Positions 1 through 64,000 of a stretch of DNA of 64,000 bases are shown here, one piece after another. The notes below the pieces were generated by a model, which saw nothing but the letters and a program-made list of their open reading frames with translations, did not search any database and was not told the DNA's origin. The stretch is from Emticicia sp. CRIBPO (GTDB lineage: Bacteria > Bacteroidota > Bacteroidia > Cytophagales > Spirosomataceae): contig NZ_JAAAKV010000012.1 in NCBI RefSeq assembly GCF_009905725.1, forward strand, positions 62,001 to 126,000, given 5' to 3'. Each line of letters opens with the position of its first letter. Positions within the stretch are counted from its first letter, which is position 1. Both the position numbers and the translations under genes were made by a program.

Positions 1-529
1 CCCAGGTGTTCTTGTCTTCTGAACCGACGATGGGATTCCTGTCAAATTTGATGTACGGCCCTTCTATGTTTTTCGAGATGGCCAGCCCTATCTGGTTGTG
101 GTGATTATCCCACTGGTCGGTGCCCAGGTAGGTCATGATGTAGTCATAAGTCTGGCCGTTATAAGTCGTCTTAAATTTCCGCACGTCGGGGTCACAAATA
201 TGGTTGATGTCCCAGCCGCTGTCTGAAGGATTCAGTATCCTTGTTCCCGGCTGCCATTTGTAACCGTTTTTTGTAGGAATACCTTTGTAGAGGTAAATAT
301 AATCTACAATTTTGAAGGGCTCCAGGTTCTGACAAACAAAGGCGTACCTGATACCGTACTCATCCTGTATCACACTCGGAGCATAATTGTAAAAACCAGC
401 CCCTCCACTGAACTCATAGTTAACTTCAGGGATAACGGGACCTTTATCCTCTCCTTTACCGGTAAAAGAATACATCAGTAAAGACAAAGCCCCCGTGATC
501 AAAATACCGTATAATCCGTTTTTTTTCAT
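1..529 (-). CDS. Partial secreted five-bladed beta-propeller hydrolase (GH43/GH32-like)
   Basis: Only the N-terminal 176 residues lie in the window; the gene continues past base 1. It begins MKKNGLYGIL with a hydrophobic export segment at about residues 8-20. Blade-like features follow: an IRYAFV strand, an ICDPDV motif near residue 112 and a GLAISKNIEGPY motif near residue 150, the pattern seen at the start of GH43/GH32-type propellers. Catalytic acids cannot be assigned from this fragment, so the substrate is unknown. It is the last gene seen in the minus-strand ribose/nucleoside operon, 52 bases after susD with a strong hairpin in between. The context suggests release of a ribosyl or other pentose unit outside the cytoplasm; that is inference. 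Confidence 0.6.
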   Translation of the reverse strand, partial: MKKNGLYGILITGALSLLMYSFTGKGEDKGPVIPEVNYEFSGGAGFYNYAPSVIQDEYGIRYAFVCQNLEPFKIVDYIYLYKGIPTKNGYKWQPGTRILNPSDSGWDINHICDPDVRKFKTTYNGQTYDYIMTYLGTDQWDNHHNQIGLAISKNIEGPYIKFDRNPIVGSEDKNTW

Positions 530-544
530 AGTTCCGTGATATTT

Positions 545-578
545 AAACTGCCCGTACCTCATGCGGTACGGGCAGTTT
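545..578 (-). terminator. Perfect 14-bp hairpin between susD and the hydrolase gene
   Basis: Bases 545-558 (AAACTGCCCGTACC) are the exact reverse complement of 565-578, with a 6-base loop. Read in the operon direction (minus) the stem is followed by only a short run of T, so complete termination is unlikely. Partial termination or mRNA end protection would lower the hydrolase relative to SusCD. On the plus strand it has a T-run, but no gene upstream needs it. Confidence 0.7.
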
Positions 579-581
579 TTC

Positions 582-2147
582 TTAATAATTTGGATTTTGC
601 TTAAGGTTAGGATTATTATCCACCTCACTCTGCGGGATCGGCATGCTGTGTGACTTCCCTACTATAAAATTATTGAAGTCGCTGTCGCGGACTTTCAGCT
701 GATCTATTGAAGCCTGGTCATTTAAACCCCAGCGTTTCAGGTCAATCCAGCGGACACATTCCAGGCTCAGCTCCAACCCTCTTTCGATTTTCAGGTGGTC
801 TCTGAATGTGTTTTTATTGCTGGCAATCTGGGCTCCGTTATAATAAGAACTGCTCTCCAGAGCTGGCAATTTTGCCCTTTGCCTTACGCGGTTCAGATAC
901 CCAATCGCTTTGGCAGTAGGGCCGCTTACTTCATTCAATGCTTCGGCATAAAGCAACAGCATGTCTGAGTACCGCAAAGACCTGAAGTTATTATCGTTCC
1001 AGTAAAAAAGAGGATTGGCGGGGGTACTGTATTTCTTAATAAATACCCTGTTGCCCCACTCTGCTCTCCATTTGTTTCCGTAAATCAGACTATCAGCCCT
1101 TTCCGGAAAATCCTTAGCCGAGTCATTGTACCAGACACTGTAGAAAAGACGGATGTCGTTTTTTCCCTCCACTGTTTTTTCCCGTTTGTAGTAATCCACC
1201 AGCCAGCGGCGGGCCTCCACGTTGTTCCAGCCTATCCCTGCCGGGGCCTGGTTCATTTCTATCTGCGAGCCCATCTGGGCATTAGGGTCACGGTAATTAT
1301 CCGTCTGGTCAAAACCTACGTTGTTGATCAGGGAAAACTGGATTTCGAAAAGCGACTCTTTGTTGTTTTCAGTCGTATTCCTGAAATTATCACCATAATC
1401 AGGCATCAGGTCATAATAGTTTTTGCCTTCACCGTCCACCAGCCATTCAAAACACTTGATCGCCTCCTCCCACTTGTGATGCTGCATATACACTTTGGCC
1501 AGCAGGGCATAAGCCGCCCCCTTGGTGGCACGTCCCTGGTCGGCCGCCGTCCTTGTGGCCGGGAGTTTGGCCACGGCGTCTTTCAGGTCTTCTTCCAGCT
1601 GCGTGAATATCTCGTCCGGCGTTTTTTGTGCGGGCATGTCAGAGGCCGAAGATGTTTTTAATACGAACGGAAGGTTATCCCACAGGGCCGTCAGATAGAA
1701 GTAGTAAAAAGACCTCAGGAACTTGGTCTGCCCTACCAGGTCTGCTTTACGGCTTTCGCTTGTAAATGTCACCTTGTCAACATTATCCAGCACCTGGTTG
1801 GCCCTGAAAATGGCCACATAATGCTCCTTCCAGATTTTGGTATTTACCTCTCCGAAGTTATAGTTGGTATAAATAAACTTCGAATACTCATTCAGCTCCG
1901 TCCATCCTGCCAGGCTGACGCCGTCATCAGCCATCCCATGCATTTGAGTATAGATATTACGGGTCCAGGTGCCTTGCCTGTAAAACATGTTGTATACCGA
2001 TACCACGCCACTTTCAATATCCGCTTCCGTTTTCCAGAAGTTCCCGGTAGAAATCGTATTCTCATTGTTGATATCCAGCACAGACTCATCACACGAAGCA
2101 AAGGTCAGGGAGAATACGCAAGTCAAAAAATAAATGTATTTTTTCAT
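582..2147 (-). CDS. SusD/RagB-family nutrient-binding outer-membrane lipoprotein
   Basis: A 521-residue protein, the usual length for SusD. The signal peptide ends with Cys19 (TFASC), expected to be lipidated and exported to the cell surface. Family marks are the N-terminal SusD-like segment (ISTGNFWKTEADIESGVVSVY), TPR-type helices in the middle (GAAYALLAKVYMQHHKWEEA) and the C-terminal RagB block (LRYSDMLLLYAEALNEV, then RGLELSLECVRWIDLKRWG). It caps the SusC barrel encoded immediately upstream, with a 13-base gap, and captures ligand for transport. With ribokinase and nucleoside hydrolase in the same operon, ribose or nucleosides are the likely ligands; that is inference from context. Confidence 0.95.
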   Translation of the reverse strand: MKKYIYFLTCVFSLTFASCDESVLDINNENTISTGNFWKTEADIESGVVSVYNMFYRQGTWTRNIYTQMHGMADDGVSLAGWTELNEYSKFIYTNYNFGEVNTKIWKEHYVAIFRANQVLDNVDKVTFTSESRKADLVGQTKFLRSFYYFYLTALWDNLPFVLKTSSASDMPAQKTPDEIFTQLEEDLKDAVAKLPATRTAADQGRATKGAAYALLAKVYMQHHKWEEAIKCFEWLVDGEGKNYYDLMPDYGDNFRNTTENNKESLFEIQFSLINNVGFDQTDNYRDPNAQMGSQIEMNQAPAGIGWNNVEARRWLVDYYKREKTVEGKNDIRLFYSVWYNDSAKDFPERADSLIYGNKWRAEWGNRVFIKKYSTPANPLFYWNDNNFRSLRYSDMLLLYAEALNEVSGPTAKAIGYLNRVRQRAKLPALESSSYYNGAQIASNKNTFRDHLKIERGLELSLECVRWIDLKRWGLNDQASIDQLKVRDSDFNNFIVGKSHSMPIPQSEVDNNPNLKQNPNY

Positions 2148-2160
2148 GATCTGATTAAAT

Positions 2161-5100
2161 TTAGAATGCCAATGATAAAGAAAACATCACAGAACGCGGA
2201 TTGGGAAAAGAGGTATTGTCAGCCCCCATGGTAAAGATGCCCGAGTCCCTGAATTCAGGATCCAGTCCGGAGTATTTCGTGATGGTGATCAGGTTTTGCA
2301 GCGTAACGCCTGCACGGATCCGCTCCATCCCGGCTTTCTGAGAAATACCCGCCGGCAGTGTATAACCCAGTGCCACCTGGCTGAACCTGAAAAACGAGCC
2401 TTTCTCCAGCCACCTGCTCTGATCTCCGCGGCTGTTGCGGGTATCTCCGAACACCACCCTCGGACGGTCATTCACAGGATTAGCGGCTGTCCAGGGTACA
2501 ATGCCGTTGAAATTATTCTGATTGTTGGCAAAATCACCGGCGGCAGCCGCAGCCCCGTTCCAGACATCCTGACCAAAACGTCCGTAGCCGTTCATACTCA
2601 GGTCAAAACCTTTGTAGGCAGCACCCAGTGAAACACCCATTTCGAATTTAGGCCACGGGCTGCCCACCAGCTGCCTGTCTTCTGAAGAAATGATACCGTC
2701 ACCGTTGTAATCGTCATATTTGAGATCCCCAGGCAAAGCATTGGGCTGAATAACTTTCCCCTTCGAATTGACATGGGCTTTGACTTCTTCCTCCGATTGG
2801 AAGACTCCCAGGGTTTTGTACAGGTAAAATGCTCCCAGCGGCTGGCCGATCTGTGCTTTCGACAGGAATTCATAATATTCCACACGTCCGTAGCCCAGGT
2901 CCAGCACCTTGTTTCTTATCCTAGAGAGGTTCAGTGAAGCCGAGTAAGAAAAGTCCTTCCCGACCCTGTCCTTCCAGCCTGTTTCTATTTCAATCCCGGT
3001 GTTGGATAGGCTTCCCGCATTCACCGCCGGGTTGCCGCCTTCATTGCCCGAAGACATCAGGATGGGCAGATAAACGAGCAGGTCCTTGCTTTTTGAACGG
3101 AAATATTCTGCGGTAAAGGTCAAACGGTTATTAAGCATGGCCGCATCAAGCCCAATGTTGGTCGTGGTTTTTCTTTCCCAGACCAGGTCGGTGTTGGTCA
3201 GCTGAGACTGGGTCATACCGATAACCTTATGTTCCGGTGAACCGAAAACAGCACGCGGAGCCGTGTTGATCACCGCCTGGTAGTCCCAGTAGCCGATGCT
3301 GCTGTTACCGAGTGTACCCTGGTTGGCCCTCAGTTTCAGGTCGTTGATAAAAGGCACATCAAAAAATTCTTCGCCGCTGATCCTCCAACCCAGTGAGAAG
3401 GAAGTAAAGGTACCCCACCGGGTGTCTGAAGGCAGGCGGGAAGTACCGTCTCTACGCGTAGTAACCTGCAGCAGGTACTTGTCGGCATAGGCATAATTGA
3501 TACGCCCCAGGTAAGACAGGATAGCGGCTTTCTGGTATCCTCCACCCGCGGTGGTATTGCCCGTGGCAGCATCCAGGGAAGTAATGTATTTATCTCCCAC
3601 CACCAGTGGATTCAGCTTTGTAGCCCAACCCGATTCTCCGTTGAAAGTATTATAGGTGACACCACCTATAAGGTCTATGTCATGTTTACTGATGGTCTTC
3701 TTGTAATTAAGCGTTTGCTCAATCAACACATCATCACTTCTGTAATTCTGAACCCCGATGCTGGCGGCATCACTGCCCTGCCCCATCGTCCAGTTACCTG
3801 ACTTCCTGAGTGTGTTGGTCACACCCGAATAATTGGTATAAGCAAAGTTAAGCTTTGCAAACAAGGCATTGAACAATGACACCTGGCCGAAAATATTGGC
3901 TTTGAGGATATTTTCAGGATTTTTCTGAGAAAGCAGATCCTGCATGGCCACCAGGTTTCGTCCGTAATTGTTGGCCCTGTCCGGGTTTCCATACCCGTAT
4001 CCTCCGGGATTGGCCGGATCTTTTACAGGAATAGTAGGAGAAATGGCAATAAAATCTGCCCACGGGTTCCCGTTCAGGTTTTTCCGGTTGGTTTTCGTGT
4101 AAGAAATATTCTCACCGTACGAAAAAATACCTTTTTGTCCGCTTGTATTGACACGGAATCCGTATCTGTCATAGCCGGTGTTATAAAGTGCTCCTTTATC
4201 TTCGAGGCGGTTCAGCGACACAAAATACTTTCCTGATTTGGAACCTCCTGAAAACGACAAATTATAATTCTGCAGGATTCCGGTGCTCAGCATTTCCTTT
4301 TGCCAGTCTGTGTTGGCGTCATAGTGGTTTTGTCTTCTTACCACGCCGGCCACACCTCTTTTAATGGCCTCGTCGTAGGCCATATCATCATATCTTTTCC
4401 AGGTTTCTGCATCCATAAGGTCATATTGCGGCAACCTGGTGGTGGTGAAATTTGCATCCAGTTGCACCTTCATCGGCCCTTCCTTTCCATTTTTTGTCGT
4501 GATAATGACCACACCATTGGCCGCCCTAGAACCGTAGATCGCAGCTGACGACGCGTCTTTCAGAATCTGGATGGATTCCACATCTGCAGGGTTAAGGTGG
4601 GCTTCCCCGCCGATCATCCCGTCTACGACAAACAGGGGTGAGTTATTGGTAAGGCTACCCAAACCACGGATAACGATCGACGCCTGCTGACCCGGCAAAC
4701 CGCTTGAAGTGACCTTCACGCCGGAAGTAAGTCCCTGCATAGCCCCTATGATATCCTGCGAATTACGATCACGCAAGGTCTCGGATTTAATCACCGAAAC
4801 AGCTCCGGTAAGGTCTTTTTTCTTCACCGTACCATAACCGATCACCACTACTTCATCCAGTGTCTTGTTGTCCTGCTCCAGCCTGATCACCAGACTGGTC
4901 TGGTTTCCAACCGTCACTTCCTGCATAACATATCCTATATACGACACCCCTAAAACAGCCCCTGAAGCCACATTCAGGGTGAACTTCCCTTCCAGGTCTG
5001 TGGCTGCTGCATTAGCCGTACCTTTTTCGTGTACACTGGCCCCTACGATGGGTTCACCCTGCATATCTGTTACAGTACCGCTCACTTTTCGCTGTGCCAG

Positions 5101-5187
5101 AACGGTAAGCGAACATCCGAAGACGCATAACATAAGCACAAGGTTCCTCCACCTTGTTTTCTCTAAAAAAAACAACCCGTTTTTCAT
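2161..5187 (-). CDS. SusC/RagA-family TonB-dependent outer-membrane transporter
   Basis: A 1008-residue TonB-dependent receptor. A signal peptide ends near residue 31 (VLAQ). It is followed by the carboxypeptidase-regulatory-like domain typical of SusC (VSGTVTDMQGEPIVGASV), the SusC TonB/plug signature DEVVVIGYGTVKKKDLTGAV around residue 115, the plug (IRGLGSLTNNSPLFVVDG) and a long 22-strand barrel ending in an aromatic residue (SLAF). It forms the pore of a SusCD pair with the next gene. It is the fourth gene of the minus-strand operon, after ribokinase, nucleoside hydrolase and the sugar permease, 36 bases behind the permease. Energy comes from TonB-ExbBD, which is not encoded here. Confidence 0.96.
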   Translation of the reverse strand: MKNGLFFLEKTRWRNLVLMLCVFGCSLTVLAQRKVSGTVTDMQGEPIVGASVHEKGTANAAATDLEGKFTLNVASGAVLGVSYIGYVMQEVTVGNQTSLVIRLEQDNKTLDEVVVIGYGTVKKKDLTGAVSVIKSETLRDRNSQDIIGAMQGLTSGVKVTSSGLPGQQASIVIRGLGSLTNNSPLFVVDGMIGGEAHLNPADVESIQILKDASSAAIYGSRAANGVVIITTKNGKEGPMKVQLDANFTTTRLPQYDLMDAETWKRYDDMAYDEAIKRGVAGVVRRQNHYDANTDWQKEMLSTGILQNYNLSFSGGSKSGKYFVSLNRLEDKGALYNTGYDRYGFRVNTSGQKGIFSYGENISYTKTNRKNLNGNPWADFIAISPTIPVKDPANPGGYGYGNPDRANNYGRNLVAMQDLLSQKNPENILKANIFGQVSLFNALFAKLNFAYTNYSGVTNTLRKSGNWTMGQGSDAASIGVQNYRSDDVLIEQTLNYKKTISKHDIDLIGGVTYNTFNGESGWATKLNPLVVGDKYITSLDAATGNTTAGGGYQKAAILSYLGRINYAYADKYLLQVTTRRDGTSRLPSDTRWGTFTSFSLGWRISGEEFFDVPFINDLKLRANQGTLGNSSIGYWDYQAVINTAPRAVFGSPEHKVIGMTQSQLTNTDLVWERKTTTNIGLDAAMLNNRLTFTAEYFRSKSKDLLVYLPILMSSGNEGGNPAVNAGSLSNTGIEIETGWKDRVGKDFSYSASLNLSRIRNKVLDLGYGRVEYYEFLSKAQIGQPLGAFYLYKTLGVFQSEEEVKAHVNSKGKVIQPNALPGDLKYDDYNGDGIISSEDRQLVGSPWPKFEMGVSLGAAYKGFDLSMNGYGRFGQDVWNGAAAAAGDFANNQNNFNGIVPWTAANPVNDRPRVVFGDTRNSRGDQSRWLEKGSFFRFSQVALGYTLPAGISQKAGMERIRAGVTLQNLITITKYSGLDPEFRDSGIFTMGADNTSFPNPRSVMFSLSLAF

Positions 5188-5223
5188 ATATTTTTAATTT
5201 AAGGTTAATTCATAATCATAAAG

Positions 5224-6228
5224 TCAGTTAGATCCAGCGGCGATGATCAGCCCTATGCCGATGATAAAAAGTACGAACATCAGGAAAAGATAACGGCCTG
5301 TATCTTTGGGAGCATCCTTGAATTCCTTCCAGATAAATACCCCCCAGAAAGCCGAAACCAGTGTAGCCCCCTGCCCTAAACCGTAGGAAACGGCAGCTCC
5401 GGCCTTACCGGCAGCAATAAGGTTAAAAGCATTGCCAAGCCCCCAGATCAATCCCCCAAAAACACCCACCAGGTGAATGCTGAAACCTCCTTTGAAATAC
5501 TCGCCGTAGCTGACAGGTAATCCTTCGAAAGGGCGTTTCATCACCAGGGTATTAAAAATGAAGTTGCTGACGAAAATGCCTGTTGCAAAAATAAACATCG
5601 CCGTATAGGGCGTCATTTTACCTGCTGCCGGATCCACAAAATTGTCCAGGTCCATCGAAGCAGCCACAAAGCGATAGAAAAATGACATCAGAAAGCCGGC
5701 TCCTAACGAGAGTAAAAGTCCTTTTGATGACACTTTGCTGGCCTGTTTTGCCTGTTTGCTGTAAGCAATGGCGTTCAATATAATGGCCAGGGTGATGAGG
5801 GCAACACCCCCAAACAGGAGCGTCGGATTTCCTTTTTCCGAACCCATGTAGTTGATGATAACACCCAGAACCAGGGCAAGGCCGATACCTACCGGAAAAG
5901 CCACCGAAAGCCCGGCTATAGAAATGGCCGCTGCCAGGAGAATATTGGCGGCATTGAAAATCACCCCTCCCAGGAAAGCACTCTTTATGTTGTCCCACTC
6001 TGCCTGCTGCAGATCAGGGATAAAACTGCGGCCTGTTTCACCGAAACTTCCTAAGGTAAAAGCGGAGATAAGCGAAAACAGCAAAATGCCGATCACATAA
6101 TCCCAGTAGAATAGCTCATATCGCCACGACTTCCCGGCCAGCTTCTGGGTGTTGCCCCATGAACCCCAGCAAAGCATCGTGATAATGCAGAACAAAACGG
6201 CCAGTGAATAACTGTTGACTGTAAACAT
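5224..6228 (-). CDS. Inner-membrane sugar permease, GRP/RhaT-like (DMT superfamily)
   Basis: A 334-residue protein with about ten hydrophobic membrane segments across its whole length. The start (FCIITMLCWGSWGNTQKLAGKSWRYELFYWDYVIG) and the glycine-rich repeats (AFPVGIGLALVLGVIINY, AAVSYGLGQGATLVSAFWG) are typical of the glucose/ribose porter and rhamnose transporter branch of the drug/metabolite superfamily. It would carry the sugar released in the periplasm into the cytoplasm for the ribokinase. It lies between the nucleoside hydrolase (32-base gap) and susC. The analogous gene in Bacteroides ribose loci is the predicted ribose permease; the substrate here is inferred from its neighbours. 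Confidence 0.8.
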   Translation of the reverse strand: MFTVNSYSLAVLFCIITMLCWGSWGNTQKLAGKSWRYELFYWDYVIGILLFSLISAFTLGSFGETGRSFIPDLQQAEWDNIKSAFLGGVIFNAANILLAAAISIAGLSVAFPVGIGLALVLGVIINYMGSEKGNPTLLFGGVALITLAIILNAIAYSKQAKQASKVSSKGLLLSLGAGFLMSFFYRFVAASMDLDNFVDPAAGKMTPYTAMFIFATGIFVSNFIFNTLVMKRPFEGLPVSYGEYFKGGFSIHLVGVFGGLIWGLGNAFNLIAAGKAGAAVSYGLGQGATLVSAFWGVFIWKEFKDAPKDTGRYLFLMFVLFIIGIGLIIAAGSN

Positions 6229-6260
6229 AACACTCTGATTTTAATGGTTAGTAAATAGGA

Positions 6261-7298
6261 TTATCGTTTCCCGGGCTTTGCCGTAATCAGTTCGACGAAC
6301 CTCTCTTTCACGGTGTCGGCTTGCTTGCTGTCGAGTTCCAGGTACGCCTGCCTGCCTTTTCCATCGGAAGTAAAGGAAGTGAAGCCTTTGTCGTCTACGC
6401 GAATCTGCCCCCAGGGACTTATCGTGAAATATTCCGGAGAGTTTTCGACCACATACAGCAACGCGATCAGGTCCCAGGTCGGGCGGTCGTAGGGCATGTC
6501 GAGGTAATATTTGTAGGCTTCCACCACCGGATGGTGCTGCGTCCACTTAAAATCGTTCTCTATACTTTTTGCGGGATATTTCACGGCTATTCCGGCCTCA
6601 AAAGGAGTAAAAACAATGGGCGTAGGCCATTCGTTGACAATCAGCTGGGCTGCCGGGATGTCCTTGACGACGTTGTATTCGGCCAGCCTCTTCTCGCCGA
6701 AACTCCCGGCCATCATGGAAAGCATCTTTACTTTTTTAGCGATGAGCTCTTTTCCACTCAGTTTGGAGTATTTATCAGGAGGCGACTGCAAAAGTCTGAA
6801 AATGTTGGTAGAAAAACCCACAGAAACGATGGTCACCGAGTTGTCCGGCTGTTTCGACAAAATCCGGCGGTATAAAGCGACGGCTTCAGGAACGGCCTCA
6901 TAATTAAACTTCGGTCTTTTAAACAACTCTTTCCCTTTATCGTCCTTCATCAGGCTGACATGCTCCGCATATTTCCGGGCGTCGTTTTCGCTGTCAATCC
7001 CGTTTACGACTTTAGCGACAGGAACTTTCGGATAACCGTACCAGTGATTCATCAGGTGTACATATTCCGTGGAATACCGGCTTTGTTTATTGGATGATAC
7101 TGCCAGAAGCTTTATTTTACCGGCATCCAGGTATTTATAGATCATATCCAGGGCCAGGGCGTCATCCACATCATTCCCGATATCAGTCTCGAAAATAATG
7201 GTCGGTACCTGTCCGGTGCGGGTGCTGCCCTTCTGGCCAAACACCTGACTACCTCCCAAAAACAACAGCAGTGTAACAAAAATGATAGAATTTTTCAT
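6261..7298 (-). CDS. Exported nucleoside hydrolase (IUNH family)
   Basis: A 345-residue protein. The N-terminal signal peptide (MKNSIIFVTLLLFLGGSQVFGQ) predicts export to the periplasm. The active-site calcium-binding motif appears as ETDIGNDVDDALAL near residue 37, a variant of the family DTDPGxDDAxA. Later family landmarks include TIVSVGFSTNIFRLLQ, MAGSF, and a histidine-containing HHPVVEAYKYYLDMPYDRPTWDLIALLYVV near the C-terminus. It splits ribonucleosides into free base and ribose. Placement between ribokinase (30-base gap) and the permease makes a short pathway: nucleoside to ribose outside the cytoplasm, uptake, then phosphorylation. Base specificity cannot be read from sequence alone. 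Confidence 0.9.
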   Translation of the reverse strand: MKNSIIFVTLLLFLGGSQVFGQKGSTRTGQVPTIIFETDIGNDVDDALALDMIYKYLDAGKIKLLAVSSNKQSRYSTEYVHLMNHWYGYPKVPVAKVVNGIDSENDARKYAEHVSLMKDDKGKELFKRPKFNYEAVPEAVALYRRILSKQPDNSVTIVSVGFSTNIFRLLQSPPDKYSKLSGKELIAKKVKMLSMMAGSFGEKRLAEYNVVKDIPAAQLIVNEWPTPIVFTPFEAGIAVKYPAKSIENDFKWTQHHPVVEAYKYYLDMPYDRPTWDLIALLYVVENSPEYFTISPWGQIRVDDKGFTSFTSDGKGRQAYLELDSKQADTVKERFVELITAKPGKR

Positions 7299-7328
7299 AC
7301 GTATTAATAATTAAGGTTGAATCAGATT

Positions 7329-8228
7329 TTATACTATTTCGCGTCGATAAGGTATGGCGGCCTGTGCCCCCATCCTGGTCACGGTAATGGCCGAAGCCTT
7401 GCAGGCCAGTTTAACCGCCTCAACAATATCCCGGCCTTCTGACAGACCCACACACAGGGTACCGCAGAAAGTATCACCTGCCGCCGTGGTATCCATCGCC
7501 GCTACGCTCTCGGCTTCCACTTCATGGTATTGATTGCCGTCTTTGATGAGAGCTCCCAGTGAGCCCAGGGTGATCACCACTACCTCCACGCCCTTTTCGC
7601 TGATTCTGTCGGCCGCTTTCCTGGCTGACTCCCAGTCTGTCACCCTCACTCCCGAAAGGATTTCGGCCTCGTTTTTATTGGGGGTGATGACATACAGGCG
7701 TTTCAGCAGTTCATTCGGGAGGGTCTGGGCAGGTGCCGGATTCAGCACCACTTTTACCTGGTTTAAAGCGGCAATTTCAGCGGCATATTCTACGGTTTCC
7801 ATCGGTATTTCCAGTTGCATCAGCAGGATATCTGCCTTCTCAATTTCTTCTCTTGACTTCTCAATGTCCTTTACGGTAAGGTAAGCATTGGCTCCGGGAG
7901 CCACGAGAATACAGTTTTCACCATTGGCATCCACCGAAATCAAGGCCACTCCCGAGGGATGGTCCGAATCAGAAAAAACATGCTCTGTGCCAATGTCTTC
8001 AGACTTATATAATTCGATGGATTGTCTGCCGAAAAGATCATTGCCTGTTTTGGTAATAAAAGAAACCTTTCCCCCCATCCGGGCCACGGCTACTGCCTGA
8101 TTTGCCCCTTTACCTCCCGGATTCATCATAAACTGGTGGCCGATGATCGTTTCTCCTGGAACCGGCAACCTGTCTGCCTTGATCACCATATCCGTGTTAG
8201 AACTTCCTATTACAACTATTTTCTTCAC
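7329..8228 (-). CDS. rbsK: Ribokinase
   Basis: A 299-residue PfkB-family kinase, the standard ribokinase length, and cytoplasmic. It has the N-terminal GSSNTDMVIKADRLPVPGET segment, the first PfkB signature MNPGGKGANQAVAVARMGG (residues about 35-53) and the second signature with catalytic Asp, AMDTTAAGDTFCG (about 245-257). It converts ribose to ribose 5-phosphate with ATP. It is the promoter-proximal gene of the minus-strand SusCD operon, which strongly suggests ribose is the sugar the operon collects. A -7 box sits 38 bases upstream. Confidence 0.95.
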   Translation of the reverse strand: MKKIVVIGSSNTDMVIKADRLPVPGETIIGHQFMMNPGGKGANQAVAVARMGGKVSFITKTGNDLFGRQSIELYKSEDIGTEHVFSDSDHPSGVALISVDANGENCILVAPGANAYLTVKDIEKSREEIEKADILLMQLEIPMETVEYAAEIAALNQVKVVLNPAPAQTLPNELLKRLYVITPNKNEAEILSGVRVTDWESARKAADRISEKGVEVVVITLGSLGALIKDGNQYHEVEAESVAAMDTTAAGDTFCGTLCVGLSEGRDIVEAVKLACKASAITVTRMGAQAAIPYRREIV

Positions 8229-8265
8229 AATTGTATTAAATTGATAATTAGTATTAAATTTTTAG

Positions 8266-8293
8266 CAAACTTAAAGCAGGGAGAAATAGCAAA
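8266..8293 (-). promoter_or_regulatory. Promoter of the ribose/nucleoside operon
   Basis: On the minus strand, bases 8273-8266 read TAAGTTTG, a perfect match to the Bacteroidota -7 consensus TAnnTTTG. A TTTG -33-like element lies at 8293-8290, 16 bases upstream (somewhat short spacing). The leader to the rbsK start is about 30 bases. Confidence 0.6.
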
Positions 8294-8433
8294 TTGACAA
8301 TAAATAAGATAAAATAATAATTACAAAATGACATTATATTAAACTAATACACTTATTATCAATAAATTAAAATAAGATACAATACACAATAAAATAATTT
8401 AAAATGAATTTCAGAGTGCAAAAAATAAACAAA

Positions 8434-8455
8434 AAAGTACTATAAATCGTACTTT
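8434..8455. promoter_or_regulatory. 7-bp inverted repeat upstream of the divergent regulator
   Basis: AAAGTAC (8434-8440) is mirrored by GTACTTT (8449-8455) around an 8-base AT-rich spacer, 30 bases before the start at 8485. TACTTTAG at 8450-8457 is one mismatch from the -7 consensus, so the repeat would overlap a promoter. It could be an operator; no binding protein is known. Confidence 0.35.
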
Positions 8456-8484
8456 AGCCTGACAAAAGGAATTCAGGAAGACTT

Positions 8485-10011
8485 ATGATACAAGCAGATG
8501 CCCTGGTTTTGTTGATAAATTCGCTTACAAAACCGGAAAAAAAGAAATTCAGATCGAACAGAAAGGAAAAGGAAACCGACTATGGGGTCTTGTACGATCT
8601 TATTGAAAAATCAGGTTCCGTTTCTTCACAGGACCTGAAAACCGCCTTTGAAAAAAAACGCAGCGACGCCAATTTTAACGTGACGGTTTCATATCTCTAC
8701 AAATTGCTGCTTGACACACTTCTGAGCCTGCGTGAAAACCAGGACAGTCACTATTCGCTGTTTAACCAGATCCTGAAGACCCGGATATTGTTTGAAAAAT
8801 CGCTGTATGAAGAAGCTTTTCAAAACCTCGAGCTGATCAAAAAGAAAGCGGTCAAACATGAAAATCACATTGCCCTGCTTTATGCTTCACGTCTCGAACT
8901 GGAATATTTGCTGTTCCTGAATCTGCCGGATATTTCAGAGACTGCCTTGCTTAACAAACATTTCCAGGTCAACGAAATCCTGAAGAATATCCGGAAAATA
9001 AATGAACACTCGTCTCTCTATGAACTGCTGAAGCACAGGATCATTTATAAAGGAAACATCCGTTCGCAGCAACAGAAAAACGCTTTAAATGACCTGGTAA
9101 TCAGTGAAATGAGCATTACCTCTTCGCACAGGGACAGTTTTGAGATCAAGAAACAGCACCTGCTTTTCCAGTCCAATTACCTGATCGGGGTAGGTGATTA
9201 CAAATCAGCACTGCAGTCGTTTAAAGAACTCAATACGCTGTTTGAAAGCGACCAGATGTACTGGGCATCGCAGCCGTTTTATTATGTATCGGTATTGGAA
9301 GGCATCCTTGACAACCTGAGAAGCATAAAGAGTTATGACGAAATGCCCTATTTCATTGACCGCCTGAGAAAAATACAGCCATCTACAGAAGGGTTCCAGA
9401 ACCAGGTGGCGGCCCTTATTTTTCTGTACGAATTGTACCCTTTTATCGATACCGGGGACTTTATATCTTCCAGGAAACTGATTGATCAACATAAAGACAC
9501 GCTGCTCTCCAAAATGGACAGCCTCAGCCTGACACTCAGGGCTGAAATCTCGCTCAATATTTCCATTACCCACATCGGGTTCAAAAATTTCAGGGCAGCC
9601 CAGAAGACCCTGCTGAATGAAATCATCCGTGGAAATAAGATTTACATGCTCCCGCTTTACCGGACCATCCGGCTTGTCAACCTTATTATCCATTATGAAT
9701 TAGGTAATTATGACGTAATTCAGTTTGAAAGCCGGTCCATCAGAAGAGAGATATCCAAAGTAGAAAAAGCCTATCGTTCAGAAAGGATGATGCTGAGTTT
9801 CCTGGGCAAGGAAAAAAGAATAAGCCTGCCCAGGGAACGGGAAAAAACCTGGAAGAAAACCGAACCGGAATTGACAGAAATCAGGGGAGACATCTTTGAA
9901 AACCAGCTCCTAAAGTCTTTCGACTTCACCGCCTGGATAGAATCACAGATCTGCAGAATTCCTTTATCGGAGGTGTTGAAGGGCAGGTTCAGAGAAATCC
10001 GAATTTCATAG
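8485..10011 (+). CDS. Helical-repeat protein, candidate regulator of the divergent ribose operon
   Basis: A 508-residue cytoplasmic protein with no signal peptide or membrane segment. It is rich in amphipathic helices with TPR-like pairs (YEEAFQNLELIKKKAV, DYKSALQSFKELNTLF). I recognise no enzyme motif. It is transcribed away from rbsK, a place where SusCD operons often carry their regulator. The annotated C-terminus (VLKGRFREIRIS) looks unnatural. One base back in frame, the sequence continues for about 46 residues to a stop at 10122 and reads like a winged helix-turn-helix of the excisionase/MerR type (FIVRLKAIGIVKRGQKTYLF). The intact protein would then be about 545 residues with a DNA-binding tail. 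Regulator function is inference. Confidence 0.65.
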   Translation: MIQADALVLLINSLTKPEKKKFRSNRKEKETDYGVLYDLIEKSGSVSSQDLKTAFEKKRSDANFNVTVSYLYKLLLDTLLSLRENQDSHYSLFNQILKTRILFEKSLYEEAFQNLELIKKKAVKHENHIALLYASRLELEYLLFLNLPDISETALLNKHFQVNEILKNIRKINEHSSLYELLKHRIIYKGNIRSQQQKNALNDLVISEMSITSSHRDSFEIKKQHLLFQSNYLIGVGDYKSALQSFKELNTLFESDQMYWASQPFYYVSVLEGILDNLRSIKSYDEMPYFIDRLRKIQPSTEGFQNQVAALIFLYELYPFIDTGDFISSRKLIDQHKDTLLSKMDSLSLTLRAEISLNISITHIGFKNFRAAQKTLLNEIIRGNKIYMLPLYRTIRLVNLIIHYELGNYDVIQFESRSIRREISKVEKAYRSERMMLSFLGKEKRISLPREREKTWKKTEPELTEIRGDIFENQLLKSFDFTAWIESQICRIPLSEVLKGRFREIRIS

Positions 10012-10124
10012 TCCGCCTTAAAGCAATCGGAATAGTCAAAAGAGGACAGAAAACATACCTGTTTAAAAACGAAATCGACAGATACCTGGGTCTCACATTC
10101 AATATTTTTAATATCTTTGTTTAA
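9984..10124 (+). other. Out-of-frame helix-turn-helix tail of the preceding gene
   Basis: In the -1 frame relative to the upstream gene, an open stretch encodes QVQRNPNFIVRLKAIGIVK followed by RGQKTYLFKNEIDRYL, ending at TAA 10122-10124. The pattern R-L-x-x-x-G-I-x-K-R-G-x-x-x-Y-x-F-x-x-x-E-I-x-x-Y-L is the classic wing and final helix of excisionase-like HTH domains. One missing base in the run GAAGGG (9978-9983) would restore a single frame. Sequencing error, true frameshift mutation and recoding all remain possible. Confidence 0.6.
10112..10119 (+). promoter_or_regulatory. -7 promoter box before the TIM-barrel lipoprotein gene
   Basis: TATCTTTG is a perfect TAnnTTTG match, 85 bases upstream of the start at 10205. 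No clear TTTG is visible at the -33 distance. Confidence 0.45.
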
Positions 10125-10204
10125 TCACCTGTGAAAGGCCTGCCAGGACATTTCATATCTCTGAAGCGGGTAATTATCTAAATACCTTAATACCAATTAT
10201 AAAC

Positions 10205-11176
10205 ATGAGACTTAACAGACGTTTGTTTTTAAGAAATGCCGGCGTTGCCGCTGCTACTCCCCTATTGTTTAACCAACTCGTAGCCTGCAGCTCAGGTACA
10301 AGCACCGAAAAAACAGTCACTGACAAACTTTCCGGAACTTCCCTAGATAAATTCGGAATACAGCTCTGGACCGTTAAAGAAGACCTGGCTAAAGATACCA
10401 AAGGAACGTTAAAGGCATTGTCTGAATATGGTTATAAACAAATTGAAAGTTTCCAGGGGGAAAAGGGCATTTTCTGGGGTCTGACTCCGGCCGATTTCAA
10501 GAAATACATGGACGATCTGGGCATGAACATTTTCAGCAGCCACTGTAACCCGGATTATACCATGAAGCCTGAAACGGAAGACGAGTATAAAAAACTGGTG
10601 GACGACGCAGCTAGTGTGGGCATGAAATACCTGATCAACCCCTTCCTGGGCAGCCTGAAAACAGAAGATGAATGGAAAAAAGCGGCTGAAGGACTGAACA
10701 GACAAGGCGAAATCTGTAAAAAAGCAGGTTTGAGAACCGCTTACCACAACCACCATTTTGAGTTCGTCAAGTTCCCGAACGGCATCTCTCCTGAGCAAAT
10801 ACTTTTTGATGGCACCAATCCTGAACTGGTTGATTTTGAACTGGATCTGTACTGGGCCGTAAAAGCGAAGGAAGACCCTGAAGCCTGGATGAAAAAATAC
10901 TCAGGCAGGATCAGACTTTGCCATGTGAAAGACCTTTACAGCGATACGAAAGTAGCTGAACTGGAAAAAACCGAAAAGTCACCGGATCCGTTCTGGCCGA
11001 TCGGAGCTTCAACCATCGTAGGCCAGGGCAAGATCAATTTCCCGCAAATCCTTAAAACCGCGAAAGAAAACGGTGCCGAGTATTTTATCGTTGAACAGGA
11101 GCGTTTCGACAATACTACCCCTCTGGCCGCAGCAAAAGCGGACGCTGATTATATGAAGTCATTTAAATTTGCCTGA
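10205..11176 (+). CDS. Tat-exported TIM-barrel lipoprotein, sugar phosphate isomerase/epimerase family
   Basis: A 323-residue protein of the AP-endonuclease family 2 (xylose isomerase-like TIM barrel). The N-terminus RLNRRLFLRNAGVAAATPLL carries a twin-arginine motif, and Cys28 (LVAC) is a likely lipidation site, so it should be exported folded and membrane anchored. Barrel landmarks include FGIQLWTVKEDL (strand 1), IFSSHCNPDY, AYHNHHFEFVKF, ELDLYWAVKA, IRLCHVKDLY and YFIVEQERFD, giving His, Glu and Asp side chains for a divalent metal. Family members act on sugars such as inositols or keto-sugars; the substrate here is unknown. It is followed by its own terminator, and the next gene lies only 59 bases downstream. 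Confidence 0.85.
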   Translation: MRLNRRLFLRNAGVAAATPLLFNQLVACSSGTSTEKTVTDKLSGTSLDKFGIQLWTVKEDLAKDTKGTLKALSEYGYKQIESFQGEKGIFWGLTPADFKKYMDDLGMNIFSSHCNPDYTMKPETEDEYKKLVDDAASVGMKYLINPFLGSLKTEDEWKKAAEGLNRQGEICKKAGLRTAYHNHHFEFVKFPNGISPEQILFDGTNPELVDFELDLYWAVKAKEDPEAWMKKYSGRIRLCHVKDLYSDTKVAELEKTEKSPDPFWPIGASTIVGQGKINFPQILKTAKENGAEYFIVEQERFDNTTPLAAAKADADYMKSFKFA

Positions 11177-11185
11177 TATCATCTG

Positions 11186-11218
11186 AAATGCCTTGTAGCC
11201 ATGCAAGGCATTTTTTTT
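11186..11218 (+). terminator. Rho-independent terminator
   Basis: AAATGCCTTG (11186-11195) pairs with CAAGGCATTT (11204-11213) around an 8-base loop, followed by an unbroken T-run to 11218. The next start codon is only 18 bases later, so the symporter operon depends on readthrough or a promoter hidden here. Confidence 0.85.
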
Positions 11219-11235
11219 ACCCCTAAACCTGCTTA

Positions 11236-12483
11236 ATGAAAAAAATATTTACAAACCTCACTTTCTGGGTTTTAACTGCCATTACAGCCGGTGCATTGCT
11301 GGGGCATTACTCCCCTGACAATGCCGTCAAACTTAAAATACTGGGCAGCACCTTTATTGATGTTGTCAAATTATTCATCAACCCCATCATTTTCCTGACC
11401 ATCAGTATGGGTATCAGCGGTATGGGCGACCTCAAAAAAGTAGGTAAAGTGGGTGGCAAAGCCCTGATCTATTTTGAAGTGGTCACTACCCTGGCCTTAC
11501 TCATCGGTATCATCGTGGCCAACCTGATCAGACCTGGTGACGGCGTAGTGACTAATAACATCCAGGGCGGAGATATCTCTGCCTACACCAAAGGATCGGC
11601 TGAATTCAGCTGGCTGAAATTCCTTAAAGATAACCTGACTATACAGGTGTTGATCATTTCCATTCTTTTCGGGATATTTCTAAGCAAATACGGTGGCAAA
11701 CAACGCATATTGAATGTTTTGCAACCTGTTTCCAAATATGTTTTCAAAGCCCTGCACCTTGTGATGTTCTTTGCCCCGGTCGGTGCCTTGGGCGGCATGG
11801 CTTTTACGGTGGGCAAGTTCGGAATAGACACGCTGCTGCCTTTAGGCAAGCTCATGGTCTCTGTTTATGCCACGATGGCTTTGTTCATCTTCGTGGTGTT
11901 GAACTTCATCCTCAGGTATTACAAAATAAGCATCTGGGGCTTCCTGAAGTACATCAGGGAAGAACTGCTGGTGGTACTCGGCACCTCCTCTTCAGAAGCG
12001 GGGCTGCCGTCGCTGATGGAAAAACTGGAGAGAATGGGCTGTTCCAAGCCTGTCGTAGGGTTGGTGGTTCCGGCAGGATATTCTTTCAATCTGGATGGCA
12101 CGACCATCTATTTATCTATGGCTACCATATTCCTGGGGCAGGTTTATGGAGTTCAACTATCCATGGAGCAAATACTGACCGTCATCGGCATACTGATGAT
12201 CACTTCCAAAGGAGCCGCAGGGGTTACCGGAAGCGGGTTTGTGGTGCTGGCCTCCACCCTTTCAGCCATCAAGGTGATCCCTGTGGAAGGACTGGCTTTG
12301 TTACTGGGGGTCGACAGGTTTATGTCCGAAGCCAGGGCGATCACCAACTTTATCGGTAACGGCGTAGCGACGATCTGGATCGCCAACAACGAAAAAGAAT
12401 TTGACAGGAATAAAATGAAAATTGCTTTCCGCACCGTTCATGAAACAGAAGATATTTTAAAAGACAATTTTGGCCGGAAATGA
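11236..12483 (+). CDS. Dicarboxylate/amino acid:cation symporter (DAACS family)
   Basis: A 415-residue inner-membrane carrier of the DctA/GltP family. The diagnostic serine-rich reentrant motif is present as LGTSSSEAGLPSLMEKLERMG. It is followed by the substrate and cation site PAGYSFNLDGTTIYLSMA and later by MITSKGAAGVTGSGFVVLASTL and DRFMSEARAITNFIGN. The combination with GYSFNLDGT resembles C4-dicarboxylate (DctA-type) carriers more than glutamate carriers, but specificity is not certain. Its last four bases overlap the start of the next gene (ATGA), so it is translationally coupled to the lactonase-like protein and then the MFS transporter. This points to uptake and processing of an organic acid or its lactone. 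Confidence 0.9.
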   Translation: MKKIFTNLTFWVLTAITAGALLGHYSPDNAVKLKILGSTFIDVVKLFINPIIFLTISMGISGMGDLKKVGKVGGKALIYFEVVTTLALLIGIIVANLIRPGDGVVTNNIQGGDISAYTKGSAEFSWLKFLKDNLTIQVLIISILFGIFLSKYGGKQRILNVLQPVSKYVFKALHLVMFFAPVGALGGMAFTVGKFGIDTLLPLGKLMVSVYATMALFIFVVLNFILRYYKISIWGFLKYIREELLVVLGTSSSEAGLPSLMEKLERMGCSKPVVGLVVPAGYSFNLDGTTIYLSMATIFLGQVYGVQLSMEQILTVIGILMITSKGAAGVTGSGFVVLASTLSAIKVIPVEGLALLLGVDRFMSEARAITNFIGNGVATIWIANNEKEFDRNKMKIAFRTVHETEDILKDNFGRK

Positions 12484-13544
12484 AAAGACTCAAGATCATC
12501 GGATTGATTTTTATCATCATCATTACTTATAATACCATCAGGATACTGGACCAGGCGGGTGTTTTCACCAGCATTGAGCCTGTTAATGCCGGAAAAGAAG
12601 CCGTCATTGCCAGTCCGCCGGGTATTGAAGACATCGCCATTGACAACGAAACGGGGTTTGCCTACCTTTCCTCCGAAGACCGGAGAAAGCCCGGCTCCAG
12701 GGGAGATATTTACCTGATGAACCTCAATGATTCTACAGGTAAAATGGTAAACCTGACAGCCGGTTTCCCTAAGAAGGATTTCAGGCCACACGGTATATCG
12801 TTTTTGAAAACTCCGGAGGGCAAAAAACTGCTTTTTGTGATCAGTCATGGAGACAACAAGAATGTGGTGGAACAGTTTGAAATCAAAGGCGATTCTCTGA
12901 AGCATATCAAAAACTACTCCAGCTCACAGTTTATCAGCCCTAACGACCTGCTGGCCATCGGGCAGGACCAGTTTTATATCACCAATGACCATACCCGGAA
13001 GAAAGACCTTCTCAGAACCCTGGGTGACTTTATACAGTTTCCGAGCGGCAATGTACTTTATTATGACGGAACACGGGCCAAGCAGGTTTCAGAAGGGATT
13101 CCTTATGCCAACGGTATCAATATTTCGCTGGATAAGACAACGATTTTTGTCACGTCCACCACAACCAACAAAATTCTGGCCTACGAGCCTGCTATGGAAA
13201 CCTATGAATTGAAACCGGTCTATAGCTATGACCTGGGATATTCGCCGGACAACATCGATGTGGACTCAAAAGGACATTTATGGATAGCCTGTCATCCGAA
13301 AACCCTGAGGTTTCTGAAACACGTCAAAAAGGCGTCTGAGAGATCTCCTTCGGCCGTATTAGAAGTTATTTATCAACCTCAGTACAGCGGCAAGTTTTCC
13401 CAGAACCTTCAGTACCTCAATGATGGTGATCCGCTTTCAGGATCAAGCGTGGCCGCTGTTTATGACCGGAAACAGGGAAAAACCATTCTTGTGGGAAGCG
13501 TTTTTGAATCTAAAATTCTTAAGTTCGAGAGAGATAAACCCTGA
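12480..13544 (+). CDS. Paraoxonase/arylesterase-like six-bladed propeller lactonase
   Basis: A 354-residue protein with an uncleaved-looking hydrophobic N-terminus (residues about 5-17), so it is probably membrane anchored and faces the periplasm. It follows the paraoxonase pattern closely. The calcium ligands of human PON1 have counterparts in IEDIAIDN (Glu50, Asp51), SPNDL, YANGI and SPDNIDVD, and RPHGIS carries the residue equivalent to His115. LWIACHPKTL matches the PON WVGCHP segment. Such enzymes hydrolyse lactones and aryl esters. It is coupled by a 4-base overlap to the dicarboxylate symporter and 20 bases from an MFS carrier, so lactone opening followed by uptake of the acid is a reasonable inference. 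Confidence 0.85.
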   Translation: MKRLKIIGLIFIIIITYNTIRILDQAGVFTSIEPVNAGKEAVIASPPGIEDIAIDNETGFAYLSSEDRRKPGSRGDIYLMNLNDSTGKMVNLTAGFPKKDFRPHGISFLKTPEGKKLLFVISHGDNKNVVEQFEIKGDSLKHIKNYSSSQFISPNDLLAIGQDQFYITNDHTRKKDLLRTLGDFIQFPSGNVLYYDGTRAKQVSEGIPYANGINISLDKTTIFVTSTTTNKILAYEPAMETYELKPVYSYDLGYSPDNIDVDSKGHLWIACHPKTLRFLKHVKKASERSPSAVLEVIYQPQYSGKFSQNLQYLNDGDPLSGSSVAAVYDRKQGKTILVGSVFESKILKFERDKP

Positions 13545-13564
13545 AATACCCTGAACCCCTGCCC

Positions 13565-14806
13565 ATGAAAACCAGAAACAAAGTCCTGATATTCCTCTTT
13601 CTTCTCTCTATCATCACCTTCCTGGACAGGGTTTGTATGAATGTGGTGAGCAAATATGTCAAAGAAGACCTGGATATCAACAATCAGCAGTTCGGATACA
13701 TTTTGGGGGCTTTTTCACTGGCTTATGCCTTGTTTGAAGTGCCCACCGGGGCTATGGGCGATCGCCTCGGAGCCAGAAAAGTACTGACGAGGGTGGTACT
13801 CTGGTGGTCTGCGTTTACCGCCTTGACAGGCTCTGCTTTTAACTTTATTCAGTTACTCATCACCAGGTTTTTATTCGGGATCGGTGAAGCCGGGGCCTAC
13901 CCGAACACTTCCATTGTCATATCCAGGTGGTTTCCGGTCTATGAAACCGGCCGGGCACAATCCCTGATCTGGGCTGCAGCCAGGATCGGCGGAGCCCTTA
14001 CGCCGTTGATCGTGATTCCGCTGGTGCATTCTGTAGGCTGGAGGATGGCGTTTTTTGTACTCGGAGGCATCGGAGCCGTCTGGGCTGCCGCCTGGTATTT
14101 CTGGTTCAGAGACGACCCTTCACAAAAAGAAGGAATAAGTGCTCAGGAACTTGAAGAAATCAAACACAGCCGGAAGGATTTCCAGGCCCATGTACATATC
14201 CCATGGCATAAAATCATGAAACAACCCAACATCATTTACCTGATGCTGATGTGCCATTTGTTCTTTTATGCCGCCTACTTCTTTACCAACTGGTCAGCCA
14301 CTTATTTTGAAGAAGGCAGGGGAATGACGGAAGACGACACCAAAAAATTCGTATCCCTTTCTTATTTCCTGGGGGCTATCGGCTGCGTTATCGGGGGCTT
14401 TCTGAGCGATTACCTGGTCAAAAAGACCAACCTGACTTTCGGCAGACGTGTAGTGGCCATTTCAGGACTCGGCATCAGCAGCGTCTTGTTTTTACTCTCC
14501 GCCATTGTCAAAGACAACCAGATAGCCGGTTATTTACTGGCAGCTTGTGTACTATCGAAAGACCTGGCTTTACCGGTGGCTTTTGCAACCTGTGTCGACA
14601 TCGGTAAAAACAATTCAGGGATTGTGGCGGGTTCTATGAACTTTGCCGGGCAACTGGGAGGATTTTTCATTACCATTCTTTTCGGAACCATCGTGCACCA
14701 GACCAATGACTTCAATATCCCGCTTTACATCATTTCGGGTTGTCTACTGGTTTCGGCTCTTTTATGGTTTAAAATCAACCCTGAAAAACCGCTGGTTCTC
14801 AGCTAA
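13565..14806 (+). CDS. MFS transporter, anion:cation symporter (ACS) type
   Basis: A 413-residue transporter with twelve predicted membrane helices. The start ITFLDRVCMNVVSKYVKEDL, the loop 2-3 motif GAMGDRLGARKVL and helix 4-5 sequence RFLFGIGEAGAYPNTSIVISRWFP are typical of the ACS family, which carries hexuronates, glucarate, galactonate, sialic acid or other organic anions with protons. It ends the three-gene group with the dicarboxylate symporter and the paraoxonase-like protein. Sugar-acid uptake is the best guess. No recognisable terminator follows; an inverted repeat at 14871-14893 lacks a T-run. Confidence 0.88.
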   Translation: MKTRNKVLIFLFLLSIITFLDRVCMNVVSKYVKEDLDINNQQFGYILGAFSLAYALFEVPTGAMGDRLGARKVLTRVVLWWSAFTALTGSAFNFIQLLITRFLFGIGEAGAYPNTSIVISRWFPVYETGRAQSLIWAAARIGGALTPLIVIPLVHSVGWRMAFFVLGGIGAVWAAAWYFWFRDDPSQKEGISAQELEEIKHSRKDFQAHVHIPWHKIMKQPNIIYLMLMCHLFFYAAYFFTNWSATYFEEGRGMTEDDTKKFVSLSYFLGAIGCVIGGFLSDYLVKKTNLTFGRRVVAISGLGISSVLFLLSAIVKDNQIAGYLLAACVLSKDLALPVAFATCVDIGKNNSGIVAGSMNFAGQLGGFFITILFGTIVHQTNDFNIPLYIISGCLLVSALLWFKINPEKPLVLS

Positions 14807-15060
14807 AAGTAAAAGTATTTCTAAGAAAAATGATTTTCTCAGCCGGATTTAAGGGTTGAGGACTTGAAAAGCCATATCTGAAATTAATATGGCAGGATCT
14901 CAAAAAAACAATATAATCATTTGAAATAATCTTAAAACACAGGATAAAATCACTAAATTTTATCAATACATAGGCATAAAACCAAATATTTTATTAATTT
15001 AAAAATAAAGAAAAACTAAAATATTTAGAAAAATGGCTGTATAAAAAAAATATTCTTGTT

Positions 15061-15068
15061 TACCTTCG
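15061..15068 (+). promoter_or_regulatory. -7 promoter box of the malic enzyme gene
   Basis: TACCTTCG differs by one base from TAnnTTTG and lies 24 bases before the ATG at 15092. Its position inside a possible upstream extension argues that translation starts at 15092, not at the in-frame ATG 15056. Confidence 0.45.
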
Positions 15069-15091
15069 TATCCAAATTATTAAACCCATTT

Positions 15092-17383
15092 ATGAGCAAT
15101 AAAAAAAATCTTAAAGAAGATGCTCTTTATTACCACGCGAAAGGAAGACCTGGTAAAATAGAAGTTATACCTTCGAAAGAATATGCCAACCAGCGAGATT
15201 TATCACTTGCCTATTCTCCGGGCGTCGCAGAACCATGCCTGGCCATTGCAGAAAATCCTGATGATGTTTATAAATATACGGCCAAAGGTAACCTGGTAGC
15301 CGTGATCAGTAATGGTACAGCGGTTTTAGGTTTGGGAGATATCGGTCCGGAAGCAGGCAAGCCTGTCATGGAAGGAAAAGGCCTCCTTTTTAAAATTTAT
15401 GCAGACATCGACGTTTTCGATATAGAACTGAATACCAAGGATGTAGACGAGTTTGTCAGGACCGTCAAGATCATGGAACCGACTTTCGGCGGGGTAAACC
15501 TGGAAGATATTTCTGCTCCCGAGTGTTTCGAAATTGAAGAAAGACTCAAAAAAGAACTGAATATCCCGGTCATGCACGACGACCAGCACGGCACGGCCAT
15601 CATCAGTGCAGCCGCATTGCTGAATGCCCTGGAACTGGTAGAGAAAGATATTTCGAAGATCAAGATCATCATCAACGGTGCCGGAGCCTCGGCTATCTCG
15701 TGCACCAGGCTGTATAACTCTCTGGGAGCTGACAAGAAAAACATCTACATGTTTGACAGCAAGGGGCTTATACACCCTTCAAGAACCAACCTCGACGGCA
15801 AAAAGATTGAATTTGCCAATGATACCCTTCCGGCAGAAACCACCCTGAGTGAGGCCCTTGTGGATGCAGATGTCTTTATCGGTTTGTCGAAAGGCAATGT
15901 ACTGACCAAGGAAATGATCAAGCCGATGGCTAAAGATTGCATCGTATTTGCGATGGCCAATCCAACACCTGAAATTGCTTACGAAGACGCCATAGAAGCC
16001 CGTGAAGACATCATCATGGCCACAGGCCGTTCTGACTATCCTAACCAGGTCAACAACGTACTGGGATTCCCTTATATCTTCAGGGGAGCTCTTGACGTCA
16101 GATCAAAGGTAATCAACGAAGAAATGAAGCTGGCGGCCGTAAGGGCCCTGGCCGAACTGGCCAAGAAACCTGTTCCGGACATCGTGAACATGGCCTACGG
16201 CGAAAATAACCTGACTTTCAGCAAAACTTATATCATTCCCAAGCCGGTGGATCCGCGTTTGCTTACTTCGGTAGCTCCCGCGGTTGCTAAAGCGGCGATG
16301 GATTCGGGCGTGGCTAAATTTCCGATCACAGACTGGGACGCTTACGAAACCCAGCTTTCAAAAAGATTAGGACTCGACAACACCCTGACGAAAGTCATCA
16401 TCACCAAAGCGAAACAATCTCCGAAAAGAGTGGTGTTTGCCGATGCAGAAAATCTTTCGGTGTTGAAAGCTGCTCAGCAGGTTATTGATGATAAAATCGC
16501 TACACCGATCTTACTGGGTAACATCGAAAGCATCAAATCACTGCTGTCTCAGAACTCTATCGAATTACCGGATGACGTCATAATGATCGATCCGATGAAT
16601 CCCAAGAATGAGGATGAGAAAGAAAAACTGAATCAGTACGGTGACCTGTTCTTTGAAAAAAGAAAAAGAAAAGGATATACCCGGCCTGAGGCTCATACCT
16701 TGATGAAAAGAAGGAGTTATTACGGAGCGATGATGGTGGAAACCGGCAATGCCGACACCATGATCGGTGGTTTGACCAGGAACTATCCTGACACGATCCG
16801 TCCTGCCCTTCAGATCATCGGACCCATGCCCGGTATCAAAAAAGTTTCGGGTATGTACATCCTGATGAGCCGTTTCGGTCCTTTGTTCCTGGCAGATACC
16901 ACCATCAATTTTGACCCGACCATCGAAGAACTGGTTGAAATCACCGAACTGGCTGCCAAAGAAGTGGAGAAATTCAACATCAAGCCGCGTATCGCCTTGC
17001 TGACCTATTCCAACTTCGGATCAGTGCCCGACGGACCTGCTGCCATCAAAATGAGAAAGGCCGTAGAAATCCTGAAAGAAAAACATCCGGGCATGATCGT
17101 AGACGGAGAAATGCAGGCTCACCTGGCCTTTGATACAGACCTGCTGCGTGAAAACCATCCGTTCAGCGAACTGGTGGACGGCGGTGCCAATACCCTTATT
17201 TTCCCGAACCTTTCTTCTGCCAACATCGCTTATAACATCGTAAAAGAGGTAGCAGGTATCGAGAAGATCGGACCAATCGTACTAGGTCTTAAAAAACCGG
17301 TACAGGTATTGCAATTAGGAGCTTCAGTCCGTGAAATCGTCAACATGGTAGCGATAGCCGTGGTGGATTCTCACAGAAAATAA
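15092..17383 (+). CDS. maeB: NADP-type malic enzyme fused to a phosphotransacetylase-like domain
   Basis: A 763-residue cytoplasmic protein starting [20 protein letters not shown]. The first part (to about residue 420) is malic enzyme: substrate site [29 protein letters not shown]-type loop, metal site [17 protein letters not shown], and NAD(P) fold [16 protein letters not shown]. The remaining 340 residues are the phosphate acetyltransferase-like domain ([48 protein letters not shown]), usually regulatory rather than catalytic. It decarboxylates malate to pyruvate with reducing power. The gene is monocistronic, flanked by a promoter and a strong terminator. The 15056 ATG is rejected because the extension overlaps the promoter box. 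Confidence 0.95.
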
Positions 17384-17401
17384 TAAAATATGACTGATCA
17401 G

Positions 17402-17431
17402 GCCGGAGCAGCTAACCTGCTCCGGCTTTTT
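17402..17431 (+). terminator. Rho-independent terminator of maeB
   Basis: GCCGGAGCAG (17402-17411) and CTGCTCCGGC (17417-17426) form a perfect 10-bp GC-rich stem with a 5-base loop, followed by TTTTT. Confidence 0.95.
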
Positions 17432-17444
17432 CATTGAAAAGTAC

Positions 17445-17452
17445 TATCTTTG
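17445..17452 (+). promoter_or_regulatory. -7 promoter box of the flippase gene
   Basis: TATCTTTG is a perfect -7 box just after the maeB terminator and 25 bases before the ATG at 17477. An in-frame ATG at 17450 lies inside the box, so it is not a credible start. Confidence 0.6.
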
Positions 17453-17476
17453 ACCCCAATTCAATTTTTCTCCTGG

Positions 17477-19003
17477 ATGAGCATTATCAAAAAACAATCT
17501 ATTCTTAATACTGTTTTTTCGTACATGGGTGTCGCCATCGGCACACTTACTCAGGGTTTTCTGATCCCAAGCTATTTCACACCGGCAGAAAACGGGCTTC
17601 TGGGGCTTTTAATGGCCTATATGTTCATCTTCTGTCAGCTTGCCAGTTTAGGGTTTAATTCTGCGGGGGTTAAATACTTCCCCTTTTTTAAAAATCCTTC
17701 CAACGGGCACAATGGCTTTCTATTTAACGGAATGGTCATCAACCTGGCGGGTTTCGCGGCTGCTACTATAATTTTCATCGTTTTTAAGGACTGGATCATC
17801 TCCAGCAGTGGCGTTGACCTTCCCGGAAAAAAGGCAGACACCGAGCTTTTTGGCAATTACTATTCTTTTATCCTGCCTATTGCGTTTGCGACACTGGTAT
17901 TCAATCTATTTGACAACTACGCCAAAAATCTTTATGATACCGTCTGGGGAAGTTTTCTAAGCCAGTTTCTCCAAAGATTCCTCGTCCTGATTGCTGTCCT
18001 GCTGATCATATTTGCCTGGGTGGAATTTAATGAATTCATCTACTACTGGGTAGCAGCCATCTCGATACCCAGTATCTTCATGGTTTACAGAAGTTATCAG
18101 CTGGGTCATTTTTCTTTGCGATACAACCCCCTCTTTTTTGAATCGACCAGTTTCAGAAATCAGTTTTTCAGATTTGCAGGCTACAGTGCCATCACAGGCA
18201 TGTCGACCATCATTATTTCCCAGATCGACCGGATCATGGTATATAAGCTGCTCGGCATGAGTCAAAGCGGTATTTATGGATTTTGTCTGTTATTCGGCAG
18301 CGTGATGGCCATGTCCTATATGGCGGTGATCAAAGCCTCCTCTGCCATAGTGGTCGATGCCATTGACAAACAGGAATATTTCAGGATTGAATCCATTTAC
18401 AAAAAAAGCAGTGTCTTTCTGTTTACGTTCGGTTTCGGAATCCTGATCATCGTGTGGGTGAATATCGACAATATTTATTCTTTTATAAAACCGGAATATG
18501 CCCTGGGCAAAACCGCCCTGATCCTGATCGGCGTCGGTAAACTTTTCGATTTAGTCAACAGCATTAACGGGCTCATTCTCAGCAACTCCAAATACTACAA
18601 AATTGATTCAGCCATCATCATCAGCTTTATTTTGATCCTGTACCTGTTTAATAAGCTGCTGATCCCGGAATATGGCATGAACGGAGCCGCCTTCGCCACC
18701 ATTTTAGCGATTGTTTATTATAACGGACTGAGGACTTTCCTGGTCTGGAAGTTTTTCGGCATTCATCCTTTCAGCTCTGAACAAATCAAAATACTGGCCA
18801 TCGGAATCCTTGTTCTTCTGGCAGGCTTACAGATCCCTGTGATGCACGGACATGTGCTGATCAGACTTGCAGATGTCTGTATAAAATCAGGCGTAATCCT
18901 GGCTGTATTTTCAGGTATTCTTATCTACTTCAGAATCTCGAAAGACCTGAACGAAACCTTTGATTCAGGACTGCAATCAGTGAAGAAACTCCTGGGTAAA
19001 TAA
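17477..19003 (+). CDS. Polysaccharide flippase, Wzx/MATE-like (MVF superfamily)
   Basis: About 508 residues from MSIIKKQSILNTVFSYMGVAIG, with 12-14 membrane helices over the full length. The opening helix and the GLLGLLMAYMFIFCQLASLGFNSAGVKYFP segment are typical of oligosaccharide flippases that move undecaprenyl-linked sugars across the inner membrane. Mid-protein, ISQIDRIMVYKLLGMSQSGIYGF is the conserved charge-bearing stretch of Wzx-like proteins. The gene runs toward the legionaminic-acid operon and its 3' end overlaps the last gene of that operon by 27 bases on the opposite strand. It probably exports a glycan built with nonulosonic acid, which is inference from context. Confidence 0.85.
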   Translation: MSIIKKQSILNTVFSYMGVAIGTLTQGFLIPSYFTPAENGLLGLLMAYMFIFCQLASLGFNSAGVKYFPFFKNPSNGHNGFLFNGMVINLAGFAAATIIFIVFKDWIISSSGVDLPGKKADTELFGNYYSFILPIAFATLVFNLFDNYAKNLYDTVWGSFLSQFLQRFLVLIAVLLIIFAWVEFNEFIYYWVAAISIPSIFMVYRSYQLGHFSLRYNPLFFESTSFRNQFFRFAGYSAITGMSTIIISQIDRIMVYKLLGMSQSGIYGFCLLFGSVMAMSYMAVIKASSAIVVDAIDKQEYFRIESIYKKSSVFLFTFGFGILIIVWVNIDNIYSFIKPEYALGKTALILIGVGKLFDLVNSINGLILSNSKYYKIDSAIIISFILILYLFNKLLIPEYGMNGAAFATILAIVYYNGLRTFLVWKFFGIHPFSSEQIKILAIGILVLLAGLQIPVMHGHVLIRLADVCIKSGVILAVFSGILIYFRISKDLNETFDSGLQSVKKLLGK

Positions 19004-19669
19004 AAATTCGGCAAAAGCCCAGTCCCGAGGGGTGTCCAGATCAACGGAATATTCCGGCTCCATAACATATTTCCTGATCTTCTGGAAAGAAGCAAATCCG
19101 GGGTATTCAAAGAAAGCACCCACCCGTATCACATAAATGGAGCCGTTGTAGGCGTAGACCTCAGGAGCATCCTGCCGTCTGGTGATCCCTTCTGTTTTTT
19201 TGGAGACCTGCAGAAACCCTTCTTTATCTTCCTCAAAAAGGTTAAAATACGGGTTATTTTTGGATAAACTTACCGACACCACCATGTCCAGATCGTCCGA
19301 CATTTCAGCCATAGCTTCTTCCAGGTGTCTCCTTTCCCTGAAGGGGGAAGTGGGTTGAAGTAAAACAAGCTTTTTCCATTCTTTGCCCGGCTGGTGATGC
19401 TCCAGAGCATGCATCAGCACCTCATAGGTGCCTGAATGGTCAGAAGCCAGCTGGCCCGGACGGATAAAATTGACCGGAACACCACATGCTTCCGCCACTT
19501 CGACGATGTCCGTGCTGTCAGTAGAGACACATATCTGGCTGGCCGGCACAAACTGCAGGGCATAATCAATCGAATACTGAATCAGGGGCTTACCGTTAAG
19601 CAGTTTGATGTTCTTTCCGGGAATGCCCTTGGAGCCTCCGCGGGCCGGTATCACAAATAATGTATCCAT
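18977..19669 (-). CDS. legF: CMP-nonulosonate cytidylyltransferase (CMP-legionaminic acid synthase, LegF/NeuA-like)
   Basis: A 230-residue enzyme of the usual length for NeuA-type synthetases. The N-terminal nucleotide-binding motif IPARGGSKGIPGKNIKLL is present, followed by PLIQYSIDYAL, a second catalytic region CVSTDSTDIVEVAEACG, QPTSPFRERRHLEEAM and NGSIYVIRVGAFFE. It activates the nonulosonic acid with CTP to give the CMP sugar used by transferases. It is the last gene of the eight-gene operon and shares one base with the preceding guanylyltransferase gene (TAATG-type junction). Legionaminic rather than sialic acid is inferred from legB, legC and the PtmE-like gene beside it. Its 3' end overlaps the convergent flippase gene by 27 bases. 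Confidence 0.85.
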   Translation of the reverse strand: MDTLFVIPARGGSKGIPGKNIKLLNGKPLIQYSIDYALQFVPASQICVSTDSTDIVEVAEACGVPVNFIRPGQLASDHSGTYEVLMHALEHHQPGKEWKKLVLLQPTSPFRERRHLEEAMAEMSDDLDMVVSVSLSKNNPYFNLFEEDKEGFLQVSKKTEGITRRQDAPEVYAYNGSIYVIRVGAFFEYPGFASFQKIRKYVMEPEYSVDLDTPRDWAFAEFLFTQEFLH

Positions 19670-20727
19670 CAGAATCTCAGGTGTTTAATATCTTCCTGTG
19701 CCCTGTAAAAGTCCTCAGGCTTACCGATATCCAGCCAATAACCACGAATGGCGTCTGAAATGATCTTATGTCCACCTTCCAGCAGTTTATCCATAAACTC
19801 TGTGGCATCGTATTTTTCATTTTCAGGAATCTGGTCAATCAGTTCCTTTTTGAAGATGTAAATCCCTCCGTTGGAATAAAACACATACTTGGGTTTTTCC
19901 TTAAAACTGGTCACCCGCTTGTCTTCATCCAGCTCCAGCACCGCGTAAGGAATATTGACAGGATAAGGAATGCTGGCCACGGCCAGATCGGCGTCCTGCT
20001 CTATAAAACTATCAAAAAAGCTTTCGATATCTATGTTGGTCAGCAAGTCGGAGTTCATCAGCAGCAGGTGCTTGTTTGACAAACCTTCAATCTTCCTGGC
20101 CGGTCCGATCGTTCCCATCGGGAAATCCTCCCCGATGTACTGTATATTGACATTAAACCGGCTGCCATCTCCCAGGAACTCCCTGATCTGGTCTCCGAGG
20201 TAATTGACTGAAATAAAAATCTCCTTGATGCCGAAACTGGAAAGCAACTCAATATTGTACTGGATAATAGGTTTATCCCCTACTTTAAGCAAAGGCTTCG
20301 GTGTGGTCAGTGTAAGCGGTCGCAGACGTTCCCCTTTTCCACCGGCCATCAGCAGGGCCGACAACGGCACCACCGACTTCAGAAAATGATTGTCAATAAC
20401 ATCTACCAGCTCCCTGTCAGCATTAAGTACCGGCACAAAACGTATATTGAGGTCTTTCAACTTCCTCAGTTCGGCCCGGTTAAACTCGCCTTCTGGCACA
20501 TATCTGAATTCTTTCCTGATAAACTCCTGTACGTTATCGTCTATGTTCTTGCCGCTCAATAGTCCGCGGCGGATATCCCCGTCAGACAATGAACCCACTA
20601 TTTTACTGTTTTCATCCACTACAAACAACACCGGGGCGGTAATGCCCGCACTGTTACTGTCCAGCATTTTGAGGGCATCCCTGCCTGTCGCGGCAGCGGG
20701 TAACACAAACTTCAGAAATTGCTTCAT
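19669..20727 (-). CDS. ptmE: CBS-domain nucleotidyltransferase, PtmE-like (glucosamine-1-phosphate guanylyltransferase)
   Basis: A 352-residue two-part protein. Residues about 1-115 form a CBS pair (APVLFVVDENSKIVGSLSDGDIRRGLL and IRFVPVLNADRELVDVID). The rest is a sugar-phosphate nucleotidyltransferase with ALLMAGGKGERLRPLTLTTPKPLLKVGDKPIIQYNIELL, the metal-binding LLMNSDLLTNI and a final YWLDIGKPEDFYRAQEDI. The same layout occurs in Campylobacter PtmE, which makes GDP-glucosamine for the GDP-linked legionaminic-acid route. Base specificity (GTP versus UTP or CTP) cannot be read directly and is inferred from the operon. It overlaps the epimerase gene upstream by 4 bases and the cytidylyltransferase gene by 1. 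Confidence 0.75.
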   Translation of the reverse strand: MKQFLKFVLPAAATGRDALKMLDSNSAGITAPVLFVVDENSKIVGSLSDGDIRRGLLSGKNIDDNVQEFIRKEFRYVPEGEFNRAELRKLKDLNIRFVPVLNADRELVDVIDNHFLKSVVPLSALLMAGGKGERLRPLTLTTPKPLLKVGDKPIIQYNIELLSSFGIKEIFISVNYLGDQIREFLGDGSRFNVNIQYIGEDFPMGTIGPARKIEGLSNKHLLLMNSDLLTNIDIESFFDSFIEQDADLAVASIPYPVNIPYAVLELDEDKRVTSFKEKPKYVFYSNGGIYIFKKELIDQIPENEKYDATEFMDKLLEGGHKIISDAIRGYWLDIGKPEDFYRAQEDIKHLRF

Positions 20728-21881
20728 TTTAAATCGTAAAATTTTTTCCTGAGACTTACCTTTTCAGGCAAGTCCATGATGACCTTCATCATCTGTTCTG
20801 CGGCGTTTCCGTCTCCGTAAATATTCTTAACCTCTCCGCATTTTTCTTTAAATTCATCCGAAACCGCCAGCCTGATTCCTTCCACCACGGCTTCAAAAGA
20901 AGAACCCGTATGAATGATACTCTCAGCTCCGAGCCTGCCTTTCTGCCGGTCACCGATGTTCACCGTCGGTACCTGGAACGACGGTACTTCAATAATACCG
21001 CTTGATGAATTACCGATCACAGCCGCAGCGTGTCTGATAGCCGACAAATACCTCAGTTGCCCAAGACTGGCTACTACTTTTACCCTTTCCGGCTGGTTCC
21101 TCTCATATTCTTTAAAAATACCGATCATTTTCCTTCCGTTGGCATCAGCATTAGGGAGGGTGATCAATATTTTATAATCCGTAAATACATCCAGTGCTTT
21201 CAAAAAATCACCCAGCAGGGTTTCAACATCACCGTCTCCCAGTGTTTCAGGATGATAAGTCACCAGGAAGAATTTATCCGTCAGCTTGAATCCTACAGAA
21301 GTTTCCAGTTCTTCAAGACTTTGCAAGGCAATGCTTTTGATGTTGTCAATGCTCAGTGAGCCGAAATTGTGCACCATTTCAGGAGATTCGCCCAGCTGTA
21401 TCACCCGGTTTTTATAGGCTTCCGTAGTTACAAAATGGAGATAGGACATCTTGGTGATAGAATGCCTGAAGGCATCATCCAGGGCTCCTTCGGTGCTATC
21501 GCCTCCTGAAATATGAATGACCGGAATACCCGACATAAAAGCAGCCCCTGCCGCTGCAAAGGCCTCAAACCGGTCACCCAGGATCACCACATAATCTGGT
21601 TTCAGGCGGTCAAATGAGTCGGCATAGGATATAAATCCAAGTCCTGTAGACTTCGCCATTCCCACGCCGGAGTCTGACGCCAGCAACATATCCACTTTCT
21701 CACTGATCTCAAAACCATCTGCTTCAATGGCCTGGTAGGTTTCGCCGAACTCCACCAACAAATGTGTTCCTGAAACAAGCAGCTGTAACTTTACGGCAGG
21801 CTCTGCCCGCAATGCCTTCAGCAATGGCAGCAGAATGCCGTATTCAGCCCTCGTTCCGGTAAAAACACAAATTTTCTTCAT
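20724..21881 (-). CDS. legG: Hydrolysing nucleotide-HexNAc 2-epimerase (LegG/NeuC-like)
   Basis: A 385-residue GT-B-fold enzyme. Landmarks are FTGTRAEYGILLPLLKAL at the N-terminus, VVILGDRFEAFAAAGAAF, IPVIHISGGDSTEGALDDAFRHSITKMSYLHF (the hydrolysing-epimerase signature with the His of the active site), YHPETLGDG and the C-terminal nucleotide site IGNSSSGIIEVPSFQVPTVNIGDRQKGR. It releases the nucleotide and inverts C2, giving the mannose-configured 2,4-diacetamido hexose that LegI condenses with phosphoenolpyruvate. In a GDP route the donor would be GDP-bound. It has four-base overlaps with genes on both sides, so it is translated together with them. Confidence 0.85.
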   Translation of the reverse strand: MKKICVFTGTRAEYGILLPLLKALRAEPAVKLQLLVSGTHLLVEFGETYQAIEADGFEISEKVDMLLASDSGVGMAKSTGLGFISYADSFDRLKPDYVVILGDRFEAFAAAGAAFMSGIPVIHISGGDSTEGALDDAFRHSITKMSYLHFVTTEAYKNRVIQLGESPEMVHNFGSLSIDNIKSIALQSLEELETSVGFKLTDKFFLVTYHPETLGDGDVETLLGDFLKALDVFTDYKILITLPNADANGRKMIGIFKEYERNQPERVKVVASLGQLRYLSAIRHAAAVIGNSSSGIIEVPSFQVPTVNIGDRQKGRLGAESIIHTGSSFEAVVEGIRLAVSDEFKEKCGEVKNIYGDGNAAEQMMKVIMDLPEKVSLRKKFYDLK

Positions 21882-22885
21882 ATCTCTATTTTCTCATCTT
21901 CTGCAAAATCCCTTTCCGCCACTTTCCCGGTCACCTCAAGCCACCTCATCGGGTTGATGCCGTCTCCCGGTCTTTTGGTCGTCAGATTCTCATCACTGAA
22001 AACCTCTCCTTTTTCTATTCTGCGGGAAGCGACAATGCTCTTTCTTGCAATATCCTTATTTTTTGCTTCTGATTCGGTTACTTTTTTTTCTCCTGAGCCC
22101 AAAGCCACCTCAATGTTCCGGATAGTTCTGACCATTTCAGTCAGTTCACCGGGTTCAAGCGAGGCCTTGTGGTCAGGCCCTTCCATGTCTTTATCCAGCG
22201 TAAAATGCTTCTCAATCACCTCCGCTCCCAGTGCCACTGCGGCTATCGGTACCTCAATGCCCAGCGTATGATCCGAGTACCCTGTTTTTACGTCAAAAAC
22301 TGAGCCTATCTGCAGCATGGCTTTCAGGTTAACATCCCTCATGGGCGTCGGGTACTCTGTGTTGCAATGCAAAACCGTAATCGTTTCCTTCGTCTGACCA
22401 CTGCTTAGTAACACATCCAGGGCTTCCCCGATTTCTTCCAGGCTGGCCATCCCGGTAGAGATGATGATGTCCTCAAAACTCTCCGCCATCTTTTTCAGAT
22501 AGGGTCGGTTGGTAATGTCTCCGGAAGGGACTTTCCCTGTTTTGATACCCAAAGAAACCAATAAATCTATACTTTCCAAATCAAACGGCGTCGAAAGGAA
22601 CCTGATTTTCTGCTGATTGGCGTAGGCTATCAGTTCAAGATGCTGCTCATGCGAAAGCTCCAGTTTTTTGAGCATTTCAAACTGGGTTTCATCATTGAAA
22701 GCATTCTTTTTCTGGTATTCCGCTTTCTCAGCTTTTTTTGAAACCAGTTTATCCGCTTTAAAAGTCTGAAACTTAATGTAATCCACACCTGCCACCACTG
22801 CCGCATCAATGAGCTTGCGGGCGTTGTCCATACTCCCGTTGTGATTGACACCTGCCTCAGCGATGATTAAAACCTTCTTCTCCAT
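21878..22885 (-). CDS. legI: N,N'-diacetyllegionaminate synthase (NeuB family)
   Basis: A 335-residue enzyme, typical NeuB length. The TIM barrel begins LIIAEAGVNHNGSMDNARKLIDAA and continues with VDYIKFQTFKADKLVSKKA, FLSTPFDLESIDLL, VPSGDITNRPYLKKMA, IISTGMASLEEI, VLHCNTEYPTP, GYSDHTLG and EKHFTLDKDMEGPDHKASLEPGEL. The C-terminal 60 residues form the SAF antifreeze-like domain (ARKSIVASRRIEKGEVFSDENL). It condenses the epimerised diacetamido sugar with phosphoenolpyruvate to make the nine-carbon acid. The choice of legionaminic over neuraminic acid rests on the neighbouring dehydratase and aminotransferase. Confidence 0.88.
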   Translation of the reverse strand: MEKKVLIIAEAGVNHNGSMDNARKLIDAAVVAGVDYIKFQTFKADKLVSKKAEKAEYQKKNAFNDETQFEMLKKLELSHEQHLELIAYANQQKIRFLSTPFDLESIDLLVSLGIKTGKVPSGDITNRPYLKKMAESFEDIIISTGMASLEEIGEALDVLLSSGQTKETITVLHCNTEYPTPMRDVNLKAMLQIGSVFDVKTGYSDHTLGIEVPIAAVALGAEVIEKHFTLDKDMEGPDHKASLEPGELTEMVRTIRNIEVALGSGEKKVTESEAKNKDIARKSIVASRRIEKGEVFSDENLTTKRPGDGINPMRWLEVTGKVAERDFAEDEKIEI

Positions 22886-23517
22886 TATTTATTCATTAAA
22901 ACTGCCGGATTACCGGCATACACTCCCTCATATTCCGTATTTCTGACCACCACTGCCCCAGCTCCGGCCACTGTTTTCTCAGCAATAACTATCCCCTGCC
23001 TGATGACCGCTCCGGAACCGATAAAACAATTATCTTCAACGACACAATCCCCGTTGATAATACTTCCGGTCGAGATATGACAATGATTGCCGATAACTAC
23101 ATCATGTTCAACAAGGGCTTTTGTGTTGATAATCCCGTTGACGCCAATGCTGACCCCGGCATTCACAAAAACACCGTGCATCAGTATAGTGCCTTCACCC
23201 ACAGAAGCATATTCAGAAACATAGGCCGTTGAGGCTTTTACCACAGCAAATTCACCATAACAGGCTTTCACCTTTTCAAACAGTTTGCGTCTGATGCCGC
23301 TGTTTTTTATCTGGCCCACAGTAATCAGGAAACAATGTCCATCAGCTGCCAGAGCCTCAATCATATCATCATCACCGATCACGGGGTATCCGAGCACATT
23401 GCCCGCCACCAGGGCTCCGTCCAGTATCCCGGCAATCTCATAGAGGCCCTGGGAATGGATGACCTCAATGCAGGATTTGCAATGCCCGCCGCCGCCGATC
23501 AGTATTATTTTTTTCAT
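22885..23517 (-). CDS. legH: NeuD/PglD-family acyltransferase (probable LegH)
   Basis: A 210-residue protein with two parts. The N-terminal Rossmann-like half starts KKIILIGGGGHCKSCIEVI and includes VIGDDDMIEAL. The C-terminal left-handed beta helix is built of hexapeptide repeats (residues about 95-205: VGEGTILMHGVFVNAGVSIG, VIGNHCHISTGSIINGD). The conserved catalytic His is in LVEHDVVIGNHCHI. In Campylobacter and Legionella the homologous protein N-acetylates the 4-amino group made by the aminotransferase, which is the step missing here if this gene did something else. It overlaps legC by 4 bases and legI by 1. Confidence 0.78.
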   Translation of the reverse strand: MKKIILIGGGGHCKSCIEVIHSQGLYEIAGILDGALVAGNVLGYPVIGDDDMIEALAADGHCFLITVGQIKNSGIRRKLFEKVKACYGEFAVVKASTAYVSEYASVGEGTILMHGVFVNAGVSIGVNGIINTKALVEHDVVIGNHCHISTGSIINGDCVVEDNCFIGSGAVIRQGIVIAEKTVAGAGAVVVRNTEYEGVYAGNPAVLMNK

Positions 23518-24656
23518 CCTTTTTTGTGATAAAAGTCCTTTATAAGGTTTGTCACCGTCATGATTTCATCGTCAGTAATAGAAGTTGAACACGGCAGACT
23601 GATACACGAACCATATACTTTATCAGACACATTTTCCTTCGTAAAATACAGCTGATCCCTGAACATCGGCAGCTGGTTCATCGGCACCCAGAAAGGCCTG
23701 GCCTGCACGCCGGCGGCAATCAGGTAATTGAGCAGGTCCCTTTGCTGAGGAAAAGTAGCTGTGTAAAGCCAGTGGTTGGCCTCCACATGTTCGCCCATCT
23801 TCTGGGCAGCTACACCTTCCAATCCGGAGAGCTGGTCATTGTATAATTTGCTGATCTCATGTTTTCTGTTGACAAACCCGGGCAATTGCTCCATCTGGGC
23901 CACACCCATAGCTGCCAGTATATTGACAAGGCGGTAGTTATAACCGATCTCGTCATGATAATATTCAAGTGGATCGGCTTTGGCCTGGGTAGTCAGGTGC
24001 TTGGCCTTTTTGCCCAGCACATCGTCATTCGTCACGACCATTCCTCCGCCGCCTGTACTGATGATCTTGTTGCCGTTAAAACTGAAAGTACCCAGCAACC
24101 CGAAGGTTCCGGCACTTTTACCTTTATAGAAAGAACCCAGAGCCTCGGTTGAATCTTCCACGATGTTCAGACCGTATTCTGAAGCCAGCTCCGTCAGCCT
24201 GTCCATGTCACACATATTGCCCAAAACATGCACGGGCATAATGGTCCTGATGGTCCTTCCTGAAGCTTTATGAATACACTGCCCATCAACGACCGCCGTT
24301 TGTTCCGATAGAAATTCTTCCAGCAAATCAAGGTCCATCTGCCAGGTATCGCCTTTGACATCCATCAGAACCGGGTCTGCTCCGCAATACGTAATGGCGT
24401 TGACCGAAGCTATAAAAGTAATGTTCGGCACAATCACCAGGTCATTTCTGACCACCCCGGCCAGCATCAGCGAAATGTGCAGAGCAGAGGTACCATTCGA
24501 AATAGCGATCGCGTATTTAGCTCCCGAATACTCTGCAATCATTTCCTCAAACCTGTTCACATAAGAACCTACCGAAGACACCCAATTGGTATCCAGGCAG
24601 TCTTTGATGTACTTCCATTCATTTCCGTCCAGGTTGGGTACTGATAATGGTATCAT
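23514..24656 (-). CDS. legC: PLP-dependent sugar 4-aminotransferase (LegC, DegT/DnrJ/EryC1 family)
   Basis: A 380-residue aminotransferase. It opens MIPLSVPNLDGNEWKYIKDCLDTNWVSSVG, as LegC proteins do. It carries YAIAISNGTSALHISLMLAGV for cofactor phosphate binding, IMPVHVLGNMCDMDRL, IVEDSTEALGSFYKGKSAG, and SFNGNKIISTGGGGMVVTND, where the lysine near residue 184 should hold pyridoxal phosphate. It puts an amino group on C4 of the 4-keto-6-deoxy sugar nucleotide from LegB. The gap from legB is 5 bases, and it overlaps the acyltransferase gene by 4 bases. Confidence 0.87.
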   Translation of the reverse strand: MIPLSVPNLDGNEWKYIKDCLDTNWVSSVGSYVNRFEEMIAEYSGAKYAIAISNGTSALHISLMLAGVVRNDLVIVPNITFIASVNAITYCGADPVLMDVKGDTWQMDLDLLEEFLSEQTAVVDGQCIHKASGRTIRTIMPVHVLGNMCDMDRLTELASEYGLNIVEDSTEALGSFYKGKSAGTFGLLGTFSFNGNKIISTGGGGMVVTNDDVLGKKAKHLTTQAKADPLEYYHDEIGYNYRLVNILAAMGVAQMEQLPGFVNRKHEISKLYNDQLSGLEGVAAQKMGEHVEANHWLYTATFPQQRDLLNYLIAAGVQARPFWVPMNQLPMFRDQLYFTKENVSDKVYGSCISLPCSTSITDDEIMTVTNLIKDFYHKKG

Positions 24657-24661
24657 TGTGC

Positions 24662-25660
24662 TTATATATTGTAAATGTCTGCTTTGTATTGTTTCAGATT
24701 TTCCTTGTTTTCAAACCAGGCTATCGTTTCAGCCAATCCTGAAGTCAGTGAATAATCCGGCTGCCAGCTGGTCAGCTCTTTTATTTTGATATTGCTGCCG
24801 AAAAGGCGTTCCACTTCACTCTTGCCGGGTCTCAGACGCTCTTCATCGGTAATGACTTTTGCCGCCGGGTTGATCAGGTTGATGATGTTCTGAGCTAAAT
24901 CGCCAATGCTGATTTCTTCCATCATCGCAATATTGACCTCCTCTCCGATCGTCTTCTCCGACTTCGCAATTTCGAGAAAACCTTTTACCGTATCTTTCAC
25001 AAAAAGCAAGTCCCTCGTCGGGTGAACCGCTCCCAGTTTGATCTCCGTTTTGCCGTTAAGCAGCTGGGTAATGATGGTCGGGATTACCGCACGGGCCGAC
25101 TGTCTAGGTCCATAAGTGTTAAACGGTCTGACGATCGTAACCGGGAGATCAAAGCTCCTGAAAAACGAATCAGCCAGGGCATCTGCCCCTATTTTGGTAG
25201 CTGAATAAGGCGACTGGCCTTGTTTCGGATGGTTTTCGTCGATTGGGACGTATCTGGCTGTACCGTAGACTTCTGAGGTAGAAGTCACCAAAATCCTTTC
25301 GGTTTTCAATTCTTTGGCCGCCTGCAGCACATTCAGTGTTCCAGTCACGTTGGTGTCAACATAAGATCCCGGCGAATGATAGCTGTAAGGAATCGCGATC
25401 AGGGCCCCCAGGTGAAAAACGACATCGATGCCTTCCATGGCTTTCCTGATACCAAAAGGGTCTCTGACATCGCCTGAAAATATCTCTATTTTTTCCTTGA
25501 CTTCAGGAGCCAGCGTATCCAGCCATCCCCACGAATTAAACGAGTTATAGTACACAAATGCTTTTACAAGGCACCCTTCTGCCAATAACCTTTCCGTCAG
25601 GTGGCTGCCGATAAACCCGTCAGCACCGGTAACCAATACTTTTTTATCCTTTAAATTCAT
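24662..25660 (-). CDS. legB: NAD-dependent sugar-nucleotide 4,6-dehydratase (LegB)
   Basis: A 332-residue extended short-chain dehydrogenase. The dinucleotide motif is KVLVTGADGFIGSHLTERLL. The active-site pieces are TSTSEVYGTARYVP and PYSATKIGADALADSF (YxxxK), followed by VRPFNTYGPRQSARAVIPTI and HPTRDLLFVKDTVKGF. The sequence fits the LegB branch, which removes water from GDP- or UDP-GlcNAc with retention at C5, rather than the PseB branch that inverts C5. It is the first committed step of the pathway in this operon. Its start overlaps the end of the upstream GT42/DUF115-like gene by 17 bases. Confidence 0.88.
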   Translation of the reverse strand: MNLKDKKVLVTGADGFIGSHLTERLLAEGCLVKAFVYYNSFNSWGWLDTLAPEVKEKIEIFSGDVRDPFGIRKAMEGIDVVFHLGALIAIPYSYHSPGSYVDTNVTGTLNVLQAAKELKTERILVTSTSEVYGTARYVPIDENHPKQGQSPYSATKIGADALADSFFRSFDLPVTIVRPFNTYGPRQSARAVIPTIITQLLNGKTEIKLGAVHPTRDLLFVKDTVKGFLEIAKSEKTIGEEVNIAMMEEISIGDLAQNIINLINPAAKVITDEERLRPGKSEVERLFGSNIKIKELTSWQPDYSLTSGLAETIAWFENKENLKQYKADIYNI

Positions 25661-26513
25661 TTTCCAATTTTACTTTTCTGAATACGTCTATATAACTTTT
25701 GCTGCTGGAATTAATAATCAACACTTTACGGTACGCCGCATAACGGGCGATGATCTCATAACTTCTGTACACCTTGTGCAGGTTCAGAAAGGCATTTTTC
25801 AGATACGACCCGGCGGTATACAAAAACATCCCGGAAATATCTTTGGCCTGTGTTTCATAAAAATGGGTATCATACACCCTCAGTTCATTGTTTTCGTTCA
25901 GCCTGATGTCTTCATGCCAGGTATGATCGGCCCCCAGCAATATAATCCTCTCATAGGCTTTCCTGACACATAAAAACACCGTGGCGTTCAAAACGTTCTG
26001 GCACTGCGGCATGGCTATGCCACGATCAAACAACCAGAATTTCAAACCTTCAAATCCTTCAAAAATCGTATAATTGAAGTAATATATCCTGATATTTGAA
26101 TTGGTGATATTTCTGAAACGCTCCTTTTTCCTGAACCTGACCGGGACATACAATTTCAAAGGCCATTGGGTCTTTTCTACGATGTTTTTAACCGATAAAC
26201 TGGCCCCGGCATGGTTTTCATCGGCAAAAGCATCGTCCAGCATGATATAATTTTCAGGTTGCAACTGCTCATACAAAGGCGAATTACTGAACATATTGAC
26301 ACAAACCAACTCTACCTGTTCTCTTATCCTGATCAATTCCGGCAGGTCGGTGTTCAGCGAAGGCCCGTTTCCTAAAATAACCGCTGTTTCCTTTTTATTT
26401 CCGGAGTTTGTATTGCCTGTCGGCCTGGACAGCACCAGGATCTTCGCAAACGACAGGGCCGAATTAAACAAATCAAGTACAAAATCTGTAAACTTTAAGA
26501 CAAGGTCATGCAT
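25644..26513 (-). CDS. GT42/DUF115 (Maf)-like candidate nonulosonic acid transferase
   Basis: A 289-residue cytoplasmic protein, not matched to a named enzyme with certainty. Residues 44-53 read AVILGNGPSL and 69-75 LVCVNMF. These mirror the CMP-sugar binding pieces IIAGNGPSL and FRCNQF of Campylobacter Cst-II sialyltransferase (Asn9, Asn31), and also the core of flagellin-modifying Maf/DUF115 proteins. Farther on, LNATVFLCVRKAYERIILLG followed by ADHTW parallels the Cst-II strand-helix before its active site, and a THFYE His could be the base. It is the first gene of the legionaminic operon, so transfer of CMP-legionaminic acid is a natural guess. An alternative is another DUF115 phosphokinase-like role. 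Confidence 0.6.
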   Translation of the reverse strand: MHDLVLKFTDFVLDLFNSALSFAKILVLSRPTGNTNSGNKKETAVILGNGPSLNTDLPELIRIREQVELVCVNMFSNSPLYEQLQPENYIMLDDAFADENHAGASLSVKNIVEKTQWPLKLYVPVRFRKKERFRNITNSNIRIYYFNYTIFEGFEGLKFWLFDRGIAMPQCQNVLNATVFLCVRKAYERIILLGADHTWHEDIRLNENNELRVYDTHFYETQAKDISGMFLYTAGSYLKNAFLNLHKVYRSYEIIARYAAYRKVLIINSSSKSYIDVFRKVKLENEFKG

Positions 26514-26579
26514 TACTTTGCTGTTTTAGACTGATGACGCATCTCCACGTCCTGGAATCCGATCCTTTAATGATGGCTT

Positions 26580-26587
26580 CAAAGATA
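26580..26587 (-). promoter_or_regulatory. -7 promoter box of the legionaminic-acid operon
   Basis: On the minus strand the bases read TATCTTTG, a perfect TAnnTTTG, 66 bases upstream of the first gene (start 26513). No TTTG is seen at the expected -33 distance. No other convincing box lies between the eight tightly packed genes. Confidence 0.55.
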
Positions 26588-26710
26588 ATACATTAAGATT
26601 TGTTACATTTATATCCTCCGAACAAATTGTTAAAACAGGCGTTCAGGGCACTCAAAACAGCATTTGAACACAAACGTCCGTCCGGCTGACGGCATATGGG
26701 ATAATTCCCT

Positions 26711-26718
26711 TAAATTTG
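26711..26718 (+). promoter_or_regulatory. -7 promoter box of the GT2 gene
   Basis: TAAATTTG is a perfect -7 match, 41 bases before the ATG at 26760. It lies inside the longer reading frame that starts at 26664, which favours the shorter protein. Confidence 0.45.
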
Positions 26719-26759
26719 TCACCGGAAAAGCAAGCCATTACCTTAACAATACGTCAGAA

Positions 26760-27518
26760 ATGCCTTCATTATCGATCATTACCATTACTTATAACGCGGA
26801 GAAGTACCTGGAAAGGACCATTCAGAGCATCATATCCCAGACTTCTGATGATTATGAATACCTGGTGATTGACGGAGGTTCCAAAGACGGCACCCTGGCC
26901 ATTGCCGAAAAATACAAAACACACATTGACCGCATTATTTCTGAAAAAGACGAGGGCCTGTATGATGCCATGAACAAAGGCATGGCTCTTGCCACCGGTG
27001 ATTTTGTATGGTTTATGAATGCCGGCGACGAAATAGCCCGCCCCGATGTAATCAAAAGAATACTGGAGGGCATCAACCCTGAAACGGATGTCATTTACGG
27101 CGATACTTTTTTTGTCAATGAGCAAGGCAAAATCCGGGGGCTGAGATCGGCCATCACCCCTCATAAACTCCCGCAGAACCTCCACTGGAAGAACATGAGG
27201 CTGGGTATGCTGGTTTGTCACCAGTCGTTTATCGCCCGCAGAAGCGTGGCACCGCCATTTCTGACTGATAACCTGAGTGCCGATATCGATTGGGAAATCA
27301 AGTGCCTGAAAAATGCAAGAGAAGCCTTTTTCTTTGACGGGGTCATTGCCAGATACCTGGAAGGCGGCATTTCGAACAAACATTTAAAGAAATCACTGGC
27401 CGACAGATTCATCGTTCTGAAAAACCATTTCGGCTTATTGGGAACGCTATGGGCACATGTTCAGATCGCTTTCCGCGGAATTAAACTGATCGTTTCGAAC
27501 AAAGGAAAATATTGGTAG
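26760..27518 (+). CDS. Family 2 glycosyltransferase
   Basis: About 252 residues from MPSLSIITITYNAEKYLERT. It is a GT-A fold with the opening strand SIITITYNA, nucleotide-binding DYEYLVIDGGSKDGTLAIAEKY, a DEGLYDAMNKGMALATGDFVWFMNAGDE segment that includes the DxD-equivalent, and a later DIDWEIKCL. This subgroup is common in capsule, exopolysaccharide and protein glycan loci. It is divergent from the legionaminic operon and probably adds a hexose in the same glycan. The upstream in-frame ATG at 26664 would add 32 residues unlike GT2 N-termini and would cover a promoter box, so 26760 is preferred. Confidence 0.88.
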   Translation: MPSLSIITITYNAEKYLERTIQSIISQTSDDYEYLVIDGGSKDGTLAIAEKYKTHIDRIISEKDEGLYDAMNKGMALATGDFVWFMNAGDEIARPDVIKRILEGINPETDVIYGDTFFVNEQGKIRGLRSAITPHKLPQNLHWKNMRLGMLVCHQSFIARRSVAPPFLTDNLSADIDWEIKCLKNAREAFFFDGVIARYLEGGISNKHLKKSLADRFIVLKNHFGLLGTLWAHVQIAFRGIKLIVSNKGKYW

Positions 27519-27880
27519 AGTCTGATGAGTGGAGTCTAAAATAAAAATTAAAAACAGCCTGTTGTTTAATCGAATTCATTGCATCAACAGAACCACGGTT
27601 GCAATTAACCAAAAAATTGCTTTTCGATTCCCGTTTGCTGTGGGTATTAATCAGGTCCAAATATCAAAAAAAAATCAAATAATTGCAATCTGATCACAGA
27701 AAACTTTGGCAAAATCGGATAATTCCCAAATAAAAATATAATTAAATCGCCTGCGGCATAAATTATTAATAAAAATCAGGCGTTATCCATCTGAACAATT
27801 CTGACATTAATTTGTTAGGAAAGTGTAACATTGATATATTAAATCTGTTATATTTAAAAAATAAACGAAATACTATTCAA
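27519..27880. other. AT-rich intergenic stretch, no gene found
   Basis: About 360 bases with long A and T runs and stops in all frames read. I see no tRNA, no convincing hairpin with a T-run and no perfect promoter box. TAACATTG near 27827 is one mismatch from the -7 consensus and could serve the next gene. Confidence 0.5.
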
Positions 27881-28651
27881 GTGAGGCTGCTAATAATTGC
27901 ATTTTTATTGATGGGGCATCTTTCATTTTCACAGCGAAAAAGTAAAGAGGAACCAAAGGAAATTGAGGATACCAAAACACTAGGGTATGGAGTAACTACC
28001 AATACGAACAGTGGTTTATTAGGAGGTGTGGTGGTCAGAAGTTCTACACCGATTAAGATCAATAACAAATACAAGGCGGTACACCGTTACCTGGCCATTG
28101 AAGCCGTTAACATCAAACATCCCAAGGAAAAAAGCATCATCGGAGCTTACGGTACCCGGTTTGTATATGGTAAGACCAACTATTTTTTCTCTGTAAGACC
28201 GGAGTACGGACGTGAATGGTACTTTTTCCCTAAAACCGGCGAAAACAGCATCGGTTTAAGCGGAATTCTCGCCTTCGGCCCTTCACTAGGTCTTGAAAAA
28301 CCTTACTATATCAAATACGCCAGCAAGAATTCCGATACGCCCCAGGCTGTGGCTTATAATCCTGACATTCATACGGATATCAACAATATCGCGGGTTCTG
28401 CAGGAATTCTCCAAGGGCTGTTTACAGGCATAAAAGTCAATCCGGGAGCTCACGTCAAAGCCGCCGCCAATCTGGATATGAGCACGTTCGGAGACAATGT
28501 TACAGGTTTCGAAATGGGTACAACCATAGAGTTTTTTGCCCGAAAGCCTGAAATACTTGCCTCTAAATTTACCTCAAATCCTCAGGTATTTGTTTCTGCC
28601 TACTTAACTTTGTATTTCGGAAACAAGAAACTTTTAAAAAAGAAGAAATAA
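27881..28651 (+). CDS. Putative outer-membrane beta-barrel protein of unknown function
   Basis: About 256 residues from a GTG start ([20 protein letters not shown]), which gives a clean signal peptide ending LSFSQ. The frame is open from an ATG at 27812, but that would bury the signal peptide behind 23 charged residues. The mature part has alternating hydrophobic and aromatic strands ([50 protein letters not shown]) and a final [14 protein letters not shown], consistent with a barrel. I do not recognise the family. It ends one base before lipA, so the two are cotranscribed. Confidence 0.6.
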
Positions 28652-28652
28652 G

Positions 28653-29531
28653 ATGATTGAATTGCCTGTTGTGGCTCCGGCTGAACAACGTGTCAAAAGA
28701 CCCGATTGGCTCAGGGTAAAACTGCCCATCGGTGAGAACTTCAAGAAAGTCAGAGAAATTGTAGATAAAAATAAGCTTCATACGATCTGTCAATCCGGCA
28801 ACTGCCCGAACATGGGCGAATGCTGGGGAGAGGGAACGGCCACTTTCATGATTTTGGGTAATGTTTGTACCCGCAGCTGTACTTTCTGTGCTGTTGCCAC
28901 CGGACGTCCGAACGAATATGACAAAGATGAGCCCCTGCGTGTGGCGGAAGCCATCAGTACGATGGGTGTAAAACACGCGGTGATTACCTCTGTGAACCGT
29001 GATGAACTGAAAGACCGCGGAGCGGAAATATGGTACCAGACCGTGGTGCTGACCAAACAATTCTCCCCCGGAACGACGATTGAAACCCTGATTCCGGATA
29101 CAAAAAACAACTGGGAGGCCTTATACAGGATGATTTCTGCAGGCCAGGAAGTGGTTTCGCATAACATGGAAACGGTGGAAAGACTTTATCGCCCGGTAAG
29201 ACCTCAGGCTAAATACGAAAGAAGCCTGGAGCAGATCAGAAGGACCAAGGAATACGGAAAACGCACCAAAACCGGCATCATGCTGGGCCTCGGCGAAACC
29301 AAAGACGAAGTCATCAAAGCTATGCATGACCTGGCTCAGAACGGTTGCGATATCCTTACTTTAGGCCAGTATCTTCAGCCCACCAAAATGCACCATGAAG
29401 TGATCGAATTTATCCATCCGGACATGTTCGCGATGTATAAAGAAGAGGGCATGAAGGCAGGTTTGAAATATGTGGAATCAGGACCGCTGGTAAGGTCCAG
29501 CTACCACTCTGAAAGACACGTAAATGTTTGA
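28653..29531 (+). CDS. lipA: Lipoyl synthase
   Basis: A 292-residue radical SAM enzyme. The auxiliary cluster motif is [12 protein letters not shown] (Cys-x4-Cys-x5-Cys, near residue 46), and the radical SAM motif is [15 protein letters not shown] (Cys-x3-Cys-x2-Cys, near residue 73). The conserved serine ligand of the auxiliary cluster is in the C-terminal RSSYHSERH. It inserts two sulfurs into octanoyl groups on the E2 and H proteins of 2-oxoacid dehydrogenases and glycine cleavage. It lies directly behind the outer-membrane protein gene and is followed by a terminator. No lipB or lplA is in the window. Confidence 0.97.
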
Positions 29532-29621
29532 TAAATAACATTTTACTAATATCAATTAAGTGGATATTGAAGAATAAAAAAGAACAATAGCCTATTACAG
29601 CTTACGCCTTTTTTCATTCTC

Positions 29622-29652
29622 CCCGTCCGACCTGACGGTCACGCCGGGCGGG
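29622..29652. repeat. GC-rich imperfect palindrome
   Basis: CCCGTCCG (29622-29629) pairs with CGGGCGGG (29645-29652) with one G-T wobble. The segment is far richer in GC than its surroundings, with an inner TGAC-G-GTCA palindrome. It could be a dispersed REP-like unit; copy number is unknown. Confidence 0.35.
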
Positions 29653-29667
29653 CTTTCCCCATCAATT

Positions 29668-29706
29668 AAAGCCTTGCGAAATCAAATTTGTAAGGCTTTA
29701 TTTTTT
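29668..29706 (+). terminator. Rho-independent terminator of lipA
   Basis: AAAGCCTT (29668-29675) and AAGGCTTT (29692-29699) form an 8-bp stem with a 16-base loop, followed by ATTTTTT. Confidence 0.8.
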
Positions 29707-29716
29707 AACATGAAAT

Positions 29717-30895
29717 ATGCCGGTTTCTGAGCACTACGATTTCGTCATTTGCGGCGGCGGGATGTCCGGCTTGTCACTGGCCTGGCATCTGAATCACTCT
29801 GCCCTCAGAGACAGGAAAATACTTATCATTGAACCTGATGATAAAAACAAAAACGACCGTACCTGGGCTTTTTGGGAAAAAGAGACCGGGCCGTTTGAAG
29901 AAATATTAACCAGGACCTGGGATCATCTTGATTTTATTAACGAAACAGGGCAAAAAAGAACGCTGGACATTTATCCCTACCGGTACAAATTATTAAGAGG
30001 CATCGATTTTTATCATCATGTTCTGAATGAGATAAAGAACAATCCCAACATTACCCGGCTGCAGGATGCCGTCGAAAAAATTCAGGACGGAGATGATAAA
30101 GCCCTTGTCACAACCGCCGGAGGATCAGATTTCACTGCTGCTTATGTCTTTGACAGCACCTTCAGGCTTTCGCTCAATCGCCCTGAAAATCACAACCTGC
30201 TGCAGCATTTCAAAGGCTATGTGATTGAAACCGCTGAGCCTGCTTTTGATCCTGAAAAACCTGAAATGATGAATTTCAGTGTCCCTCAGATCAACTCGGA
30301 ATGCCGTTTTATTTATGTCCTCCCCTTTTCAGACCACAAGGCACTGATTGAATATACCGTCTTTTCTGAGCACCTACTTCATGAAAAAGAATACGATGAA
30401 GCCCTGCTGGATTACATTCAAAAATCAGGCATTCAGTCATTCAGAATTGTCGAAGAAGAATCCGGCGTCATCCCGATGTCAGATGAGCCCACGGAGGAAT
30501 TTCCGGGCAAAAGGATTGTGCGGATCGGGACTTCTGGAGGCTACACCAACCCGTCTACCGGCTACACCTTCCGCTACACCCAGAAAAGACTGGCAGAGAT
30601 GGTCAGGGCCCTTGAAATCCATGGCAGTCCTTATCTGAAAAGCCGCTGGGCTGACCGGCGGTTCTCTTTGTATGCTTCGATTATACTCAACGTACTCAAA
30701 AGAAAAAGGCATGCCGCAGGAGATGTTTTCGACAGACTTTACGGCAGAAATAAAGCCTCCATGATCTTTAGTTTTCTGGATGGAGAAACCGGATTCTGGC
30801 AGGAAATCAGGATCATGAACAGCACACCCGTATTCAAATTCATGGCCGCAGCCTTTGAGGTTTTAAGATTGAGGCTGTCCCGACGGAAAAAGTAG
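29717..30895 (+). CDS. crtY: Lycopene beta-cyclase-like protein
   Basis: A 392-residue flavoprotein-like cyclase. The N-terminal dinucleotide motif is YDFVICGGGMSGLSLAWHL, followed by IIEPDDKNKNDRTWAFWE, the cyclase-type FWE/DRTW box. The region RIVRIGTSGGYTNPSTGYTF matches the cyclase GGxxxPxTGY signature. The C-terminus RLYGRNKASMIFSFLDGE has the final FLDG element of CrtY/CrtL proteins. It closes the ends of lycopene to beta-ionone rings. No other carotenoid gene (crtB, crtI, crtZ) is in the window, so the rest of the pathway must be elsewhere. Translation is placed at MPVSEHYDF after the lipA terminator; no clear promoter box was found. Confidence 0.88.
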   Translation: MPVSEHYDFVICGGGMSGLSLAWHLNHSALRDRKILIIEPDDKNKNDRTWAFWEKETGPFEEILTRTWDHLDFINETGQKRTLDIYPYRYKLLRGIDFYHHVLNEIKNNPNITRLQDAVEKIQDGDDKALVTTAGGSDFTAAYVFDSTFRLSLNRPENHNLLQHFKGYVIETAEPAFDPEKPEMMNFSVPQINSECRFIYVLPFSDHKALIEYTVFSEHLLHEKEYDEALLDYIQKSGIQSFRIVEEESGVIPMSDEPTEEFPGKRIVRIGTSGGYTNPSTGYTFRYTQKRLAEMVRALEIHGSPYLKSRWADRRFSLYASIILNVLKRKRHAAGDVFDRLYGRNKASMIFSFLDGETGFWQEIRIMNSTPVFKFMAAAFEVLRLRLSRRKK

Positions 30896-31009
30896 CAGAT
30901 ATTTTTTTTGCCGGAGTCTGCAAAAATCAATGGAAATAGATAAATTCTCTAACCAAATAACATTTGAAAGAAATTTTCACTTTAATTATTAAATTTAATA
31001 AAAAATCAT

Positions 31010-31017
31010 CAATTTTG
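31010..31017 (+). promoter_or_regulatory. Possible -7 box of metK
   Basis: CAATTTTG is one mismatch from TAnnTTTG. A start of transcription about 7 bases downstream would leave a leader of roughly 150 bases that begins just before the structured region. Confidence 0.3.
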
Positions 31018-31023
31018 TAATGC

Positions 31024-31150
31024 ATCAAGAGTCCTCTTAAAACAGGAACCAACCGGGCGGAAACACCACGGTGGTCAAATGGATGTGGGTCGCCAGGCCA
31101 AAAATGTTTCGGCAATCTACCTATCTGACATTTCTCTTTTTCAGATTTTT
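31024..31150 (+). promoter_or_regulatory. Structured metK leader, possible SAM-responsive element
   Basis: The leader is much more GC-rich than its flanks. Visible pairings are AAGA-GTCC-TCTT (31027-31038), CCGGGCG (31053-31059) with CGCCAGG (31091-31097) around one mismatch and enclosing a small ACC/GGT hairpin, and a stem 31097-31113. A weak TCTGA/TCAGA hairpin with a T-run follows at 31124-31150, like an attenuator. It contains an S-box-like ATCAAGAG but lacks the conserved GGCAACC core of SAM-I, so no riboswitch class is assigned. Confidence 0.4.
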
Positions 31151-31175
31151 CACAAAAAGATTAATTTAAAATAAA

Positions 31176-32465
31176 ATGCCTTATTTATTTACTTCCGAAT
31201 CCGTTTCAGAAGGCCATCCCGACAAAGTAGCGGATCAGATCTCTGATGCCCTGATTGATCATTTCCTGGCTTTTGATCCCAATTCAAAGGTGGCTTGTGA
31301 AACCCTGGTAACTACCGGTCTTGTAGTCCTGGCAGGTGAAGTGAACACCAACACTTACCTTGACGTACAATCCATCGCCAGAGATGTCATCAGGAAAATC
31401 GGTTATACCAAAGCGGAATACATGTTTGAAGCCAATTCATGCGGTATTATCTCAGCTATCCACGAACAGTCTCAGGACATCAACCAGGGTGTAGACAGAA
31501 AAGCTTCGGACGATTTCGAAGAAAAAGCGAATGCACAGGGAGCCGGTGACCAGGGGATGATGTTTGGTTACGCTACAAAAGAAACAGACAACTACATGCC
31601 GCTTGCCCTGGATTTATCGCATAAAATCCTGCAGGAGCTGGCTGATGTCAGAAGAGAAAACAAAAGAATAAAATACCTGAGACCTGACGCCAAGTCACAG
31701 GTAACCATAGAATATTCAGATAACAACAAACCGATCAGGATCGACACCATCGTTATTTCAACGCAACACGATGATTTTGATGAAGACGAAGCCATGCTGG
31801 CCAAAATCAAAAGTGACCTGATCTCTTATGTGATCCCGCGTGTAAAAGCCAAGCTGAAACCAAGCCTTAAGAAGCTTTTCAACGACCAGATCACTTATCA
31901 CATCAATCCTACGGGCAAATTTGTGATCGGCGGTCCTCATGGTGACACAGGCCTTACAGGCCGTAAGATTATCGTAGATACTTACGGTGGCAAAGGAGCA
32001 CACGGTGGTGGAGCATTCTCAGGAAAAGACCCATCCAAAGTAGACCGTTCTGCAGCCTATGCAACACGTCACATCGCTAAAAACCTGGTTGCGGCCGGAG
32101 TAGCAGATGAAGTACTGGTACAGGTATCTTACGCCATCGGTGTGGCTGAGCCTTGCGGTATTTTTGTAGATACTTACGGAACAGCCAAAGTAAAAGGTGC
32201 TAACGGCAAAAAACTGACGGACGGTGAAATCGCCAGGATCGTTGAAAAGGTATTCGATATGCGTCCTTACGCTATTGAGCAGCGTCTGAAACTCAGAACG
32301 CCGATCTATGCTGAAACCGCAGCTTATGGTCACATGGGCAGAGAGTCTCAGGTGGTGACCAAAACTTTCAACAACTCAGGAAAAGAAGTCACCGCGGAAG
32401 TGGAGTTGTTTACCTGGGAGAAACTGGATTATGTAGAAAAAGTACAGGCAGCTTTCGGTATCTGA
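31176..32465 (+). CDS. metK: S-adenosylmethionine synthetase
   Basis: A 429-residue enzyme, about 45 longer than the E. coli protein. Landmarks are [22 protein letters not shown] at the N-terminus (ATP and magnesium site), [40 protein letters not shown] (GGPxxDxGLTGRK signature) and [29 protein letters not shown] (P-loop like). The extra length is mostly a mid-protein insertion around [22 protein letters not shown]. It makes SAM from methionine and ATP in the cytoplasm. The gene is monocistronic, with a structured leader and a terminator. Confidence 0.97.
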
Positions 32466-32494
32466 TAACTGACTTTACCGTATTATATCATGCA

Positions 32495-32518
32495 AAAAGG
32501 GCTTTTCAGCCCTTTTTG
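32495..32518. terminator. Terminator between metK and the ferredoxin gene
   Basis: AAAAGGGCT (32495-32503) and AGCCCTTTT (32508-32516) form a 9-bp stem with a TTTC loop. A-run and T-run flanks let it act in both directions; the converging ferredoxin gene ends 25 bases later. Confidence 0.85.
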
Positions 32519-32542
32519 TTTATTCATTGGATTCACTTTTCC

Positions 32543-32863
32543 TCAACCTTCCTCTCCTCTGATCCTGAATACGGTATGTTGCATGGATTCATCTACTCTT
32601 AACTGGCAGGCGAGCCTGCTGTTGCTGCCGGCATCCGGCAAGGTGTCCAGGATGTCCAGTTCGGCATCACTGATGTGTGGCAGGTGTTCTCCGCCATCCA
32701 GTACCTCCACATGACAGGTGGCACACAGGGCCATACCGCCACAAGTGGCTAAAATAGGATATTCCGATGCCTTCATGACTTCCATCAGACTCAGCCCGAT
32801 GCCTTCCGGAATTTCAATATCCTGCCTCTCTCCTTTCCGGTCTTCTATGGTTATTGCAATCAT
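32543..32863 (-). CDS. 2Fe-2S ferredoxin, adrenodoxin/thioredoxin-reductase-partner type
   Basis: A 106-residue plant/vertebrate-fold ferredoxin. The cluster cysteines are in CGGMALCATCHVEV (Cys-x5-Cys-x2-Cys) and RLACQLRV, the spacing of adrenodoxin-like and bacterial biosynthetic ferredoxins. It starts MIAITIEDRKGERQDIEIPE with a ubiquitin-like beta grasp. It lies one base downstream of a ferredoxin-NADP reductase, so the pair probably passes electrons from NADPH to an oxygenase, desaturase or radical enzyme located elsewhere. No partner oxidase is in the window. Confidence 0.9.
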   Translation of the reverse strand: MIAITIEDRKGERQDIEIPEGIGLSLMEVMKASEYPILATCGGMALCATCHVEVLDGGEHLPHISDAELDILDTLPDAGSNSRLACQLRVDESMQHTVFRIRGEEG

Positions 32864-32864
32864 C

Positions 32865-33869
32865 TTAAAATGCGTTGACGCCGTTTACAGTGGTATATTT
32901 AAAACTCAGGTGCTGGTCAGGATATACATATTTAAAAGCACTCTGACACATCATGGCCGCTTCATGAAATCCTGTGAGGATCAGTTTCAGCTTGCCGGGA
33001 TACGTGTTGATATCGCCAATGGCATAAATCCTTTCGACATTGGTGGAATAATCCAGTGTATCCACTTCAATGGCCGACCTGCTGATGTTAAGCCCCCAGT
33101 CGGCAATCGGCCCGAGTTTCGGACTCAAACCGAAAAGCGGGATAAAATAATCGACATTGAGGGTATTACTGATTTTATCTTTTCCCTGCACCACGAGCTC
33201 CTCCAGGTGATCTACGCCCCTCAGACTCAGCACATTGGATTGCAGAATGAGGTCTATTTTCCCTTTCTCAGCAAGCCTGAATACTTTTTCGGCAGAATCC
33301 GGAGCCCCTCTGAAAGTATCGCCGCGGTGAATAAGCGTGGTTTTAGCCGCTACGTCCGACAAAAATACCGTCCAGTCAAGGGCAGAATCGCCGCCTCCGG
33401 CGATAACAATTTCCTGGTCTCTGAATTTTTCAGGATTCTTGACCCAATAATTCACGCCTTTACCCTCAAAGTTCTCCAGACCTTCAATTTCCGGTTTCCT
33501 GGGCTCAAAACACCCCAGACCTCCGGCTATCACCAAGGCTTTGCAGAGAATCGCGGTATGATCAGAAGTAATGACCAGCAACGAGCCATCCACCTGCCTT
33601 TCGATACGCTCAACCCTTTCACCCAAGGTAAAACCAGGTTTGAAAGGAGATATCTGCTCCATCAGGTTATCGACGAGCTCCTGGGCTTTGACACTCGGGT
33701 ATCCCGGAATATCATAAATGGGTTTCTGCGGATAAATTTCAGAGAGTTGGCCACCTACCTGTGGTAAAACATCCACCAAATGGCATCTCATTTTTAGCAA
33801 ACCGGCTTCAAATACTGCAAACAGTCCGACCGGGCCTGCTCCGATGATACATATATCTGTAGAGATCAT
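32865..33869 (-). CDS. Ferredoxin--NADP reductase, thioredoxin-reductase-like
   Basis: A 334-residue flavoprotein. The FAD motif is TDICIIGAGPVGLFAVFEAGLL, followed by LPQVGGQLSEIYPQKPIYDIPGYP. The NADP motif is VIAGGGDSALDWTVFL near residue 165. The C-terminal FAD segment is VERIYAIGDINTYPGKLKLILTGFHEAAMM. It lacks the redox CxxC of true thioredoxin reductases between those motifs, which is the mark of the TrxR-like FNR family of Bacillus and Chlorobaculum type. It is cotranscribed with the ferredoxin that follows one base later. Confidence 0.92.
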   Translation of the reverse strand: MISTDICIIGAGPVGLFAVFEAGLLKMRCHLVDVLPQVGGQLSEIYPQKPIYDIPGYPSVKAQELVDNLMEQISPFKPGFTLGERVERIERQVDGSLLVITSDHTAILCKALVIAGGLGCFEPRKPEIEGLENFEGKGVNYWVKNPEKFRDQEIVIAGGGDSALDWTVFLSDVAAKTTLIHRGDTFRGAPDSAEKVFRLAEKGKIDLILQSNVLSLRGVDHLEELVVQGKDKISNTLNVDYFIPLFGLSPKLGPIADWGLNISRSAIEVDTLDYSTNVERIYAIGDINTYPGKLKLILTGFHEAAMMCQSAFKYVYPDQHLSFKYTTVNGVNAF

Positions 33870-33937
33870 AACTTATTGTAATTTATAAGATTTGATAAAA
33901 TGGCTAATAGAAAGCCTCAAACCAATATTTAATAGGT

Positions 33938-33970
33938 CAAAGGTAGCCTTAACTCTCATTGGCCGCCAAT
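33938..33970 (-). promoter_or_regulatory. Promoter of the reductase-ferredoxin operon
   Basis: On the minus strand TACCTTTG (33945-33938) is a perfect -7 box, with ATTG at 33970-33967 placed 21 bases upstream as a -33 element. The start codon is 68 bases downstream. Confidence 0.6.
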
Positions 33971-33989
33971 CATAAAATCTTATACCCTA

Positions 33990-34889
33990 TTACTTAAAGT
34001 TATAATGATTTTGACAAAACCGTTTAAAAAGAGCAGGAAGCGTCTCGGCTTGCCCGTGAAGCTGAATAAACTGGAAAGTCCTGAAGATATCAACCCCCTT
34101 AATGTCGATCACCGTTAATTCGTTCTGACGCAGTTCTCTCTCAATGGCGTGGATGGAAAGAAATGCAGCACATTCAGCATTAAGGATGTATTGCTTTATA
34201 CTTTCTGTACTATCGAGGTGAATATCCACCCATAAGTCCTGGGGATTTATACCGGACTTCTGAAGTGCTTTGTGGATGACGTCGAGCGTACCCGAGCCCG
34301 GCTCTCTGAACACCAGGGGAATCTGAAGCAGATGATCCGCTCTGATTTCATTTTTCTGAAATATCTTATTGCCGGTACGGGCCACCAGAACGATCTCATC
34401 TTTGACAAACGGCTCATAGTGCAGCTGCTGATGCCTTGAAATCCCTTCTACCAGGGCCATGTCTATTTGCTGGGCAATAAGCTGCTGCTCTACAAAAGCA
34501 GTATTCCCGATAATCAGGTGGATATGGATGGCAGGATATGTCCGCTTAAAAACAGCCAGAATACCGGGCAAAACATATTGGGCCAGAGTCGTGCTTGCTC
34601 CTATTTTCAACACCCCGCTTGAAACATCTTTCAGTTGCGAAAGTTCATTTTCAAAATCGACATACAGTTTAAAAATCCTGCGGGCATATTTCAGCAGCAT
34701 CTCACCGGAGGGGGTCAAAGCTATGCTGCTGCCGTTCCTGGCAAACAAACGGGTTTCCAGTTGTGACTCAAGCTCGTTAATGTGCTTGGTGACAGCCGGT
34801 TGGGTAATAAACAATTCAGCCGCCGCTTTCGTAAAGCTCAGCTTCTCGGCCACCGTATAAAATACTTTTAATCTGAAATCAAAAATCAT
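33990..34889 (-). CDS. LysR-family transcriptional regulator
   Basis: About 299 residues from MIFDFRLKVFYTVAEKLSFT. The winged helix-turn-helix is clear (SFTKAAAELFITQPAVTKHINELESQL), followed by the hinge helix and a periplasmic-binding-like effector domain (SGVLKIGASTTLAQYVLPGILAVF, PLVFREPGSGTLDVI). The frame is open further upstream to 34967, but the added 26 residues do not resemble LysR N-termini. The target is unknown. Its neighbours are an aldehyde dehydrogenase and the FNR-ferredoxin pair, both on the same strand, so there is no divergent partner to suggest a regulon. Confidence 0.9.
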   Translation of the reverse strand: MIFDFRLKVFYTVAEKLSFTKAAAELFITQPAVTKHINELESQLETRLFARNGSSIALTPSGEMLLKYARRIFKLYVDFENELSQLKDVSSGVLKIGASTTLAQYVLPGILAVFKRTYPAIHIHLIIGNTAFVEQQLIAQQIDMALVEGISRHQQLHYEPFVKDEIVLVARTGNKIFQKNEIRADHLLQIPLVFREPGSGTLDVIHKALQKSGINPQDLWVDIHLDSTESIKQYILNAECAAFLSIHAIERELRQNELTVIDIKGVDIFRTFQFIQLHGQAETLPALFKRFCQNHYNFK

Positions 34890-35047
34890 AGGTAATATTT
34901 TTTGGGCTGAGGAGGATGGAAAAATGGAGAAAGGAAAAAGGCCATTTGCAGCCACATAAAACCCCAATAACCTTCAATTCGTAAACCCTATCTCAGTGCA
35001 TAATGTGCGTTCTCCTTCTGCTTTCTCTGTCTTCCCTTTCTCCAGTA

Positions 35048-36448
35048 TCAAGCCAGATACTTAATCAACAAATCAATCACTTTCGACCGCGTTTTATCAT
35101 AAGGCGGAAAAATGAGGTTGGTCATGTAAAAATGATTCTTCATGACCGGCTTAAGGTTCGTGAACTCCATAAAACCATACCAGCCGAAGGCTTTACCGAT
35201 GCCGGAGTTATTGATTCCTCCGAAAGGTAATCCTGAATGTAAATAGTGAATGGCCGTATCGTTGACCACGACCGCTCCTGAAGAAGTGCCCTGAATCAAC
35301 CTGTCTAGATTGCCAGACTTGTTACCAAAGTAATACAAAGCCAGGGGCTTTTCCCCGGCATTGATGTAATCCACACACTCATCGATATGGCTGAATGTCT
35401 TGATCGGGATCAGCGGCCCGAACAGCTCTTCCTGAAGGATTCTCATATCATCCGTCACATCAGCCAGGGCGGTAGGTTCTATAAAATTATCTTCACCGTT
35501 GACCTTTCCTCCAAATGCCACTTTGGCACCTTTGCCTTTGGCATCTTCAAGTATCCCTTCAAGCCTTTGAAAATGCTGATTGTTGACAATCCTGCAATAG
35601 TCCGGAGAGGCCGCCAGATCACCCCCACCAAACTCCTCAAAAGCCTCTTTAAGTGCTGTAAGAAACTCATTTTTGACGGACTCATGCACCAACAGGTAAT
35701 CAGGGGCAATGCAGGTCTGGGCATTGTTAAGAAACTTGCCGCAAGCCAGTTTTTTAGCAGTTGACCTGATGTCACACTTTTCATCTACCACAGAGGGCGA
35801 TTTACCACCCAGTTCCAGTGTAACAGAACAAAGGTTTTTAGCAGCAGCCTGCATCACCAGTTTACCTACTGCAGGGCTTCCCGTAAAAAATATATGGTTG
35901 AACTTCAGTTTCTGTAATTCCATGGCGACTTTGGCGTCACCCAAAACCACTTCCACTTCTGAAGGATCAAACAATTCATTGACCATCTTCTTCATAAAAA
36001 GGGAGGTATTCGGCGTCATTTCCGAAGGCTTCAGAATAACGGCATTCCCGGCTGCGATGGCTTGTAAAAGTGGCTTGATGCTCAGATTGACCGGGTAGTT
36101 CCAGGGACTGATGATGAGGCAGTTGCCTTTAGGCTCCCTGTAAATTTTACTACTTGTCCCGATCAGTTTTAAAGGAGTGTCCACTACTTCGGGCCTCATC
36201 CATTTTTTGAGGTTCGAGATGATATAGTTGGCCTCACCAACGACCGGTAAAACCTCTGCCACCTTCACTTCCATCATTGATTTTCTGAAATCTAGATAAA
36301 GACTCTGGTGCAGTTCTTCCTGGTGACTCAGTATCCACTCTTTAACTTTTTTGATTTTCCTGATTCTTTCCTTTGTAGTAGTCTGAGCCAGTTGGTGCAG
36401 GTTTTCCTTTTGAAGGTTAAAGAGTTTTTCTAAATCCTGATTCTCCAT
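35048..36448 (-). CDS. NAD(P)-dependent aldehyde dehydrogenase, class 3-like
   Basis: A 466-residue enzyme, short like class 3 (fatty or aromatic aldehyde) dehydrogenases. The signatures are NCLIISPWNYPVNLSIKPLL, ILKPSEMTPNTSLFM, IFFTGSPAVGKLVM (coenzyme), the catalytic Glu in VTLELGGKSPSVV and the catalytic Cys in NNAQTCIAPDYLLV. The C-terminus FGGINNSGIGKAFGWYGFMEFTNLKPV is typical of the class. It oxidises an aldehyde to an acid in the cytoplasm. A divergent XRE regulator starts 94 bases away, with an inverted repeat between the two genes. Confidence 0.93.
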   Translation of the reverse strand: MENQDLEKLFNLQKENLHQLAQTTTKERIRKIKKVKEWILSHQEELHQSLYLDFRKSMMEVKVAEVLPVVGEANYIISNLKKWMRPEVVDTPLKLIGTSSKIYREPKGNCLIISPWNYPVNLSIKPLLQAIAAGNAVILKPSEMTPNTSLFMKKMVNELFDPSEVEVVLGDAKVAMELQKLKFNHIFFTGSPAVGKLVMQAAAKNLCSVTLELGGKSPSVVDEKCDIRSTAKKLACGKFLNNAQTCIAPDYLLVHESVKNEFLTALKEAFEEFGGGDLAASPDYCRIVNNQHFQRLEGILEDAKGKGAKVAFGGKVNGEDNFIEPTALADVTDDMRILQEELFGPLIPIKTFSHIDECVDYINAGEKPLALYYFGNKSGNLDRLIQGTSSGAVVVNDTAIHYLHSGLPFGGINNSGIGKAFGWYGFMEFTNLKPVMKNHFYMTNLIFPPYDKTRSKVIDLLIKYLA

Positions 36449-36482
36449 AATTTTAAGGTTTTGCTGAGTTTGTTAAGCAATT

Positions 36483-36509
36483 TATCAAAATGATTTAATA
36501 AATTTGATA
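36483..36509. promoter_or_regulatory. Inverted repeat, candidate operator between aldehyde dehydrogenase and XRE regulator
   Basis: TATCAAA (36483-36489) is repeated as TTTGATA (36503-36509) after 13 bases, in the shared upstream region of two divergent genes. XRE-type dimers bind such sites; binding here is inference. Confidence 0.4.
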
Positions 36510-36542
36510 GATTTTAAATTAGTTTGTCCTCTTCCAGCATCA

Positions 36543-37361
36543 ATGCCTCTAGTAAACGAAAATATCAGAATATTACGAAGAAAAATGGGTCTGACCCAGG
36601 AAAAATTCGCTGAACTCGTGGGCGTCAAAAGATCGTTGATCGGGGCTTACGAAGAAGGCCGGGCCACCCCTCCGACCGAGAACCTCCTCAAAATCTCCAG
36701 AGTCTGTAACATTACCCTGGATCAGTTGCTGAATCAGCCGTTTTACAAAGAGAATGCCTTCCCTTCGCTGTTCAAAAATGAAGCAGAACAGGCTAAGGAG
36801 CCACCGGTAACATCGGAAAGCTTAAAGCCGGGAGTCCGTGACGAAGAAGTGGAAAGCCGGATCCGTGAGTTATCAGACAGTATGCAGGCAGATCATTTCA
36901 AACTGGTCAGCCGTGATGTTTTCCATCAGTATGTCAACCAGTACAATGATGCTTCTTTTTTACTGAACCTTCCTTCCTTTCAGTTCCCGAATCTTCCGAA
37001 AGGAGAATACAGGGCTTTTGAATCCGCAGAAGATTTTGTGACCCCCGGAAGCACCATCATCTGCTCTTACGTAAAGCAGGTTGAGGCCCTTGAAAATGGG
37101 CACAACTATATCCTGGTGACCAGGAAAAACGGCATTTTGTACAGAAGGGCTTATGATCAGTCGGAATTAAAAGGCAGCTTACTGCTCAGCAGCGACAAAC
37201 ACGAAATAGCCAGTTCGGAGATTCCCGTGCGGGAGGTTCTGGAAATCTGGAAAGCCGTTGCTTATGTGAGTTTCTCGATGCCAAAGCCGGTTGTTTCGCT
37301 CAGTAATGTAGAGAGCCTGGTAGACGAACTTAAATCAGAGATCAGCAGACTTAGATCTTAA
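36543..37361 (+). CDS. XRE-family regulator with LexA/S24-like C-terminal domain
   Basis: About 272 residues from MPLVNENIRILRRKMG. Residues about 5-60 form an XRE helix-turn-helix (LTQEKFAELVGVKRSLIGAYEEGRATPPTENLLKI). A linker is followed by a C-terminal domain (about residues 160-245) that resembles the S24/LexA fold: FESAEDFVTPGSTIICSYVK, then GHNYILVTRKNGILYRRAY and SLLLSSDKHEI. The catalytic lysine position appears to hold arginine (YRRAY), so self-cleavage is doubtful and the domain may only dimerise or sense. The start at 36504 is rejected because a near-consensus -7 element (TTAGTTTG, 36519-36526) lies in that extension. Confidence 0.8.
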   Translation: MPLVNENIRILRRKMGLTQEKFAELVGVKRSLIGAYEEGRATPPTENLLKISRVCNITLDQLLNQPFYKENAFPSLFKNEAEQAKEPPVTSESLKPGVRDEEVESRIRELSDSMQADHFKLVSRDVFHQYVNQYNDASFLLNLPSFQFPNLPKGEYRAFESAEDFVTPGSTIICSYVKQVEALENGHNYILVTRKNGILYRRAYDQSELKGSLLLSSDKHEIASSEIPVREVLEIWKAVAYVSFSMPKPVVSLSNVESLVDELKSEISRLRS

Positions 37362-38080
37362 TTTTCAAAAAGGCTGGTCAGCTTTTTAGGCTGGATCATC
37401 AGCGATTTACCAACTTCAAACCAGATTTCATCCCCGAGGTTAACATAAATACCCATTTTTGAAGGGGCTTTTTTGTCAGCTTTTTCCATCAGGTATTCTC
37501 CTCCGTAGACTTTCCTCAGCAAATTATCGAGTTCTGTAAACTTCAGGGTCTTATGATTTTTCTCCTGGTTTATTTCTACTTCGGTTTCAAGTTTCCGGTT
37601 AAGAAACGACCCTTTGATGGTCAATCTTTCTTTAGCACCATCACCAAGTCTCAGAATCTTGATCTTAAGGGGGGCTTCCCACTGATTGTCTTCATAAGCC
37701 GCCTGCTGAAACTCTTCCAGGAAAGTCTTCCAGCGTTCGGTTTTGGCCGGATAAAACGGCTTGTCGCCTGATTCTATCTGCCAGTAATCCTGCGTGTCGT
37801 TGATTTCTTTGAGATAAAGCGGGTTGGTAGCTTTAAGCAGATCGGACAGATGATCGGTCCAGACTTTAGGTAATGAGCCTTTGATGGAGAAATCATCATT
37901 CAAGGAAAAACCCTCTCCCAGGATTTCATCTTCCGTCAGGTCTTCCCTGCCCAGGTAAGTGATTTCGAACTCGTAAAGCAGGGTGCTGTTTTTATCGATC
38001 TTGCCGTTTATCTCAATGGCATGAGCAAACGGCGGCGGAACCAGGTCAGAAGTTTGGTATTTTATGGAGAATGAATTCAT
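37358..38080 (-). CDS. Hypothetical protein downstream of menE
   Basis: A 240-residue soluble protein without signal peptide, membrane segment or a motif I recognise. The N-terminal part looks beta-rich (FSIKYQTSDLVPPPFAHAIEINGKI), the middle is charged and helical, and the C-terminus is basic. Its start overlaps the menE end by 35 bases, so it is translated from the same message as menE and the Rieske lipoprotein. Its end overlaps the convergent XRE gene by 4 bases. Function unknown. Confidence 0.6.
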   Translation of the reverse strand: MNSFSIKYQTSDLVPPPFAHAIEINGKIDKNSTLLYEFEITYLGREDLTEDEILGEGFSLNDDFSIKGSLPKVWTDHLSDLLKATNPLYLKEINDTQDYWQIESGDKPFYPAKTERWKTFLEEFQQAAYEDNQWEAPLKIKILRLGDGAKERLTIKGSFLNRKLETEVEINQEKNHKTLKFTELDNLLRKVYGGEYLMEKADKKAPSKMGIYVNLGDEIWFEVGKSLMIQPKKLTSLFEN

Positions 38081-39131
38081 TGACTGTTTTTATCTTGTCT
38101 ATTTTCCCTGTCGGTGTATCTTTAAATTTTGACAGGATAAAAATGTCCTTCGGACGCTCAAATTTAGTGAAAATTTCGGGGATTCGTTTCTTTAAATTTT
38201 CATACAGCCCCTTGTCGATACTTTCAATGACCAGGATAAGCTTTTGTCCGAGAACCCCGTCAGGTAGTCCGTAAGCAAAAAAACGGGCCGGTTGCGGCAT
38301 CCATTTCCTGGCCTCTTCCTCTATTTTCTCCAGCTGGATCTTTACACCTCCACTGTTGATGATATTATCGGCACGCCCTATCAGGGTAAACTCGTTTTTA
38401 CTTTTAAGTTTAACGATATCATTGGTCTGAATCCATTGATTCAAAGTTACTTCTGACCTGATCCGGAGACGGTTATAAGCATCCGTCTCTATTTCTACGC
38501 CATCCAGTACCTTGAAGTACTTCGACTTGTTCATGCCGTTGATCTTCTGCAGGGCTACGTGGGTGACGGTTTCCGTCATCCCGTAAGTCATATAAACAGG
38601 GGCATTGAGATTTTTCGCCTTTTTGATGCTTTGTTCATCCAGTCCTGCCCCACCGACAATGATCGCCTTGGCGGTATTGAGCAGTTCTATGTTTTTTTCA
38701 CTTCCGAGCAGCGTCTGAAACTGCATCGGTACAAAAGCAAAGAAGTTTTTGCCGCGATTGATTCTGAGTAGGTATTCCTGGTTTTTGAGCAAGGCAAAAG
38801 GATTGGAGACGGGCTCCGACACCAGCAGCTCGCAACCGATTTCCAAAGCCCTCAGTACCATAAGCATCCCGGCCACATATTCCACATTGAGACAGCAGAA
38901 CAGCAGGTCCTGGTCCGTCAGTTTGAATTTCTTACGGGTCTGTTGAATGGAAGCTTTAATTTGCTCACGGGTAATCACAAACTCTTTGGGCACACCGGTA
39001 GAACCCGAGGTCATTAAAGAGAAAGTTTCTGTACCCGACTCCCAGTCATTGATCAGCTTCAATACCTTGGCATAATAGGGATTGGAACTGTCAGTATTGA
39101 TTATTTCATTATAATTTGAGACAAACAGCAT
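38046..39131 (-). CDS. menE: o-Succinylbenzoate--CoA ligase-like AMP-binding enzyme
   Basis: A 361-residue adenylate-forming enzyme, shorter than the usual 450-550 but like MenE of other Bacteroidota. The ATP-binding P-loop is LMTSGSTGVPKEFVI (about residue 40), the adenine motif is YMTYGMTETVTHVAL, the hinge aspartate region is LIGRADNIINSGGVKI, and the catalytic lysine is in PTGKIDKIK near the C-terminus. It activates o-succinylbenzoate with CoA for menaquinone. menB lies about 2.3 kb away on the other strand, which supports the assignment. It starts two bases after the Rieske gene. Confidence 0.85.
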   Translation of the reverse strand: MLFVSNYNEIINTDSSNPYYAKVLKLINDWESGTETFSLMTSGSTGVPKEFVITREQIKASIQQTRKKFKLTDQDLLFCCLNVEYVAGMLMVLRALEIGCELLVSEPVSNPFALLKNQEYLLRINRGKNFFAFVPMQFQTLLGSEKNIELLNTAKAIIVGGAGLDEQSIKKAKNLNAPVYMTYGMTETVTHVALQKINGMNKSKYFKVLDGVEIETDAYNRLRIRSEVTLNQWIQTNDIVKLKSKNEFTLIGRADNIINSGGVKIQLEKIEEEARKWMPQPARFFAYGLPDGVLGQKLILVIESIDKGLYENLKKRIPEIFTKFERPKDIFILSKFKDTPTGKIDKIKTVNEFILHKIPNF

Positions 39132-39133
39132 TA

Positions 39134-39616
39134 TTATTCAAATATCCTGATGGTATTGGCATTGAGATCAACAGAATGATTATATTTCTTCAATGCGGTA
39201 GTAGCAGGACCCTTTTTAACAGCACCTGTGTCAGAAAATTCAGATAAATGATTAGGACAAAGAAAATCGTTTGATGAAGGTCTGTAATTGATGATAGATC
39301 CTTCATGGGTACACACAGCAGACACAGCAATGAAAGTATCACTGAGGGTCCTGGCAATGATGACCCCCTGAACTACGGCAAACCCACCTTTGGTCTTGAG
39401 AGCGGCGTTGGTTCCCGAACTGAAATCTACTGTGAAGTCTTTCCCCGTAGTTCCCGGATCAGGATCAGGGTCAGGAATCTCAGAACCTGAACAGCTCTGG
39501 AGACAGTTCAAAAGCATAATGGCCCCGAAACCCAGACCAACCTGCTTCATGAAATCTTTTCTATCTATTGTGTTGACAGGCTTAACAGAGCCATTTTGTG
39601 GTTCAATTATCTCCAT
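39134..39616 (-). CDS. Rieske 2Fe-2S lipoprotein
   Basis: About 160 residues from MEIIEPQNGSVKPVNTIDRK. The N-terminus has a Tat-like DRKDFMKQ and a lipobox with Cys42 (LQSC). Then comes a PDPDPDP spacer and a Rieske domain whose cluster ligands are CTHEGS (Cys-x-His) and CPNHLSEF (Cys-x2-His), 15 residues apart. It is an exported, membrane-anchored electron carrier. The frame stays open upstream to 39853 but that stretch is not protein-like and overlaps the opposite ankyrin gene. It is the first gene of an operon with menE, an unusual pairing that may reflect a quinone-linked role. Confidence 0.85.
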   Translation of the reverse strand: MEIIEPQNGSVKPVNTIDRKDFMKQVGLGFGAIMLLNCLQSCSGSEIPDPDPDPGTTGKDFTVDFSSGTNAALKTKGGFAVVQGVIIARTLSDTFIAVSAVCTHEGSIINYRPSSNDFLCPNHLSEFSDTGAVKKGPATTALKKYNHSVDLNANTIRIFE

Positions 39617-39782
39617 GATTAATTCTTTTTTGGGAAAAACGTTTTGCAAGATACTATTGTTGTCATAGGATTCAAACAGATTATCTGATTTAAATTCAGC
39701 TATTATAAAACGAATTGTTATTTTTACGCAAATTTTAACGTTGTGCCTCATTAAACAGGCACAAACTTGAGCTACCGGGATC

Positions 39783-40763
39783 ATGATACAGCCAATTGAA
39801 TTAAAAACGGATTTGCCGATGGTAGTGGCAAACGACGTTTTTTCCACTACCACAAAGGTTTGGGAAATTCTGTCGGCAAGCAGAAGCGGCGATCTGGAAT
39901 CCGTAAAACAATTACTGCACGAGTGTCCTGAGCTGATTTATGCTCAATACAACTATACGCCACCTGTTCATCTGGCAGTTCGCGAAGGCCATACGGCCCT
40001 GGTTCAATTCCTGCTTGGTTCAGGAGCACTCGACCCTTCTTATGTCACCTATCCTTTCAGAGACACTTTACTGACCATAGCAGAAGACAGGGGTCATGAA
40101 GAGATTGCCACGATGCTGAGAGAATACCTTGATCATCCTGAACGTTGCCTGTACAAAGGAGATAACGGGCAAATCCATTATGCGAGAACTGAATCAGAAG
40201 AAGAATTTGAGCAGGCTGTTGAGCAGGAAGACCTGGAAAAAATAAGACAGATACTGACTGAACATCCGGAATTTGCCCTGGATGAAACTTTTTTCTGGGG
40301 TGAAGGAATTTTAACTTTTGCGGCTAAAGAAAACAACCGGGAGTTGGTTGATCTTCTGATGCAGTACGGGGCTAAAGTCCCGGACATCCTGAAATGGACC
40401 CAGTTCTACTACTTTGAGCATAACGACGGGGCTGTTTATATGATAGAAAAAGGCATGAATCCGAACACAATGAGCTGGCATCATGTTACTATATTACACG
40501 ATATGGCCCAGAAAGGCAATATCCCCAAAGTTGACTTGCTTTTAAAACACGGGGCATTTATCGATCCGGTAGAGGAAGAATATCAATCTACCCCGCTGGG
40601 CCTGGCGGCAAGGTGGGGACACGTCAGAATGGTTGAATTCCTGCTATCCAAAGGAGCTGATCCCAGTAAAGCCGGGGCTCCGTGGGCGACACCGTTAAAC
40701 TGGGCAAGACTAAAGAAACACGAAGCCATTGAAAAAATACTGACAGATGCCGGGGCAATGTAA
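39783..40763 (+). CDS. Ankyrin-repeat protein
   Basis: A 326-residue soluble protein without signal peptide. At least five ankyrin repeats can be read: SGDLESVKQLLHECPELIYA, TPPVHLAVREGHTALVQFLLG, DTLLTIAEDRGHEEIATMLR, GILTFAAKENNRELVDLLMQYGA, and STPLGLAARWGHVRMVEFLLSKGADP at the C-terminus. Such proteins bind other proteins; the partner is unknown. It is transcribed away from the Rieske-menE operon. No toxin or enzymatic domain is attached. Confidence 0.88.
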   Translation: MIQPIELKTDLPMVVANDVFSTTTKVWEILSASRSGDLESVKQLLHECPELIYAQYNYTPPVHLAVREGHTALVQFLLGSGALDPSYVTYPFRDTLLTIAEDRGHEEIATMLREYLDHPERCLYKGDNGQIHYARTESEEEFEQAVEQEDLEKIRQILTEHPEFALDETFFWGEGILTFAAKENNRELVDLLMQYGAKVPDILKWTQFYYFEHNDGAVYMIEKGMNPNTMSWHHVTILHDMAQKGNIPKVDLLLKHGAFIDPVEEEYQSTPLGLAARWGHVRMVEFLLSKGADPSKAGAPWATPLNWARLKKHEAIEKILTDAGAM

Positions 40764-40837
40764 GCCGGACATGAAAAAGAACAGGTATTCCGGTTTAATC
40801 GGGTAAAAGGAAAGCACTTCTTCAGGATAGTTTTTCT

Positions 40838-40845
40838 TAAATTTG
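40838..40845 (+). promoter_or_regulatory. -7 promoter box before the DUF2452-menB group
   Basis: TAAATTTG is a perfect -7 box about 100 bases before the start at 40947. No -33 TTTG is visible. Confidence 0.45.
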
Positions 40846-40946
40846 CAACCTGAAATGTTTTAATTGCTTTCATTTGACCGTAAATAGTAAAAGAATAAAA
40901 CCCGGCGGCCGGGAAAAGAAAAGATTTTTCAGAAAAGGAGATAGTA

Positions 40947-41408
40947 ATGAAAAGTAACGCTAAAAATAACCTCAATGTAGCCATGAATCCGGGACTCCTG
41001 GAATATGGCCATACCGCCGGAAGTGCCGTCATTAAGCCGGAAGACATCGGAAAGACCAAAGGAAAGGCCCAGATGGCCATGAGGCAGCAGACCCAGGACC
41101 AGCTCCATAAAATTTACAGACAGATAGAACTGCTGGGACAACAAGCCAGGGAAATCAACAACAGGATTGAAGTGTCTGAAAGAATTTATGACGCCCAGAT
41201 GAGTTTTGAGCCCATCATTAACCATACTTATTTTTTATACGAAAAAAGTGACGGATCGGACGTGCTTTCAATGGTAAGTCCGGGCGAATGGGGCCGTAAA
41301 TTCCCTTATAACCAGTTCCTGGCGAAGGTATTTTTACTAGCCGATCATACCTGGAAAGTGGAGTTTCTGAACGAAGAAGAAAGAGAAGATTTTATAGATT
41401 TAGATTAA
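40947..41408 (+). CDS. DUF2452-family protein
   Basis: A 153-residue soluble protein. The core [22 protein letters not shown] followed by a helical [25 protein letters not shown] and the C-terminal [30 protein letters not shown] match the DUF2452 proteins I know from Bacteroidota and some Proteobacteria. The biochemical role is unknown. It sits 11 bases before menB and is probably cotranscribed. Confidence 0.75.
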
Positions 41409-41419
41409 ACAATTATTAT

Positions 41420-42244
41420 ATGCAGAGCAACATTGCGTGGGAAACCATCAAAGAGTACAAAGAAATCAAATTTTTATATTTCGAAGGCATTGCCAAAATC
41501 AGCATTAACCGCCCGGAAAAACACAACGCTTTTACGCCGTTGACCGTCAAGGAAATGATCGAAGCCATGAACTATTGCCGCGACGAAGCCTCCATTGACG
41601 TGATCATCTTATCCGGCGAAGGCGGAAAAGCTTTCTGCTCGGGCGGTGACCAGTCGGTAAGAGGACATGGTGGTTACGTAGGCGACGATTATGTACCAAG
41701 ACTGAATGTACTTGACCTTCAGAAAATGATCAGGTCTATTCCTAAAGTGGTGATTGCCCAGGTGGCGGGCTGGGCCATTGGCGGCGGCCATGTGCTTCAT
41801 GTGGTTTGTGACATGTCTATCGCGGCTGAAAACGCAAGATTCGGACAGACGGGCCCTAATGTAGGTAGTTTTGATGGTGGCTTCGGTGCTTCTTACCTGG
41901 CCAGGGTTGTAGGTCAGAAAAAAGCCCGTGAAATCTGGTTCCTGTGTGACCAGTATGACGCTGCCGATGCCCTTCAGATGGGATTGGTCAACAAAGTGGT
42001 ACCATTGGATCAGCTGGAAGAAGTAACCATCCAGTGGGCGAAAAAAGTACAGGAAAAATCACCCCTGGCTGTCAGAATGCTGAAATCTTCATTCAATGCA
42101 GAGCTTGACGGACAAGCGGGTATCCAGGAGCTGGCCGGTAATGCTACTTTGCTTTACTACCTGTCGGATGAAGCCAAAGAAGGTAAAAATGCATTCATGG
42201 AAAAGAGAAAACCTGACTTTAAGAAATTCCCTAAATTCCCTTGA
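41420..42244 (+). CDS. menB: 1,4-Dihydroxy-2-naphthoyl-CoA synthase
   Basis: A 274-residue crotonase-fold enzyme. The MenB signature [19 protein letters not shown] is present at about residues 72-90, followed by [45 protein letters not shown], which holds the oxyanion hole and active-site residues, and the C-terminal [15 protein letters not shown]. It closes the second ring of the menaquinone precursor. It is followed 24 bases later by the EVE-domain gene. Other men genes apart from menE are not in the window. Confidence 0.96.
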
Positions 42245-42268
42245 TCATCACCTTAAAATAAATAAACT

Positions 42269-42676
42269 ATGAATTATTGGCTGGTAAAATCAGAACCTTT
42301 TAAATATTCGTGGGATAAATTCGTTGGTTTAGGCAGAGATCACTGGGATGGTGTCAGAAACTATCAGGCCCGGAATAACCTGGCTGCGATGAAACTCGGC
42401 GAACTCGTATTTTTCTATCACTCTAACGAAGGAATGGAAATTGTCGGGATCGCGAAAGTAGTCAGAGAAGCTTATCCTGACCCGACCTCAGATGATCCGA
42501 GATGGGTGGTAGTGGACCTCAGTCCGGTAGAAAAATTACCCAGGCCAGTCACTCTAAAGGAGATCAAAGCAGATCCTCAGTTAGCTGACATAGCCCTGGT
42601 AAAATTATCGAGACTATCCGTACAACCCGTCAAGAAAGAGGAGTTTGACCGGATATTAGCCTTAGCACATGCGTAA
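42269..42676 (+). CDS. EVE-domain protein
   Basis: A 135-residue single-domain protein of the EVE/PUA-like fold, related to human THYN1. It begins MNYWLVKSEPFKYSWDKFV and has the conserved WDGVRNYQARNNLAAMKLGELVFFYHSNEG (ligand pocket) and DPRWVVVDLSPVEKL. EVE domains are thought to bind modified bases in nucleic acids. There is no nuclease or methylase next to it, so a restriction role is not supported here. Its last 8 bases overlap the start of the following secreted-protein gene. Confidence 0.9.
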   Translation: MNYWLVKSEPFKYSWDKFVGLGRDHWDGVRNYQARNNLAAMKLGELVFFYHSNEGMEIVGIAKVVREAYPDPTSDDPRWVVVDLSPVEKLPRPVTLKEIKADPQLADIALVKLSRLSVQPVKKEEFDRILALAHA

Positions 42677-44198
42677 CACATTAGTTCTATTATTTTCCCT
42701 GTTTTTATTTTCTGTAGCCCAGGCTCAAACCCGGATGGAAATTCCGGCAGATAATGGTGCCAATTCATTCCGCCTTATCAATCTGAATGAAAAAGGTGTG
42801 ATTATCCTTCAAAAAGACCCGCAAGGTTGGCTGAACATCAAAAAGTATGACAGTGACCTGGCCCTGGCTTGGGAATCCAATGCCGAAATAGGCCAGAAAA
42901 GTGATTTCCTGGAGCATTATGCCGACGGAGGATTCCTTTATCTCCTGATGGAAAACCGCTCCAGCAAAGAGTTTGACCTCCTCAGGATTTCCGTCAGCTT
43001 TGCGGCCAGCCAGCGTTTCCCGCTGAGGAGCGTCCCCCAGTTTGACATGTCCCATTTCAAAGTCAAAGATGACGTGGCCTGTGTGGGCGGAAGTGTGAAA
43101 GGTGAGCCCATCCTGCTCTTTTACGAGCTGGGAAACCAGATCCCCAAGATCATTTCTACCAACCTCAAAGGAGAATCAGGTTTACAAACCATTGATTTTG
43201 AAGACGATATGGTTCACGTCAGCTTCCTGAACAAAGTCAAGAAGAAATCGGAGGCCATACTCAGGACCTACAGTGGCAACGGAAAGGTATTATATACCAC
43301 CACCATTACGCCAAAGCCCGAATTTGATTTTCTTTCGTCGAAATTCTTCAGAACTGCCGAAAGCAACCTGATCATCGGAAATTATGGTTATAAAATGACA
43401 GAACGCGACGGAGGCACCAATTCACAGGGAATTTATGTCGCCAGGATCACGGACAACCACGCTACGCAGGTCAACTATTACAGCTTCGCCGATTTCAAGA
43501 ACTTCTTTAAGTTCATGAGCGAAAAGCAGCAGGATAAAATCGAAAAGCAGGTCGCCAAAAAGAAAGAAAAAGGCGGCGAATTCAGGACCTCTTACCGGGC
43601 CCATATCCATGACCTGATCGAAGGTGACAATGAAATCATCATCGCTTCAGAGGTGTTTATGCCCGAGTTCAGGAACAACAACATGATGTCGCCGATGTAC
43701 GGCAACTCGTTCATGTATCCTTATAGTTACTACGGACGTTACCCGTTTTACAACAATGTCTGGAACTACTATCCCAACCTGTGGGGATACGGCAACAGGG
43801 GCTCACAAATCCTCGACGGCTTTAAGTACATTCAGGGACTGATCATTTCCATTGACAAATCAGGAAAACTGAAATGGGATAACTCTATTCCGTACAAAAA
43901 CCTCAAGATGTATGACCTCAAAAACTACATAAAGGTCACGACAAAACAAGGTTCAACACTGGCGGCATACTCAAGAGACAACAAGATAGTGGTGAATGAA
44001 TTCAGTGAAACCGGCCAGCTGAAAGACGGACAGATTATAGAAGAGCCCAATGAAAAGACACAGAGACCGCGAAACGGAGATTACGAAGATACAGAATATT
44101 GGTTTGGAAATTTCTTCCTCAACTGGGGGGTGCAGAAGGTGGCGGATGCAGGAGGCCGCAAAAAGACCGTCTTCTTCGTCAATAAAATTCCATATTAA
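42669..44198 (+). CDS. Secreted protein of unknown function, first of a tandem pair
   Basis: A 509-residue protein with a signal peptide (MRNTLVLLFSLFLFSVAQAQ). The body looks like a beta-rich propeller (repeated strand-turn units such as GGFLYLLMENRS, EIIIASEVFMPEF) with a tyrosine- and asparagine-rich patch near residue 345 (YSYYGRYPFYNNVWNYYPN). I recognise no enzyme motif. It shares order and motifs with the next gene (YSFA segment, then a charged insert, then KYIQGLIISIDKSGKLKWDN matching NYLSGFVAMFDFDGSLKEHN), so the two are likely paralogues. It is coupled to the EVE gene by an 8-base overlap. Confidence 0.7.
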   Translation: MRNTLVLLFSLFLFSVAQAQTRMEIPADNGANSFRLINLNEKGVIILQKDPQGWLNIKKYDSDLALAWESNAEIGQKSDFLEHYADGGFLYLLMENRSSKEFDLLRISVSFAASQRFPLRSVPQFDMSHFKVKDDVACVGGSVKGEPILLFYELGNQIPKIISTNLKGESGLQTIDFEDDMVHVSFLNKVKKKSEAILRTYSGNGKVLYTTTITPKPEFDFLSSKFFRTAESNLIIGNYGYKMTERDGGTNSQGIYVARITDNHATQVNYYSFADFKNFFKFMSEKQQDKIEKQVAKKKEKGGEFRTSYRAHIHDLIEGDNEIIIASEVFMPEFRNNNMMSPMYGNSFMYPYSYYGRYPFYNNVWNYYPNLWGYGNRGSQILDGFKYIQGLIISIDKSGKLKWDNSIPYKNLKMYDLKNYIKVTTKQGSTLAAYSRDNKIVVNEFSETGQLKDGQIIEEPNEKTQRPRNGDYEDTEYWFGNFFLNWGVQKVADAGGRKKTVFFVNKIPY

Positions 44199-44204
44199 GC
44201 TACC

Positions 44205-45749
44205 ATGAGAAAACTCGTTTGGTTATTCCTGCTTTTTTGTCAGCTGGCTGAAGCCCAGGTACAAAAGAACGTGGAGTTTGAAATAGTCGGTAAGCCTTCA
44301 TGGCAGATGATCATCCCGATGGGACCCAACGGGGTGCTTCTGTTTGCCAAAACCGACATGACCAAAGCCAAACTATTCATGTTTGACGACCAGCTGTCCA
44401 AACTCTGGGAAACCGAAATCTACCTGGACGTTGAGCGTAAACCTACCGCCTACACCTTCAGTGATTCCCATGTCACTTTCCTGTTTCGCGAATCTCAGGG
44501 TATGTATTACCAGCTTTTTAAGGTCAACCTGACTACCGGAGACGTAAAAATACATGGTTTTGAGCTCAGGGAATATTTCGTGGATCAGGATTATATTTTC
44601 CTGGACAACTCACTGATGATGGCCGGAGCCAACGAAAAAGGCGGAGCCTATTACATTTATAATTTTGATACCAAGGAAGGCCGCCTGGTACAGTCAGGTT
44701 TTGAAGGCAAAACCAATACCCAGCTCTTTGAATATAATCCTTCAAAAAAACTGATTGAGAGTGTCTGGGCCATCAAAACCGTAGGATATTCCAACGAAAA
44801 AAAGAAAAAAGGTGAGTTTATCAAGGACTCTTTTGTGACTTATGCAGAAATAGACACTTCAGGAAAAACACTTCGTGAAGTAAAAATAAGCCAGCGTACA
44901 GGCAAGTTCCCGGTATCAGGCAAGATGGTCACCCTTAATGACCGCCAGAAAGTAGTTATGGGTAATTACCAGTCCAACACGGGCGAAAAAGGCATTTATT
45001 TTGCAAAAATCGGAGAAGGTAAAGAAGCCGATCCCGTTTTTTATTCCTTCGCACAGCTTCTGGCTGGTCAGCCCGAATACAGTGATTCTGACCTCAGGAA
45101 AATAACAGCTGCTTATAACTTCTTACCCAACGACCCTATCAAAAGTGACGGTACGATCACATTCGGAGGTGTTTTCTACAAAACAGAATTCAAATCGGTT
45201 TCAGAACGAAATAACAACGATCCTTATTACAGTGACCCTTACGGCCGCAACAACGGTTTGTTTGGCCGCAACTCAAGCCGTACCCAGACCCGGCAGGTTT
45301 TTTCGGGATACAATTACCTCAGCGGGTTTGTGGCCATGTTTGATTTCGATGGCAGCCTCAAAGAACATAACCGGATAGACATCAACCAGGTGTCCCCGCA
45401 GTTGCGTCAGACGCTTTCTTATAACATCAACGGTGCGGTGGCTTATTGTGTAAAAGGAAACCTGGCCGCCAAAAACTTCAAAATCGGAAACAGGCCTATA
45501 CTTTACAAGTTGTCAAACGATGAAATGACCGCTGCCAACAGAAACTATATCCCTGCTTATCAGGAAGTGAGGTTCTGGTACGACAATTACTTTATAGCCG
45601 ACGGCTCCAGGAACAAGATCGAGGCCATTTCTGTCAATGACAACCAGGACGAAAGTACCGCCAAATCAAGAAAAAAGAAGAAAACGCCCGCCAGTTTCTC
45701 CCAGGTCCGCAAGATCATTTATCTGACTAAGATAGCCTCAGGTTCCTGA
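44205..45749 (+). CDS. Secreted protein of unknown function, second of a tandem pair
   Basis: A 514-residue exported protein with signal peptide MRKLVWLFLLFCQLAEAQ, six bases after its presumed paralogue. The N-terminal half has propeller-like strands (GVLLFAKTDMTKAKLFMFDD), a YSFAQLL segment and a DPYYSDPYGRNNG patch at the position of the tyrosine-rich patch in the first copy. It ends with a lysine-rich stretch (KSRKKKKTP) before FSQVRKIIYLTKI. Periplasmic or surface location is expected. No function can be assigned. Confidence 0.7.
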   Translation: MRKLVWLFLLFCQLAEAQVQKNVEFEIVGKPSWQMIIPMGPNGVLLFAKTDMTKAKLFMFDDQLSKLWETEIYLDVERKPTAYTFSDSHVTFLFRESQGMYYQLFKVNLTTGDVKIHGFELREYFVDQDYIFLDNSLMMAGANEKGGAYYIYNFDTKEGRLVQSGFEGKTNTQLFEYNPSKKLIESVWAIKTVGYSNEKKKKGEFIKDSFVTYAEIDTSGKTLREVKISQRTGKFPVSGKMVTLNDRQKVVMGNYQSNTGEKGIYFAKIGEGKEADPVFYSFAQLLAGQPEYSDSDLRKITAAYNFLPNDPIKSDGTITFGGVFYKTEFKSVSERNNNDPYYSDPYGRNNGLFGRNSSRTQTRQVFSGYNYLSGFVAMFDFDGSLKEHNRIDINQVSPQLRQTLSYNINGAVAYCVKGNLAAKNFKIGNRPILYKLSNDEMTAANRNYIPAYQEVRFWYDNYFIADGSRNKIEAISVNDNQDESTAKSRKKKKTPASFSQVRKIIYLTKIASGS

Positions 45750-45852
45750 TAAGTTTTCCTGTTTTATCACTTATTACAAAGCTTTTTAGGAAAACCCTTC
45801 ATGTTTTGTTAAAAAATTCTGAATTTTGCATTTTCACAAATAATCCATCCGG

Positions 45853-46908
45853 ATGAGGCTTGTTTTTTGTTTTTTCATGTTGTGTTTTGTGCACCTCGCT
45901 TGCGTTAAAAATGCGAGGGACCAGAAAACCATACCTTCGCCCCCTGCTCAACCCGACTCGGTGAAACTTGCCGCGTCGATTTCGGCCCTGAGCGAGGTCA
46001 TTAAAAACAATCCGAGTGTAGCAGACAATTACTACAAAAGAGCGATACTGAATCTGAAAGCAGAGGCTTTTGAAGATGCCCTGACAGATATCAACCGTGC
46101 CGACAAACTCAGACCCAACAAAGCCCAGTATTATTTTGTTAAAAGCCAGGTACTGAAAAACCTGGGAGACAAAAAAGCCCTGGGGTTTGCACTGAATGCA
46201 GAAGCTCTGGATTTTGAGGAGCCCGGACTGTACGTTTTACTGGGAGAGCTATTTACCCAGGCCGGCAATTACGGTAAAGCCGACGAATACTTCAAAAGAG
46301 CCGAGAGCATCTATCCGAAAAACGGCGACCTGGATTATCATAAAGGGGTTTTAGCTGCTAAAAGAGGAGATACACTCAATGCCACACGTTTGTTTTATTC
46401 GGCCATCAGCCTGAAACCCCAGGTTTTTACACCGTATGATCAGCTCATTAAGATTTACAACAGGAAAAGGTACATAGATTCGGCTTTGGTGATCAACGAA
46501 ATGGCGATCAGGAGATTTCCGCTCAAAAAAGAGATGATTTTTAACAAAGCCCAGATCCTTGAAAACACCGGCCTGCTCGACAGTGCCCGGATTGTTTATG
46601 AACAATATCTGCAGGTTAACCCCTCAAAAACAGAAGTTTTAGCAAATATCGGCTCAATTTACTTCAGAAAGAAGAATTTTCCGGCTGCTTTGAGTAACTT
46701 TGAGAAACTGATCGCCGCCTCTCCTGAAAATGCAGCAGCCTACCACATGGCCGGTAAATGCAAGGAAGGTGTGGGTGATCTGGACAGAGCCAGAGAATAT
46801 TATGAGAAATCACTCAAATACAAGCCCGATGATTACATGGTCAAAAGTGACCTGGCTCGTGTCAACGCAAAAATTCAAAGCACCTTCAATGTTATCACGC
46901 CTTTTTAA
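45853..46908 (+). CDS. TPR-repeat lipoprotein
   Basis: A 351-residue protein with a short signal peptide and probable lipidation at Cys17 (VHLAC). From about residue 50 it is made of tetratricopeptide repeats ([117 protein letters not shown]), seven or eight in all. It is likely a periplasmic scaffold. It is followed 35 bases later by thrS, though a shared transcript is not shown. Confidence 0.85.
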
Positions 46909-46943
46909 AGGTTAAAAACATTCAATCATTAATTAAACCAGTT

Positions 46944-48893
46944 ATGATCAACATTTTACTTCCGGATGGAAGCAGCAGGCAATTTGAGAAGGGAGCAACT
47001 CCGATGGATGTGGCCCTGTCAATAAGTGAGGGATTAGCAAGAAATGTACTCGCGGCAAAAATTAACGGACAGGTCAGAGACCTGAACACCCCGATTGAGG
47101 AAGATGCCTCAATTCAATTATTGACGTGGAATGATACGGACGGCAAATCTACCTTTTGGCACTCTTCTGCCCACCTGATGGCTGAAGCCCTGGAAGCCAT
47201 TTACCCTGGCGTTAAATTCTGGGTAGGGCCTCCTGTTGAGAACGGTTTTTATTATGACATTGACACCAACGGACAGGTGATCTCGCACGAAGACTTCAAG
47301 AAAATTGAAGATAAAATGCTGGAACTGGCCAGACAGAAGAATGCCTTTGAGCGTATTCCGATGCCAAAAGGTGATGCCATCAGGTATTTCGAAGAAAAAG
47401 GGGACGAATATAAACTGGACCTTCTGCAGGGATTGGAAGACGGACAGATAACTTTCTATAAACAAGGCAATTTCACTGACCTTTGCCGTGGGCCGCATAT
47501 TCCGAACACCAGCTACATCAAAGCTGCCAAGATCATGAATGTGGCCGGAGCTTACTTCAAAGGCGATCAGAACAATAAAGTATTGACCAGGGTTTACGGA
47601 ATTACTTTCCCTAAACAAAAAGAACTGGAAGAATACCTGGTTGTACTGGAAGAAGCCAAACGCCGCGACCACCGTAAACTGGGCCAGGAGCTTGACCTGT
47701 TTACTTTTTCTGATAAAGTAGGTAAAGGTTTGCCGTTATGGTTACCGAAAGGAGCCATGCTGAGAGAAAGACTGGAAAACTTCCTGAGAAAAGCCCAGGT
47801 AAGATCAGGTTATCAGCAGGTGGTAACCCCTCATATCGGAAGCAAGGCCCTGTATGAAACCTCAGGTCACTGGGAAAAATACGGAGCGGATTCGTTCCAG
47901 CCGATCAGAACTCCAGAAGAAGGCGAAGAATTTATGCTGAAGCCGATGAACTGCCCTCACCACTGTGAGATATTCAAGGCAAGACCAAGAAGTTACAGGG
48001 ACCTGCCTTTGCGTCTGGCTGAGTTCGGGACCGTTTACCGTTACGAACAAAGTGGTGAACTTCACGGTCTGACCCGCGTAAGGGGCTTTACACAAGACGA
48101 TGCCCATATTTTCTGTAGCTCTGACCAGGTAGAAGATGAGTTCAAAAAAGTAATCGACCTGGTGCTTTATGTATTCAAATCGCTTGGTTTTGAGGATTAC
48201 AGTGCCCAGATCTCACTGAGAAGCCGTGAAGACCGCAGCAAATATATCGGATCGGACGAGGACTGGGAAAAAGCAGAATCTGCCATCCAGAAAGCAGCCA
48301 AGGAAAAAGGACTGAATACCGTTATTGAATATGGCGAAGCCGCGTTTTACGGACCAAAACTTGACTTCATGGTGAAGGATGCCCTGGGTCGTAAATGGCA
48401 GTTGGGAACAATTCAGGTTGATTATCAGTTACCTAATAGATTCAGTCTGGAATATGTAGGTGCAGACAATCAGAAACACAGACCGGTGATGATCCACCGT
48501 GCCCCTTTCGGGTCAATGGAAAGATTCATCGCCATACTGATCGAAAACACTGCCGGGAACTTCCCGTTGTGGCTTTCACCTGAGCAAATCGCCGTTTTAC
48601 CGATTTCTGAGAAGTATGAAGAGTATGCCAATGATGTTTTCCTGGCCCTTCAGGAAAACGATATCAGGGGGTATGTTGACCATCGTGCTGAAAAAATAGG
48701 CAGAAAAATCAGGGATGCTGAAATAAATAAGATACCTTTGATGATCATTATCGGTGAAAAAGAGCAGGAGGAAGGTAAAATCTCACTTCGTAAAAAGGGA
48801 GAGGGCGATCTTGGAAGTTTCACAATTGATGAGTTCGTAGCCTACGCCCAGCAGGAAATAAATAAAAATATTCCAAAATTTGGAAATAATTAA
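46944..48893 (+). CDS. thrS: Threonyl-tRNA synthetase
   Basis: A 649-residue class II synthetase of full length. Residues about 1-60 are the TGS domain ([19 protein letters not shown]). The editing domain carries [17 protein letters not shown] and [10 protein letters not shown]. The catalytic core has the zinc site [34 protein letters not shown], motif 2 [18 protein letters not shown], and motif 3 [21 protein letters not shown]. The C-terminal anticodon-binding domain begins near [13 protein letters not shown]. It charges threonine to its tRNA. infC follows after 57 bases with its own promoter. Confidence 0.98.
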
Positions 48894-48911
48894 AACAAAA
48901 TAATAATTTTG
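48879..48911 (+). promoter_or_regulatory. Promoter of infC with an overlapping palindrome
   Basis: TTTG (48879-48882) and TAATTTTG (48904-48911) are 21 bases apart, matching both Bacteroidota promoter elements. The -33 box lies inside TTCCAAA-A-TTTGGAA (48871-48885), a 7-bp inverted repeat at the end of thrS. The leader to the infC start is about 33 bases. Confidence 0.65.
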
Positions 48912-48950
48912 GAAAATGTTAAACAAAAAAACAATTTATAGCAATTTTTA

Positions 48951-49508
48951 ATGGCAAAAAATCTTAGAAGAGGTAGTTATCGTCCGCCGGTTAGAAAAGA
49001 AGACGAGCACAGAATTAATGAAAGAATCAGAGTTCCTGAAATAAGACTGGTTGGAGATAACGTAGAACAAGGCGTTTTTGAAACAGCCAAAGCCCTTCAA
49101 ATAGCCCGGGAACAGAATCTGGATTTAGTTGAGATAGTGCCTAATTCGAATCCGCCTGTTTGTAGAATTGTTGATTATTCAAAGTTTAAATACGAGCTCA
49201 AGAAAAAACAAAAAGAGCTCAAAGCCAAGCAAACTAAAACCGTCATCAAAGAGATCCGCTTCGGTCCTCAGACAGATGATCATGATTTTGACTTCAAACT
49301 GAAACACGCTGAAAACTTCATGAAAGAAGGTTCGAAAGTGAAAGCTTACGTTCAGTTTATCGGTCGTCAGATCGTATTTAAAAATCAGGGATTTGAGTTG
49401 CTGGAAAGATTTGTCAAGGCCCTTGAGGACCTTGGAAAACCTGAGGCACCACCTAAACTTGAAGGTAAAAGACTGATAGTAATTTTGGCTCCAAAGCCTA
49501 AGAAATAA
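48951..49508 (+). CDS. infC: Translation initiation factor IF-3
   Basis: A 185-residue protein with both IF-3 domains: an N-terminal part with [20 protein letters not shown] and [26 protein letters not shown], a basic lysine-rich linker helix (residues about 83-100), and the C-terminal domain with [24 protein letters not shown] and [13 protein letters not shown]. It starts with ATG, not the rare AUU used for autoregulation in enterobacteria. It is directly followed by a strong terminator, so rpmI and rplT, which normally follow infC, are not in this transcript. Confidence 0.97.
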
Positions 49509-49510
49509 AA

Positions 49511-49538
49511 AAAATAGCTGCCATCGGCAGCTATTTTT
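49511..49538 (+). terminator. Rho-independent terminator of infC
   Basis: AAAATAGCTGCC (49511-49522) and GGCAGCTATTTT (49526-49537) form a perfect 12-bp stem with a 3-base loop, flanked by A and T runs, two bases after the stop codon. Confidence 0.92.
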
Positions 49539-49594
49539 GCTTTTCAACCATCTATTTCTCAAATAACCTAAACTGTCAGTCCGGATCTCAGCTA

Positions 49595-49987
49595 TCACAG
49601 ATAGCTGAATACTGGAATGGAAGAACTCTTTTTACTTCCTTTCACCGCTGTTTTGTTTTGTTTCTTTTCATGGGAAATGACCCCCTGGAAAGAATTCCCC
49701 TTCACGTTCCATCTGAACTCATTATTGACGCCCGACTGGAACTTCTCCACTCCTATGACCTGGTTCTGGCCGATCATCGTCGCACTTATTTTTCCTTTTA
49801 ATCCTGTTTTGGGGTAATAGCATTCCCCGATAATCGTTTCTCCGGTCTGAATGAGTTTAATTTCGGCATCTCCGTAATTCTCTTCGCCCACAGCCTCCCA
49901 GGTGCCTGTCATGTCGGTACTTTGTGCAAACATGACCTTAAAAAGAAAAATGAATGCAACAGCTAAAATGTATTTACTGGTTCTCAT
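49595..49987 (-). CDS. Small secreted protein, DUF2147-like
   Basis: About 130 residues from MRTSKYILAVAFIFLFKVMFAQ, a clear signal peptide. The mature part has one lipocalin-like beta domain (MTGTWEAVGEENYGDAEIKLIQTGETIIGECYYP, LKGKISATMIG), similar in layout to DUF2147 proteins, with a basic C-terminus. The frame extends upstream to 50041, but the extra 18 residues would mask the signal peptide. Function unknown. It is monocistronic and converges on infC. Confidence 0.65.
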   Translation of the reverse strand: MRTSKYILAVAFIFLFKVMFAQSTDMTGTWEAVGEENYGDAEIKLIQTGETIIGECYYPKTGLKGKISATMIGQNQVIGVEKFQSGVNNEFRWNVKGNSFQGVISHEKKQNKTAVKGSKKSSSIPVFSYL

Positions 49988-50265
49988 GCAAAATTTATAT
50001 AGGTCAATCATTCTGTTTTTCGCCGGTACAAATATTATCATTAAAAAAATCAGAATTTAAACATTTTAATAAACGGTTAGTAGTATTGTACAGACTGAAT
50101 GTTTTTCCAAATAATCGGGAATGTCATACTGTTCACCACTCCGCTGTCCGGTTCATTTAATCCTCCGGGCTCTACCGATTATTTACAAATTCTGACCACT
50201 TACACAATACGCCTTAAATATTCATCAGCTTTTTTGTACATTTAAATTCAATAAAGCCATTAAGT

Positions 50266-51009
50266 ATGTTGAACGTCATAATCATTGATGATGAGCCTAA
50301 AGCTATTCAAAGTCTCGAATGGGAACTGAGCAGTTTCTGCAAGGATATCTCCATTGTGGCTTCTTTTACCAACCCGACCGAGGCTCAGACCTATGTGGCT
50401 AAAAACGACAATATCGACTGTATTTTCCTGGATATTGAGATGCCCCAGATGGATGGGTTCCGTTTCCTCGACTTCTTTCCTGACAGGGCGTTTGCCGTCA
50501 TCATCACCACTGCATATGACCAGTATGCCATCCATGCCCTGAAAGAACGGGCCCTCGACTATCTGCTGAAACCGATAGACTCCGATGACCTGATCCAGGC
50601 AGTAGAGAGGATCAGGAATTTCAAAAAACAGAATTCACTGAAGGATAAGCTGGAAGAAACCTTACTGAGGATCACCTCAAAGCACTCCGGATCACCCAAA
50701 AAAATCGGTATTTCTTATGACGGAAAAATCGTATTCCTTGATCCGAACGAGATCATGTATTGTGAAAGCGACGGCAATTATTGTAAGATATTCCTCGAAA
50801 ACGGCGAAAAGCTGTTTATCACGCAAATCCTCAAAAGTATAGAAGACAAACTGCCGGAAGATATCTTTTACAGGGTTCACAATTCCTACGTCGTAAATTT
50901 AAACAAGGTAAGGGAATATCAGAAAACAGACGGATACCTGGTGCTGACCAACAACAAGCAGATTCCGGTATCGAGACAGAAGAAATCATTTTTTATGGAC
51001 AAACTATAG
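50266..51009 (+). CDS. LytTR-type response regulator
   Basis: A 247-residue two-domain regulator. The receiver has VIIIDDEPKAIQSL, the phosphorylation Asp in CIFLDIEMPQMDGFRF, the Thr of IITTAYDQYAIHAL and the Lys of YLLKPID. The C-terminal LytTR DNA-binding domain runs from about residue 145 (IMYCESDGNYCKIFLENGE, FYRVHNSYVVNLNKVREY, QIPVSRQKKSFF). It is paired with the sensor kinase that starts 6 bases later. LytTR proteins usually bind repeats upstream of one or a few targets; none is evident here. Confidence 0.95.
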   Translation: MLNVIIIDDEPKAIQSLEWELSSFCKDISIVASFTNPTEAQTYVAKNDNIDCIFLDIEMPQMDGFRFLDFFPDRAFAVIITTAYDQYAIHALKERALDYLLKPIDSDDLIQAVERIRNFKKQNSLKDKLEETLLRITSKHSGSPKKIGISYDGKIVFLDPNEIMYCESDGNYCKIFLENGEKLFITQILKSIEDKLPEDIFYRVHNSYVVNLNKVREYQKTDGYLVLTNNKQIPVSRQKKSFFMDKL

Positions 51010-51015
51010 CTATTA

Positions 51016-52983
51016 TTGATGTTCAGCCTATTGAAATTTACATCATTACTGCATTACGCATACAGATCCGGCAGCTTGCCGGCTGTTTTGTTCCTATGCC
51101 TGTTTCTAAACACTGCGGTCTGTCAGACGGTCAATTTTGACTCGCTCACCAGCGTCGTTGTAGAAAAGAAACCAAGTTCATTTTCTGAAGTGGATGAACT
51201 CTTTAACAATTTTAAGCGGGACACCCTTAAAATGAAGTACCTCGCCGAAGAAAGTGCTAAAAACCATTACTATACCGGGCAGAGTTTTGCGTACAATATG
51301 CTTGGGGTACAGGCCAGGAACAAGTCTTCTTACGATGTCTCCATCAACTACCACAGAATGGCCTTGTCGCTGGCTGAAAAAGCCAAGAGCGTTGACCTCA
51401 GGGTAATGAGCTTAAATATGATGGGGGTTACCTACCGCCGGATGGATGCCGTAAGGTCGGCCCTGGATTATCATAAGCTGGCCCTCAGCATTGCAGAAAA
51501 TACGCCGAGTAAGCACGAGAGTATCCTCAGAAGCACGGCAGTATCGCTCAATAGTATTGGCAATATTTACCTGACGCTCAAGCAATTTGATCTCGCGGAA
51601 GAACAATTCAGAAAGGCCCTTAAAATAGAAGAGCAACTGAACAACAAATTGGGGCTGGCCATCAATTACCAGAACCTGGGCTACGTCATGGAAGGCAAGG
51701 ATTCATTGGACATAGCCCTTCAGAATTACAAAAAATCACTCAAATACAATGAGGAAATTGATTCCAAATTAGGCATCATGATCTGCCATAACAGCATCGG
51801 GCAGATCTACCTGAAACAAAATAAACCCAAGCAAGGCCTCGCCCTGATCAAACCCACGATCGAAGTAGCCGGTGAATTCGGAGATAATTTTTACATCGCC
51901 ATGGCCAATATCAACACGGGGTGGGCCCTCGCTACTTTAGGTGACTACAAGGAAGCCGAGAAATACCTCAAACAAGGCCTCTCAGTGGCCTTACAGCACA
52001 ACCTCCAGGCTTCGATAGCAGATTCATACAATCAGCTCTCCAATCTCAAGGAAAAGGAAGGGAATTATAATGATGCTCTTCAGTACCTGAAAAAATATCA
52101 TGAGTATGACGAAAAAATACTCAACGAAAAAAACCTTCAGTATACCTCCGACCTCATCATCAAATACGATACGGAGAAAAAGAAAAACCAGATAGAACTG
52201 CTGGAAAAAGAGAATGAGATCGTCAAGATAAAACTGACCCAGAACAACAAGATCCTTATCTTTATCGGGTTGACCATGTTATTGTTTGTCGGCTTATTAT
52301 TTATCATTTACAGGCAATACAAGCTAAGAAATGAAAGGAAGCTCTTACTGGTGGAGCAGCAGATGATGCGTTCCCAGATGAACCCTCACTTTTTGTTCAA
52401 TTCCCTGAATTCCATCAAATTATACATCATCAACAACGACAAGGAGAAAGCGGTTTACTATCTCAATAAATTCTCCAAACTGATCCGTACCATCCTGGCC
52501 AGCTCTCAGGAAAAAGAAATATCGCTGGCCGATGAACTGGAAACGATGGAGTTGTATATCAACATTGAAAACCTCCGGTTTTCAAACAAGATCAACTATG
52601 GGGTTACTGTTGACAGAGACCTGAATCTGAACAACATCAAGATCCCATCGCTCATTCTCCAGCCATTCCTGGAAAACTCAATCTGGCACGGTCTGTCTAC
52701 AAAAGAAGGAGAAAAGATCATCCACATCAACATCAAAAACGTCGGTAGCTCATACATCAATATTGAAGTGCTCGACAATGGCGTGGGAAGGGCTAAATCA
52801 GCTGAACTGAAGCAGAAAAAGGTGCTGAAACAAAAATCCATAGGCATTGACCTGACCAGGGAAAGGCTGACCAACTTTGCCAAGAACTACAGGAACATGT
52901 TCAGCCTGACTTTTGAAGACCTTTACGACCAGAACAACGAACCCAAAGGCACCAAAGTGATCCTTCAGATTCCGTTGACCTAA
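51016..52983 (+). CDS. TPR-containing sensor histidine kinase (LytS/His_kinase type)
   Basis: A 655-residue membrane sensor. A signal peptide or first helix ends near residue 36 (LFLNTAVCQ). About 350 residues of tetratricopeptide repeats face the periplasm (NSIGNIYLTLKQFDLAEEQFRKALKIEEQL, AEKYLKQGLSVALQHNL). A single membrane helix (KILIFIGLTMLLFVGLLFIIY) precedes a His_kinase core with the phosphorylated His in QMNPHFLFNSLNSIKLYI and an N-box LQPFLENSIWHGL, DNGVGR, GTKVILQIP. It is translated right after its response regulator. Its stop overlaps the convergent rodA end by 4 bases. Confidence 0.93.
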   Translation: MMFSLLKFTSLLHYAYRSGSLPAVLFLCLFLNTAVCQTVNFDSLTSVVVEKKPSSFSEVDELFNNFKRDTLKMKYLAEESAKNHYYTGQSFAYNMLGVQARNKSSYDVSINYHRMALSLAEKAKSVDLRVMSLNMMGVTYRRMDAVRSALDYHKLALSIAENTPSKHESILRSTAVSLNSIGNIYLTLKQFDLAEEQFRKALKIEEQLNNKLGLAINYQNLGYVMEGKDSLDIALQNYKKSLKYNEEIDSKLGIMICHNSIGQIYLKQNKPKQGLALIKPTIEVAGEFGDNFYIAMANINTGWALATLGDYKEAEKYLKQGLSVALQHNLQASIADSYNQLSNLKEKEGNYNDALQYLKKYHEYDEKILNEKNLQYTSDLIIKYDTEKKKNQIELLEKENEIVKIKLTQNNKILIFIGLTMLLFVGLLFIIYRQYKLRNERKLLLVEQQMMRSQMNPHFLFNSLNSIKLYIINNDKEKAVYYLNKFSKLIRTILASSQEKEISLADELETMELYINIENLRFSNKINYGVTVDRDLNLNNIKIPSLILQPFLENSIWHGLSTKEGEKIIHINIKNVGSSYINIEVLDNGVGRAKSAELKQKKVLKQKSIGIDLTRERLTNFAKNYRNMFSLTFEDLYDQNNEPKGTKVILQIPLT

Positions 52984-54257
52984 ACTTTGTAGCTTCTGTG
53001 AGCGTCGAGTTTAAGGAAAATAAACAGCAAAATGGTAAACGACCATAAAGAAGACCCTCCATAACTGATAAACGGCAGAGGAATCCCGATTACGGGCATG
53101 AGCCCGATGGTCATCCCGATGTTAACCAGCAGGTGAAAGAAAAATATACTGGCTACAGAATAGCCGTAAATCCTCGCAAACTTGCTTTTCTGTTTTTCAG
53201 CCAGGTTCAGGAGCCTTGTCAGCAGTATCAGGTAAATCGCCAGAACGACAAAACCACCGACAAAACCCCACTCCTCACCTACCGTACAGAAAATAAAGTC
53301 GGTAGATTGCTCAGGAACAAAGTCAAATTTAGTCTGTGTGCCCTGCAAATAACCCTTTCCGGCAAATCCCCCGCTACTGATGGCGATACGCGACTGTGTA
53401 ACGTTCCAGGCGGCTCCAAGCGGATCAATGTCCGGATCAACCAACACCTTGATCCTTTTCTGGTGGTGAGGCTGCAAAACATTGTTGATAAAGAAGTCAA
53501 CCCCGAAAACAAAGACCGAGAACAGGCAGTACATCCCTATGATCCGGTAGAGGTTCTGTCGTGTCCTTTCATATCGTTTAAGAAACAGATACCAGAATAA
53601 AACGGCCAGCAAAGCCAGCCCCAGCACGATGAAGCCTTTGGGATATATCAGCGAGAGTACAAAGAGTACAATAAAAGCAATACCGAAGGCCGGGTAAACA
53701 CCCGGAAGGCCTTCTCTGTAAAGCACAATAACAAAAGCAGCGAAGACAAGGGCTGAACCTGTTTCTTTCTGCAGAATAACGATGATCGGCGGAGTGAAAA
53801 CCAGCAGACAGGCCCTGAAAGTATCACGCATTTTGGCGATGTTCGTGCCCTGTGTGCTTAAAAACTTAGCCAGGGCCAGGGCCGTAATCGTTTTGGCAAA
53901 TTCGGCGGGCTGAAGGGAGAACGTCCCTATTTTAATCCACGACCTTGATCCTTTGATGTCGGTTGCCAGGAAAAGTGTGGCAATCAGACACAGGATAATA
54001 AACCCGTAAAAAATATAGGCGAAAGTGTCATATATCTTATAGTCAACAAACAAAATAATCAGGATCAGGAAGAGCGAGGTACCGATGAACAACAGCTGTC
54101 TCCCGGCATTGTGAGACATGGAATACCACGGAATACTACGATCCTCAGGATTATATACGGCAGCATAAATATTGAACCAGCCGATGGCAAGCAGAATGAT
54201 GTACAGCCAGATGGTCGTCCAGTCAATCCCTTGTTTGATATCTATTTCTTTAGACAT
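52980..54257 (-). CDS. rodA: Rod-shape determining glycan polymerase RodA (SEDS family)
   Basis: A 425-residue membrane protein with about ten helices. SEDS marks are RSWIKIGTFSLQPAEFAKTITALALAKFLS (conserved W-x-x-x-G and PAEFAK), QKETGSALVFAAFVIVLYREG (the Asp/Glu-bearing loop), GYLQGTQTKFDFVPEQSTDFIFCTVGEEWGFVGG and a final IGMTIGLMPVIGIPLPFISYGGSSLWS. It polymerises lipid II together with PBP2, encoded 26 bases upstream. The mreBCD genes that often precede this pair are not adjacent. Confidence 0.95.
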   Translation of the reverse strand: MSKEIDIKQGIDWTTIWLYIILLAIGWFNIYAAVYNPEDRSIPWYSMSHNAGRQLLFIGTSLFLILIILFVDYKIYDTFAYIFYGFIILCLIATLFLATDIKGSRSWIKIGTFSLQPAEFAKTITALALAKFLSTQGTNIAKMRDTFRACLLVFTPPIIVILQKETGSALVFAAFVIVLYREGLPGVYPAFGIAFIVLFVLSLIYPKGFIVLGLALLAVLFWYLFLKRYERTRQNLYRIIGMYCLFSVFVFGVDFFINNVLQPHHQKRIKVLVDPDIDPLGAAWNVTQSRIAISSGGFAGKGYLQGTQTKFDFVPEQSTDFIFCTVGEEWGFVGGFVVLAIYLILLTRLLNLAEKQKSKFARIYGYSVASIFFFHLLVNIGMTIGLMPVIGIPLPFISYGGSSLWSFTILLFIFLKLDAHRSYKV

Positions 54258-54283
54258 TTTAAAAGTTATTAGTATTTAGATTT

Positions 54284-56191
54284 TTATTGATTTGTTTTTT
54301 TCACTTCCCCTGCCGGAGGCGTAGCCCTGGTGGTAGCGGCGTTTTTAACAGGGGCGATTTTGGTTTTTGAATGCCCTGCTGCCACGGTCGAATACCTCTT
54401 GCTCATCACCTGCTCTTTGTAAGCCGTCCTCTCTATTTTTCTTTTCAGGTATTTTTCAATTAAAAGCCCGCATATGGGTGCAGAAGCGGATCCACCGAAC
54501 CCGGCATTTTCAACCACCACCGCTATCGCAATTTTAGGATTAACCCTCGGTGCAAATGCTATAAAGATGGCGTGATCTTCTCCCTTCTTGTTCTGGGAAG
54601 TACCTGTCTTACCACATACTTCTATGTCCGGAAGACCTGCCTGACGGCCGGTACCGGCTTTAACTACCAGTGCCATACCGTTAATGACAGCCTCAAAATG
54701 CTTCGCGTCTATCTGCGTGTCATGCTTTTCTATCTTGCTGTCATCAATTTTCTCGCCGTTAAAACCGATTCCTTTGACCAGGTGGGGTGTTTTCCAGTAG
54801 CCTCTGTTGGCAATGGTAGCCGCCACGTTGGCCAGCTTCAAAACGTTAACCCCCAGCTCACCCTCACCGATACTCACCGAATAGATGTTGGAATATTTCC
54901 ACTGCGACTTGCCATATATCTTGTCGTAATACTCCACATCCGGCAAAAGCCCCTTTTTCTCACCGGGAAGGTCAATTCCGAGCTTAACTCCGAAACCAAA
55001 TCTTTCAACGATCTCGTGCCAGGTCTTTAAACCAGTTCTGGCCGACTTGAAAGGATTCGTCTCAGCGTTATTACCGATCACTTTTCTGAATACATTAAAG
55101 AAATACGGATTACTCGACAACTGGATGGCATTGTTCAGGTTAGCTGCTTCGTAAGCACCGCTGTGATAACGGAACGCCGTGGGAGCTCCTACAAAGGAAG
55201 TAGAAGGAGTGATTACCCCCATTTCCAGGCCGATGGCTGCCTGCACCAACTTAAAGGTGGAACCGGGTCTGTAAAACGACGTAGTGGCCCTGTTAAGCAA
55301 AGGTTTATCAGGATCACGGCTCAGAACAGAGAAATTCTTTGAAAACTCACGTCCTGAAAGCAGACTCGGAGCATAAGTCGGGTAAGAACCCAGGGCCAGT
55401 ATTTCACCTGTAGATGGCTCAATGGCTACTACTGAGCCTACTTTCCCCTGGAACAGGCTGTCTGCTAGCTGCTGCACTTCCAGGTCTATGGTCGAATATA
55501 AATTTTTACCGATCACGGCAAGTGTATCAAATTCCCCGTCCGCATACCGTCCTTTGTCTTCGGCATTCACATTCATCAGCTTAAACCGCACCCCCCGCTG
55601 CCCCCGGAGGGTCAGCTCATATTGTTTTTCCAATCCGGTAAGACCGATATAATCCCCCTTCCGGTAATATTCCTCTTCCTGTTCTTCAAATTGCGACTTG
55701 GGAATTTCGCCGATATAACCCAGGGCATTGGACATCGTGTTTCCGGGATAAGTCCTGAAAAAAGACTGCTCAAAAGTAAAGCCCTGAAACTGGATAAGGG
55801 CATCGGCCACCCTGGCAAAATCTTCTTTTGAGAGCTGTCGAAGAAACAGTGAAGCACGCTTCATCGAAAATTTCTTGGCTGCATTCAGGGTGCTGTCAAA
55901 ATAGTGCCTGTCGATACCAAACAGGTTACAAAATTTGAGGGTATCCAGATCTTTTACATTTTTGGGTACGACATACATGTCGTATACTTCCACGTTGGCA
56001 ACCATCAGCTTTCTTGTACGGTCGTAAATCTGACCGCGTAAAGGAATCTGCACTTCACGCTTAATGGAGTTTGTGGATCCAAGTGACTGATACTTAGAGT
56101 CTATCACCTGAAGAAACAATAGTCTGCTCAGGTAAATAATACCAATTGTATAGAAAAAAAACAAAATAATTTGCTTGCGGTTTTCTAACAT
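54284..56191 (-). CDS. mrdA: Penicillin-binding protein 2 (elongasome transpeptidase)
   Basis: A 635-residue class B PBP. One N-terminal membrane anchor (IILFFFYTIGIIYLSRLLFLQV) is followed by the dimerisation domain with QIPLRGQIYDRTRKLMVANV and the transpeptidase domain: the SxxK serine in YRPGSTFKLVQAAI, SSN in IQLSSNPYFFNVF, and KTG in VCGKTGTSQNKKGEDHAIFIAF. It crosslinks glycan strands made by RodA during cell elongation. The C-terminus has a low-complexity tail. It is the first gene of a two-gene minus operon and is divergent from tsaE. Confidence 0.96.
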   Translation of the reverse strand: MLENRKQIILFFFYTIGIIYLSRLLFLQVIDSKYQSLGSTNSIKREVQIPLRGQIYDRTRKLMVANVEVYDMYVVPKNVKDLDTLKFCNLFGIDRHYFDSTLNAAKKFSMKRASLFLRQLSKEDFARVADALIQFQGFTFEQSFFRTYPGNTMSNALGYIGEIPKSQFEEQEEEYYRKGDYIGLTGLEKQYELTLRGQRGVRFKLMNVNAEDKGRYADGEFDTLAVIGKNLYSTIDLEVQQLADSLFQGKVGSVVAIEPSTGEILALGSYPTYAPSLLSGREFSKNFSVLSRDPDKPLLNRATTSFYRPGSTFKLVQAAIGLEMGVITPSTSFVGAPTAFRYHSGAYEAANLNNAIQLSSNPYFFNVFRKVIGNNAETNPFKSARTGLKTWHEIVERFGFGVKLGIDLPGEKKGLLPDVEYYDKIYGKSQWKYSNIYSVSIGEGELGVNVLKLANVAATIANRGYWKTPHLVKGIGFNGEKIDDSKIEKHDTQIDAKHFEAVINGMALVVKAGTGRQAGLPDIEVCGKTGTSQNKKGEDHAIFIAFAPRVNPKIAIAVVVENAGFGGSASAPICGLLIEKYLKRKIERTAYKEQVMSKRYSTVAAGHSKTKIAPVKNAATTRATPPAGEVKKTNQ

Positions 56192-56442
56192 AAATTCGGG
56201 GAAGATTTAAAAATCATGCAAATTTCTAAAAAATTCGGCTTTAATTTATGATTGTTTCTTAATTTATTTCCAAACGTTAAAAAATTTATTTTATGGCAAG
56301 CGGCGGCCTGATTTATACCGTAAAAAGCCAAAAAAACCACATTTTTTGAACATTCCGAGCAAGACGGAAACTATTTCCCTGATTTCAGCATTCAAAAAAA
56401 CTCAAACTGTTTCATTATGAAGGCAGCTCAAAAAAATATTCG

Positions 56443-56450
56443 TAATTTTG
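56443..56450 (+). promoter_or_regulatory. -7 promoter box of tsaE
   Basis: TAATTTTG is a perfect TAnnTTTG match, 20 bases before the TTG start at 56470. It implies a very short leader and supports the unusual start codon. Confidence 0.55.
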
Positions 56451-56469
56451 TAAAAACTTTTCTTTAGTA

Positions 56470-56898
56470 TTGAAAGAGATAAACTTTGAAAATGTACCGG
56501 AAGAGGAGTATCCGGAGGTCGCTCTGAAGCTCATTGATTTTGCCGGCAAAGAGACCATCTGGTTGTTCAACGGCAATCTCGGTGCCGGCAAAACGACCCT
56601 GATCGGATACATTTGTAAAGCCCTCGGGGTCACGGAAGATATCCAGAGCCCGACGTTTTCCATAGTGAATGAGCACCTATGCGATCACTCGAAAATATAT
56701 CATTTTGATTGTTACCGTTTGGAAACTTATGAAGAAGCCCTTGATTTTGGCATGGAAGAATACCTTGATTCCGGACACCTGTGCCTGATTGAATGGCCGG
56801 ACAGGATCGAGGAACTGCTTCCCGACAATCATATAAGCATCGAATTGTCTCAGTCCTCAGAAGGAGGAAGAAACATTAACGTCAAATGTAACCCGTAA
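56470..56898 (+). CDS. tsaE: tRNA t6A biosynthesis ATPase TsaE
   Basis: A 142-residue P-loop protein of normal length. The Walker A motif is GNLGAGKTTLIGYI (about residue 38), followed by SPTFSIVNEH, IYHFDCYRL and EEYLDSGHLCLIEWPDRIEELL, the usual TsaE pattern. It works with TsaB, TsaC and TsaD to place threonylcarbamoyl on A37 of ANN-decoding tRNAs. Translation starts at TTG: there is no in-frame ATG before the first conserved residues, and the promoter box is 20 bases upstream. It ends two bases before ald. Confidence 0.92.
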   Translation: MKEINFENVPEEEYPEVALKLIDFAGKETIWLFNGNLGAGKTTLIGYICKALGVTEDIQSPTFSIVNEHLCDHSKIYHFDCYRLETYEEALDFGMEEYLDSGHLCLIEWPDRIEELLPDNHISIELSQSSEGGRNINVKCNP

Positions 56899-56900
56899 AT

Positions 56901-58118
56901 ATGGCATCGCAGTTATTGAAAGATCTAGCATTACAATCGGCGATTATCCCCAAGGAATCCCCTTTTGCGACCCGGAAAAAGTCCAAAAGCCTGACCATTG
57001 GATTACCTAAGGAAATCTCTTACCAGGAAAACCGCATCGGATTGACACCGGATGCCGTTTCCATCCTCGTCCGAAACGGCCATGAAATCAATGTGGAAAA
57101 AGGAGCCGGTGACGGGGCCAATTTTTCCGACGAAGAATACTCCAATGCCGGTGCCAGGCTGGTTTATTCTCATAAAGAGGTTTTTGCTTCGGATGTCATC
57201 CTGAAAATCGAGCCGCTCGTTTCAGAAGAATTTGAGATCATCAAACCGGAAAGCACACTCATCTCTACCCTGAATCTGCCTAACCTTTCCAAATCATACT
57301 TTGACCAGCTCAACGATAAGAAGATAACCGGTATAGCTTTCGAACACATCGAAGACAAAGTAGGTGATTTTCCCGTTATCAGGGCCATGAGCGAGATCGC
57401 CGGGAGTACCGTTTTACTGATTGCTGCCGAATACCTCAACAGCATCCAGAACGGCAAAGGTATCATCCTGGGAGGTATCACAGGCGTACCTCCTACCCGT
57501 GTGGTTATTTTAGGAGCAGGCACAGTAGCCGAATATGCCACCAGAACAGCTTTGGGCCTTGGAGCAGACATTAAGGTTTTCGATACCCATATTTATAGAC
57601 TGCAGCGGCTGCAATACGCCGTAGGAAACAGGATTTTCACTTCCATCATTGATTCGGAGACTTTGTCCAAAGCCCTTGAAGATGCCGATGTGGTGATCGG
57701 GGCCATGAGGGGCGAAAAAGGCCAGTCGCCTATGGTGGTGACTGAAGAAATGGTCTCGAAAATGAAACCCAATTCTATCATCATCGATGTGGCGATCGAC
57801 CAGGGAGGCTGTTTCGAAACGTCTGAAATGACCAACCACAGGGAACCTGTTTTCAAAAAACACGATGTCATCCATTATTGCGTACCTAATATAGCTTCCA
57901 GGTTTGCCCATACAGCAAGCATTACCCTCAGTAATATATTTTCCCCTTTCCTGATCAAAACAGGCACATTGGGAGGCATTGAGGAAATGATTTTTACGAA
58001 TAAATGGTTTATGAAGGGAGTGTATACCTACAAAGGGAGCATCACCAATTACCATCTGGCCCAAAAATTCAATTTAAGATACAGGGACCTGGGTCTTCTG
58101 CTGGCAGCCAGAATTTAA
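56901..58118 (+). CDS. ald: Alanine dehydrogenase
   Basis: A 405-residue enzyme, slightly longer than the common 370 because of a basic N-terminal extension (ASQLLKDLALQSAIIPKESP). Core marks are IGLPKEISYQENRIGLTPDAV, the substrate and cofactor lysine/histidine region FEHIEDKVGDFPVIRAMSEIAG, the NAD fold VVILGAGTVAEYATRTALGLGADIKVFD and SIIIDVAIDQGGCFET. It deaminates alanine to pyruvate reversibly. The family also includes saccharopine and transhydrogenase-like forms, but the IDQGGCFE segment fits alanine dehydrogenase. It follows tsaE by 2 bases, probably in one operon. Confidence 0.9.
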   Translation: MASQLLKDLALQSAIIPKESPFATRKKSKSLTIGLPKEISYQENRIGLTPDAVSILVRNGHEINVEKGAGDGANFSDEEYSNAGARLVYSHKEVFASDVILKIEPLVSEEFEIIKPESTLISTLNLPNLSKSYFDQLNDKKITGIAFEHIEDKVGDFPVIRAMSEIAGSTVLLIAAEYLNSIQNGKGIILGGITGVPPTRVVILGAGTVAEYATRTALGLGADIKVFDTHIYRLQRLQYAVGNRIFTSIIDSETLSKALEDADVVIGAMRGEKGQSPMVVTEEMVSKMKPNSIIIDVAIDQGGCFETSEMTNHREPVFKKHDVIHYCVPNIASRFAHTASITLSNIFSPFLIKTGTLGGIEEMIFTNKWFMKGVYTYKGSITNYHLAQKFNLRYRDLGLLLAARI

Positions 58119-58135
58119 ATTTACTTAATCAGATT

Positions 58136-58540
58136 ATGATAAATCACAGCAATGAAAATATGATCATGGATGACGCCAACTCTCCTGATCTTGATAAAAA
58201 ACTTTTAGGGAAAGTGTCTTCCGACTTTATTAAAGTCTGCGAACACCTTAAAGAAGCGTCTTACCAGATAAGAAAAAGAAAGTTCTCAGAGTTTCCCATA
58301 TTCGTGCTGGCTCTTGAGAGTGTCGACGTCGGGAACATGCTCTTTAACAAATCAGACTTCAGCACCCTTTATGACTACAAGGCTTCTTTCATAGAAGAGT
58401 TTCTTGCCCTTGAAATTGTGGGTAAAGAATCGGAAGGCTTGTTTAAAGAGAACTATAAGGATCCCGAAGAATATTGCTGCCTTTTTGTGATTGACCAGAA
58501 CTTCGCCGGATTTATCTACGTGCCGTTTCCTGAGGATTAA
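58136..58540 (+). CDS. Small hypothetical protein downstream of ald
   Basis: About 134 residues from MINHSNENMIMDDANSP, soluble, no signal. It is acidic and helical at the start (DLDKKLLGKVSSDFIKVCEHLKEASYQIRKRKF), with a beta-rich end (CCLFVIDQNFAGFIYVPFPED). I recognise no motif. Internal ATG codons at 58160 and 58166 are possible alternative starts. It is 17 bases after ald and overlaps the convergent membrane protein gene by 4 bases. Confidence 0.6.
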   Translation: MINHSNENMIMDDANSPDLDKKLLGKVSSDFIKVCEHLKEASYQIRKRKFSEFPIFVLALESVDVGNMLFNKSDFSTLYDYKASFIEEFLALEIVGKESEGLFKENYKDPEEYCCLFVIDQNFAGFIYVPFPED

Positions 58541-59211
58541 TTTGAAGGGCTCTTCTGAGCCAGCCCTATTGCCATCATGTATTTTGAGGCCACAAAAGTA
58601 ACCCGGATAATAGAATATTCCAGGGCAAAATGGCCTACGAACAGATGAATGGACGAAATGGCGTCAGAGAAAGTATTTACGGCTATGGCTACAATAATGA
58701 TGGTCTTGCTGTAAGGCTCTGCCGGCCTCAGCAATGAGAGCGTCCCCAGGATAGCGAGCTGAACCACGTAAAGCAACACCATGATGAAGTTACGGTCAGG
58801 TACGCTGTTCATCAGGAAGACTCCGAAAAAGATAAAAGAGATGATGATATAGGGAAGTCCTTTCTGGAAGTAATTGCTATGTTCTATTCCGTAGGCAATG
58901 GCCTTCTCACGCCTGAAAATCATAATATATAACTGGTGTTCAATGAGATAGAACAGCAGCACGAGCATAAGTCCCAGCACCTCCGCCCTGAAATTAAAAG
59001 CAAATTCACCGAGGATCGAAAACAAAAAAGAAGTAAAAAACAACTGCTCCTTGATCCCGATACTGTCTTTGACCCTGGCCCAGTAGGTGTAGATGATAAA
59101 TAACGAAGGAAGCGGTTTAAAGAGGAAATTGACCCCCATCGGCAAAAAATGATATGAAACAATTTCAATGAATGTTAAAGCTCCTAATATGTAAAGCTCC
59201 TTACGTTTCAT
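58537..59211 (-). CDS. Multi-spanning membrane protein (YhhN-like fold), copy 2
   Basis: A 224-residue protein with about eight membrane helices. The pattern, with FKPLPSLFIIYTYWARVK near the start and NTFSDAISSIHLFVG near the end, recalls the YhhN/TMEM86 lysoplasmalogenase family, though the match is weak. It resembles the upstream gene in LYIMIFRREKAI versus LYIIIFRKEGAF and LSLLRPAEPY versus LALFRPAKVT, so the two are tandem paralogues. They share one base at their junction. Function unknown. Confidence 0.65.
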   Translation of the reverse strand: MKRKELYILGALTFIEIVSYHFLPMGVNFLFKPLPSLFIIYTYWARVKDSIGIKEQLFFTSFLFSILGEFAFNFRAEVLGLMLVLLFYLIEHQLYIMIFRREKAIAYGIEHSNYFQKGLPYIIISFIFFGVFLMNSVPDRNFIMVLLYVVQLAILGTLSLLRPAEPYSKTIIIVAIAVNTFSDAISSIHLFVGHFALEYSIIRVTFVASKYMMAIGLAQKSPSN

Positions 59212-59951
59212 CAGCTTATTTTGTCATTTTTTGATTCAAAAATAGAAAGTGATATAATCTTCCTGGATATCCCGTCATTGAAATTCAGCATTAACCCATA
59301 AACAAGCAATACCTGAGCTATCACATAAAACGTATAACTGAAAAGATATATACTTAGTTTTTGAGAAACGAAGAAATAAAATACATACAGGATATCTGAA
59401 GAAAAAATAAAGGATGCTCCGATGGAAACAAGTGCATAACTCGTCACCTTAGCCGGTCTGAACAGAGCCAGTACCGTAAAGAATACAATCTGAATAGAAC
59501 AGATAAACAAAAGGAAATAAGACAGGTCGCTGGACTCGTCCAGGAAATACCCGAAGAGTATAAACACGATCAGTGCAGGGCCAAAGATTTTTATGGAGTC
59601 ATAAAATGAATTATGCACCAGAAAAGCTCCTTCTTTCCTGAAAATGATGATGTATAAAAGCTGATATATAAATACAAAAGCAATCTGAATCTGAATTTTC
59701 AGAATGGTTTCAAACTCAATCACATTAAGGACATCCGTCAAATAAGCAAAAAGCAAACAAAGGATAAGAAGGTAATCAAATTTATTCCATAGCGATGTCC
59801 TGTAAACCACGTAAAAAGTTAACAGCAAAGGAATGAAAATGAAACTAAAAACTTTGAAATAAAATTTCTCCTCGATCCAGAGGTTGTATATGCCAAAGAC
59901 GCCAACTAAAATAATAAAAACCAAAAATAGTCTTCTCATTATAATAAGCAC
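59211..59951 (-). CDS. Multi-spanning membrane protein (YhhN-like fold), copy 1
   Basis: A 246-residue hydrophobic protein with about eight membrane helices and a short charged C-terminus. It starts MLIIMRRLFLVF; an ATG four codons later (59939) is an equal candidate. The LYIIIFRKEGAF and LFRPAKVT motifs and the SDILYVFYFFV segment line up with the downstream paralogue. Possibly an enzyme acting on lipids, by loose resemblance to YhhN proteins; that is inference. Confidence 0.65.
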   Translation of the reverse strand: MLIIMRRLFLVFIILVGVFGIYNLWIEEKFYFKVFSFIFIPLLLTFYVVYRTSLWNKFDYLLILCLLFAYLTDVLNVIEFETILKIQIQIAFVFIYQLLYIIIFRKEGAFLVHNSFYDSIKIFGPALIVFILFGYFLDESSDLSYFLLFICSIQIVFFTVLALFRPAKVTSYALVSIGASFIFSSDILYVFYFFVSQKLSIYLFSYTFYVIAQVLLVYGLMLNFNDGISRKIISLSIFESKNDKIS

Positions 59952-59993
59952 TACAAGTAAATTATTTACTCATTCAAAGCTGACATAAGTATA

Positions 59994-60047
59994 TAAAAAA
60001 ACACCAGTCCAATGCAAACCTGACAAATATATACATCGAACTGGTGT
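59994..60047 (-). terminator. Terminator of the Gfo/Idh operon
   Basis: ACACCAGT (60001-60008) and ACTGGTGT (60040-60047) form an 8-bp stem with a 31-base loop. On the minus strand it is followed by a T-run from 60000 down to 59995, just after the gene that ends at 60067. Confidence 0.65.
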
Positions 60048-60066
60048 CTTTTAAGAGCCAAAGGTA

Positions 60067-61386
60067 TTAAATCACTTTAGCTTTACCCGGAACAGGTATC
60101 GGATAGAACCCGTCTGCGTCCGGTAATGTTTTTGGAAGCGTATCCCAGGTAAAGGCATCAGGCATCAGGCTGATATTAGAATTGATAGCATCATCCCATT
60201 TAAGTTTCTGACCAGAATAAGTCGCCATCCTGCCAAAGATAGATGTCATAGTACTCATAGCACCCCATTCGGCATCATTAACCGGCTTGTTGTTTACGAT
60301 ACAATCGAAAAGGACATCATGCTCTACCTGATAAGGGTTTTTATCTTCCGTATCTCTGTGTCTCCAGAGGCTTTTGCCCTGAAGATCGAAAATTTTTCCT
60401 TCTGTGGCCCTTCCTTTCGTTCCGATCAGATGCTCTGAAACGTCAGAAACGGTACCCGGCTGGTGACGGCACTGGCTGCTTAAGATCATGCCATCATCAT
60501 ATTTGAACTCCACATAGTGGTGATCAAAGATCTCACCGTATTCCTTGCCTTTTCTTACTTCACGTCCACCCATACCAACAGCTTCAGTCGGGTGACCGTT
60601 TTTGAACCAGTTGACCACGTCGATATTGTGAATGTGCTGCTCACAGATATGATCACCGCACAACCACACGAAATAATACCAGTTTCTCATCTGGTATTCC
60701 ATTTCGGTCATTTGTGATTCTCTTTTCTTTACCCACACCCCGTCATTGTTCCAGTAACATCTCGCAGCCACGATGTCTCCGATCATCTTCTGGTCAATCA
60801 CCCTTTTGTAGGTTTCAAGATATGAAGTCTGGTAGTGTCTCTGAAGACCTACTACCACTTTAAGATTTTTCTTTTTAGACTCTTCAGCAGCAGCCAGTAC
60901 ACGACGGATACCCGGAGCATCAGTAGCAACAGGTTTTTCCATGAACACGTGCTTACCCTGTCTTACAGCCTCTTCAAAATGTATAGGTCTGAAACCCGGA
61001 GGAGTGGTCAGGATCACAACGTCTGCCAGAGCAATCGCTTTTTTATAACCGTCAAAACCTACGAATTTGTTTTCAGGAGCAACTTTTACTTTGTCTTTGA
61101 TCTTCACATTTTTTTCCGAAGTCAGAGAGCTGTAGCAACCATCTATTCTGTCTTTGAAGGCATCGGCCATCGCTACCAGAACCACATTTTCTTTTACAGA
61201 CAAAGCCTGGAATGCTGCACCGGTACCACGTCCGCCGCAGCCGATCAAAGCCACTTTAATCTGGTCATTACCATCTACATAGTAAGAACCCTGAGCCTGT
61301 CCCGGAAGACCGGCCAGTGAAAGACCCCCTACCGTTGCGGCAGCTGTGGTCTTAATAAAATCTCTTCTTTTAAAATTATCAGTCAT
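60067..61386 (-). CDS. Tat-exported Gfo/Idh/MocA-family oxidoreductase
   Basis: A 439-residue protein. The N-terminus FKRRDFIKTTAAATVGGLSL is a twin-arginine signal, so the enzyme is exported folded with its cofactor. The NAD(P) motif is KVALIGCGGRGTGAAFQAL, and the conserved EKP is present in HVFMEKPVATDAPGIRRVL. The second domain has GDIVAARCYWNNDG and CGDHICEQHIHNIDVVNWF, where the catalytic His should lie. Exported members act on sugar substrates or glycoside linkages; the reaction here is unknown. It lies 48 bases behind a secreted FGE-fold protein in the same orientation. Confidence 0.9.
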   Translation of the reverse strand: MTDNFKRRDFIKTTAAATVGGLSLAGLPGQAQGSYYVDGNDQIKVALIGCGGRGTGAAFQALSVKENVVLVAMADAFKDRIDGCYSSLTSEKNVKIKDKVKVAPENKFVGFDGYKKAIALADVVILTTPPGFRPIHFEEAVRQGKHVFMEKPVATDAPGIRRVLAAAEESKKKNLKVVVGLQRHYQTSYLETYKRVIDQKMIGDIVAARCYWNNDGVWVKKRESQMTEMEYQMRNWYYFVWLCGDHICEQHIHNIDVVNWFKNGHPTEAVGMGGREVRKGKEYGEIFDHHYVEFKYDDGMILSSQCRHQPGTVSDVSEHLIGTKGRATEGKIFDLQGKSLWRHRDTEDKNPYQVEHDVLFDCIVNNKPVNDAEWGAMSTMTSIFGRMATYSGQKLKWDDAINSNISLMPDAFTWDTLPKTLPDADGFYPIPVPGKAKVI

Positions 61387-61434
61387 CTTTGTAAGGTTGA
61401 ATTAAATTATTAGATTTATAAATTTACAATTTTT

Positions 61435-62397
61435 TTACATATCTTTTGGAGGCCGGGCAAAATATTCCTCAATTTCTTTGGCAGAAGGAGGATTCAGAGG
61501 CCTCACGATCCTGAAACCAAGGAACGGAGCATCTGTAAGCCACCAGTCAGATTTCGGAATCTGCGGGTCCCTTTGCTTGAGTCTTATGGTCGAAGGTCTT
61601 CTTGAAGCACTTCTCAGCATTTCAGCGTCATCGTCCCAATGTCCGCCTTTAATGGTATGAGGATACAATGTAACTGCCTTATTAGCAGGATCTTTGGCAC
61701 CGTCAGTCAGCTTACCGTAAAAATCAGCCACATACTGATCTGAAGTCCATTCAGCCACATTACCATACATGTCATATAAACCCCAGGCATTCGGTTTTTT
61801 CAAACCCACTTTTTTATAAGCTCCGTCGGAATTCTCAAAAAACCAGGCATAATCGCCCAGCTGGTCTCCGGCTTCTCCGAAATAATAAGGCGTTTTAGAA
61901 CCTGCTCTGGCGGCATATTCCCACTCTGCTTCAGTTGGCAGTCTGTAGAAATTACCGGTTTTTTCATACAGCCATTTGCAAAACTGGCGGGCTGCAAACT
62001 GCGTCACATTACAAACCGGGAAACCACCCAGCTTACCTTGTCCGAAAGACATTTCAACATAAGGTTTGGTAGGACGGGCCACAGCATCCACTTTCGGGGC
62101 ACTGATCACTTTGGTCTCGAGTTCTTTGTTTTGGAAAACAAGATAATTGTCCCAGGTAACTTCATATTTAGACATCCAGAAAGGACTGATAACCACTTTT
62201 TTCTGCGGGCCTTCATCATCTCTTCTCAAAGCTTCGGTCTCAGGACTTCCGATTAAAAAATCTCCTCCCTGAATCGCTATCATGTCTACAGCCTGGTTGG
62301 TGTTGGGGATTTTTTCTGTATACGACGTAAAATCTTGTGGTTGAAATGAAAAAGTAATGAGCAGAACAAGAAACAATAAAACAACTGATTTGGACAT
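61435..62397 (-). CDS. Secreted FGE-sulfatase-fold protein without catalytic cysteines
   Basis: A 320-residue protein with a signal peptide (MSKSVVLLFLVLLITFSF). The formylglycine-generating-enzyme fold is clear: MIAIQGGDFLIGSPE, EVTWDNYLVF, FYRLPTEAEWEYAARAGSKTPY, GLYDMYGNVAEWTSDQY, HTIKGGHWDDDAEMLRSASR and APFLGFRIVRP. The C-terminal region where sulfatase-modifying enzymes keep their two active cysteines reads RSASRRPSTIRLKQRDPQ, without cysteine. It is therefore more likely a binding or structural protein, or another enzyme of the fold, than a sulfatase activator. No sulfatase gene is nearby. Confidence 0.85.
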   Translation of the reverse strand: MSKSVVLLFLVLLITFSFQPQDFTSYTEKIPNTNQAVDMIAIQGGDFLIGSPETEALRRDDEGPQKKVVISPFWMSKYEVTWDNYLVFQNKELETKVISAPKVDAVARPTKPYVEMSFGQGKLGGFPVCNVTQFAARQFCKWLYEKTGNFYRLPTEAEWEYAARAGSKTPYYFGEAGDQLGDYAWFFENSDGAYKKVGLKKPNAWGLYDMYGNVAEWTSDQYVADFYGKLTDGAKDPANKAVTLYPHTIKGGHWDDDAEMLRSASRRPSTIRLKQRDPQIPKSDWWLTDAPFLGFRIVRPLNPPSAKEIEEYFARPPKDM

Positions 62398-62900
62398 TCT
62401 TTTAATTAAGTTTTAACTTTTGATACGAAAGTAATTATTTCTTTTTGAATTTCTAATACTGCTTATTAAAAAAATAATATTTCTTAAAAGAATCCGGACA
62501 CAGGCCGGAACTCCGGAAGTCAGGCCTCTGGATTTAAGATTCATGCCCTCCGCTTGTAAATTCAAATACGGCAACAAAACAGCACACCGCTTACTTCCGG
62601 ATCTCCTTTCCGGACAATCCCAGAAAAACAACATTTTAAACGCCGGAGAACATATAAACTATATAACATATACGTTTACAATTCGTCTCTTATTTTCAAG
62701 CTCCTGTGAATGACATAAGCCTTATCATATCCCAGATTTCCCGCATTTTTTGCCGGAAGGGCCTTTATGCAACCGGTAGAAAATACAGCCGGTCCGGGAT
62801 TATCTTCCGGATTCATCACTTCATCAGGCTTTTCCGGTTTTCGTATTAAGTTAATAAGTATCTTTGCGGCGATTTTTATAACAAATTATCTGATTAACGT
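62398..62900. other. 500-base intergenic stretch, no gene found
   Basis: I find no open frame with protein-like content, tRNA or T-run hairpin. On the minus strand TACTTTCG (62433-62426) is a near -7 box for the FGE-fold gene. The middle is unusually rich in CCGG, with about ten copies between 62495 and 62840 (for example TCCGGACACAGGCCGGA). The folD promoter box lies at the right end. Confidence 0.45.
62859..62866 (+). promoter_or_regulatory. -7 promoter box of folD
   Basis: TATCTTTG is a perfect -7 match, 35 bases before the folD start at 62901. A clear -33 TTTG is not seen. Confidence 0.55.
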
Positions 62901-63785
62901 ATGAATATTATTGATGGCAAGCTGATCTCCGCTCAGGTAAAAGAAGAGTTAAGAGAAAAAGTAGAAGATATAAAACTCAAAGGAGGCAAGATCCCCCACC
63001 TGGCCGCAGTACTGATTGGTGACAACGGAGCCAGCGAAACCTACGTATCCAGCAAGATAAAATCCTGCGAGCAGATCGGCTTTAAATCGACCCTGGTCAG
63101 AAGAGATGCCACCACCAGCGAAGCTGAAGTGCTTGAGATCATCGGACAGCTCAACCAGGATGAAGACGTGGACGGCTTTATTGTGCAGCTTCCGCTCCCT
63201 GACCATATCAACGTTGATAAAATCATCGAGGCTATAGATCCTAAAAAAGATGTGGACGGATTCCATCCCATCAATATCGGCCGTATGGCCAAAGGACTGC
63301 CTTCTTATATTTCGGCGACCCCTTTCGGCGTATTGGAGCTGATCAAAAGATATAATATTGAAACGGCAGGTAAACACTGCGTGGTAGTGGGCCGCAGCCA
63401 GATCGTGGGTCTACCGATGAGTATCCTGATGCAGAGAAATACGTATCCGGGCAACTGCACCGTAACCCTGGTTCACAGCCGTACCCAAAACCTTCCTGAA
63501 ATCTGCCGTCAGGCCGACATACTGGTGGCCGCCCTTGGAAAACCTGAATTCATTACAGCCGAAATGGTCAAGGAAGGTGCGGTGGTGATTGACGTCGGTC
63601 TTACCAGGGTCGTTGACGCTTCTAAAAAGAGTGGCTTTGCTTTGAAAGGCGACGTTAAGTTTGACGAAGTGGCTCCGAAAACGAGTTATATTACTCCCGT
63701 GCCGGGCGGTGTAGGATTGATGACCGTAGCTGCTCTGATGCACAATACCCTGCTGGCTTCACAGGGTTTGGTGTATGGCAAATAA
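62901..63785 (+). CDS. folD: Methylenetetrahydrofolate dehydrogenase/cyclohydrolase
   Basis: A 294-residue bifunctional folate enzyme of standard length. Signatures are [28 protein letters not shown] (catalytic Lys in YVSSKxKxC), [35 protein letters not shown], the NADP site [20 protein letters not shown] and the final [19 protein letters not shown]. It interconverts methylene- and formyl-tetrahydrofolate for purine and formyl-methionine synthesis. The gene has its own promoter and is followed by a perfect palindrome. Confidence 0.97.
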
Positions 63786-63791
63786 CGTAAT

Positions 63792-63826
63792 AAAAAAAGT
63801 AGAGACGTTGCATGCAACGTCTCTAC
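63792..63826. repeat. Perfect 28-bp palindrome between convergent genes
   Basis: GTAGAGACGTTGCA (63799-63812) is followed directly by its exact reverse complement to 63826. A seven-A run at 63792-63798 becomes a T-run on the minus strand, so it can terminate the enoyl-CoA hydratase transcript. Its perfection suggests a dispersed repeat rather than a simple terminator. Confidence 0.75.
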
Positions 63827-63844
63827 GAAATATCATGGCATAGC

Positions 63845-64000
63845 TTATTTATTCTTCCATACAGGTTTACTTTTTGACTTAAAAGCTTCATAGCCTGCAC
63901 GGGCATCTTCTGATGACCTGATTTCTTCCAGTTTTGTTTTAAGGTATTTCTGGTGCCCTGCCTCCGGCAATGAGCCCAGAGTTTTCAATGCTTCTATTCC
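63845..64000 (-). CDS. Partial enoyl-CoA hydratase/isomerase (C-terminus)
   Basis: Only the last 51 residues are in the window; the gene continues beyond base 64000. The end reads LKTKLEEIRSSEDARAGYEAFKSKSKPVWKNK, with the SEDARxGxxAFxxKxKPxW pattern that closes crotonase-family enoyl-CoA hydratases. The active-site part is outside the window, so hydratase versus isomerase cannot be decided. It converges on folD and is probably terminated by the palindrome. Confidence 0.8.
   Translation of the reverse strand, partial: GIEALKTLGSLPEAGHQKYLKTKLEEIRSSEDARAGYEAFKSKSKPVWKNK

Follow-up and report, generated by a model that had tools for sequence, protein, structure and literature searches.

The window, that is, the whole stretch of 64,000 nucleotides from Emticicia sp. 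CRIBPO that was analysed, carries a legionaminic acid (Leg) operon, whose genes are listed in Table 1. As described in an earlier reading made without database searches (hereafter the sequence-only reading), the operon is headed by an open reading frame (ORF) that encodes GNGPSL and VCVN motifs. That reading gave no strand; the ORF was found to lie on the minus strand, to start with ATG and to encode a protein of 289 amino acids, in which CVN occupies residues 71-73, and the plus-strand reading of the same interval is interrupted by stops. The gene is present as a single copy in the genome of about 6.06 Mb, and its final 17 nucleotides (25644-25660) are shared with the start of the LegB gene. 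Behind it follow, in this order, the genes for LegB, LegC, a NeuD-type acetyltransferase, LegI/NeuB, LegG/NeuC, a CBS-nucleotidyltransferase that we take to be PtmE-like, and a CMP-nonulosonate synthetase.

Table 1. The putative transferase gene, its predicted elements and its neighbours (positions in the window).
Feature	Position	Strand	Basis
Predicted CMP-nonulosonate transferase (for legionaminic acid here); 289 aa with a single MptE-like/DUF115 domain	25644..26513	-	sequence, profile and fold searches
Helix at the N-terminus (codons 2-28), amphipathic to hydrophobic, by which the protein may attach to the membrane	26430..26510	-	model DSSP, hydropathy, moment
Codons 48-53, GNGPSL loop following strand 1; N49 corresponds to N9 of chain 1ro7 (Cst-II)	26355..26372	-	profile alignment
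Codons 70-73, VCVN closing strand 2; N73 corresponds to N31 of chain 1ro7 (Cst-II)	26295..26306	-	profile alignment
Codons 194-201, GADHTWHE; D196 corresponds to the Asp of Cst-II GIDFY	25911..25934	-	profile alignment, conservation
Codons 217-219, HFY; H217 kept in 75/77	25857..25865	-	conservation
LegB, NAD-dependent 4,6-dehydratase; 17 nt overlap with the transferase gene	24662..25660	-	TIGR04180, 504.7 bits (cut-off 475)
LegC family aminotransferase	23514..24656	-	TIGR04181, 477.4 bits (cut-off 420)
NeuD-type (LegH) acetyltransferase	22885..23517	-	TIGR03570, 194.4 bits (cut-off 160.8)
LegI/NeuB nonulosonate synthase	21878..22885	-	TIGR03569, 501.5 bits (cut-off 399.65)
LegG/NeuC 2-epimerase	20724..21881	-	TIGR03568, 451.8 bits (cut-off 235.9)
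CBS plus nucleotidyltransferase	19669..20727	-	PF00571 and PF00483
LegF/NeuA-type CMP-nonulosonate synthetase	18977..19669	-	PF02348; PseF model 152.6 bits, under cut-off 205.7
Putative Wzx-type flippase, assigned from its homologues beside the relatives of the transferase gene; converges on the operon end	17450..19003	+	
GT2 glycosyltransferase, diverging from the operon head; recurrent partner	26664..27518	+	PF00535

One genome scan returned 109 relatives of the protein, the best 80 of which were kept as a set of loci; these 80 come mostly from Bacteroidota, with some from Ignavibacteriota and Pseudomonadota. The flippase-like gene of the window itself gave no Pfam or NCBIfam match. Homologues of it are present in 37/80 relatives' loci (best 80 of 109), the one in locus L061 exceeding the PF01943 cut-off and the one in L025 falling just under it. 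A homologue of the GT2 gene, whose product perhaps adds the acceptor sugar, lies upstream and divergent in 19/80 loci (again the best 80 of 109). In a scan that reached position 27518, this divergent GT2 was the sole other glycosyltransferase domain near the operon. None of the 11 ORFs of at least 200 amino acids at 0.6-17.4 kb (flippase excluded) contains such a domain; they encode SusD, TonB-receptor, nucleoside hydrolase, kinase, permease, symporter, malic enzyme and other proteins, and one is without a match. At 582-8228 of the window, the genes for SusD, a TonB-receptor, a ureide-permease-type transporter, a nucleoside hydrolase and a PfkB kinase lie on one strand, which looks like a nucleoside uptake locus.

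The predicted transferase matches the Pfam family PF01973 (MptE-like, DUF115) with 37.9 bits against a cut-off of 34.6, and this is its single Pfam match at E <= 1; NCBIfam gave no match for the 289-residue protein. The protein is therefore a member of a named Pfam family, and the word "undescribed", as used in the sequence-only reading, fits only its function and its subfamily. For the family alignment, 76 of the 80 relatives were combined with the window protein (n = 77; four loci were left out). All 77 aligned members match PF01973 at E <= 1, and the residues N49, G50, P51, V72, N73, Y89, W117, N147 and G153, as well as G194, D196, H200, F218, N268 and D276 in the C-terminal part, are invariant in 77/77. 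In the 222 genomes of the bacterial-family set, the PF01973 model matched in 33 genomes vs 67 that carry the protein. Since the model passes over many relatives, it was used for the distant branch only (see below). The gene is present in 4/296 genomes of the phylum set, its own included, which is too few for a test, and a plasmid search gave no match to the protein.

The Pfam model for the GT42 sialyltransferases, PF06002 (CST-I), was not matched by the window protein at E <= 1 and does not appear among the listed 25 of 29 families for the 77 members; in the 296 phylum genomes it gave no match over the cut-off and one under it. Membership of GT42 by Pfam was consequently rejected. The kinship with these enzymes emerged in profile searches. 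When a profile of the 77 members was compared with PDB sequences up to E 10, a single match was obtained, namely CstI (2p2v) with E 0.0037. A mixed profile of eight family members and 12 distant kin gave 13 PDB matches, the first nine being Cst/GT42-type sialyltransferase sequences: seven alpha-2,3/8-sialyltransferase chains (best E 2.6e-9), which, 1ro7 included, we take to be Cst-II; CstI (1.3e-7); and a lipooligosaccharide alpha-2,3-sialyltransferase (7.8e-5). Lower ranks were occupied by MptE (0.0013 and 0.014), Maf (5mu5; 0.13) and an unrelated protein (1.9). Additionally, the distant kin alone reached Cst-II at E 0.0026, and a profile comparison of the two branches gave a match at 99% probability. 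A sub-threshold match (E 0.21) to a PHROGs family described as alpha-2,3-sialyltransferase was set aside as evidence.

In the mixed-profile alignment with chain 1ro7, N49 lies over N9, N73 over N31 and D196 over the Asp of GIDFY, and the block gFkevyliGaDHs is aligned with GYKEIYLSGIDFY, in agreement with the earlier observation that a later strand-helix pair also lines up. The two motifs had been described as spaced like Asn9 and Asn31 of Cst-II; the profile does align both stretches, but the distance from N49 to N73 is 24 residues and that from N9 to N31 is 22, similar and not identical. The invariance of N49, G50, P51, V72, N73, G194, D196 and H200 in 77/77 argues that the motif match with Cst is more than chance. 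The order of the GNGPSL and Asn motifs, the strand-helix-GxD block and a significant profile match are thus shared with Cst-I and Cst-II. Unlike these enzymes, the window protein does not match the Pfam CST-I model and has D93 in place of the Asn of FFNP in CstI, as aligned with the 77-member profile. The catalytic residues of Cst-II are two Tyr and one His, for which the mixed-profile alignment offers no clear counterpart. The "GT42/DUF115 core" of the sequence-only reading stands with regard to PF01973 and to the Cst kinship, but not with regard to the Pfam GT42 model.

The AlphaFold model of the 289-residue protein has a pLDDT of 91.6 and a pTM of 0.90. In a Foldseek search against the PDB, the Maf structure 5mu5 ranked first with E 2.6e-6 and was the sole row below 0.001; it was followed by MptE (8sd5) and then by human ST8SiaIII and ST6GalNAc2, some of the sialyltransferase structures being CMP-bound. 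The query-normalised TM-scores of the Maf, MptE and sialyltransferase rows were 0.30-0.50, and these rows were interspersed with Rossmann dehydrogenases. The same leaders were obtained with a distant member of Pseudomonas kilonensis (model pLDDT 91.7), for which Maf had E 3.9e-5. The predicted fold is of the Maf/sialyltransferase type, but Cst-II, with which the sequence-only reading had proposed to compare it, was not among the 50 best Foldseek rows of either protein. Little was added by a search of a viral fold library, in which phage and giant-virus proteins of the MptE-like kind made up most of the matches.

The neighbourhoods of the best 80 of 109 relatives were then compared for nonulosonate genes. 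NeuB is encoded in the fetched stretch of 43/80 loci, and any of NeuB, NeuC, a CMP-synthetase or a PseG-type gene in 52/80; in the other 28 a nonulosonate marker gene is absent from the stretch, partly because of contig ends. This linkage is seen in several phyla. Where the locus lacks NeuB (37 cases), the search was extended to the genome in 36, L077 being left out, and NeuB was found in 35 of these genomes, the single exception being a metagenome bin (L051). At the level of genomes, NeuB is present in 22/22 carriers vs 41/77 non-carriers among 99 genomes, the own one included, kinship being ignored. In the 222 bacterial-family genomes, NeuB matches of at least 280 bits occur in 65/67 carriers vs 27/155 non-carriers (counted by hand, Fisher test, with genomes treated singly and kinship ignored). 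Of the two carriers without a strong NeuB, one rests on a partial match of marginal significance (E 8.9e-4) and the other has a genome that is 81% complete; six further weak matches among the 67 carriers (24-28% identity) each lie within 4 kb of NeuB. The co-occurrence with nonulosonate synthesis that the sequence-only reading had proposed to check is accordingly near-obligate.

The position of the gene is more variable than had been supposed. Its "fixed place" at the operon head did not hold: a LegB/PseB-type SDR gene follows it directly on the same strand in 23/80 loci (best 80 of 109), and elsewhere the gene is found at the operon tail, beside Wzx or apart from the operon. In five loci (L024, L027, L028, L029 and L055), copies located apart from nonulosonate genes have genes for a PIG-L deacetylase and for an M23/LysM peptidase in their vicinity (around 10000); in six others (L031, L032, L033, L036, L051 and L077), lone copies are flanked by the gene for a YfhO-like membrane protein on one side and a gene of the peptidyl-arginine-deiminase family on the other (around 10000).

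The donor is not the same throughout the family. The operon of L061 encodes PseB, PseC, PseF, PseG and PseI over the NCBIfam cut-offs and that of L049 encodes PseB, PseC and PseI, while LegB and NeuB exceed the cut-offs in L026; a PseG-type gene is present in 33/80 loci (best 80 of 109), the member in L061 being PseG over the cut-off. A specificity for Leg only was rejected on the basis of the pseudaminic (Pse) operons of L061 and L049. The protein had been called the obvious partner for CMP-legionaminic acid, which agrees with the Leg operon of the window but does not extend to the family, since relatives also stand at the head of Pse operons. Working Leg/Pse labels, assigned by ourselves from the identity of the NeuB/LegB in the locus or else from the NeuB score of the genome (signals are mixed for L088, and 4/77 rows are ambiguous), required 12 changes on the tree vs a shuffled mean of 20.1, and 0/200 shuffles were as low. 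The labels are thus more clustered than shuffled ones, which indicates that the donor type is partly inherited, and the supported branches force at least eight changes for Leg and at least 10 for Pse. In L078 (14946-16433), the PseG-type cluster includes a 496-residue member with a C-terminal GNAT domain, which looks like a PseG/PseH fusion.

The enzymes known to move Leg or Pse that were met in the literature consulted, namely Maf, TagB-type proteins and GT118, are few and belong to unlike families. The GT118 enzyme KpsS1 is reportedly a retaining pseudaminyltransferase that takes the nonulosonate from CMP, as is predicted here. PF04464, presumably the Pfam model that corresponds to TagB, is unmatched in this genome; at E <= 0.001 it was found in 1/67 carriers vs 25/155 non-carriers. 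This near-exclusivity of TagB-type proteins and the window gene is weak evidence, because the matches come from three genera only and 6/26 are under the cut-off. Moreover, TagB-type proteins were found in just 8/27 non-carriers with strong NeuB, so most of these must use some other transferase. According to PMC6388019 and PMC7439481, the Tannerella nonulosonate transferases GtfS/TFUB4_00887 (TagB-domain) perform the task predicted here in the same phylum, but GtfS has 445 amino acids and belongs to another family than the MptE-like protein of 289.

Taken together, the gene is real, conserved and interpretable, and it most likely encodes a stand-alone transferase of nonulosonates within the GT42/Maf/MptE clan. 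The analysis itself establishes the sequence family, the kinship with Cst enzymes, the predicted fold, the gene linkage and the co-occurrence, whereas the reaction, the catalytic residues, the lipid-linked acceptor and the membrane attachment are inferred. We have considerable confidence in a more specific reading, in which a single-domain cytoplasmic enzyme of the sialyltransferase/Maf/MptE clan, probably attached to the membrane, transfers the nonulosonate from its CMP form (here CMP-Leg) to a lipid-linked glycan that is still growing; flipping of this glycan and its display at the surface would follow. The operon would make CMP-Leg as the donor, and the GNGPS loop together with N73 would hold the CMP. 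As judged from conservation, H200 (invariant in 77/77) is a candidate catalytic residue and H217 (75/77) a second one; either could act as the base that takes the proton from the acceptor hydroxyl. The nonulosonate would thereby be put on the growing lipid-linked glycan, and the Leg-tipped product would be flipped by the Wzx-like protein for surface display. A possible destination is the Bacteroidota protein O-glycan, the outer part of which is thought to be built on a lipid carrier and then flipped, and which in Tannerella bears Pse or Leg (PMC12871550 and PMC6388019).

The lipid-linked acceptor has to be weighed against direct transfer of the nonulosonate onto a surface or S-layer protein, in the way Maf acts on flagellin. 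Maf is the closest solved fold, its central domain is PF01973 and it uses CMP-nonulosonate (the latter two as given in PMC11339370), the same donor that is predicted for the window protein. However, the sequence match to Maf is weak (5mu5, E 0.13), and the window protein, with one Pfam domain in 289 residues, consists of PF01973 alone, without the flanking domains of the three-domain Maf build; in accordance with the sequence-only reading, it is neither a clear Maf protein nor a known sialyltransferase. Flagellin, found in 4/14 control genomes, was matched in 0/59 genomes, the own one included, and was rejected as the acceptor, whereas Wzx-type genes are present in 42/80 loci (best 80 of 109). 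Direct transfer to protein is, in our opinion, unlikely.

It is also conceivable that the protein transfers another sugar of the same glycan and that a separate enzyme moves the nonulosonate, given that some copies lie apart from nonulosonate genes and that a GT2 gene also adjoins the operon. This we regard as very unlikely, as the sequence kin of the protein are CMP-sialic-acid enzymes, the family is linked to two kinds of CMP-nonulosonate synthesis and the TagB-type alternative (PF04464) is unmatched in the genome. The Pfam name itself suggests a pterin pyrophosphokinase, and the archaeal 6-hydroxymethylpterin pyrophosphokinase MptE shares the Pfam family and is the second-best fold match; but the window gene sits in a sugar-synthesis context, the nonulosonate linkage extends across several phyla and the Cst chains rank above MptE in the combined profile search. 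The pterin enzyme was rejected on gene context, and its probability is close to negligible.

The database name points to pterin chemistry, and the way in which it can steer interpretation is exemplified by a genome comparison that took an "MptE-like" protein to belong to folate metabolism (PMC12102941). If the preferred reading, a CMP-nonulosonate transferase acting on a lipid-linked glycan, is true, a set of proteins in Bacteroidota, Ignavibacteriota and Pseudomonadota becomes testable as compact, flagellin-independent CMP-nonulosonate transferases. In addition, the kinship of Maf/MptE with GT42, stated as a structural similarity in PMC11339370, now has statistical support at the level of sequence.

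MptE-like proteins over the Pfam cut-off were also found in 11 other bacterial-family genomes, 5/11 of which are without a NeuB match. The sequence-only reading had named frequent homologues in genomes that lack nonulosonate genes as a finding that would speak against its proposal; this is not the case for the subfamily, but is so in part for this distant branch. The neighbourhoods of 8/11 loci (L124-L131) were read, three of them from genomes without NeuB. A CMP-sugar-synthetase homologue is present in 8/8, Pfam-confirmed in two and with NCBIfam relatives under the cut-off in six, and a 2-hydroxyacid dehydrogenase is Pfam-confirmed in 7/8, the eighth being taken from the gene listing. This suggests that the wider MptE-like family goes with CMP-activated acids and not with NeuB as such. 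It is important to mention that 7/8 of these CMP-synthetases share 77-94% identity with one another's reference, so that the loci amount to about two independent cases. We therefore advance only tentatively, as a proposition more doubtful than probable, that the non-Maf bacterial MptE-like proteins are general transferases of CMP-activated 2-keto sugar acids, with GT42, Maf and MptE forming, by sequence, one family that comprises a Leg/Pse branch and a NeuB-independent branch acting on an undescribed acid. Two MptE-like copies are often present in the distant loci, and one locus, L126, contains an HpcH/HpaI aldolase.

A relative was also observed on a viral contig of 89 kb (IMGVR_UViG_3300014911_000002; L132, 244-5657); it is 26% identical, and homologues of NeuB and NeuA are encoded about 4 kb away.
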